Shown: in pieces, positions 1 through 34,256 of the stretch | Layout: every line of letters begins with the position of its first letter | Position numbering within the stretch: position 1 is the first letter of the stretch | NCBI GenBank assembly: GCA_007117625.1 | Contig: SKGE01000020.1 | Location: forward strand, 1 to 34,256 | Length of the DNA: 34,256 nucleotides | Reading direction: 5' to 3' | From: Candidatus Izemoplasma sp. | GTDB taxonomy: Bacteria; Bacillota_I; Bacilli_A; Izemoplasmatales; Izemoplasmataceae | Notes under the pieces: model-generated | Seen by the model: the letters and a program-made list of their open reading frames with translations, nothing else | Database searches by the model: none | What the model was told of the DNA's origin: nothing | Position numbers and translations under genes: made by a program

Positions 1-18
1 TGCTTATAGGAGTTTATT

Positions 19-624
19 ATGGCTAATAATCGTTACCATTTATTTGGTATAGGTTTATTTGCAGTGACCCGCACTAGAGTATTAATGTTACTTTTGTTTT
101 TACTCTTTGCGGGAAGCTCTATAGGCTTTGCCATATGGGATAATACAGACACGACATTTGATGACAATATTATCATAATCGGCGATTACGCCGAGCTTTC
201 TGTCGTTAAAGTGACTGAGAACCCTGGTAATGATTTAAGGTTGGTACCTTTTGGAGCTTTTAAAGGACAAGGCGACATTGATCATTTTATTTATGAGTAT
301 GTAGTTTTGTTTAATCAAGAAGGCATTTTAGAAATATCAGCGATTGATGTACGAATCAATGGCGCGGTAGGGCTTGCGAACTTGGTTCGTTTTTCTTATG
401 CGCTTCATCATGGTGCTGAATTTTTAGAGGCAGACCAATTTTCAATTGATTTAAGTTATGATAATGAATATTATAACGAAGAATTAAATGTTTTTATTGT
501 TCCAATTTACGTTAAAATGTATCTTGTGAATACTGAGAGTATTGATAGTTATATTAGCTTATTAGAAAATGCAACAATAACTTATGAGATGACATTTATT
601 ACAAAGCGTAATGATACAGAATAG
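19..624 (+). CDS. Short secreted/membrane-anchored protein, candidate substrate of the adjacent SipW-type signal peptidase
   Basis: I do not recognise this 201-residue protein as a named family. It has a basic N-terminus (R18, R20), one hydrophobic segment at about residues 21-39, and then an acidic, beta-rich domain with no further membrane segment. The segment ends in SSIGFAIWDNTDT, which resembles the signal region of TasA/camelysin-type proteins cut by SipW peptidases (a hydrophobic run followed by a short acidic, aromatic stretch). The next gene, 9 nt downstream on the same strand, is such a peptidase, so the two are probably co-transcribed and enzyme and substrate. An AGGAG ribosome site lies at 8-12, 6 nt before the ATG. 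The product would be exported and either released or left at the surface. It could instead be an uncleaved membrane protein. The link to SipW is inference from context. Confidence 0.6.
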   Translation: MANNRYHLFGIGLFAVTRTRVLMLLLFLLFAGSSIGFAIWDNTDTTFDDNIIIIGDYAELSVVKVTENPGNDLRLVPFGAFKGQGDIDHFIYEYVVLFNQEGILEISAIDVRINGAVGLANLVRFSYALHHGAEFLEADQFSIDLSYDNEYYNEELNVFIVPIYVKMYLVNTESIDSYISLLENATITYEMTFITKRNDTE

Positions 625-633
625 AGGTTTACG

Positions 634-1143
634 ATGCATTTATCAATTTTTAGAAAAATATTAAAATGGCTTGTTGGTGTTTTTTTCATCTACTTATTTA
701 TCGCACTTTTGTTTGAAAATGTTGCGGTTTTTAATCGTTACCAACATTACATCATCGTTAGTGGTAGTATGCAGCCGACGATTGATATCGGTGATGTAGT
801 TATCATCAATCGCCAGTTTGATATTGATACTTTAGAATCTGATACGATTATTGCTTTTAATACGGAAATCAATAGTAATGAAGTTGTTGTTGTGCATTAC
901 CTTGATTCTATTGTAGCTGTAAATGGTAATTATGAAATAAGAACACGCCCTGAAGGTACTGATGCTTTAGATGATTGGGTATTATCTGAAAATGATTTAA
1001 TTGGGGTTTATCAATGGCACATACCAAGATTAGGTCGTTTCCTGTTTTTTACACAATCGACGATTGGTCGTATTGTGATAATTATTGATGTTATTTTGAT
1101 TTATTTGATTATACGGTTTTTCTTTAAGAAAAAGCCGTCTTAA
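634..1143 (+). CDS. sipW: Signal peptidase I, SipW (ER/archaeal) type
   Basis: A type I signal peptidase that removes signal peptides from exported proteins on the outer face of the membrane. There is an N-terminal membrane segment at about residues 11-32, followed by the serine box SGSMQP with catalytic Ser45. The second catalytic site has His88 (EVVVVHYLD) where the bacterial LepB class has Lys, which marks the Ser/His ER-archaeal class that includes SipW. A second membrane segment lies at about 144-163 with a basic tail (FFFKKKPS). The length of 169 residues is normal for this class. It follows the putative secreted protein at 19-624 with a 9-nt gap, as SipW genes typically lie next to their dedicated substrates. 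Class assignment is confident; the identity of the substrate is inference. Confidence 0.85.
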   Translation: MHLSIFRKILKWLVGVFFIYLFIALLFENVAVFNRYQHYIIVSGSMQPTIDIGDVVIINRQFDIDTLESDTIIAFNTEINSNEVVVVHYLDSIVAVNGNYEIRTRPEGTDALDDWVLSENDLIGVYQWHIPRLGRFLFFTQSTIGRIVIIIDVILIYLIIRFFFKKKPS

Positions 1144-1162
1144 GGAGGTATTCTTCCATAGA

Positions 1163-1184
1163 GCGATAATCACCTTATTATCGC
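1163..1184 (+). terminator. Possible weak terminator or regulatory hairpin
   Basis: A perfect 8-bp inverted repeat (GCGATAAT / ATTATCGC) with a 6-nt loop starts 19 nt after the sipW stop codon. Only a short, broken T stretch follows, so as an intrinsic terminator it is weak. An orphan AAGGAGGT lies at 1142-1149, between the stop and the hairpin. Confidence 0.4.
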
Positions 1185-1261
1185 GTTATTGAATACTATT
1201 TCCGCTTTTAATAACAATCTATTATTTGACTTAATGCATTTAATGACTATGAGGTGAAGCA

Positions 1262-2431
1262 ATGTCTAAAAAAACGTTCGCAACAAACAAAAGGTTACAA
1301 TATTTATCGATTGAAACTTTAAAAAGCTTACTTATAGATTTAAGTATTAGCGTTCCAAGACACATCTACCGCCTAGCTTTGTCTGAAGCTTTAACAGTTT
1401 CATATCAAGAAGATTTAGATGCTTTAACTGCAAAAGATGAAAGGACCTTAGCGTTAGATGAAATTAAAAATTTAAGAAGATACAAAGCTATACCAACCTT
1501 AAGTGTCTACCAGTTACATGAAATGCGTCCACAACCTTTGCAAGATTTAGCTGTTTCGAGATTTTTTACTGTTTTTTGGGAAGTCCTCGTGAGTTATCTT
1601 TATGATAAAACCAATAATGACGCTTTTTTAGATGGCTTTTTTGAAGAGGCATTAAAAGCTTTAAAAGATGATGTCCATCCCGCGTTTCAAGATTTTCACT
1701 TAGTATTGCAAAACTTTCTAGAAGATGAAGATCAATACTGTGATGGTCTTACTGAAACTCAGTTTCGCGATACCCTTGAAAAGCTTGCGAATGCAACAGA
1801 AATTCGTGCGATTGGGAATGCTTATGGTATTGAGGTGCCTAGAACCTTAAAAAAAGAACAGTTTCGCATTATTGTAGAACATGAGCTCAAAGCAAAAAGT
1901 GCATGGAGAGACCATTACAGTGTACGTTTACAAGATGGAACCTTAAAAGATCTCCAAGAATTTGCAAAAGAGCATGGTGTTGCTTATGAAAACTACATGA
2001 CAAAGCATCGTATGATTACTTATTTAACCCACCGTTTAATTGAGCAAAACCATCAAAACAAAGTTATTAGCAAGCAGGTGTCTAAAAGTAGTGATCAAGG
2101 CGATATCATTAAAATGTTGCATGCAGAACTGCGTGAGATTAAAGCGCTGCTTAAGCAACAACACACTGTGCCACAAGAAGATGCAAATAAGGAGCCATCC
2201 GAAGTTGTTTCAAACGCGTCAAAACAAAAGTATAACCGTTTAATGATTTTAGATGTCTTTGCAGGGATAGTATTACTCTTTTTAGTTTTTGGAATATTTA
2301 CATATGTAGGCCGTGATTTAGCGTTTGTCGATAATATTAATAGTTTCTTTAATCGTCTTTCTTATCGCGGTTATGGTGTGATGGAGCTTTATCATAATGT
2401 GATTGGTTTTATTGTTTATGGAGAGCAATAA
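1262..2431 (+). CDS. Tail-anchored membrane protein with three SAP/Rho-N-like helical segments
   Basis: An unrecognised 389-residue protein. It has no N-terminal signal. Three stretches share the pattern L..L....GI..P/..K....., as seen in SAP and Rho-N type helix-extended-helix nucleic-acid modules: about residues 13-48 (LSISVPRHIY), 172-210 (AYGIEVPRTLKKEQ) and 222-258 (EHGVAYENYMTKH). A charged, possibly coiled-coil region follows at about 260-310, then a single membrane segment at about 327-349 and a roughly 40-residue tail. The bulk should therefore be cytoplasmic and held at the membrane. A GAGGTGA ribosome site precedes the ATG, and the gene appears to stand alone. The SAP/Rho-N resemblance is by eye, and a nucleic-acid binding role is inference. 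The last codons and stop overlap the terminator of the opposite-strand tRNA. Confidence 0.7.
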   Translation: MSKKTFATNKRLQYLSIETLKSLLIDLSISVPRHIYRLALSEALTVSYQEDLDALTAKDERTLALDEIKNLRRYKAIPTLSVYQLHEMRPQPLQDLAVSRFFTVFWEVLVSYLYDKTNNDAFLDGFFEEALKALKDDVHPAFQDFHLVLQNFLEDEDQYCDGLTETQFRDTLEKLANATEIRAIGNAYGIEVPRTLKKEQFRIIVEHELKAKSAWRDHYSVRLQDGTLKDLQEFAKEHGVAYENYMTKHRMITYLTHRLIEQNHQNKVISKQVSKSSDQGDIIKMLHAELREIKALLKQQHTVPQEDANKEPSEVVSNASKQKYNRLMILDVFAGIVLLFLVFGIFTYVGRDLAFVDNINSFFNRLSYRGYGVMELYHNVIGFIVYGEQ

Positions 2432-2451
2432 AAAAAAGCGCAAACGCGCTT
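2431..2451 (-). terminator. Intrinsic terminator of tRNA-Thr
   Basis: Read on the minus strand: AAGCGC, loop GTTT, GCGCTT, then a T run (2431-2437). It lies 12 nt after the 3' end of the tRNA. On the plus strand the T tract is interrupted, so it serves mainly the tRNA. Confidence 0.75.
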
Positions 2452-2463
2452 ATCGTTTATAAA

Positions 2464-2539
2464 TGGTGCCGCTAGCTGGATTTGAACCAGCAACCTCTTC
2501 CTTACCATGGAATTGCTCTACCGTTGGAGCTATAGCGGC
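2464..2539 (-). tRNA. trnT: tRNA-Thr (anticodon GGU)
   Basis: A 76-nt cloverleaf on the minus strand. The acceptor stem GCCGCTA pairs with TAGCGGC, followed by discriminator A and an encoded CCA (2464-2466). The D arm is GCTC/GAGC with GG in the loop. The anticodon arm is ATTCC-ATGGTAA-GGAAG with anticodon GGT at positions 34-36 and T33 in place; the outermost pair of this stem (A27-G43) is a mismatch. The T arm is GCTGG-TTCAAAT-CCAGC. The anticodon reads ACC/ACU threonine codons. It is a single tRNA, flanked on both sides by hairpin terminators. Confidence 0.93.
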
Positions 2540-2554
2540 GAAAATTACTCAATC

Positions 2555-2563
2555 ATTTTATCA
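2555..2563 (-). promoter_or_regulatory. Probable extended -10 promoter of tRNA-Thr
   Basis: The minus strand reads TGATAAAAT, an extended -10 (TGn plus TAAAAT), placing the start about 8-10 nt before the tRNA 5' end. It abuts the upstream Rieske-gene terminator, leaving no clear -35 box. Confidence 0.4.
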
Positions 2564-2593
2564 TAAAACCCCTTTTGTGAAAAGGGGTTTTAT
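2563..2593. terminator. Bidirectional intrinsic terminator
   Basis: A 14-bp perfect stem (ATAAAACCCCTTTT against AAAAGGGGTTTTAT) with a GTG loop. The plus strand has a T run after it (2595-2602). On the minus strand it lies just after the stop of the Rieske gene and isolates it from the tRNA promoter. Confidence 0.8.
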
Positions 2594-2600
2594 CTTTTTT

Positions 2601-2927
2601 TTATAGTAATACGAAAATTTTGTCTTCTTCTACTTTAACGACATATGTCTGAGCCTCTTTTGTCGGCATTTTCATAATCCAAAGTTTTGCTTTTTGGATG
2701 ATTTTTCCAGTTTCTACATCGACTTGAGCACCATGTTTTTTACACGTGACGATGCCTTCATCGAATCTGCCTTCGAAAAGCGATGCTTTCATGTGCGGAC
2801 ATCGGTCACTCATTGCATAAACCGAATCACGATAGTAAGTTAATAAGACCGGCTTATTATCAACCGTTACCCTTAATTTTTGCTTGGCTTTTAAATCCTT
2901 TAAATCAGCGACATACTCAAATGCCAT
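2601..2927 (-). CDS. Rieske-type [2Fe-2S] ferredoxin
   Basis: A small soluble Rieske ferredoxin of the kind that feeds electrons to oxygenases or acts as an electron shuttle. The cluster ligands are complete: C-P-H then C-x2-H (Cys43, His45, Cys62, His65 from the chosen start), separated by 16 residues. At 108 residues it is a single domain with no membrane anchor. An ATG at 2925-2927 is preferred over the upstream in-frame TTG (2928-2930) because GGGAGGG sits 5 nt before the ATG and would be too close to the TTG. No oxygenase partner lies nearby, so the electron acceptor is unknown. It is divergent from the nucleoside kinase and has its own promoter and terminator. Confidence 0.88.
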   Translation of the reverse strand: MAFEYVADLKDLKAKQKLRVTVDNKPVLLTYYRDSVYAMSDRCPHMKASLFEGRFDEGIVTCKKHGAQVDVETGKIIQKAKLWIMKMPTKEAQTYVVKVEEDKIFVLL

Positions 2928-2955
2928 CAAATCCCTCCCAATTACTTATAGGTCT

Positions 2956-2964
2956 ATTATATCA
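2956..2964 (-). promoter_or_regulatory. Extended -10 promoter of the Rieske gene
   Basis: The minus strand reads TGATATAAT, a perfect -10 with the TGn extension, about 29 nt upstream of the ATG at 2927. No convincing -35 box at 17 nt. Confidence 0.55.
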
Positions 2965-2973
2965 CGATACTTC

Positions 2974-3001
2974 TTGCAAATACGACCTATTTTGATAAAA
3001 T
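2974..3001 (+). promoter_or_regulatory. Promoter of the nucleoside kinase gene
   Basis: TTGCAA (-35, 2974-2979), a 16-nt spacer ending in TGA, then TAAAAT (-10, 2996-3001), so the -10 is also of the extended TGn form. The ATG follows 34 nt later, with an AGAGGAG ribosome site. Confidence 0.6.
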
Positions 3002-3035
3002 AGATATACATCTTAAATTTAGAGAGGAGTTAATC

Positions 3036-4676
3036 ATGTTTAAATTAACTATTAATAATGAAACCAAAACGTATAAATCTAAAGTGTGTTTACTCGATTT
3101 AATCGACGATCCAAATCAGCAATATTTCCTTGCACTCGTCAACAATCGTTTGAGAGAGTTAACCTATGAAGTCGATTATGATGCAATAATTGAGTTTTTA
3201 GATACAACAAACCATGAAGCGATTTTTACGTATGAAGCCAGTATCAGATACTTATTGAGCATGGCTTTTCATAACTTATACCCAGACTATAAGTTTAAAT
3301 TTAACTACAGTATTTCTAGAACAACATTTTGTCATGTCTTCAATGTAGAGGATTCACGCAGTATCCGTGATATAACAGAGAATCTATATAAAGAAATGCA
3401 GCGCCTTGTTTCACTAGATATTCCAATCCGGCGTACTGAAATGAAAAACGAAGATGCGATTAAGTTTTACGAAAAACATGGGTATGAAGATAAAATAGAT
3501 ATCATCAGCTATCGTCCAGAAGACACCGTTCACTTTTATGAATGTGACGGATACATGAACTACATGTACAACCTTATGGTTCCTTCAACAGGATACATTC
3601 AACTTTTTGACCTTAAGGTATATCCACCAGGATTCTTGATTCAGTACCCACGCGCTGAGGCCGGTGGTAAAATACCTAAGTTCGAGGATGCCCCCATTTA
3701 TGGAAGAACCTTAAGAGATGCTAATCGTTGGGCTGAACGCATTGATGCAAATACCATTGCAAAAATGAATGAACACGCTGCATCAAAAGCGATGGTTGAG
3801 TTTGTGCATATGAATGAATCCAAACACAATCAAATGATTGCTGAGATTGGTAGACAAATCACGCGTAATATTGATGATGTTAGACTGATTGCTATCGCAG
3901 GACCATCATCAAGTGGAAAAACCACGTTCTCAACACGCTTACGAATCGAACTGATGAGTTTAGGCTTAAAGCCTGTGATGATTTCTTTGGATGACTACTA
4001 TTTAGATCGCGATCAGATTAAACCCGATGAAAACGGTAAAATTGACTTAGAGCACGTTAACACGTTAGATATCGAGCTTTTTAATAAAAACATGCTAGAT
4101 TTAATTGAAGGTCGTGAGGTTGAAGTACCAATCTTTGATTTTATGGTCAAGAAACGTTCAGGCTACAAAAAACTTAAAATTTCAGAGAAAAACCCAATTA
4201 TTATTGAAGGGATTCACGCTTTAAATGAAACGCTGACCTCATTAATTCCAAAACATCAAAAATACAAGATATTTATAAGTCCCCAACTTCAGATTAACAT
4301 TGACCACCACAATCCGATAAGTATAACAAACTTAAGACTCTTGCGCAGGATTGTCCGTGATCGTAAGTTCCGCAACTCTCCTGCCAATAAAACAATCTCA
4401 ATGTGGCCAAGTGTCCGTAATGGAGAGTTCAAGTGGATTTATCCGCACCAAGAAGGTGCCGATTATATCTTCAATAGTGGCTTAGCTTATGAACTATGTG
4501 TGATGAAAAAATATGCGCTTGATACGCTTATGGAAATACCAAGAGATAATGAACACTTCATCACTGCCAACCGATTAATCAAGTTTTTAAAGTACTTCCA
4601 AGATATTCCAGATAGTGTCGTACCATGTAATTCCTTGTTAAGAGAATTTATAGGTGGAAGCTGTTTTGACGTTTAA
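3036..4676 (+). CDS. Uridine/nucleoside kinase with N-terminal TGS and tRNA-synthetase-like domains
   Basis: A 546-residue multidomain kinase. The N-terminal 65 residues look like a TGS (ubiquitin-like) domain. Residues about 66-250 resemble the second additional (SAD) domain of threonyl/alanyl-tRNA synthetases. The C-terminal half is a phosphoribulokinase/uridine kinase fold. The P-loop GPSSSGKTT starts near residue 289, MISLDDYYLDRD follows (the base-binding DDYY of uridine kinases), and DFMVKKRSGYK and IIIEGIHALN (Walker B region) come later. This architecture is known in Thermotoga, Clostridia and relatives, where the proteins are annotated as nucleoside or uridine kinases. The likely reaction is ATP- or GTP-dependent phosphorylation of uridine, cytidine or another nucleoside. 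The role of the TGS/SAD part is not established. It is a single-gene unit with its own promoter and terminator. Confidence 0.88.
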   Translation: MFKLTINNETKTYKSKVCLLDLIDDPNQQYFLALVNNRLRELTYEVDYDAIIEFLDTTNHEAIFTYEASIRYLLSMAFHNLYPDYKFKFNYSISRTTFCHVFNVEDSRSIRDITENLYKEMQRLVSLDIPIRRTEMKNEDAIKFYEKHGYEDKIDIISYRPEDTVHFYECDGYMNYMYNLMVPSTGYIQLFDLKVYPPGFLIQYPRAEAGGKIPKFEDAPIYGRTLRDANRWAERIDANTIAKMNEHAASKAMVEFVHMNESKHNQMIAEIGRQITRNIDDVRLIAIAGPSSSGKTTFSTRLRIELMSLGLKPVMISLDDYYLDRDQIKPDENGKIDLEHVNTLDIELFNKNMLDLIEGREVEVPIFDFMVKKRSGYKKLKISEKNPIIIEGIHALNETLTSLIPKHQKYKIFISPQLQINIDHHNPISITNLRLLRRIVRDRKFRNSPANKTISMWPSVRNGEFKWIYPHQEGADYIFNSGLAYELCVMKKYALDTLMEIPRDNEHFITANRLIKFLKYFQDIPDSVVPCNSLLREFIGGSCFDV

Positions 4677-4700
4677 AAAAGACCAACTAAGGTCTTTTTT
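4675..4700. terminator. Bidirectional terminator between the nucleoside kinase and yaaA
   Basis: AAAAAAGACC / GGTCTTTTTT, a 10-bp stem with a 6-nt loop, immediately after the kinase stop and overlapping the yaaA stop codon. T runs are present in both directions. Confidence 0.85.
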
Positions 4701-5376
4701 TTGCGCTAAAAACTAGTATTCCATCAGTAGAAGCTTCAGGATTATAGAAGAAACCTTCTGCTGAAAAAGCTTTTAATGATTCTAATGTTTCAGCTTTATT
4801 AAGTGCTATATATCTCGTCATCAAGCCTCTTAGCTTTTTAGCAAGCATTGCGTGTGCACCTTTAAACTTAATAGTGATAACCTGTAAGGATTTGTCGAGT
4901 GCATCACTATACTCTTTTGAAGCTAGGTTGATAACGCGTGTGTCTTTCAAGTGATCTTTGATAGGTTTTTTCCAATAGTTAGAGAGTTTTTGATTGTTAT
5001 AGGTGAGTTCCATCGGTAAACGATACATTCCAATTGTGTCGTTTGGGCGAACTAGTCCATATAATCCACTGATGATATACAAGCAATCATTTAAAAAGGC
5101 TTGGCTTGAACGATCTAAACTTTTGTAATCTAGCGCTTTAAACTGTGTCCCTGTATAACTCAAACCAGCTTTATGAACTTCTTCAAAGTTTTGATAGCGC
5201 TCATAATTTGTTTGCAACAACGCATCGCTCAGAGATAAATATGTTTTAAGTTTAATTAGACTCATATTTTGAAGATACTTTAATAATACTTGTTTGTTTT
5301 TATGAAATAATGGATGATTATGATCATCAGTTTTAGCTGCTTGCATCGTTTTTGAGGGTGAAATTAATACTTTCAT
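4687..5376 (-). CDS. yaaA: YaaA family peroxide-stress protein
   Basis: A member of the YaaA/UPF0246 family, which in E. coli lowers free iron and protects DNA during peroxide stress. The N-terminus MKVLISPSKTM is the family signature, and the block ALDYKSLD...YIISGLYGLVRPNDTIGMYRLPM is also typical. The product is about 229 residues, a little shorter than the E. coli protein (about 258). I start at the ATG at 5374-5376, which has AGGAAG 6 nt upstream, rather than at an upstream in-frame ATG that would add ten non-conserved residues. It lies 39 nt downstream of msrB on the same strand, so the two probably form an oxidative-stress operon. Confidence 0.9.
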   Translation of the reverse strand: MKVLISPSKTMQAAKTDDHNHPLFHKNKQVLLKYLQNMSLIKLKTYLSLSDALLQTNYERYQNFEEVHKAGLSYTGTQFKALDYKSLDRSSQAFLNDCLYIISGLYGLVRPNDTIGMYRLPMELTYNNQKLSNYWKKPIKDHLKDTRVINLASKEYSDALDKSLQVITIKFKGAHAMLAKKLRGLMTRYIALNKAETLESLKAFSAEGFFYNPEASTDGILVFSAKKRP

Positions 5377-5415
5377 GATATGCTTCCTTTCATAAAACAA
5401 GTACACATCGTGTAC

Positions 5416-5844
5416 TTATTTAAAATATTTAAGGTATTCGCCATAGCCTTCTTTTTCCAAGTCTTTAACTGGAATAAACCGTAAAGCCGCAGAATTAATA
5501 CAGTATCTCAGTCCACCTTCGGATGGTATACCATCCTCAAAGACATGTCCTAAGTGTGAGTCTGCTTCCTTACTTCGAACTTCAGTTCGGCGCATCCCAT
5601 AACGACTATCAAACTTCTCATTTAACTCCGATAATGGTTTTGTGAAACTTGGCCAGCCGCATCCTGCGTCGTATTGCTCATTGGTAGTAAAGAGTGCCTC
5701 ACCACTTACAACATCTACATACAACCCTGCTTCTTTATTGTTATAATATTCATTTTCATAGGGTGGTTCTGTCCCATCTTCTTGGGTCACATGATATTGC
5801 ATTGATGTTAATCGTTGCTTCAATGTTTTCTTATCATTACTCAT
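5416..5844 (-). CDS. msrB: Peptide-methionine (R)-S-oxide reductase MsrB
   Basis: Repairs oxidised methionine (the R-sulfoxide) in proteins in the cytoplasm, using thioredoxin or a similar reductant. The family blocks are present: CGWPSFTKP (Cys62), HLGHVFEDG at about 97-105, and [13 protein letters not shown] with the catalytic Cys115. Cys62 could serve as resolving cysteine. The two CxxC zinc-binding pairs of the zinc-containing MsrB form are absent, so this is the zinc-free form. The 142-residue length is normal for stand-alone MsrB, and no MsrA domain is fused. The ATG has GAGGTGA upstream. It is followed by yaaA, a second oxidative-damage gene. Confidence 0.95.
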
Positions 5845-5861
5845 TGTATCACCTCACCCAT

Positions 5862-5870
5862 ATCATAGCA
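5862..5870 (-). promoter_or_regulatory. Possible extended -10 promoter of msrB-yaaA
   Basis: The minus strand reads TGCTATGAT (TGn plus TATGAT) in the 49-nt gap between the DUF1295 gene and msrB. If used, the leader would be very short, with the ribosome site near its 5' end. No -35 box is evident. Confidence 0.3.
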
Positions 5871-5893
5871 TACATAGGTGGACTACATGCACA

Positions 5894-6757
5894 TCATGCT
5901 TCGCGTTTATTTCTATTAAACTCCTTAGGTAATGGGATTAACATACGTGTTGTACTTTGATAATCAACGTATTCAGGACGTCGTTTTATTTGGCGTTGTT
6001 CCATAAGTGGAACACTGATAAAGACAAATAGTAATATCATTACAATAGGTCCAAATGACCAGCGAATATCTTGAGTGATCGATACGCTCATGACAAACAA
6101 TCCAACCCAAAACATAATTTCACCAAAATAGTTTGGATGCCTTGAATACTTCCAAAGACCCGTATTTATAACTTTGTTTGGCGTCGTAACTAAGTGTTGG
6201 TGCATTTGTCTGTCGCTGATTGTTTGCAACATTGTTGCGGCGATCGAGATAAAGAAACCAAAAATTACAAATAATGTGACTTCGCTTGATGATTGTAATG
6301 CGAAATAGACCGGCGTTAACGCTGCTAAGACAACATAGGTAGGCATTAAGTGAATACCAAAGAAGTTTACTAAAGGCCAAAGCTTCTTTGCTTTACTTAG
6401 GTAATGGTCATACCGCCAATCTTGTACACTTAAATCTTTAAACGTTAATACCCAGTTTCTTGTTAAGCGAATACCCCAAAAATAAATCGCAAACACAAAT
6501 AGAATACTTACTGCATTGATCGTGTCTACAAACACTAAAATGATAACCATCGGCGCAACGCTCCAATAAGCGTCATATATCGATGAATTTTTAAACACCG
6601 TGCTCATGATAAAGATGAAAAACGTCGCAAAAGTACTGGTAATGAAAACATCAAGTAACATATGATTGGTACTGATTGTATTAAATACTAGAAACGATAA
6701 AATTATCGTAGCCAGATAGATCGTTAATATTAAAAATAAACTCTTCTGTTTGTTCAT
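5894..6757 (-). CDS. DUF1295 / steroid 5-alpha-reductase-like membrane protein
   Basis: A polytopic membrane protein of 287 residues with about seven to eight hydrophobic segments. The C-terminal part has the DUF1295/isoprenylcysteine methyltransferase-like signature: LWKYSRHPNYFGEIMFW, then PLMEQRQIKRRPEYVDYQ. Earlier, LTRNWVLTFKDLSVQDWRY is also typical of DUF1295. The superfamily includes steroid 5-alpha reductases and ICMT methyltransferases, but the bacterial DUF1295 substrates are generally unknown. The ribosome site AGGAGG overlaps the end of the upstream ABC transporter gene, with a gap of 9 nt, so translation is probably coupled. It ends in TGA. The family call is confident; the substrate is unknown. 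Confidence 0.85.
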   Translation of the reverse strand: MNKQKSLFLILTIYLATIILSFLVFNTISTNHMLLDVFITSTFATFFIFIMSTVFKNSSIYDAYWSVAPMVIILVFVDTINAVSILFVFAIYFWGIRLTRNWVLTFKDLSVQDWRYDHYLSKAKKLWPLVNFFGIHLMPTYVVLAALTPVYFALQSSSEVTLFVIFGFFISIAATMLQTISDRQMHQHLVTTPNKVINTGLWKYSRHPNYFGEIMFWVGLFVMSVSITQDIRWSFGPIVMILLFVFISVPLMEQRQIKRRPEYVDYQSTTRMLIPLPKEFNRNKREA

Positions 6758-6766
6758 AGGTTCCTC

Positions 6767-9064
6767 CTAATCTGAGCGCAACGCTTCGACTGGTTTTTTT
6801 CTTGATGCGATGTTGGCAGGAATTAGTCCTGATATATAGGTAAGTGTTATACTTACGATGACTAAAATACCTGCGGTGATAAAGTTTAAACGTGCAATTT
6901 GATTGACTTCTTGAATGATTCTACTGACTAGCAAGTTAATTGGAAATGAGAGCGCATAAGCAAATGCGACACCCATCACACCTGCGGTAAATCCAACGAT
7001 AATTGTTTCTGCATTGAAGACTCGATAGATATCCTTTTTTCTAGCCCCTAAGCTACGCAAGATACCAATTTCTTTGGTTCGTTCCAAAACGGAAATATAG
7101 GTTATAATTCCAATCATTATTGAGGATACAATGAGTGAAATGGCCGAAAAAGCAACCAAAACAATCGTAACGGTACTGACGAGACCGCCAATCGTATCAG
7201 TAATCGTTTCTGCTAGATCTGTATAAATGATTTGTTCTTCTCTAGGCAACCCGCGATTGAAGTCATCGAGATACGCTTTAACAGCATTTTTACTGTCGAA
7301 ATCTCTTGGATAAATCAATATTTGTGTCGGAGTGTCAACTGCACCAAAATTACGCATCAATGACATTTTTACAGTCTCTGTGACGGGTTGTCGATTTAAG
7401 ACATTATAGTTGACTTGTGATTGCAGTATAGCTATTTCTGATGTGCGGGCGTGATCAAGTACTATATCTGTAAGTTCAGGTAAATGCTTTAAGCCAGAAC
7501 CAACAATCCCAATTTCTGTTTCAGGATTAATCCTAGCAATCCCAGCAATTTGTAAAGTGATTGCAGCTTCTGAGTAGTATAAATTTTCTGAGGTATCTGC
7601 AACACTAAAAACACCTTCGATATCATCAAAAATATAATAATCATCATTGAGTAGTAGCTTTAGTTCAATCCCAATCAAATCTTCAAACTGAAACGTATCA
7701 AAACTCATATCTAGACCTAAAGCAGTTAGGATTCTTTCGTCTAGTCGATTAAACTCATCAACAACTAGCACTAAATCATATGGGGATTCAGGAATCTCGC
7801 CATACAACATATCATAGGTAGCTTCAAAATATTCCATATTGTTTAGCAACTCACCAAAACGTGCTTGCGAGCGATTAAAGGTTGAGTACTCTCCAAAAAC
7901 ATTATTAACGATGATGTTCATTGCAACGGCTTTTACAAATGATATTTCGTGAAAATGATCTGGATTGATACTTTTAACATGGTTGATATAGCTATCGGTA
8001 AAGACATTGGTATGGTCAATGTTTTGTGCACGTTCATCAAAGGCATAGACTTCTGTAGCATCCGGAAATCTTTCAATGCCTAAATCTATTTCTTGTTCAG
8101 GACTAAAGGGGTTATGTTGATTGATGTTAATCGTTCTAGGAATTTGACTAATGACAATCGGATATTCTGACAGTGTGGTCGTTTCTAAAGTGTCAATTTC
8201 TGCGTTCAAACCTCGTGATAGCGCTAGAACTAACGCAACCCCAATAATACCAATACTTCCTGCAAAAGCGGTAATCAACGTTCTTAGCTTTTTTGTTTTC
8301 AAATTGTTAAACGATAACTTTAAAGCTTGATTAAATGACATTGAGGTTCTCGTTTCGCGGTAGTTCCGAGTAATCTTATCTTCTGTCTCAATATTTTTCC
8401 GATCACGAACAATATGCCCATCTAATAACTCAACGATACGCGTCGAATATACTTCAGCAAGCTCTTTATTATGCGTTACCATAATAACGAGTTTATCCTT
8501 AGATATTTCTTTGATGAGTTCCATAATTTGAACAGAACTTTTTGAATCGAGTGCACCCGTTGGTTCATCCGCCAAAATAATATCTGGATCGTTAGCCAGC
8601 GCTCTTGCAATTGCAACGCGTTGCATTTGCCCACCCGAAAGCTGATTAGGACGTTTATGCATATGTTGTTCTAAGCCAACACGTCGCAACAGTTCTGTTG
8701 CCTTTTGTCGTCGATCTGTTGGATTCATCCCACAAATTGTCATGCCAAGTTCAACATTTTCCATAACCGATATATGCATAATAAGGTTATAAGACTGAAA
8801 GATAAACCCAATCGTATGGCTTCGATAGGCATCCCAATCTTTATCTTTAAATAATTCGGTAGACTTATTGTTAATGATTAAATCACCATCATCATAACGA
8901 TCTAAACCACCTATGATATTAAGCATGGTTGTTTTACCTGAACCAGATGGTCCAAGTATCGAAACGAACTCATTGCGCTCAAATTTAACACTTACGCCCT
9001 TAAGTGCTGTAAACGTAAACTCTTGTGCTGTATAAGCTTTGATGATACGTTTAAGCTCAAGCAT
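6767..9064 (-). CDS. MacB-like ABC transporter, ATPase and permease in one chain
   Basis: A fused ABC exporter or lipoprotein/peptide-type mechanotransmission protein. ATPase domain at about 1-230: Walker [10 protein letters not shown] (38-46), signature [15 protein letters not shown], Walker [14 protein letters not shown], and a switch His in MVTHNKE. A linker follows, then a first membrane segment at about 262-285, a large extracytoplasmic domain at about 286-620, and three C-terminal membrane segments in an FtsX fold containing [20 protein letters not shown]. This is the MacB/LolC-type topology (four TM segments). The substrate is unknown; such proteins handle peptides, antibiotics or cell-envelope signalling. 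GGGGTGA precedes the start. It is probably co-transcribed with the thioesterase upstream and DUF1295 downstream. Confidence 0.9.
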
Positions 9065-9089
9065 AGTTTCACCCCAAGTATTTTTTAAC

Positions 9090-9497
9090 TTATAACGCTT
9101 CTGTCAATACTTTATAGATATCTGGTGCTTTTTTGATAATATTGACCGGCTTTAATTTTTCATCGAGCCAAGCCAAAAGTGTTTTACCTCGATGAACTAA
9201 ATCATCATGCTTATCATAGAGTGAATATTCAAATACCAATCTAACTTTCGTCACCAGTACCACCTTCGTTACTAAAGTGTATACTTCCCCAAACCGAGTC
9301 GGTTTAATATATTCACTCTCAAGCTTGATGAGTGCTTGTCTCAATCCTCTAGATTCGATCACATGAAATGGTATTTTAACTTGATCACAAAAATCCACAC
9401 GACCAAGTTCGTACCACACCGCATAATTGCTGTGGTGTACAATACCCATTTGGTCCGTTTCAGCGTATCTTGGTGAAATGTTTATTTTAGATTGCAT
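9090..9497 (-). CDS. Acyl-CoA thioesterase, hotdog 4HBT family (YbgC/FadM-like)
   Basis: A 135-residue hotdog-fold thioesterase expected to hydrolyse acyl-CoA or acyl-ACP in the cytoplasm. The signature YAETDQMGIVHHSNYAVWYELGR at the N-terminus carries the catalytic Asp15 and the following H-x-N-Y motif. The rest matches the usual single-domain length (about 130-150). It has no fused domain or signal. The ATG has GAGGTG at suitable spacing. It lies 14 nt after mnmM and 25 nt before the ABC transporter gene. The chain-length preference cannot be read from the sequence. Confidence 0.9.
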   Translation of the reverse strand: MQSKINISPRYAETDQMGIVHHSNYAVWYELGRVDFCDQVKIPFHVIESRGLRQALIKLESEYIKPTRFGEVYTLVTKVVLVTKVRLVFEYSLYDKHDDLVHRGKTLLAWLDEKLKPVNIIKKAPDIYKVLTEAL

Positions 9498-9511
9498 ATT
9501 TTACACCTCGT

Positions 9512-10066
9512 TTATTTATGTCGATGAATAACAATATTGTATGGCGCTTGATAACGATTAAGCACTTGATATTTCTTAACTGTAAATGTCTTTGGATTAA
9601 TACCTAATAAGAAGTTTTCTACCTCTAATGCTTCTTTTTCTCCTTCAGGATGTCCCCGATATAATGTTACGATGATTAAGCCTTCAGTCTCAATGATCTT
9701 TAAAGCAGAACTAAGTGCATTTATGGTCGATGAAGCTTGTGTTTTAATCGATTTATCGCTATTTGGTAAGTACCCTAGGTTAAACATAATGACATGAACT
9801 GGTGCTTTTATATAATTTAACATAGCTTCATGTGAATCTAAAATGATCTTAACATTCTCAACACAATGCTCTGACAAAAGCTTACGACTTGTTTCAACAG
9901 CCTTCTTTTGAATGTCAAAAGCATAGACAAGTTTAGCATATTTCGATAAAAAAAGTGCATCGTTTCCATTCCCTAATGTTGCATCAATCGCATTTCCTCC
10001 TTGTTTTAATGCGATTTTAGCAAAATAGTGTGCTTCTTCTATACAGCGATTAAAGATCAAAATCAT
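9512..10066 (-). CDS. mnmM: tRNA (mnm5s2U34) methyltransferase MnmM (YtqB family)
   Basis: A class I SAM-dependent methyltransferase of the YtqB/MnmM family, which completes the mnm5s2U34 wobble modification in Gram-positive bacteria lacking MnmC. The SAM-binding motif I is IDATLGNGNDALFLS, motif II is LVYAFDIQKKAV, and the family block is MFNLGYLPNSDKSIKTQASST. A conserved HPEG occurs near TLYRGHPEGEKEA. At about 184 residues its length fits. Its 5' end overlaps the upstream membrane-protein gene by about 17-20 nt. Both GTG (10067-10069) and ATG (10064-10066) are possible starts; I use the ATG. No strong ribosome site is visible, which suggests translational coupling. Confidence 0.85.
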   Translation of the reverse strand: MILIFNRCIEEAHYFAKIALKQGGNAIDATLGNGNDALFLSKYAKLVYAFDIQKKAVETSRKLLSEHCVENVKIILDSHEAMLNYIKAPVHVIMFNLGYLPNSDKSIKTQASSTINALSSALKIIETEGLIIVTLYRGHPEGEKEALEVENFLLGINPKTFTVKKYQVLNRYQAPYNIVIHRHK

Positions 10067-10496
10067 CACGATCTTTCATTGAGTAATTAAAATAAACTCC
10101 GTACCCTATCGTTGACGCAACATGGATAAATCTAAAGAATATTAACCCATACACCACTAAATAATCAAACCCAACCACAGAGGCTTCAACCCATAAATAC
10201 AATAACGCAAAAAAAGCAAGCAAAAAGAGCACGATCTCATAAGCAACCAATAATTTATACATCCGTTTAGGCCAAACAGGTGCATCAATGACACGATTGG
10301 TTAACATCGCAAAATATAAATAAGCATACATAGATAAACGCACCACAACATAGTGTGGACCAAGCAGAAAATATATCATTGAAAACTCAACGTCATAAAA
10401 TTGGACTCCAAAAATTAAAATCCAAGCATAGATAAGATTGATCCATGTAAGTAATCCGATTAAACTAAACGCTAGTATTTGAGCATTTTTCGACAT
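10050..10496 (-). CDS. Small polytopic membrane protein of unknown function
   Basis: I do not recognise this 148-residue protein. It has about four hydrophobic segments at roughly residues 8-28, 38-62, 84-105 and 112-132, and a charged C-terminal tail (KDRDDFDL). It is rich in aromatic residues. It is the first gene of a probable five-gene minus-strand unit (followed by mnmM, thioesterase, ABC transporter, DUF1295). AAGGAGAG lies upstream of the ATG, and a TATAAT lies 32 nt before it. No catalytic motif is visible. Confidence 0.7.
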   Translation of the reverse strand: MSKNAQILAFSLIGLLTWINLIYAWILIFGVQFYDVEFSMIYFLLGPHYVVVRLSMYAYLYFAMLTNRVIDAPVWPKRMYKLLVAYEIVLFLLAFFALLYLWVEASVVGFDYLVVYGLIFFRFIHVASTIGYGVYFNYSMKDRDDFDL

Positions 10497-10527
10497 CGTT
10501 TTCTCTCCTTAAAAATGGTATGTATCT

Positions 10528-10533
10528 ATTATA
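10528..10533 (-). promoter_or_regulatory. -10 box of the minus-strand unit starting at 10496
   Basis: A perfect TATAAT on the minus strand, 31 nt upstream of the ATG. The -35 region is not close to consensus and the -10 is not of the TGn type. Confidence 0.5.
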
Positions 10534-10609
10534 TGCTATCTTCTAAAAAAATAATACTAGCCTTCACCGTAATTAGTGTCTTTTTTTAGGAAAATAAACA
10601 TTAGTTTTG

Positions 10610-10615
10610 TATAAT
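10610..10615 (+). promoter_or_regulatory. -10 box of the glycerophosphodiesterase gene
   Basis: A perfect TATAAT on the plus strand within the divergent intergenic region, 28 nt before the chosen ATG at 10644. The -35 is poor. Confidence 0.5.
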
Positions 10616-10643
10616 TGTCTTATACGAGGTGATGAAAGCTGTG

Positions 10644-11669
10644 ATGAAAAAAATTATAATCGGTTTAATTGGCTTGATGATGGTTTGGGTTGTTCTAGCA
10701 GTCTTACCTAGGGCACAAGCAATCGATGGCGATAATCCATTTAGATCCCAAAGTAACAGACCTCATATAATCGCGCATGCGGGCGGCAATATGGAGTTCC
10801 CTGATAATACTTTAGAAGCCTATTATCATGCCTATAGTATCGATCCAAATATCATCATGGAAACTGATGTAAACTTAACCAAAGATGGTGTCGTTGTGTT
10901 ATCGCATGACCGCACATTCGATCGTAAAACATCTCTTATTAATGCACCAGTTCATGACATCGAATACCAATATCTCATCGATGAGAAAATTAATTTTGGT
11001 TATGAGAATATCATCGATGGTCCAAATGGGTTCAACGTTGATGGGACTTTGATCCCATATGTTAATTATCGTGGTGAAACAGTAACGCCTTTGGATGTTA
11101 CATATCCTGAGGGTATATCACCTAGAGATGATAGTATCTTTTTAGCAACAAGGTTAGAAGAGCTTATTATTGCTTTTCCAAATAATTACATGATCGTTGA
11201 ACTCAAGCAATATGGCGAGATAGGAGATGCTCTTTTTGATGCGGTGATTGAACTTTTTGATCGCTTAGATGATGATTATAACACTTATCAACGCATTATC
11301 CTTGCATCATTTCATGAACAACAGTTTGAAAACTTTAAAGCCTTACAAAACTCTACCCATCCACAACTTCTTTACTCTCCTCAAGAAACAAGTTTGCGTC
11401 AGTTTTATATCCTTCAGTTATTACGTTTATCCGTCTTTTACCGTGATAGACCTGCCGCTTTCCAAGTTCCGATGGCTCAAGGGTCAGTCGATTTAACAAC
11501 AAATTTGTTCGTCGCTTCCGCAAGACGCCATAATATAGCCGTACATTATTGGACAATTAACGATGAAGATGAGATGCGTAAATTGATTGAGCTTGGGGTG
11601 GATGGGATAATGACAGACCGCCCGACTCTATTAAAGTCCTTGCTCGATGAATACTTTCCAGAATCTTAA
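10644..11669 (+). CDS. Secreted glycerophosphodiester phosphodiesterase (GDPD family)
   Basis: Hydrolyses glycerophosphodiesters to glycerol 3-phosphate and an alcohol, probably outside the membrane. The N-terminus is a signal peptide: MKK, a hydrophobic core, and a plausible cut after PRAQA. The GDPD core follows: IIAHAGGNMEFPDNTLEAY (catalytic His and metal Glu), IMETDVNLTKDGVVVLSHD (metal ligands E, D; second catalytic His), then VELK, and near the end HYWTINDEDEMRKLIELGVDGIMTDRP, typical of the family. I use the ATG at 10644: GAGGTG at 10626-10631 is too close to the GTG/ATG at 10629 and 10632 but suitably placed for 10641/10644. About 341 residues. Single gene with its own promoter and terminator. 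Confidence 0.92.
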   Translation: MKKIIIGLIGLMMVWVVLAVLPRAQAIDGDNPFRSQSNRPHIIAHAGGNMEFPDNTLEAYYHAYSIDPNIIMETDVNLTKDGVVVLSHDRTFDRKTSLINAPVHDIEYQYLIDEKINFGYENIIDGPNGFNVDGTLIPYVNYRGETVTPLDVTYPEGISPRDDSIFLATRLEELIIAFPNNYMIVELKQYGEIGDALFDAVIELFDRLDDDYNTYQRIILASFHEQQFENFKALQNSTHPQLLYSPQETSLRQFYILQLLRLSVFYRDRPAAFQVPMAQGSVDLTTNLFVASARRHNIAVHYWTINDEDEMRKLIELGVDGIMTDRPTLLKSLLDEYFPES

Positions 11670-11692
11670 AAAACCGCTAATTAGCGGTTTTT
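11668..11692. terminator. Bidirectional terminator between the GDPD and exoA genes
   Basis: AAAAACCGCT - AATT - AGCGGTTTTT, a 10-bp stem with flanking A and T runs. It overlaps the last codons and stop of exoA on the minus strand. Confidence 0.85.
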
Positions 11693-12441
11693 ATTTTCAT
11701 CGTTAATCTAACTGGGCAGTGATCACTGCCATATATATCTGTCAAGATTTCGCTGTCTATAATTTTTTCTTTCAGTGACTTAGAAACCACAAAATAATCA
11801 ATCCGCCACCCCGCATTGTTCTTTCTAGCATTGAACATATAACTCCACCAAGAATACTCTACCTTTTCTGGATATAGCGCTCTATACGAATCGATAAACC
11901 CTGCCTCTAAAAGCTTTGAAAACTTAGCTCTTTCTTCATCGGTAAACCCTGCATTTCGGCGATTCGTACTTGGATTTTTTAGATCTATTTCTTGATGTGC
12001 CACATTTAAATCACCACATAATATAACCGGCTTAAGAGTATCAAGTTTTTGAAGATACGATCTAAAACGATCTTCAAACGCCATTCGGTAATCGAGTCTT
12101 AAAAGTTCGCGTTTACTATTTGGCACATATACATTCACTAAAAAGAAGCTCTCATACTCTAATGTAATGATGCGTCCTTCTTCAGTGTAAAATGCTCCCT
12201 CAATACCATAACTAACCTGTAGTGGTTGATGTTTGGTTAAAACAAGTGTTCCTGAATACCCTGCACGTTCAGCACTATTCCAGTACTGATGGTAGCCTGA
12301 AAACTCAAAATCAGCTTGGTCCTTGTTCATTTTGATTTCTTGTAAAGCGATAAAGTCAGCATCTTGTTCGATCAAAAAATCCATAAACCCTTTTTTCATT
12401 GCTGCTCTAAGACCATTTACATTCCATGATATGAATCGCAT
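11677..12441 (-). CDS. exoA: Exodeoxyribonuclease III / AP endonuclease
   Basis: A base-excision repair enzyme that cleaves 5' to abasic sites and degrades 3' ends of duplex DNA. All endonuclease/exonuclease/phosphatase motifs are in order: ISWNVNGLRAA at the N-terminus, ALQEIKM (metal Glu), CGDLNVAHQEIDLKNP (catalytic Asp-Asn), SWWSYMFNARKNNAGWRIDYF, and GSDHCPV with the terminal catalytic Asp-His. The length of 254 residues is normal. It begins with ATG preceded by GAGGGTGA. It is convergent with the GDPD gene and divergent from guaD. Confidence 0.95.
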   Translation of the reverse strand: MRFISWNVNGLRAAMKKGFMDFLIEQDADFIALQEIKMNKDQADFEFSGYHQYWNSAERAGYSGTLVLTKHQPLQVSYGIEGAFYTEEGRIITLEYESFFLVNVYVPNSKRELLRLDYRMAFEDRFRSYLQKLDTLKPVILCGDLNVAHQEIDLKNPSTNRRNAGFTDEERAKFSKLLEAGFIDSYRALYPEKVEYSWWSYMFNARKNNAGWRIDYFVVSKSLKEKIIDSEILTDIYGSDHCPVRLTMKIKTAN

Positions 12442-12473
12442 TCCATCACCCTCTCAAAATCTTTATCAAACAT

Positions 12474-12482
12474 ATCATAACA
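12474..12482 (-). promoter_or_regulatory. Possible extended -10 promoter of exoA
   Basis: The minus strand reads TGTTATGAT (TGn plus TATGAT), 33 nt upstream of the exoA ATG. No clear -35 box. Confidence 0.35.
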
Positions 12483-12507
12483 CACTTTATACACACCTTA
12501 CTAAAAG

Positions 12508-12536
12508 TTGTTTTTTTATGGTTTAAAAGATATAAT
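12508..12536 (+). promoter_or_regulatory. Promoter of guaD
   Basis: TTGTTT (12508-12513), a 17-nt spacer, and a perfect TATAAT (12531-12536). The guaD ATG lies 39 nt downstream of the -10 box. Confidence 0.5.
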
Positions 12537-12575
12537 TATTAATATAACATGTATTCACAATATTGGAGGCCTACA

Positions 12576-13061
12576 ATGAAACCTAAAGTTACGGTTCAAT
12601 CGGTAATGCTCCAGGCAATTGAAAAAGCGCGTGAAACAATGAATAATGATTTAGGAGGACCGTTTGGTGCTGCGGTAATTGATGAACATGGTGAACTAAT
12701 CGCAGTGACGTCTAACTCAGTGTTAAACGACCATGATCCGACAGCTCATGCAGAGATGAATGCGATCCGTGAAGCCAGCAAAAAACGTGGTTCTCACGAT
12801 TTATCAGGATGTACACTCGTTACCACTGCTTACCCATGTCCGATGTGTTTAGGCGGTATTATATGGGCAAACATTACGACTGTAATTTATGGATGTCGCC
12901 CTAAAGATGCTGAAAGCATTGGGTTTAGGGATGATTTCATTTATGATTTCATCAAAAAAGACTGTGATGATCCAAATGTATTGCAGCTTAGTGAAGATTT
13001 TAGAGACCGTTGTCTTAAACTATTCGACGAGTATAAAAAGAAAAATAAAACTATTTATTAA
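12576..13061 (+). CDS. guaD: Guanine deaminase (cytidine-deaminase fold)
   Basis: Converts guanine to xanthine and ammonia. Zinc and catalytic motifs are PTAHAEMNAI (His ligand and proton-shuttle Glu) and PCPMC (two Cys ligands). Beyond the deaminase core the C-terminal stretch AESIGFRDDFIYDFI and the final aromatic residue (NKTIY) match the B. subtilis GuaD type and not tRNA adenosine or CMP deaminases. I start at the ATG at 12576, which has GGAGG 7 nt upstream, giving 161 residues. An upstream in-frame ATG at 12549 would precede that ribosome site and is unlikely. It is convergent with the purine-degradation operon and shares its terminator, so it supplies xanthine to the enzymes encoded there. 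Confidence 0.9.
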   Translation: MKPKVTVQSVMLQAIEKARETMNNDLGGPFGAAVIDEHGELIAVTSNSVLNDHDPTAHAEMNAIREASKKRGSHDLSGCTLVTTAYPCPMCLGGIIWANITTVIYGCRPKDAESIGFRDDFIYDFIKKDCDDPNVLQLSEDFRDRCLKLFDEYKKKNKTIY

Positions 13062-13102
13062 AACAGCCTATTTCACTAAAATGTAGTGAAATAGGCTGTT
13101 TT
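13060..13102. terminator. Strong bidirectional terminator between guaD and the purine operon
   Basis: A perfect 19-bp stem with a 5-nt loop (arms 13060-13078 and 13084-13102), with T runs outside both arms. It begins at the guaD stop codon and ends one base before the ygeW stop codon, so it closes both transcription units. Confidence 0.92.
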
Positions 13103-14086
13103 TTATTTATCCCCCATAGTCATCGCCATGACAGCTTTCGCTGTATGCAAACGATTTTCTGCTTCTTGATAGACAATGGATTGTGGTCCGTCAATGACAA
13201 CATTTTCAACTTCGTTTTCACGGTCTGCAGGTAATGCATGCATATAACATGCATTTGGAGACGCAAGTTTCATAAGTTCTTCTGTACATTTCCAATGGCG
13301 ATTCGCAGTTAAGGTATCATCGATTACATCAGAAGACTGATTGCTAACCCAGCTTCCCCAATTTTTTGGAATGACAATGTCAGCATCTTTAAACGCAGTT
13401 TCAATGTCATGTGTGATTGTTAGTGAACCACCGTTTTGCTTAGCATTTTCACGTGCCTTTTCTATAACCCAATCCGGTAGCTCATACCCTTTTGGATAAG
13501 CAAGCGTTACATCCATACCGTATCTTGGGAACAGTAAGATTTGTGTTACGGGGACACTTATAGGTTTTTTATGACTTTCTGCATAAGCCCAAATCACTGA
13601 GACTTTTAGATTTTCTGTTTCACCTTTTACTTCTTGAATAGTCATCAAGTCAGCCAATCCTTGCATCGGATGATATAGATCACATTGCAAGTTCATCACG
13701 GGAACAGTTGCATGGGTTGTCATTTCTCTTAAATATCTGTTTCCTATACCCCAAAAGCAATTTCTTGCGGCAATACCATGCCCATAGCTTGATAAAATAA
13801 CAGCTGTATCTTTAGCACTTTCACCATGGGAAATTTGCATCGTAGACGTATCTAGAAATGTTCCATGTCCACCGAGATGAGCAATGCCGGCTTCCATAGA
13901 ATTTCTTGTTCGTGTAGACTGTTCAAAAAACATCAAAAAAGCTGTTTTATTTTTTAAATATTCTGTAGGTTGATTGTTTAGAAATTTCTTTTTTAAATCA
14001 TAAGAAACTTCAAGTAAAGCATCGATTTCTTCTTTTTGCCAATCCTCTAATGTTATAAAGTGCTTCCCTTTAAATTTAGGTTTCAT
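13103..14086 (-). CDS. ygeW: Knotted carbamoyltransferase, YgeW family
   Basis: A member of the aspartate/ornithine carbamoyltransferase superfamily, placed in the YgeW branch by sequence and by its ygeY neighbour. The carbamoyl-phosphate loop is STRTR (57-61), followed by [37 protein letters not shown] (HPxQ) and [11 protein letters not shown] near the C-terminus, where OTCs have HCLP. YgeW-type enzymes are thought to work in catabolism, forming carbamoyl phosphate from a ureido intermediate, but their natural substrate is not settled. At 327 residues it is shorter than E. coli YgeW as I recall it (about 390). It is the last gene of the operon and overlaps ygeY by 4 nt (ATGA). Confidence 0.85.
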
Positions 14087-15297
14087 TGTTTTCTTCCTAC
14101 TTTCTTATGTTTTAAATAATCTTTTGGTATTGCGGCATACATGGCACACGCTTTTACAAGTTCATCTTTATACGTCACTTCATTTGGTGCATGGGCTTGG
14201 TCTTCGTGACCAGGACCGAACCCGATACATGGGATATTATGTCTTCCCATAATTGAAACCGCATTGGTTGAGAAAGTCCATTTATCGACTTTCGGTTTGG
14301 TATCAAACAACTGTTGATAGGTTTGAACAACAGATTCACATACAGGATGCGATTGATCTAAAACCCAAGTTGGGAAAAAGGATTTTGTCGGATAGACCAA
14401 TCCAGTGTATGAAGGTCTTTCGTAACCATACATTTCAACGGTGGCGTTGGCTTCTTTAACAGATGGTAAAGCTTCTATTTCAGCAATCGCGCTCTCATAG
14501 GTTTCACCGTCAGTCAGTCTTCGATCGATTGAAATAGAGCATCCATCAGCAACTGCGCAGCGCGATGGAGATGTGAAAAACACCTCACTGACTGTCAAAG
14601 TTCCTTTTCCTAAAAAAGCATCTTCTTTCAAACGAGTATTAAGCGCTTCAAGTTCAATTAAAATCGGTGCCATTTTAAAGATAGCATTATCGCCCCGCTC
14701 TGGGGCACTTCCATGACACGAGACCCCTTTTGTTGTGACCTTAATCTCCATTCTGCCACGGTGCCCTCGATAGATATTACAAGAGGTTGGTTCAGTAATT
14801 ACGACAAAATCAGGTTTAATGTTTTGTTCTTCAATCATATACTGCCAACACAGTCCATCACAATCTTCTTCTTGAACCGTACCAGTAACTAATAAAGTAT
14901 AATCATCATGTAAATCAAGCGCTTTAATAATTTTAGCAGCATAGACCATCGCAGCCATGCCACCCTCTTGATCACTTGCACCGCGTCCACCGATTTGGGT
15001 TGCATCTTCAAACCCTTGATAAGGATCAAACCGCCACTGAGACTTATCCCCGATGCCAACGGTATCGATGTGTGCATCCATCGCGATTAAGTGTTTTCCA
15101 TTGCCGATATAACCTAATATATTACCCATTGGATCAATCTCAACACGATCAAACCCAATGTCTTCCATTTCCCTTTTAATGCGATTAATAACTTTTTCTT
15201 CATCACAACTCTCGCTTGGTATGGCAATCATATCTCTTAAAAAACGAGTCATATCCTTTTCATACTGCTTCGCAAGTTCTAATATTTTTTTATGCAT
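14083..15297 (-). CDS. ygeY: YgeY family M20-type hydrolase
   Basis: A zinc-dependent M20 amidohydrolase of the YgeY group, known from purine/selenium-linked clusters. Motifs: [11 protein letters not shown] (metal His-Asp), [18 protein letters not shown] (metal Asp, as typical of YgeY), [11 protein letters not shown] (catalytic Glu pair), [20 protein letters not shown], and a late His in [14 protein letters not shown]. It probably hydrolyses an amide or ureido intermediate of purine ring breakdown in the cytoplasm; the exact substrate is unproven. The ATG at 15295-15297 is preferred over the adjacent in-frame TTG. The start overlaps the end of the upstream PLP enzyme gene. About 404 residues, normal for the group. 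Confidence 0.9.
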
Positions 15298-16663
15298 CAA
15301 GCTTTTGCCCCCTACGTTTTTTAATTAAATCATTGTAAACGAAAACTTTTTGGTACTCTTTTTCCCAAAATGCTGGATTTTGCATCGCATCAAGATAGGA
15401 TTTCTCATAATCAAATTTAAGCCAATCCGCTTCTTTTTGCTTAAATAAATAATTTTTATCTTTTAAGCTTCTTACATCTTTTATATGATTTGTATCAATA
15501 TCAATAAATATGTCTTTAAACCACCGTCTTAGAACGAAGTCTTCGGTCTCTAAATAACGCTTCTCTAAATCTTCTAAAACACTGTCATATCGGTCAAAAC
15601 CATCTGTTGCAACAGTGACAACATTATCATGTGGCCCTAGTTTTAAATACTTCGCCATTTTAATTGCGCCTAAAATATTACCAATTCCTGAAACGCCAAA
15701 ACAGTCTCTCAAATACTCAAACTGTTTTTTTGACAAAGCAAGCTCTTGGAATATTTTTTCGCCGTCGCGAAAAATCTTAAGTCCCCGCACCGCATCATCA
15801 TCTTTTACTAAGGCAATAAAATCTGTCGTAAGAATATTGTGAATTAAGGTACACATTTTATCGCCGATGCCTTCAATGCGATGTTGTCCACGACCACCAT
15901 CCATCAAAGTCGAGCATTCATACGGCTCTAGTGCAACGACTTTACTTTCTGGAAAAACTGTTTTTATATGATCTCCAGCCGCTAAAGTCCCTGCGCTACC
16001 TGGCGCTGAGGCAAAACATGCAATCCGTTCATTACCAACACCCTTTACCGCTTCTACGGCACTATGGCCTGTAACATGGCGATGAAAGCGATAGTTTGGA
16101 AATAGCTCAAACTGTGCGAGTGCATGATAGTTATCATTTTTCTTTAGCTCAAAGGTGCGCTCCAAAGTTAATATAACATCACTTTCTGTACCAGGGGTTA
16201 AATCAAGTTTAGCACCGTATTGTTGAATTCTTTGGTAGCGTTCTTTACTCATATTATCAGGCATAATGACAATTGAATCAAACTTCATTAAGTTACATAT
16301 GTATGAAACTCCAATACCAAAGTTTCCTGTTGAAGGCCCTAACATCGTATGATGTCCTGGAATGATTTTACCATCGACACAGCCTTCGATTAATGTTGCA
16401 TACGCAGGTCCAACTTTATGAGAGCCTGAGGGAAAATCTTTTCCTAATAAAACAACAATATTTGCTTCTACGCCTGTCAATGATTTTGGTAAAACAACTT
16501 TATTGATTTCTCCATTTTGTTTGCGCCACGTTATATTAAAAAGATTAAACGGGTCAAACTCATCTTTTAATGCTACATGAGCTTTTTGTTTTAGGTGCTC
16601 ATCTAAGATGTTTGGATTTAACATCTCATCATAGGTTGGACCCATTGGTATTTTAACTGTCAT
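15290..16663 (-). CDS. Fold-type II PLP enzyme, cysteine-synthase-like, in the YgeX position
   Basis: A 457-residue tryptophan-synthase-beta superfamily enzyme. The PLP lysine is Lys83 in [12 protein letters not shown]. The phosphate-binding glycine loop is probably [14 protein letters not shown], with [13 protein letters not shown] binding the substrate carboxylate. The motif order resembles cysteine synthase/cystathionine synthase, but there is about 100 residues of extra C-terminal sequence without a known domain. In E. coli-type clusters this place is held by YgeX (2,3-diaminopropionate ammonia-lyase). This protein lacks the YgeX signatures I know, for example NAFKMLGGAYA and TDGNHGRGVAWA. 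It may carry out the same or a related beta-elimination step. It overlaps both neighbours by about 8-11 nt. The superfamily is certain; the reaction is not. Confidence 0.8.
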
Positions 16664-17903
16664 TCATCTCATCCTTTATCTCAAGATAGTTTTCTAAGGC
16701 TTTTAAATCAGCTTTTACAACATCCTTGTTTGGTACCGATTTTAAAGCATTATCGATATCCTTTAACCCATTTCCTGTGTTAATGAATACAATTGACTCA
16801 TGATGGTTTATAAGGTTCTTTTGTACTGCATCTTTTAATCCCGCATAACCTGCAGCAGACGCAGGTTCAGCAAAAATTCCTTCATAGTTACCTAATGTTT
16901 TCATCGCTTTAAGGATTGCTTCATCAGAAACTTTCACCATCGTACCTTTTGACTTTTTAACAGCTTCTAGAGCTTTAATTGGGTTTCTTGGAATGCCAAC
17001 AGCAATACTGTCAGCAAGTGTGTTTTCATCTGCTTCTTTAATGTCATGGTTCGTGTGAAACGATTGATATATGGGTGCACACCCTTCTGATTGTACGCCG
17101 AGTAATTTAGGTATATTATTGATCAAACCAAGTTTATAAAAATCGTAAAAACCTTTATAAAGACCTGCAATTGTACATCCATCACCCACTGAAACAACTA
17201 CCCAATCAGGAGCTTCAAAGTCTAGCTGTTCTATTATCTCATAGGCAACCGTCTTCTTACCCTCGACCATATGTGGATTCACCGCAGCATTGCGATTGTA
17301 CCAATGGTACTTATCAATGGCTTGTTTTGAAAGGTTATAGGCAGCTTTATAATCTCCATCCACACGGACAAGTTGTGCACCATACATTAGCAGTTGAGCT
17401 GTTTTTCCAAGTGGAGCTCGTTTTGGTACAAAAATAACGGTTTTCAAGCCTAACTTAGCTGCATTTCCAGCGAGTGAGGTTGCGGCATTGCCAGTTGACG
17501 CACAAGCAATTGTATCTTTTCCTAACTGATAAGCTTTTACGACTGCGACAAATGAAGCTCGATCTTTTAATGAACCTGTTGGTTGCATCCCCTCATCTTT
17601 GATGTGTAAGCTTTTTACCGCTAGCTGTTTTGTTAAGTTATTCGCAAACATTAAAGGTGTCCAACCGACCGACAGGGTATTTAATATCTCATCAGCTTTA
17701 ATACTTATCAAGTCCTTATATCTCCATATATTGAAAGTTTTGTGTTCAGTAAAGAATGACTTTGTTATTGTTTTCTTCAAATATTTGTAGTCATACACAA
17801 CATCTAATATTCCTTTGTCTTTACACTTAGGACAAGTATTAGACTGATTGAGATCGACTTTTTGATTACATGATACGCACAAACCATATTTTATATGCTT
17901 CAT
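16653..17903 (-). CDS. Threonine-synthase-like PLP enzyme with N-terminal zinc ribbon
   Basis: A fold-type II PLP enzyme of 416 residues. A zinc ribbon is formed by C9-x2-C12 and C24-x2-C27. The PLP lysine is Lys113 in PTGSLKDRAS. Further blocks are ACASTGNAATSLAGNAAKLGLK, VSVGDGCTIAGLYKGF (phosphate-binding glycine loop region) and EPASAAGYAGL. By itself the sequence would be annotated threonine synthase, but the setting argues for a catabolic ammonia-lyase or beta-elimination role on a purine-derived amino acid. Its ATG overlaps the ade stop codon (ATGA), and its 3' end overlaps the next PLP gene. The alternative, a true threonine synthase carried in the operon, cannot be excluded; no hom or thrB is present. 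Confidence 0.78.
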   Translation of the reverse strand: MKHIKYGLCVSCNQKVDLNQSNTCPKCKDKGILDVVYDYKYLKKTITKSFFTEHKTFNIWRYKDLISIKADEILNTLSVGWTPLMFANNLTKQLAVKSLHIKDEGMQPTGSLKDRASFVAVVKAYQLGKDTIACASTGNAATSLAGNAAKLGLKTVIFVPKRAPLGKTAQLLMYGAQLVRVDGDYKAAYNLSKQAIDKYHWYNRNAAVNPHMVEGKKTVAYEIIEQLDFEAPDWVVVSVGDGCTIAGLYKGFYDFYKLGLINNIPKLLGVQSEGCAPIYQSFHTNHDIKEADENTLADSIAVGIPRNPIKALEAVKKSKGTMVKVSDEAILKAMKTLGNYEGIFAEPASAAGYAGLKDAVQKNLINHHESIVFINTGNGLKDIDNALKSVPNKDVVKADLKALENYLEIKDEMNDS

Positions 17904-19624
17904 GAGGCTTCAGCCTCTATCGGAATATGTTTAAAGGTTTCGACATCAAACAAACCACAATCAGTAAGCTTAAGTGCAGGAATAACTGGGAGTGATAAAA
18001 AGGCTAGTGAGATAAACGGATCATCAATGGCATCATTTAATCCCATTTGATTGGCTTTTTGTGTCATTGAGAGTAGTTTTGAAGAAACTGTTTTGACATC
18101 ACTCGTTGTCATGATACCAGCAATTTCTAGCTGCAAAGCCTCAACAACTTGATCATGTTCAACCAAAACAATGCCTCCTTGATACTTAACAACTGCATCT
18201 AATGCAACTTCCATCGAACGATCATTGTCTCCAATGATGATAATATTGTGTGAATCATGAGCAATAGTCATTGCAATCGCACCATTCTTAAGACCATAGC
18301 CCTCGACTAAACCTAAGCCATAATTACCCGTTTTTTTATGACGTTCAATCACAGCTAACTTCATTAAATTATCATCAGAGGTTTGTTTATAGTACCCATT
18401 TTCAACCGTCACATTTAGGACTTTTTTCTCAGTAGTGATATTATTTTTAACCAATCCAATAACATTTACCTTATCGCTTTTTAAAGGCAGTCTAAAATCA
18501 ATTTTCTCACGATCAATATGCACGGTATCAATCACATATTTGTCTTTAACTTGTTTACTTTTAAACGTGGTTACTTGATTTTTTGCAACACATTTTCCAT
18601 CTTTATAAACAAGTCTTGGTTGAATATCTTCTAGGGTTTCAAAAACGATAAAATCGGCGCGGTACCCAATGCCAATCGCTCCTAGTTTTTTTAAGCGATA
18701 GCATTCCGCTGCGTTTATGGTTGCCATCCGAATCGCTTGAACCGGATCAACACCTTCGGCAATCGCTAGATTAACATTAAAGTTAATATGACCTTCTTTT
18801 TCGATATCTTCTGGATGTTTGTCATCTGTGCAAAAAAGCAAGCGACGATAGTTTTCTTTAGTAACGCCTTTTAGAAGTGTTTTTACGTTACGTGTTGCTG
18901 AGCCTTCTCGTAAATGGACATACATCCCACGCTTTAATCTTTCTAACATACTTTCTACTTTCGTACATTCGTGATCGGTTTCAACGCCTGCAGCGATGTA
19001 AGCGTTGAGATCATGTCCCAAAATATCTGGCGCATGTCCATCAATTGGATAGCGTTGCATGGCGTTAAGTTTTTCGTGGATGTTTTTCTCACCAGAAATA
19101 ACTGCAGGATAATCCATCACTTCACCAAGACCTAAAACATTAGAATGCTTGATCAGTCTTTTGATGTCCTTTGTAGTAATCGTTGCACCAGCATTTTCAA
19201 AAGCTGTGGCCGGTACACAACTGGGAATCATAAAAAACACGTTTAACGGAATATCTTGACTCGCTTTAATCATATACTCAATCCCCTTCACTCCACTTAC
19301 GTTAGCAATTTCATGAGGATCAGCAATGACTGTGGTGGTTCCTTTTGGTACAACGACCTCAGCAAACTGTGGCGGTGTCATCATCGAAGACTCAATATGT
19401 ACATGCCCATCAATAAATCCAGGTGCAACATAGTCTCCATTCAAATCAATGACTTGTTTGGCTGAATAGTCTCCAAAACCAACAAAAATACCATCATGCA
19501 CCGCAAGATTTATCGTTTCAATTTCTCCTGTAAAAACATTTATAAGGGATGCATTTTTAAGTAACAAATCAACAGTTTTATCCCCGCGTGCATATGGCAT
19601 AAGTGATTGTTTTTTCATAGACAT
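17900..19624 (-). CDS. ade: Adenine deaminase
   Basis: Converts adenine to hypoxanthine and ammonia, feeding the hydroxylases of the operon. It belongs to the amidohydrolase-type Ade family: metal motif GFIDGHVHIESSMM, then TTVIADPHEIANVSG, FFMIPSCVPAT, LGLGEVMDYPAVI, DGHAPDILGHDLNAYIAAG and FCTDDKHPEDI, with the family's C-terminal beta domain (AIMTIAHDSHNIIIIGDND). The length of about 574 residues is normal. Possible starts are GTG (19628-19630), ATG (19622-19624) and ATG (19616-19618); I use the ATG at 19622-19624, but the ribosome site (GAAAGTG) is modest. It lies 11 nt after the second FAD subunit gene. Confidence 0.95.
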   Translation of the reverse strand: MSMKKQSLMPYARGDKTVDLLLKNASLINVFTGEIETINLAVHDGIFVGFGDYSAKQVIDLNGDYVAPGFIDGHVHIESSMMTPPQFAEVVVPKGTTTVIADPHEIANVSGVKGIEYMIKASQDIPLNVFFMIPSCVPATAFENAGATITTKDIKRLIKHSNVLGLGEVMDYPAVISGEKNIHEKLNAMQRYPIDGHAPDILGHDLNAYIAAGVETDHECTKVESMLERLKRGMYVHLREGSATRNVKTLLKGVTKENYRRLLFCTDDKHPEDIEKEGHINFNVNLAIAEGVDPVQAIRMATINAAECYRLKKLGAIGIGYRADFIVFETLEDIQPRLVYKDGKCVAKNQVTTFKSKQVKDKYVIDTVHIDREKIDFRLPLKSDKVNVIGLVKNNITTEKKVLNVTVENGYYKQTSDDNLMKLAVIERHKKTGNYGLGLVEGYGLKNGAIAMTIAHDSHNIIIIGDNDRSMEVALDAVVKYQGGIVLVEHDQVVEALQLEIAGIMTTSDVKTVSSKLLSMTQKANQMGLNDAIDDPFISLAFLSLPVIPALKLTDCGLFDVETFKHIPIEAEAS

Positions 19625-19635
19625 GCCCACTTTCT

Positions 19636-20475
19636 TTATAGTGTGTTTAAAAATGCTTTAATTAAATTATTCGCAGTATATTTCCGATAATCTTTGTTAG
19701 AACGCTGATCATCAATCGGTTGAATGGAAGTGCTGTAAGCCTCTAATATAGCATTGACATTTTGTTTCACCTCATCGGGCGTTTTTTCACACAATCCCTT
19801 TTCAATATCCTGTCGCCGAATTAATCTTGCGGCAACAGCATTGATTGTCATGCGTATATCTTTGATAACATTGTTTTCAACGGATGCACAGCCAACAAAC
19901 GCAACCTTACTAATGGCATCCGCTCTTCTACCACCGACTTTCACAAAACAGGTTTGTGTGAAGCTGGATTTAGGAATGATGATTTCAGTGATTATTTCAT
20001 TTTGCTTTAACGCTGTTTTTCTCGGACCTAATATAAGCTCTGAAACCGTCGATAAACGCGTTTCTTTTTGACTTTTAATCTCTACTTTAGCATCGAGTGC
20101 ATAAAGCGCTAACAAACTATCCGCAGCGGGTGAGGCATTACCGATATTTCCGCTTAAAGTTGAAACTTTTCGGATTGCGGGGGATGCCATTTCATAGATG
20201 ACCTTACGCAATATTTCAGGCGTTAATGGGTGGTGCAACAACGTTTCTAAATCGGTCATACTACCGATTTTAATAAACGCGTTTTCTTCTTTGACATACT
20301 TCAACGCCTCAAGGTTAAAGCAAAAGAGCAGCGGGGCATCAAACTTCGGTGGAAGTTCACTCCAAGCCCGGTTTTGCACCATAAGATCCGTGCCCCCAGC
20401 GATAATCTTATAAGTTGTTTCATTTAAATGCTCTAGTGCTTCTTCTAAAGTCACAGGTATACGATGTCTTACCAT
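19636..20475 (-). CDS. Molybdenum hydroxylase B, FAD-binding subunit
   Basis: The FAD (CoxM/XdhB-type) subunit of the second xanthine-dehydrogenase-like enzyme, taking electrons from the FeS subunit to FAD and on to NAD or another acceptor. The two FAD-binding motifs are well kept: IIAGGTDLMVQ at about 22-32 and TLSGNIGNASPAADSLLALYAL at about 103-124. The C-terminal domain (KVGGRRADAISKVAFVG) is normal. It has 279 residues. It overlaps the end of the FeS subunit gene by 7 nt. It is the last of the Mo-FeS-FAD trio, the opposite order to the first trio in the same operon. Confidence 0.92.
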   Translation of the reverse strand: MVRHRIPVTLEEALEHLNETTYKIIAGGTDLMVQNRAWSELPPKFDAPLLFCFNLEALKYVKEENAFIKIGSMTDLETLLHHPLTPEILRKVIYEMASPAIRKVSTLSGNIGNASPAADSLLALYALDAKVEIKSQKETRLSTVSELILGPRKTALKQNEIITEIIIPKSSFTQTCFVKVGGRRADAISKVAFVGCASVENNVIKDIRMTINAVAARLIRRQDIEKGLCEKTPDEVKQNVNAILEAYSTSIQPIDDQRSNKDYRKYTANNLIKAFLNTL

Positions 20476-20942
20476 AATCCTTTCCCCATTTCTTTAGCAC
20501 GCAAGACCGCTTTAACGATCATATTGTATCCAGTGCATCTACAAAGATTACCAGAAAGACCAACGCGAATCTCTTCATCACTTGGATTGGGATTACGGTT
20601 TAATAAGCTCTCAACAGCAATAATCATCCCAGGAATACAAATACCGCATTGAACCGCACCCTCTTTAATAAATGCTTCTTCGATGACTGCATAGCGTTTT
20701 GTTTTAGAAAACCCTTCAATCGTCATAACCTCTTGATGGTGCACATTAGCAAGTGGAAGGATGCAACTGTTTACAATATGACCATTAATCAAAACAGCAC
20801 AAGCTCCACATTCACCTTCGCCACAGCCTTCTTTTGGTCCTGTATGTTTTAAATCATTACGAATCACATCTAAAAAGCGTCGACTTGGATCTGTATGAAG
20901 TTCTATGGGTTTTCCATTAAATGTAAAAGTTATTTTAGTCAT
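20469..20942 (-). CDS. Molybdenum hydroxylase B, [2Fe-2S] subunit
   Basis: The small iron-sulfur subunit that carries electrons from the Mo site to the FAD subunit. It has a plant-type ferredoxin cluster, GCGEGECGACAVL with a fourth Cys in NSCILPL, and the C-terminal helical cluster domain with QCGICIPG and GNLCRCTGYNMIV. All eight cysteine ligands are present. 157 residues, normal for CoxS/XdhC-type small subunits. The ATG lies inside the end of the Mo subunit gene (8-nt overlap). Confidence 0.95.
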   Translation of the reverse strand: MTKITFTFNGKPIELHTDPSRRFLDVIRNDLKHTGPKEGCGEGECGACAVLINGHIVNSCILPLANVHHQEVMTIEGFSKTKRYAVIEEAFIKEGAVQCGICIPGMIIAVESLLNRNPNPSDEEIRVGLSGNLCRCTGYNMIVKAVLRAKEMGKGLW

Positions 20943-23025
20943 TATTCATCAACTCCATTAGGTATTCAGGGGTTGCTGGAATTTTAGAAACTCTCTTATT
21001 GATAGCCATTTCGATCGCAATCGCAACCGCTGGAGCCCCACCGACGAGTGTTAGTTCACCCGCACCTTTGGCACCATATGGACCGTAGGCAAACGGATTA
21101 TCAAATAGAACAGTTTCTGTTTTTGCCATATCAACTGCAGTTGGGATAACATAGTCTGTCATATTTTTTTGTAATAGTTTTCCATTGCGATGATTCATTA
21201 CTTCTAAATAGCCATAAGCAACACCTTGTGCAGTCCCACCATCAGCTTGTCCTATCACGATGTTATCATCTAATGATTTTCCAACATCATATACACTCCA
21301 AATATGTTCTACACGAACTTCTAGACTTGCAGGATCAACTGATACTTCTACTACGTTGACACCCCAGGAATACGCTGGGTAAGCATCGCCATTAAAAGTT
21401 GCTTGGTCCCATTCCATATAGTCAGGCTGTTTATATGATTTATGAACTATTTGCGGTTTACCGCTTTGCCAGTTTTCATTAATTTCTTGAGCGGCTCTTG
21501 CGACTAAACCACCTACAACCATTGCCGTCCTTGATGCAACGGTTGGCCCAGAATCTGGGACAATATCAGTATCAGGGTTTGCAAAATGAATGGCTTCTAA
21601 TGGAAGTTCTAAAACCTCAGCCGCTACTTTCATTAAAGTTGTTTTTGCTCCTTGACCCATATCCACAGCAGCAATTTCTAAATAGACATGGTCGGCTTCA
21701 TCTTTACGGAGTTTAACTTTAGCCTTAATATGATCCGCTTCACCGCTTCCTGTAAAACCACAGCCGTGTAAAAACCAACTCATCCCGATACCTTTCATTT
21801 TTTCACTAGATTCATATAGCGCTTTCTTTTTGTGATAACCAGAAATTTGACAAGCTTTTTTAATCATCTCTGGCATTAATATTGGGTCTCTAAAGGTACC
21901 GCTTGTAGTGGTTTTGTCACCTTGTTTTGCAAGGTGTCTCAAGCGAAAATCATGGACATCTTCATTCAAGTCTTTAGCAAGATGATTGATAAACATTTCG
22001 ACTGCAAAAATCATTTGTGGCGCACCAAAGCCTCGAAAAGCTCCATTTGGGACAGTATTTGTGATATACACATCACCATCAACTTGTAAATGGTTGATGG
22101 TATAAGCACTTGTTGCGGCTATCATAGCACGTGATAAGACAACACTAGATAGACCTAAAAACGCCCCACCATCGATACCAACATGACTTTTTATGGCGGT
22201 TATATTATTTTCTTCATCAATCGCAGCCTCCATGGTGATTTTTGAAGGATGACGCTTTGTAGTGACTTCCATATCTTCTTCACGTTCATAAATTAGTTTT
22301 ATCGGCTTTTTTACTTTCTTTAGGGCGACTGCAAGTTGGCATCCGATTAGCGAAGGAAATTCTTCTTTACCACCAAAAGCACCACCAACTGTGGCTTGTA
22401 TAATTCTTACGTCTTCAGGCTTGCATGAAAGCGTATCTATAACAGCGTTTTTCACATAGTAAGGTGCTTGGATTGAACCAATCAGTGTTACTTTCTCATC
22501 TTCAAGCGTTCCTATGAAACCCTGTGGTTCTATATAAGCTTGTTCTTGATAACCAGTTTCATATGTATACTTAATCGTCTTTTTAGCTTCTTGAAAAGCA
22601 GTTTGAGGGTCGCCTTTCGTAAAGTGGTAGTCTACTTTACTTTGCACCATATCAAAAATAGGTGTTTCTTCTTGATAGGTAATTTTAATCTTATCAAAAA
22701 CAGCCTGAACCATTTCTTTAGAAGGACCAACCACCAACATAATCGGTTCTCCATAATGACTAATATTTTTCTCCGCAAAAACAGGCCAGTCCTCATAAAT
22801 CATCTTGACAACATTTTTACCTGGAATATCCTGATAATCTACAATCGTAACACCTTCTGGCAAAGGCGGCAGCTCAATCGACTGAATAACGCCTTTGGCG
22901 ATGGTAGACCGCACAGTTTTAGCGTAGTGAAGCCCTTCAACATGGTAATCACTAACATATTTCATCTTTCCAGATATTTTATCTTTTGCTTCAACTTTCG
23001 GCACCGATTTATTAATTGTACTCAA
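20935..23025 (-). CDS. Molybdenum hydroxylase B, Mo-binding subunit (xanthine-dehydrogenase type)
   Basis: The catalytic molybdopterin subunit, expected to hydroxylate a purine such as xanthine or hypoxanthine. Motifs: TVGGAFGGKEEFPS, NGAFRGFGAPQM, AVDMGQGAKTTLM, SGPTVASRTAMVVGG, and GPYGAKGAGELTLVGG carrying the catalytic Glu (about residue 657). The Glu after GGK (about 221) and the Arg in FRGFG match bovine xanthine dehydrogenase Glu802 and Arg880, which bind the purine, so this one looks like a genuine purine hydroxylase. I place the start at TTG (23023-23025): AGGAG lies 8 nt upstream, whereas the in-frame GTG at 23032-23034 overlaps that site. The product is about 696 residues, short but complete. 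Confidence 0.92.
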   Translation of the reverse strand: MSTINKSVPKVEAKDKISGKMKYVSDYHVEGLHYAKTVRSTIAKGVIQSIELPPLPEGVTIVDYQDIPGKNVVKMIYEDWPVFAEKNISHYGEPIMLVVGPSKEMVQAVFDKIKITYQEETPIFDMVQSKVDYHFTKGDPQTAFQEAKKTIKYTYETGYQEQAYIEPQGFIGTLEDEKVTLIGSIQAPYYVKNAVIDTLSCKPEDVRIIQATVGGAFGGKEEFPSLIGCQLAVALKKVKKPIKLIYEREEDMEVTTKRHPSKITMEAAIDEENNITAIKSHVGIDGGAFLGLSSVVLSRAMIAATSAYTINHLQVDGDVYITNTVPNGAFRGFGAPQMIFAVEMFINHLAKDLNEDVHDFRLRHLAKQGDKTTTSGTFRDPILMPEMIKKACQISGYHKKKALYESSEKMKGIGMSWFLHGCGFTGSGEADHIKAKVKLRKDEADHVYLEIAAVDMGQGAKTTLMKVAAEVLELPLEAIHFANPDTDIVPDSGPTVASRTAMVVGGLVARAAQEINENWQSGKPQIVHKSYKQPDYMEWDQATFNGDAYPAYSWGVNVVEVSVDPASLEVRVEHIWSVYDVGKSLDDNIVIGQADGGTAQGVAYGYLEVMNHRNGKLLQKNMTDYVIPTAVDMAKTETVLFDNPFAYGPYGAKGAGELTLVGGAPAVAIAIEMAINKRVSKIPATPEYLMELMNND

Positions 23026-23036
23026 AATACTCACTC

Positions 23037-24116
23037 CTAGGGTTTCATTTCAATCGCATGTGTTGGACATTGTTCAACACATAGGCCACATTGGAAACAT
23101 TTTTCTGTATTAAAAGTGATATTTTCTTCAAAGGTGATTGCGAAATATGGACAGACTTTTTCACAGAGCATACACTCGATACATTTTTCTTTGATAAGGT
23201 TTGGTGTATTCGCACTATATTTAACATTATTTTTAAGAGATGTCTTAATCACCGATTCAATTGAATCAAAACCGTATTTATCTAAAGCGGCTGGCAAATC
23301 ATTTATTATTTTTTCGTATAAATGCTTTCCTTTAATAAGTGCTGCTGAAAGCATTTGAACACCGCTCGCTCCTGCTAGTAAAAATTCAATGACATCATCT
23401 GCACTAGCAATACCCCCGACACCAATCACGGTTAAATCTGGTTCAGCTTGTTTGATTTTATAGACAACCGCTAACGCTAAGTTTTTAATCACTGGGCCGC
23501 TCGTCCACACAAAGCCTTCTTCATTTCCATATAAAATTTTCCGTGTTTTGATATCTATCTTCATGGTTGGTCCTAAGGAGTTAATCGCGACAATCCCGTT
23601 TGCTCCTGCAGATTTGATGATGTTTGCAAAACCTTCAGGGTTAGGAATATGTGGACTAATTTTCATGTACACTGGCTTTTTTGTGTACTTCCTAATCGTT
23701 TTAACCGTGTCTTCAATAACGGATAAATCGGTCCCTACATAATGCGTTGAGACTTCAAAAGCATCCGCAAAGTCATTAAACATCGGAATTAGTATTTCCA
23801 TATCTTCTTTTGAGTATCCAACACTAACAATGAGCGGACGATCTTTATGCTTCATGTATGCCGGTAAAAACGTATCGCGCCATCGCGCCATCGAATGTTC
23901 ACTCCATAATTCACTATTCATAATAGCGTTTTTATCTCCATAAATACATGGTTTTGGAATGTTAGGATCACTCGTTGAAATCGTTTTGGTTACAATCGCT
24001 CCGCAACCTGCATCATGTAAAAACTTAAGTTTTTCATCGTCGCCATTAAGGGGTCCTGCTGCAGGCATTAAAGGATTATTTAACACTAAACCATCAAAGC
24101 TCGTTTTTAATCTCAT
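23037..24116 (-). CDS. PreA/dihydroorotate-dehydrogenase-like flavoprotein with two 4Fe-4S clusters
   Basis: An FMN TIM-barrel protein (about 1-300) fused to an 8Fe ferredoxin tail, like the C-terminal half of dihydropyrimidine dehydrogenase (PreA). The flavin-phosphate region is VIGVGGIASADDVIEFLLAGASGVQML. The cluster ligands are C312-x2-C-x2-C-x3-C322 and C340-x2-C-x2-C-x3-C350. It probably reduces or oxidises a purine or pyrimidine-like ring intermediate. The active-site loop reads EVSTHYVG where DPD/DHOD enzymes have N-x-S-C-P: the catalytic Cys is replaced by Thr124. No PreA-partner (GltD-like) gene is present, so the electron donor is unknown. It overlaps ssnA by 4 nt (ATGA). Confidence 0.85.
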   Translation of the reverse strand: MRLKTSFDGLVLNNPLMPAAGPLNGDDEKLKFLHDAGCGAIVTKTISTSDPNIPKPCIYGDKNAIMNSELWSEHSMARWRDTFLPAYMKHKDRPLIVSVGYSKEDMEILIPMFNDFADAFEVSTHYVGTDLSVIEDTVKTIRKYTKKPVYMKISPHIPNPEGFANIIKSAGANGIVAINSLGPTMKIDIKTRKILYGNEEGFVWTSGPVIKNLALAVVYKIKQAEPDLTVIGVGGIASADDVIEFLLAGASGVQMLSAALIKGKHLYEKIINDLPAALDKYGFDSIESVIKTSLKNNVKYSANTPNLIKEKCIECMLCEKVCPYFAITFEENITFNTEKCFQCGLCVEQCPTHAIEMKP

Positions 24117-25426
24117 AGCTCTTCCTCATTTCTTATCCGTTTCCATAATTTTGTTGATACATGTGAAGCTTCTTTATACTTATTCATTAAATGTTTAGAA
24201 ACGGTATAGTTTGATACTTTTTCAACGCCATTAATGTATACTGATTTTGGTTTAAAACTATGCATAAGACCATACACCAAATGTCCAAATGCATTTGACG
24301 CATCAATCGGAGTCGGAGCTGCGTAAGGGACTAACATAAAGTCCGCTTGATAACCTGATTGAAGTTTTCCTAATTTTGTATTAAGTCGTTTCGATACATA
24401 AGCATACGTATTTTTGATGATGCTTAATAAATCTTCCAAACCAAAAGCGGTTGGCGATCTTTCTTTTAAATGCATGGCATAGAGGATTGTTAGGTATTCC
24501 GTGGCAATGGTTGTGGATAAGCCATCGTTTCCAAGAATGACAGGAACACCATGTTTTTTTAGCTTTAGGTAATTAGGTAATCCAACAGCATTATTCATGT
24601 TCGATGTAACGTTTAAAGCAACGACGCATTTATGTTTTTTTAGCAAAGCGATTTCTTCATCGTTCATAAACAGCCCATGCGTAATAATACTGTCTTCTGT
24701 AAGTAAGTTATGCCTTGCTAAACGATCGATGATACGCTGATTATATTTTTTTAAGGCATCTGCTTCATCAAGTTCACTTTCAGCAACATGGATGTGAATC
24801 GGTTCTTGATTAAGGACCTTTGAAACTTTTTTCAATGTTGCTTCTGATAAACTCATCGAGGCATGTAATCCAAAATGGCCGCTTACCATCGAGGTTTTAT
24901 TCAAAGGTGATTTTAAGAAATTAACATTTTCTTGTATGGCTTCATCGACATTGAATCGGTCGCTCGTTTCGAAACAAAAAAGTCCACGAAGTCCAACCGT
25001 ATCAATGACGCTGTTTTTTAACATCGTTAAAGATCCTGATATGTCTTTTCCGCTGGCGTGGTGGTCAATAATCGTCGTAACACCATTTTTTAAAGCATCG
25101 ATTGCATGGACAATACCACTATAGTAGGTTGCTTGATTATCTAAATGTTTGTCGAGCTTCCACCACAATTGATCTAATATATCCTGAAAGTTTTTCGGAT
25201 TGAAATCGGGTGACCAACCGCGTGCAAATGTTGAATATATATGTGTGTGACCGACCACAAAAGATGGTAGTAACCATTCACCCGAACCATCTTTTATTTG
25301 ATATTCATCATCGACAAAATCTTCCATCTTGCCCACTGAAATAATCTTATCATCATAGATGATATAGCCGTTTTCAATATATTGCTCATAATCGTATAAT
25401 CGAACATTTATGATGGCTTTCTTCAC
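24113..25426 (-). CDS. ssnA: SsnA-type aminohydrolase (chlorohydrolase/guanine deaminase superfamily)
   Basis: A metal-dependent amidohydrolase-superfamily enzyme. Motifs: PSFVVGHTHIYSTFARG (metal H-x-H), QLWWKLDKHLD, which is characteristic of SsnA, HFGLHASMSLSE, IHVAESELDE (metal His), ITHGLFMND and LGNDGLSTT (metal Asp). SsnA is found next to ygeX/ygeY/xdh in E. coli and in purine-degrading anaerobes; deamination or ring hydrolysis of a purine derivative is likely. The start is GTG at 25424-25426, 7 nt after AAGGAG, which is formed by the last codons of the upstream gene; an ATG at 25471 would be upstream of that site. About 437 residues. Confidence 0.88.
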   Translation of the reverse strand: MKKAIINVRLYDYEQYIENGYIIYDDKIISVGKMEDFVDDEYQIKDGSGEWLLPSFVVGHTHIYSTFARGWSPDFNPKNFQDILDQLWWKLDKHLDNQATYYSGIVHAIDALKNGVTTIIDHHASGKDISGSLTMLKNSVIDTVGLRGLFCFETSDRFNVDEAIQENVNFLKSPLNKTSMVSGHFGLHASMSLSEATLKKVSKVLNQEPIHIHVAESELDEADALKKYNQRIIDRLARHNLLTEDSIITHGLFMNDEEIALLKKHKCVVALNVTSNMNNAVGLPNYLKLKKHGVPVILGNDGLSTTIATEYLTILYAMHLKERSPTAFGLEDLLSIIKNTYAYVSKRLNTKLGKLQSGYQADFMLVPYAAPTPIDASNAFGHLVYGLMHSFKPKSVYINGVEKVSNYTVSKHLMNKYKEASHVSTKLWKRIRNEEEL

Positions 25427-25430
25427 TGTA

Positions 25431-26723
25431 TCACTCCTTAATAAACTTCCCCTGATGTTCCAAATACTCACGGTTTTTAATCACATAGTTTCCACGAACC
25501 ATAGTATGGATCGTATAGCCAGATGTTTCAACCCCAATATATGGACTATAATCCGTTCCGCCATGATGCTGCTTAATGATGCTTTTAGATGGCTTAAATA
25601 TCATTATATCGGCATCATGACCTACTTTAATTTGACCTTTGTTCTTAATACCAAAGATATCTGCGACGTGTTTCGTCATTTTGTTTATTACACTATCCCC
25701 CAATAAATTTCTCATAATTCCAAAACTAAACTCAATTCCACCAATACCAAGCGGTATTTCAGAAAGTTTGTTTTTGTTTTTATCACTTGTATTAAAAGCG
25801 CAATGATCTGTCGCAAAGGTATGAAACGCGTGATGGCGCTTAAATAAAAGTGCTTGTTCTTCTTTAGAACGCATTGGTGGTGCCAACGTATAGAGCATGC
25901 CGTTATCTTGATTTAAAACTTTATCGGTAAAGGTAAAGTACTGAGGACAGCTTTCTAAAAAGAGTTGAAGACCCAATAAACGTTTCCCATTTTCTAAAAT
26001 CGCTTCAACGGTGTTTCCAGAACTTACATGTACCATATAAAGCTTTCCATCGCTATGCTTTAAGTACTCAATCATTTTTAAGGCTTCTACTGTTTCTGCA
26101 ACGCTAGGACGACTTTTAAGCAAGTCTTTATAGGTAAAAGCATCATCGTGATGAATCAATGTATCATCTTCTAAATGACCGAGTAATAAAATGTTATGTT
26201 GCGCGCTTAAATCAAGCAATTTTTTAATCGCTTCATCAGGCGTTTTTCGGTTTGACTCTGAGTAGGTTGTGAAAAACTTTATGCTCTTTAGTCCCAATAG
26301 TTTAACCGTTTTTACAAATGTTTCCAGATCTTCTTTTGGTGCTTTTATGCACGCATGGAAGGTATAGTCAATCGCTGTTTGCCTTGCTTCGTTCAAACGA
26401 ACACTTAGTGCGTTTTGTAACAACTCATACGAATCAACTGGTTCTAAAAAGTCAATGATTGTCGTCACACCACCATAAGCGGCTGCTTTACTTCCTGTTT
26501 TAAAGGTATCTTTAGAGCGGATAAATCCTAAATCCAAGTCAAAATGCACATGCGGATCTATTAGACCAGGGAGTACTTCTAAACCTTTTGCATCTAACAC
26601 ATCTAATGCTTCATACAAGGTATCGCTAATTAAAGCGATTTTTTCACCTTGTATGTAAATATTGGTTTTTGCAAAGCCATTCTCAAGATAAACATTTCCA
26701 TTTATGATTGCCTTGTCATACAT
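25431..26723 (-). CDS. hyuA: Cyclic amidohydrolase, dihydropyrimidinase/hydantoinase (HyuA) type
   Basis: Opens a cyclic amide or ureide ring by hydrolysis. The binuclear metal site is complete: DPHVHF, the carboxylated Lys in SIKFFTTYSE, His in HLEDD, His in HVSSGNTVEA and Asp in FATDHCAF. These match the dihydropyrimidinase/hydantoinase/allantoinase group, and E. coli HyuA occupies the same type of cluster. About 430 residues from the ATG at 26721-26723, which has AAGAAGG 7 nt upstream; the in-frame ATG at 26747 has no such site. It lies 13 nt after the THEP1-like gene. Substrate inferred: a purine-derived ring such as a ureide or hydroxypyrimidine-type intermediate. Confidence 0.88.
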   Translation of the reverse strand: MYDKAIINGNVYLENGFAKTNIYIQGEKIALISDTLYEALDVLDAKGLEVLPGLIDPHVHFDLDLGFIRSKDTFKTGSKAAAYGGVTTIIDFLEPVDSYELLQNALSVRLNEARQTAIDYTFHACIKAPKEDLETFVKTVKLLGLKSIKFFTTYSESNRKTPDEAIKKLLDLSAQHNILLLGHLEDDTLIHHDDAFTYKDLLKSRPSVAETVEALKMIEYLKHSDGKLYMVHVSSGNTVEAILENGKRLLGLQLFLESCPQYFTFTDKVLNQDNGMLYTLAPPMRSKEEQALLFKRHHAFHTFATDHCAFNTSDKNKNKLSEIPLGIGGIEFSFGIMRNLLGDSVINKMTKHVADIFGIKNKGQIKVGHDADIMIFKPSKSIIKQHHGGTDYSPYIGVETSGYTIHTMVRGNYVIKNREYLEHQGKFIKE

Positions 26724-26736
26724 TCTAATACCTTCT

Positions 26737-27213
26737 TTATGAAGCATATACTATTTCGTTTATTTCAATATTGTATTTAGTTTTTATGGCTTCTACAAGA
26801 TCTTCCCTAATACTTAAAATCAACGGAATTTTCTTTTTAATCAAATAGCTCAATGTTTTATGCAATCCTTTATCTTCAAGCTCTAGTAATCCAATCTCAT
26901 CTAAATAAATAGGAGATATGCCTTTATGAACGAGCTTTATAATGCTTTGGTCTATCCACCTTAATGTCGTCTCGTTGAATAGATAAGGTCCTATCTGACA
27001 GGCAATCTCAAAATCGTTATCAAAAAAAGTTGTCCGCTTAATCAAAACATTTTTCTCTTGAGTAGATAGCTGCATCGCATCATAGCTATGAACTGTATCA
27101 TGAACCATATTTTTGATTGAGATAAACCCGTCACCGATTTTATTTTTTTTATAAATTTCTAACATTTTTGTGGTCTTATTACTGTTAATCTTCCCAGTAA
27201 CGATAATGACCAT
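26737..27213 (-). CDS. THEP1-like P-loop NTPase with altered Walker A
   Basis: A 158-residue protein resembling the NTPase_1/THEP1 nucleoside-triphosphatase family. The N-terminal P-loop TGKINSNKTT keeps Gly7, Lys13 and Thr14, but the glycine before Lys is Asn12. The Walker B-like block is PIYLDEIGLLELE, where THEP1 proteins have IDEIGPMEL. GFISIKN also fits the family. THEP1 proteins hydrolyse NTPs in vitro but their function is unclear. In this operon, between XdhC and HyuA, it might assist cofactor insertion or nucleotide metabolism. The start (ATG with GGGAG 7 nt upstream) overlaps the xdhC end by 29 nt. A MobB-like role in Mo cofactor chemistry is another possibility. Confidence 0.7.
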   Translation of the reverse strand: MVIIVTGKINSNKTTKMLEIYKKNKIGDGFISIKNMVHDTVHSYDAMQLSTQEKNVLIKRTTFFDNDFEIACQIGPYLFNETTLRWIDQSIIKLVHKGISPIYLDEIGLLELEDKGLHKTLSYLIKKKIPLILSIREDLVEAIKTKYNIEINEIVYAS

Positions 27214-28024
27214 GGTCTGACTCCCTCATATGTGTGACTTCGTCTTTATTATGGTGGATAGCCAACATCTCTGAAGCGATAGAAATAGCTATTTCCTCAG
27301 GACTTCCACCACCTAAAGATAATCCGATTGGAGAATAAAAACGTCTCAAATTAATCTTATTTCCAAACCTTTCATACGCTTTTTCTAAATAATCTTTAAG
27401 TTTTTGAGGAGAACAGAGCATTCCCATATACTTCGGCTTGAAGTTTTTCTCAATAACCTTATTAACCACATGATAATCGTATTCATGACTCGGAGTGCAA
27501 ATAATAACGAATGCATTTTCTGGTAACCCTTCAGCATCGATAAACTCTACGAAAGGCTGATGCACTAAACGATCTGCCCCTTTAAATTGCTTGATGACAT
27601 GCTCCCGCTCATCGATGACAGTAAGATGAAAGTTAAGTGGCTTTATAGTATTCACAAGGGCTTGGCCAACGTGACCCGCTCCAAAGATGAAAACACTTGC
27701 CTCTGCACCTATATATTCATAATAAAGCGTTACCACACCACCGCAAACCATCGGTAATGTTTTCGCATTTGGAACCACCTTACCATCATTTAACACGTAG
27801 CGCTCATGTAAATGTTGGCGTGTTTTTAAAAGTTCTTTACATTTTTCTCGAGCATAAAACTCTAAGTTCCCACCGCCAACAGTCCCAAAAGCCTCATCGT
27901 GTTCTGTCACAAGCATCTTTTTACCAACCGCAACAGGTCCTTCTCCTTGTTTTGCTACGGCGGTCACTAAAACAGCACCTATATTTCGTTTTTTACAGGC
28001 TACAATTCGATCGAAAATATCCAT
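27185..28024 (-). CDS. xdhC: XdhC family maturation factor for molybdenum hydroxylases
   Basis: XdhC/CoxI-type accessory protein that binds the Mo cofactor, allows its sulfuration and delivers it to xanthine-dehydrogenase-type enzymes. The N-terminal domain has VLVTAVAKQGEGPVAVGKKM, FGTVGGGNLEF and a Cys in PMVCGGVV, where the conserved Cys-Gly-Gly is thought to take part in sulfur handling. The C-terminal Rossmann domain starts at VFIFGAGHVGQAL and ends with IGLSLGGGSPEEIAISIASEMLA, as usual. 279 residues. It lies 27 nt after the membrane-protein gene with a GGAGTGA ribosome site, and serves one or both hydroxylases of the operon. Confidence 0.93.
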   Translation of the reverse strand: MDIFDRIVACKKRNIGAVLVTAVAKQGEGPVAVGKKMLVTEHDEAFGTVGGGNLEFYAREKCKELLKTRQHLHERYVLNDGKVVPNAKTLPMVCGGVVTLYYEYIGAEASVFIFGAGHVGQALVNTIKPLNFHLTVIDEREHVIKQFKGADRLVHQPFVEFIDAEGLPENAFVIICTPSHEYDYHVVNKVIEKNFKPKYMGMLCSPQKLKDYLEKAYERFGNKINLRRFYSPIGLSLGGGSPEEIAISIASEMLAIHHNKDEVTHMRESDHGHYRYWED

Positions 28025-28051
28025 AGTATCACTCCAGTAAAAGCTAAATTT

Positions 28052-28675
28052 TTATAAGTATATGGTTAACACGACTGCCAAAACAAGCATTGCTGAAGCC
28101 GTTGTAAACTGTATAGGAATAAAAGTGTGCATACGTACTTTCAGAAAATCAATTATATAGTATAAAGCAAGTGCAATTCCTCCTGAAAGGATTCCTTGTA
28201 AAAGCACGAATTCCACAAAGGCTAAAGATGAACTCAAATGATTGTGAACAAAACCTGTTGTCACAAACTGACCACCCATATATCCCATATACAGTAAGCG
28301 CCATGATATCGATGCAGCTGTAACTGCCATCGCTTTTTGCTTCCAAGGTTTGTTCACAATGATGGTTACAAACCCTACCACGACAAGCGTCTCAATCATG
28401 ATCGATACCATTGGATTTACAGTTCTCCAATAATGCATTGGAGAGATTAAATTTAAAGCTTTGATTGATGCAGCAATCACACCGATTGCCACCAAAGACT
28501 GTTTTGAACCGGTTTTCAAATATGCAGAAATTAATAATACCATCGCAATAGGAAACATGACTAAACCACTTACAAAAAATGGCACAAACGGAAATTGTAA
28601 AACATATCCTAATGTCGCTTCGAGAATGCCCCATAATGCTCCATAAAACAAGACTACACTAATCATTTTTTTCAT
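28052..28675 (-). CDS. Polytopic membrane protein of unknown function within the purine operon
   Basis: I do not recognise this 207-residue protein. It has about six or seven hydrophobic segments (about 4-24, 29-52, 61-78, 88-108, 114-134, 145-170 and 185-205) with few charges. Conserved-looking polar positions are E19 in the first segment, and H/W/R in MHYWRTVNP. The size and topology recall S-components of ECF transporters, but no sequence signature proves this. It is the only membrane protein in the operon, set between the first Mo subunit (1-nt gap; AAGGAG is formed by that gene's last codons) and xdhC, so it may move a purine, molybdate or an intermediate. The function is inference from position only. 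Confidence 0.65.
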   Translation of the reverse strand: MKKMISVVLFYGALWGILEATLGYVLQFPFVPFFVSGLVMFPIAMVLLISAYLKTGSKQSLVAIGVIAASIKALNLISPMHYWRTVNPMVSIMIETLVVVGFVTIIVNKPWKQKAMAVTAASISWRLLYMGYMGGQFVTTGFVHNHLSSSLAFVEFVLLQGILSGGIALALYYIIDFLKVRMHTFIPIQFTTASAMLVLAVVLTIYL

Positions 28676-28676
28676 T

Positions 28677-30998
28677 TTAAATCTCCTTTGTATTTTTATA
28701 TTGCATTGCCATAACGATTTTTTCTGGTGTAATTGGTAAATCTTTTATTCTCACGCCTAAAGCATTGTATACTGCGTTTGCAAGTGCTGCAGGCGGTGTA
28801 TCTATTCCTATTTCTCCAACACTTTTTGCGCCGTAAGGACCTGAGGCTTCGTGACTTTTGGCGAACTCTGTTGTGAGTTTAGGAATATCTTTACTTGTAG
28901 GGATTTTATACTTGAGTAAATCATTTGTGATTAGCTGACCTTTTTCACTATATTTAACGACTTCAAAATGTGCCATGCCTAATCCTTGAACAATGCCACC
29001 TTCAACTTGTCCTTGTGCAAGTTTAGGATTAATAGTAACGCCACAGTCAACAACACTAACATAATCAACAATCTCAATTTCTCCAGTTTCTTTATCGATA
29101 TCAATCTCGACAAAGCCAGCCATAAATGGTGGAGGAGATTTGGTTCCATAGTAGCTACTTGTAGCTGTTAACTGCTTTTGATCTTCATTGTAGGTGATAC
29201 GGTTTGATAAGTCTTTCATCGAAAGCTTAGTGTCACTGTTTTTAACATGGATTATTTCGCCACCAAAGACAATTTGCTCAGGCTCAACATCTAAAATATT
29301 TGCTGCTTCTTTTACAATTAAATCTTTCATGTTCAAAGCGGCTCGATAGACTGCATTACCCGAAACGAATGTTGTACTTGAAGCATAAGCCCCGACATCA
29401 AATGGCGTTAAGTCAGTATCTGAGGAGTAGATAACTACCCGTTCAATATCAACATCTAATGTCTCAGCAGCAATTTGCGCTAAAATGGTGTCAGAACCTT
29501 GCCCAATATCAGTCGCTCCTACGGTCAAGTTGTAAAATCCATCATCGTTGAGTTTAATAGTTGCGGCCCCCATATCGATATAAGGTATACCACTACCTTG
29601 CATCGCCAGCGCCATACCAACTGACTTGACCTTGCCATTCCCTAAATCGACCCGAGGATATTTATCTTTCCAACCGATTAGTTCTAACCCGCGCTCTAAA
29701 CAGTAATCGAGTTTACATGTCTCCATGTTCATCGCAGTACCTTCTGTTCCTTCGCCCATAATTTCAAACACAGGTGACGTTTCTCCTTCTAAAATCATAT
29801 TTTTAAGACGGAATGTAATAGGGTCGATGTTGAGCTTTTGACAAAGAGTATCGACCGTAGATTCTAATGCAAAGTTTCCTTGAATCGCACCATAGCCTCG
29901 GTAAGCCCCCGCTGGTGTATGGTTGGTATAGACAACATGACCGTGGAATCGTGCCGCATCTACTTTGTTATAAAGTGGCAACACTTTTGATCCTGCAACC
30001 ATAAAAACGGTTAACGCGTGTTCTCCATAAGCACCTGTATTCGATAAGACATACCAGTCAATCGCTTTTAAGTTTCCTTCATTATCAGCCCCAAGTTTTA
30101 TTTTTAAAGTCATTGGATGTCTCGTATAGGAAGACTCAAATACTTCTTTTCGCGTATAGGTCAACTTAGCTGGTTTACCGGTTTTATAAGTAACCCATGC
30201 AACTAACAACTCACCATGTATGGCTTGTTTGCCGCCAAAACCACCACCAACACGAGGTTTAATTACACGGATTTTATGCATCGGAATATCTAAGGCTTGA
30301 GAAATAATACGTCTCACATGAAAAGGCGTTTGAGTTGAAGAATAAATAACTAAACGGTTCTGGATGTCTAAACGAGCATTGACTGAATGTGGTTCCATCA
30401 TCACATGCGCTTGCGCTTGTGTCGTGTAAGTTTCTTCAACGATAACATCTGAGGCTTCAAACGCTTTATCTAAATCACCAAAATCCATACCATATGCAGC
30501 TGCAATATTACGCTTTGGTTCAAAGCCAATCGGAAACATTTCATGAATTTCTTCTTCAGGATGGACAACCGAACTATGATCCATAGCTTGTTGATAATTT
30601 AAAACAGGTTCTAAAACTTCATATTCAACATCTATATGTTCCATTGCAGCTATCGCTGTCGCTTCATCGGCTGCTACTACCGCTAGCACTTCATCACCGA
30701 CATAACGAACGTATTCATCAAGCACAAACTTATCGTGTGGTGAAGGTTCTGGATACCCTTGACCCGCTCGTGTAAATGGCTTGCGCGGAAAATCTTGATG
30801 CGTTAGTACCATTTCAACACCCGGTAGTTTCAATGCTTTAGATTTATTAATACGTTTTATTTTTGCAAAAGCATGTGGACTTCTTAACACTTTTACGACT
30901 AAAGAGGAAGGATCTGCTAAATCATCGGTAAAAGCAGGACGTCCCAGCATAATTCCACGACCGTCTACAGAACGAATCTCCTTGTTTATCGTTTTCAT
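28677..30998 (-). CDS. Molybdenum hydroxylase A, Mo-binding subunit
   Basis: The catalytic molybdopterin subunit of the first hydroxylase, 773 residues. It has the full set of motifs: RVGGGFGGKQAIHGE, AGAYRGYGAIQGNF, GATDIGQGSDTILAQ, and GPYGAKSVGEIGIDTPPAAL with the catalytic Glu729. The position equal to bovine XDH Glu802 is Gln258 here (GGKQ), while the Arg of YRGYG is kept. This differs from the second Mo subunit in the operon and points to a different purine or another heterocycle as substrate. The ATG overlaps the FeS gene stop (ATGA). It is also about 77 residues longer than the second Mo subunit. Confidence 0.92.
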   Translation of the reverse strand: MKTINKEIRSVDGRGIMLGRPAFTDDLADPSSLVVKVLRSPHAFAKIKRINKSKALKLPGVEMVLTHQDFPRKPFTRAGQGYPEPSPHDKFVLDEYVRYVGDEVLAVVAADEATAIAAMEHIDVEYEVLEPVLNYQQAMDHSSVVHPEEEIHEMFPIGFEPKRNIAAAYGMDFGDLDKAFEASDVIVEETYTTQAQAHVMMEPHSVNARLDIQNRLVIYSSTQTPFHVRRIISQALDIPMHKIRVIKPRVGGGFGGKQAIHGELLVAWVTYKTGKPAKLTYTRKEVFESSYTRHPMTLKIKLGADNEGNLKAIDWYVLSNTGAYGEHALTVFMVAGSKVLPLYNKVDAARFHGHVVYTNHTPAGAYRGYGAIQGNFALESTVDTLCQKLNIDPITFRLKNMILEGETSPVFEIMGEGTEGTAMNMETCKLDYCLERGLELIGWKDKYPRVDLGNGKVKSVGMALAMQGSGIPYIDMGAATIKLNDDGFYNLTVGATDIGQGSDTILAQIAAETLDVDIERVVIYSSDTDLTPFDVGAYASSTTFVSGNAVYRAALNMKDLIVKEAANILDVEPEQIVFGGEIIHVKNSDTKLSMKDLSNRITYNEDQKQLTATSSYYGTKSPPPFMAGFVEIDIDKETGEIEIVDYVSVVDCGVTINPKLAQGQVEGGIVQGLGMAHFEVVKYSEKGQLITNDLLKYKIPTSKDIPKLTTEFAKSHEASGPYGAKSVGEIGIDTPPAALANAVYNALGVRIKDLPITPEKIVMAMQYKNTKEI

Positions 30999-31447
30999 GA
31001 TTTATCCTCCAAATACTTCTTAATCGCTTTATTTTGAGCAACATAGCCAGAACAACGACAAAGATTTCCGACCATGTAACTTAGAATCGATTCAGGATTA
31101 GGGTCTTTCAAGTGTTTTTTCATCGCAATAACCGTAAGTGCCGTAGCAGGATTGCAAAACCCACATTGATCGGCACCTTCTTGACCAAAGTATTCATAAA
31201 ACTTATTAACCTCGTCTTGGAGACCTTCAACTGTAGTAATATTAGCGCCTTCACATCTTGCTGTTAACATTGAGCATGATAAAATAGGTTTTCCATCTTT
31301 TAACACCGTACACACACCACATGTGGAAGCATCACAGCCTTTTTTAACACTTAAAATGTTGTGGTTTCTTAAGGTATCTAGTAAATACTCATTCGCATGG
31401 ACTGAAAAAATACGTTCTCTTCCATTTAATAACAGCTTAACTTTCAT
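30995..31447 (-). CDS. Molybdenum hydroxylase A, [2Fe-2S] subunit
   Basis: The small electron-transfer subunit of the first hydroxylase, 150 residues. The first cluster is bound by GCDASTCGVCTVL with a fourth Cys in LSCSML; the second by QCGFCNPATAL and GNLCRCSGYVAQ. All eight cysteines are present, although the usual Gly in GCxxGxCGxC is Ser here. It overlaps the FAD gene by 11 nt and the Mo gene by 4 nt. Confidence 0.93.
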   Translation of the reverse strand: MKVKLLLNGRERIFSVHANEYLLDTLRNHNILSVKKGCDASTCGVCTVLKDGKPILSCSMLTARCEGANITTVEGLQDEVNKFYEYFGQEGADQCGFCNPATALTVIAMKKHLKDPNPESILSYMVGNLCRCSGYVAQNKAIKKYLEDKS

Positions 31448-32237
31448 AGTTGCCTACCTCCTCTAAACCGCGGCGCACATATGTTTTTGCTAAAACGTGT
31501 CGATAGTCCGCAGTAGCGCTATGATTCGTCCCAAAAGAAATTTCTGCTTCCATCAATCGAACGGCTTCATTTATATTTTGTGTGTTAAGCGGTTTATTAC
31601 CTAAAAAAGCCATTGCCTTACGTGCAAAAACCGCACCTCCTGGTCGGGATCCCAGTATTATGCAGTAACTATCTTCTTTTTTTACAATCGTAATATTCAA
31701 AATTGAAAAATCTAAAGGTGTGTTAGATACTTTTTTAAAGTAACCAACACTTTTTTTTCTTGGAACAATCACTTCGATTAAAATATCTTTTACACTTCCT
31801 TTAGTCTCAAGGAATTTTTCCAATGTTATTTCACCTTTTCGATGAAAGACAAGCTTTGCATCAAGTGCCAGTAAAGGTGGAATAATATCAGAAAATCCGT
31901 AGCGTCCTACAACACTACCTCCAAGCGTTGCTAAGTTTCGTAAGCCAACACCCATCACATGGTTGATCGCTTTGGATAAGATTTCTGAACCAAGCGATTG
32001 AACTAAATCAGAATCTACTAAAGATTGCAAGGGTGTCATGCTACCTATTTTAACTAGTTCAGCTTCTGCTTTAATATAGTCTAGATTTAAAGCATCTAGT
32101 GTAATCGCCTTTTCAATTTTTCTAGGTAATCTTTTTAACCACACCCCACCGCCTAAAACAGTATGGCTCGCATGTTCATTGAGCAGTTCATAAGCTTCTT
32201 CAACACTCGATGCTTTAACAATCATTTGCGTTTTCAA
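31437..32237 (-). CDS. Molybdenum hydroxylase A, FAD-binding subunit
   Basis: A CoxM/XdhB-type FAD subunit of about 266 residues. The first FAD motif is TVLGGGVWLKRL (usually AGGTDLL-like), and the second is LATLGGSVVGRYGFSDIIPPLLAL. Both are more diverged than in the second FAD subunit, so FAD binding or the electron acceptor may differ. I place the start at TTG (32235-32237), 8 nt after AAGGAG; the in-frame GTG at 32244-32246 is fused to that ribosome site, and the ATG at 32225 is too distant. The gene overlaps mocA by 23 nt. Confidence 0.85.
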   Translation of the reverse strand: MKTQMIVKASSVEEAYELLNEHASHTVLGGGVWLKRLPRKIEKAITLDALNLDYIKAEAELVKIGSMTPLQSLVDSDLVQSLGSEILSKAINHVMGVGLRNLATLGGSVVGRYGFSDIIPPLLALDAKLVFHRKGEITLEKFLETKGSVKDILIEVIVPRKKSVGYFKKVSNTPLDFSILNITIVKKEDSYCIILGSRPGGAVFARKAMAFLGNKPLNTQNINEAVRLMEAEISFGTNHSATADYRHVLAKTYVRRGLEEVGNYES

Positions 32238-32805
32238 TCGACTCACTCCTTAAGCTTGTATTTAGTTTTTGATAATCGCTTTTTGTATCAATATCGAGAA
32301 TACAACCTGGATCATTAACCTTAATCCAATCGACATCATGTTTATCTCTAAAAGCTTTTAAATGACTTGTTGGAGGTTCTTCTAGCAAAGCTTTTCGCAA
32401 GGACTTGTGGATATATATTGGATGTCCTCTTTTACCGTTATGGATTGGTACTGCAATCAATTTTTTAGTCTGCTTTACTTCATGGTATGTCGATGAAAAA
32501 ATAACCGGCATATCACCTGGAACAATCATCATATCGCCTTGTGTTTTAGAAACAGCTAGGCGCACTGATGAAAACATTCCTTGTGCATAATGCCGGTTAT
32601 ATAGTATCGTTATATTTTTTTTATTTTTATACAATTCAGAAATCTCTTGGTGATAGTGACCAGTCACAACAAAAACATGGTCGACATGTTTTTGCATGGT
32701 TTCAATGACATGATCGATCAATGGTTTGCCCTGATACGTTAGAAGCATTTTGTTTTCGCCGACACGACTTGAATAGCCGGCGGCGAGGATAATTCCTTCT
32801 ATCAT
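32215..32805 (-). CDS. mocA: Molybdenum cofactor cytidylyltransferase-like protein (MocA family)
   Basis: A nucleotidyltransferase of the MobA/MocA group that adds CMP (or a similar nucleotide) to molybdopterin, making the dinucleotide cofactor used by xanthine-dehydrogenase-type enzymes. The N-terminal motif GIILAAGYSSRVGENKMLL binds the nucleotide, and MMIVPGDMPVI carries the metal-binding Asp. The later block KRGHPIYI is typical of MocA/YgfJ. About 196 residues. The start is the ATG at 32803-32805, 6 nt after GAGGTG; an in-frame GTG at 32814 overlaps that site. It is the first gene of the purine operon, followed by hydroxylase A, so cofactor supply and enzyme are co-expressed. Confidence 0.9.
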   Translation of the reverse strand: MIEGIILAAGYSSRVGENKMLLTYQGKPLIDHVIETMQKHVDHVFVVTGHYHQEISELYKNKKNITILYNRHYAQGMFSSVRLAVSKTQGDMMIVPGDMPVIFSSTYHEVKQTKKLIAVPIHNGKRGHPIYIHKSLRKALLEEPPTSHLKAFRDKHDVDWIKVNDPGCILDIDTKSDYQKLNTSLRSESIENANDC

Positions 32806-32877
32806 GATAGCCACCTCTTGTGAAAAACATTTGATGCTTCACTTTGGGGCCGAATCGTATTTAGGTATATTAAAGTT

Positions 32878-32886
32878 ATTATAGCA
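32878..32886 (-). promoter_or_regulatory. Promoter of the purine-degradation operon
   Basis: The minus strand reads TGCTATAAT: a perfect TATAAT with the TGn extension, 72 nt upstream of the mocA ATG. No good -35 box at 17 nt, which would suit an activated or extended -10 promoter. The leader (about 65 nt) contains the imperfect hairpin GTGAAGCAT-CAA-ATGTTTTTCAC (32822-32844). Confidence 0.5.
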
Positions 32887-32927
32887 TATCAAAGCAACCA
32901 TTTCTAGAAGTAATCGTATATCTGCCT

Positions 32928-34256
32928 TTATTTAGAGGGTTTATAAAGTGCTACAGCTTTGGGTAAGTTTTGTATCACATCAGATGCTAAATAACCTTCT
33001 TCACCAAATTGTTCTTCCGTTAAATCTGCTGCTTTACCATGAATGTTTACGGCTAGTTCTAAAGCATTTAAGGTGCTCAAGTTTTTCATAACACATGTCG
33101 CAATCACGCCGCTTAATACATCGCCACTACCTGCTTTCGCTAAGCCTGGGTTTCCTGCTTCTACAAAGTATAAATTCCCATTTTCTGCAATGATGGTTGT
33201 TGGGCCTTTTAACAGGACCCATATTGGATATTTTTTAGTAAAGTCTATTAATAGATGTGTTGTATCTTCTAAGACGTCTTGAGTAGTTTTACCAATAAGC
33301 TTTGCAAATTCTCCCACATGAGGTGTGATGATGATTGCTTTGTCATTCTTTGGAATATTGACCTCACTAATCAACGCTATCCCATCTCCATCGATAATTA
33401 ATGGTACCTCATCATCTAACAAAGCGATTAAAACTTCTTTATTTCCAACTTCCTTCCCAAACCCGGGACCGAATACATAACTATGATAGTTTCCTAATAG
33501 GTCTGTCGGATTACTATCGTAGCTTTTAACTAATATTTCATTGGCAGTATTTAGAAAATACATTCTTTCGTTTTCACGAACCGCTAATGACGCTAAACCA
33601 GACCCAGTTCTTAACGCTGCGAGCGCAGCCATTTGTGGAGCGCCTGGCATCGTTTTGTGTCCACCGACAACCAAAGTGTTCCCATAGTTATACTTATGCG
33701 AAAAATGCTTTCTTGAAGGTATCTTAAGATTTTTATTGGTTGTGAGAAGTTCGTGTTTAGGTTGATCGATATCTGTCACAATACCCACATTGACAAGTAT
33801 ATTTTTCTTTGAACAGTCTTTTGCTTGATGTAATAGATTTCCTATTTTATATGCCTGTACAATCAATGTATAATCTGCAATAATTGCTGCACCTTTAATT
33901 AATCCATTTGCAGCGTTTACTCCTGATGGAATATCAATACTAATTGTCGTGGCTTTACTATGGTTGATGGTTTCAATGATTGTTTTTAAACGACCTTCAA
34001 CCGGTCGTATCTTACCAATGCCAAAAATACCATCGATAATGTAGTCGGTAGCATTTATCAAACGATACATTTCTTCAGTGTTTGATGGGTTTAGTTGCGT
34101 TACACTAATGTTTGAATCTAATGCTTTTAATGCCGCTTTTGTTTCGTCGGTTGGATTTACATTGGGGAATAACATCCATACCGAAACTTGTTGCTTGATT
34201 TCATGCAACTTTTGAGCAATAACGAGCGCATCACCACCGTTGTTTCCGGGTCCACA
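32928..34256 (-). CDS. nnrD: Bifunctional NAD(P)HX epimerase / dehydratase, 5' end cut by the window
   Basis: Repairs hydrated NAD(P)H. The reading frame is open to the window edge and starts there inside the epimerase motif GPGNNGGDALVIAQKL, so the N-terminus lies beyond 34256; the first start-like codon in view (34208) is internal. The N-terminal domain (YjeF_N type) continues with IIDGIFGIG and ISIDIPSGVNAANG. The C-terminal dehydratase (YjeF_C/NnrD) has NTLVVGGHKTMPGAPQMAA, ITPHVGEF, VLLKGPTTII, and NPGLAKAGSGDVLSG, the ATP/ADP and catalytic signature. It lies upstream of the purine operon in the same direction, with about 122 nt between, which includes the operon promoter. No terminator is evident, so some read-through is possible. 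Confidence 0.92.
   Translation of the reverse strand, partial: CGPGNNGGDALVIAQKLHEIKQQVSVWMLFPNVNPTDETKAALKALDSNISVTQLNPSNTEEMYRLINATDYIIDGIFGIGKIRPVEGRLKTIIETINHSKATTISIDIPSGVNAANGLIKGAAIIADYTLIVQAYKIGNLLHQAKDCSKKNILVNVGIVTDIDQPKHELLTTNKNLKIPSRKHFSHKYNYGNTLVVGGHKTMPGAPQMAALAALRTGSGLASLAVRENERMYFLNTANEILVKSYDSNPTDLLGNYHSYVFGPGFGKEVGNKEVLIALLDDEVPLIIDGDGIALISEVNIPKNDKAIIITPHVGEFAKLIGKTTQDVLEDTTHLLIDFTKKYPIWVLLKGPTTIIAENGNLYFVEAGNPGLAKAGSGDVLSGVIATCVMKNLSTLNALELAVNIHGKAADLTEEQFGEEGYLASDVIQNLPKAVALYKPSK

Follow-up and report, generated by a model that had tools for sequence, protein, structure and literature searches.

Within a purine operon of Candidatus Izemoplasma sp. lies a gene for a flavoprotein related to dihydroorotate dehydrogenase (DHOD) and dihydropyrimidine dehydrogenase (DPD) but devoid of their N-x-S-C-P loop, which raises the question of what such a protein reduces and what has taken the place of the loop. 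An earlier note on this DNA had read it as a PreA/DHOD-like flavoprotein in which Thr124 stands where the catalytic Cys is expected, suited to reducing an oxopurine in the role of YgfK or to a reverse, electron-releasing reaction. Analysis of the window, by which we mean the whole 34,256-nucleotide stretch, indicates with a probability of about 0.85 that the gene encodes UacX, the yanthine-ring reductase of the anaerobic reductive uric-acid pathway, and we infer that the product is best read as a yanthine reductase that depends on ferredoxin, in a bacterium of the Ca. Izemoplasma type.

In E. coli, XdhD reduces uric acid to 2,8-dioxopurine (yanthine), YgfK dearomatises yanthine and SsnA opens the ring, after which HyuA, YgeW, YgeY and YgeX act (Li et al. 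2025; PMC12507026). UacX is a stand-alone flavoprotein that replaces YgfK in this pathway; together with SsnA, the C. difficile enzyme converts yanthine to ureidomethyl-hydantoin (UMH) with reduced methyl viologen as the donor, and ferredoxin has been proposed as the natural electron donor (PMC12507026). The architecture of UacX, in which a PF01180 barrel is joined to a C-terminal 2x[4Fe-4S] domain and any NAD(P)H/FAD domain is absent, is also that of the window protein, whose residues 3-278 form the DHOD barrel (Pfam, 119.8 bits, E 1.7e-34) and are followed by the ferredoxin motifs. Both CX2CX2CX3C motifs (C312/315/318/322 and C340/343/346/350) are complete and invariant in an alignment of 41 rows, and the barrel residues K44, N67, K152, N179, GP 207-208, G234-G235 and G249-A250, whose role in the FMN site is taken from DHOD and DPD, are present and invariant among homologues, so both 4Fe-4S motifs are intact and the FMN site appears to be so, as had been claimed. 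An AlphaFold2 model from the same alignment (pLDDT 85.7) found its best PDB matches in pig DPD and lactococcal DHODB.

None of the curated NCBIfam DHOD and PreA models scored the reductase over its cut-off (134.7 bits vs 335 for PRK08318, the PreA model; 167 vs 269 for PRK07259 and 162 vs 270 for TIGR01037, both DHOD models), and the protein has neither the N-x-[SG]-C-P loop of PreA and DPD nor the Cys or Ser base of DHOD. It also differs from YgfK, a fusion of ~1000 aa with a GltD-like module (TIGR03315), in being 359 aa long, and TIGR03315, against which E. coli YgfK scores 1778.7, is absent among the 25 best families listed for it. In a maximum-likelihood tree of the barrel, from which the loop columns were left out, a UacX clade that joins the window protein with the C. 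difficile enzyme stands apart from PreA and PyrD with a support of 94/92, marginally below the bootstrap threshold of 95, and the window clade is supported at 100/100. Relatives are found mostly in metagenome genomes of Izemoplasmatales, Acholeplasmatales-like and other Bacilli, with some in Clostridia, while searches of phage and plasmid records returned only ordinary DHOD and PreA proteins, apart from Cetobacterium.

The genome that supplied the C. difficile sequence was identified by 16S, through ten exact matches to a 16S primer found in 23 papers on C. difficile, and its UacX loop reads AVELSTHYVG. Its cluster encodes DpaL, YgeY, UacY, SsnA, a permease, UacX, HyuA and Fe-S and Mo subunits, without YgfM, and this content matches the published one; two genes separate UacY from UacX in this locus, where the published accessions Q181U6 and Q181U4 leave room for one. 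Matched in this way by 16S and cluster rather than letter for letter by accession, the assayed C. difficile UacX very probably has the same loop.

The surroundings of the gene likewise are those of UacX, which is found next to ssnA in uricolytic clusters (XdhD, HyuA, YgeY) without ygfK. We found that the reductase gene overlaps the ssnA-like gene by 4 bp and is separated by a 2 bp gap from a molybdenum hydroxylase gene, within a minus-strand run (13103-34208) that encodes XdhA- and XdhD-type hydroxylases, XdhC, a MocA-like protein, HydA, the SsnA-like enzyme, adenine deaminase, YgeY and an OTC/YgeW-like carbamoyltransferase (Table 1). An SsnA homologue accompanies the reductase gene in all 75 relatives in which the neighbourhood is visible, at a distance of at most 300 bp in 74 of the 75. 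The XdhD-type enzyme is a candidate for the reductase that turns uric acid into yanthine; the region around E. coli Glu606 does not align with it. Together, these findings give good support to the earlier proposal of a flavoprotein that reduces an oxopurine in the role of YgfK, as the protein belongs to the family that replaces YgfK (PMC12507026).

Table 1. Features of the window, in order of position
Feature	Position	Strand	Remarks
Cytidine/guanine-deaminase-like protein, probably a guanine deaminase by inferred specificity	12549..13061	+	PF00383
Carbamoyltransferase of the OTC/YgeW kind	13103..14086	-	TIGR00658 259 bits, TIGR03316 190 bits, both below cut-off
YgeY hydrolase	14083..15300	-	TIGR03526 692.2 bits, over cut-off
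Cysteine-synthase-like PLP enzyme	15290..16663	-	synteny
Threonine-synthase-like PLP enzyme	16653..17903	-	synteny
Adenine deaminase	17900..19630	-	TIGR01178 611.8 bits, over cut-off
FAD (YgfM-like) subunit, XdhD-type hydroxylase	19636..20475	-	family by reading the sequence; synteny
2Fe-2S subunit, XdhD-type hydroxylase	20469..20942	-	family by reading the sequence; synteny
XdhD-type molybdenum hydroxylase, large subunit	20935..23034	-	2 bp downstream of the reductase gene
UacX-type yanthine (2,8-dioxopurine) reductase (probable), FMN barrel + C-terminal 2x[4Fe-4S]	23037..24116	-	359 aa
C-terminal ferredoxin domain of the reductase	23040..23183	-	residues 312-359, two CX2CX2CX3C motifs
Active-site loop of the reductase, shortened stand-in for the N-x-S-C-P loop	23733..23759	-	F120-G128, FEVSTHYVG
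SsnA-like amidohydrolase, proposed partner hydrolysing the reduced ring	24113..25471	-	synteny
HydA/HyuA-like dihydropyrimidinase/hydantoinase	25431..26747	-	TIGR02033 234 bits, below cut-off; synteny
NTPase_1 protein and XdhC/CoxI maturation factor	26737..28024	-	
XdhA-type molybdenum hydroxylase with Fe-S and FAD subunits, and MocA-like nucleotidyltransferase	28677..32814	-	

The window protein and C. difficile UacX (Q181U4, PMC12507026) share a single FMN barrel with C-terminal 2x[4Fe-4S] and no FAD domain, SsnA, HyuA and XdhD as neighbours and the loop E-x-S-T-H-Y-V-G. Their clusters differ in that the one in the window includes an FAD subunit for XdhD, encodes a carbamoyltransferase of the YgeW kind in place of UacY, and lacks YgeX. 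The layout at 19636-23034 (minus strand) is a hybrid, in which the XdhD-type enzyme comes with an FAD subunit, as it does in E. coli, and the ring reductase stands alone as in C. difficile, and the carbamoyltransferase of this hybrid cluster is YgeW-like. We found no YgeX/DpaL in the window cluster or genome; its place in the E. coli and C. difficile clusters is occupied here by two PLP enzymes (15290-17903, minus strand) that are paired in nearly every complete Izemoplasmal cluster, and the last pathway step may differ here. Between the HydA and XdhC genes sits an NTPase_1 family protein (26737-27213, minus strand), and inside the purine operon lies a 207-aa membrane protein (28052-28675, minus strand) without any Pfam match, possibly a transport component.

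Since the window protein and C. difficile UacX share only 37% identity over 359 columns, and the window SsnA, at 34% identity, falls below the NCBIfam cut-offs (373.6 bits vs 444 for PRK07203; 357 vs 455.5 for TIGR03314), there is room for a shift in the exact substrate. The protein might then be a family member that acts on another purine intermediate, such as xanthine, urate or hypoxanthine, and the position of the Izemoplasmal branch far from the assayed enzymes, with a long branch (1.8 changes per column) separating the window clade from that of C. difficile, together with the divergent SsnA and the missing YgeX, speaks for this. We nevertheless regard it as unlikely, since the loop has been kept along with two motifs, KPC[IM] and N-x-ELW[ST]E, and with the SsnA-UacX-XdhD gene order, and genes for the downstream steps (YgeY, carbamoyltransferase and hydantoinase-like) are present. 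On a separate note, the C. difficile genome carries a second cluster (L161:3287-10720) with a UacX paralogue whose loop reads IELVSYDYRD, two divergent SsnA homologues (25-30% identity), YgeY, HyuA, DpaL and two molybdenum hydroxylases; its substrate may be another N-heterocycle.

We then turn to the loop, which does read EVSTHYVG (F120-E121-V122-S123-T124-H125-Y126-V127-G128). Across 130 homologous loci, which include some repeat copies of single genomes, E121, S123, H125, Y126, V127 and G128 are invariant, while at position 124 Thr occurs in 122 loci, Cys in 7 and Ala in 1. The conservation of EVSxHYVG is more than chance, and the change, being common to these loci and to C. difficile UacX, is not peculiar to the window protein. 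Since C. difficile UacX has been shown to be active and has the same loop, the missing Cys appears to be a trait of the whole UacX family that is compatible with activity on an oxopurine. On the other hand, the PyrD encoded by the same genome retains EINISCPN, and with this separate, Cys-containing PyrD present, the reductase is not the housekeeping enzyme.

Alignment with PreA, DPD and DHOD upheld the absence of N-x-S-C-P but did not support a simple exchange of Cys for Thr. MAFFT, HMMER and HHalign all pair Glu121 with the Glu that precedes N-x-S-C-P and not with the Asn, and only HMMER sets S-T on S-C. HHalign (probability 100%, E 8e-70) pairs Ser123 with Asn668, so that the Cys falls into a deletion, while the invariant Tyr126 would occupy the position of Cys671 if the strand were read ungapped. 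Counted from this Glu to the conserved Lys of strand 5, the stretch is 31 residues long in the window protein, compared to 40 in L. lactis DHODB, 42 in E. coli PreA and 43 in pig DPD, which makes the Cys loop 9-12 residues shorter than in DHOD and DPD. These alignments show a Cys loop that has been shortened and has lost its motif, and that is rebuilt rather than point-mutated; the statement that Thr124 replaces the Cys is unproven.

Whether residue 124 itself acts in catalysis can be judged from its variation. If Thr124 had replaced the catalytic Cys and served as the acid/base, possibly in the reverse direction, one could point to the HMMER alignment of S-T on S-C, to the dominance of Thr at this position and to YgfK, which likewise reads LST[ML]HGC at 27 residues from the conserved Lys, compared to 28 here. 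We consider this very unlikely, since Cetobacterium somerae and genome G824, both with full uric-acid clusters, have Ala at 124, the Cys is derived and HHalign leaves the catalytic Cys in a deletion; for the reverse, electron-releasing direction we found no evidence. The pattern of Thr, Cys and Ala at 124 is explained by 3 changes on the maximum-likelihood tree, where the Cys124 sequences are nested deep among Thr124 sequences, so that Cys124 arose late and is no relic. Cys124 as the ancestral catalytic residue was rejected, as its clade is nested within Thr sequences. Because Thr, Ala and derived Cys vary at this position, residue 124 is unlikely to be a general acid, and a reading of Thr124 as the replacement acid is not supported.

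PreA, PydA, DPYD and the clostridial PydAc share with the window protein the FMN barrel, the ferredoxin domain and the N-x-E and K-[LIM]-[ST]-P motifs, but they keep the mobile N-x-S-C-P loop with its catalytic Cys and reduce uracil or thymine, and PreA and DPYD use NAD(P)H. Class 1B dihydroorotate dehydrogenase (PyrD) shares the barrel fold (TM-score 0.85 by target, 5ksw_A) but keeps the Cys loop and has no C-terminal ferredoxin domain. No PreT or GltD partner lies beside the reductase gene, in agreement with the earlier observation that no GltD-like partner adjoins it, and the genome's single Fer4_20 protein, encoded on another contig, is NfnB of an NfnAB pair. The electrons most likely come from ferredoxin, given that no NAD(P)H module is nearby and that the genome has genes for a 55-aa 2[4Fe-4S] ferredoxin, for NfnAB and for a HydABC-like hydrogenase (named by reading their sequences). 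PydAc provides a precedent for a ferredoxin-fed enzyme of the same architecture (PMC7332683).

This likeness also raises the possibility that the protein is an ordinary ferredoxin-dependent, PydAc-like dihydropyrimidine dehydrogenase acting on uracil or thymine, with HydA as its dihydropyrimidinase. The architecture is the same as that of clostridial PydAc, without an FAD domain (PMC7332683), and a dihydropyrimidinase-like gene lies two genes upstream. Even so, we give this slightly less credence than a catalytic Thr124, since the N-x-S-C-P loop is absent while PreA and DPD depend on C671, the gene lies among those for purine enzymes (SsnA, two Mo hydroxylases, adenine deaminase and YgeY) and the protein groups with UacX, not PreA. 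That it is an inactive or non-catalytic paralogue without a catalytic residue is scarcely credible, since nothing beyond the missing Cys suggests it, while the barrel and both 4Fe-4S motifs are strongly conserved across many genomes, the operon is tight and C. difficile UacX is active with the same loop.

How a UacX-type yanthine reductase could work without the Cys may follow from its substrate. C6 of yanthine carries a hydrogen and is double-bonded to N1, so a proton taken up at N1 can balance a hydride delivered to C6. In DPD, the FMN hydride goes to uracil C6, and C671 on the mobile loop protonates C5 (PMC8097209, PMC3674756). In UacX, reduced ferredoxin would feed the two 4Fe-4S clusters and, through them, reduce FMN, whose N5 would give a hydride to C6 of 2,8-dioxopurine; the matching proton would go to ring N1, with no need for a Cys that protonates C5, or could come from the invariant Tyr126 or His125. 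We propose that, because a proton on N1 needs no carbon acid, the mobile Cys loop became dispensable and could be lost, being cut to the short E-[VIL]-S-x-H-Y-V-G turn while residue 124 drifts. The SsnA-like enzyme would hydrate C4, open the ring and so pull the reduction forward. Protonation of C5, the stereocentre, would be left to SsnA or to tautomerisation and not to UacX, and both UMH and 5-ureido-dihydrouracil would follow from the addition of water at C4 that we assign to SsnA. Altogether, we tentatively propose, at slightly less than even odds, that UacX, and probably the reductase domain of YgfK, form a branch of the DHOD/DPD superfamily without the mobile catalytic-Cys loop, in which the hydride goes to C6, the proton goes to nitrogen or comes from an invariant Tyr/His, and C5 with its stereocentre is left to SsnA.

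The inclusion of YgfK draws on its N-terminal half, which in the E. coli protein is a domain homologous to the window reductase (HHalign 96.6%, E 5e-10). The two share PAAGP, KPCI, N-x-E-W-S, SVGY and S-T, and neither has N-x-S-C-P; YgfK differs in its fused GltD-like NAD(P)H module and in an insertion of ~60 residues before the loop. E. coli YgfK and seven further YgfK N-termini (two of which are copies of one gene) read [TA]LST[ML]HGC at a matching distance from the conserved Lys, a residue match made by eye. YgfK scores only 15.5 bits against the UacX profile, and profile comparison with full-length YgfK gave no meaningful match, which appeared with the N-terminal domain only; in that alignment the middle is out of register, and with the C-terminal part alone at 14% probability the register of the loop is not statistically fixed. 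In three loci (L178, L179 and L180) we also found stand-alone proteins of ~550-570 aa that match only the N-terminal half of YgfK and carry Fe-S motifs at the end, without the GltD-like module, which may represent a third architecture for the same reductase.

UacX and its function were already known, and the window protein is a divergent member of the family. In the literature that we examined, no mention was found of a Cys loop lost throughout the family, and this trait appears unreported. A "xanthine-degradation locus" of DNA-eating Ca. Izemoplasmatales was seen in 2021 (PMC8289736), and a cluster with the same kinds of genes was thiosulfate-induced in cultured Xianfuyuplasma coldseepsis (PMC8397711), in both cases without this function being assigned. 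Our findings suggest that both types of reductase in the pathway lack the Cys that defines the chemistry of the superfamily, and they point to Ser123, His125 and Tyr126 as residues able to test the site of ring protonation. That site bears on the stereochemistry, which has been noted as unsettled (PMC12990295). Altogether, the Izemoplasma locus finds its place in the reductive uric-acid pathway, which until now had been worked out in E. coli and clostridia and which is thereby widened to marine sediments.
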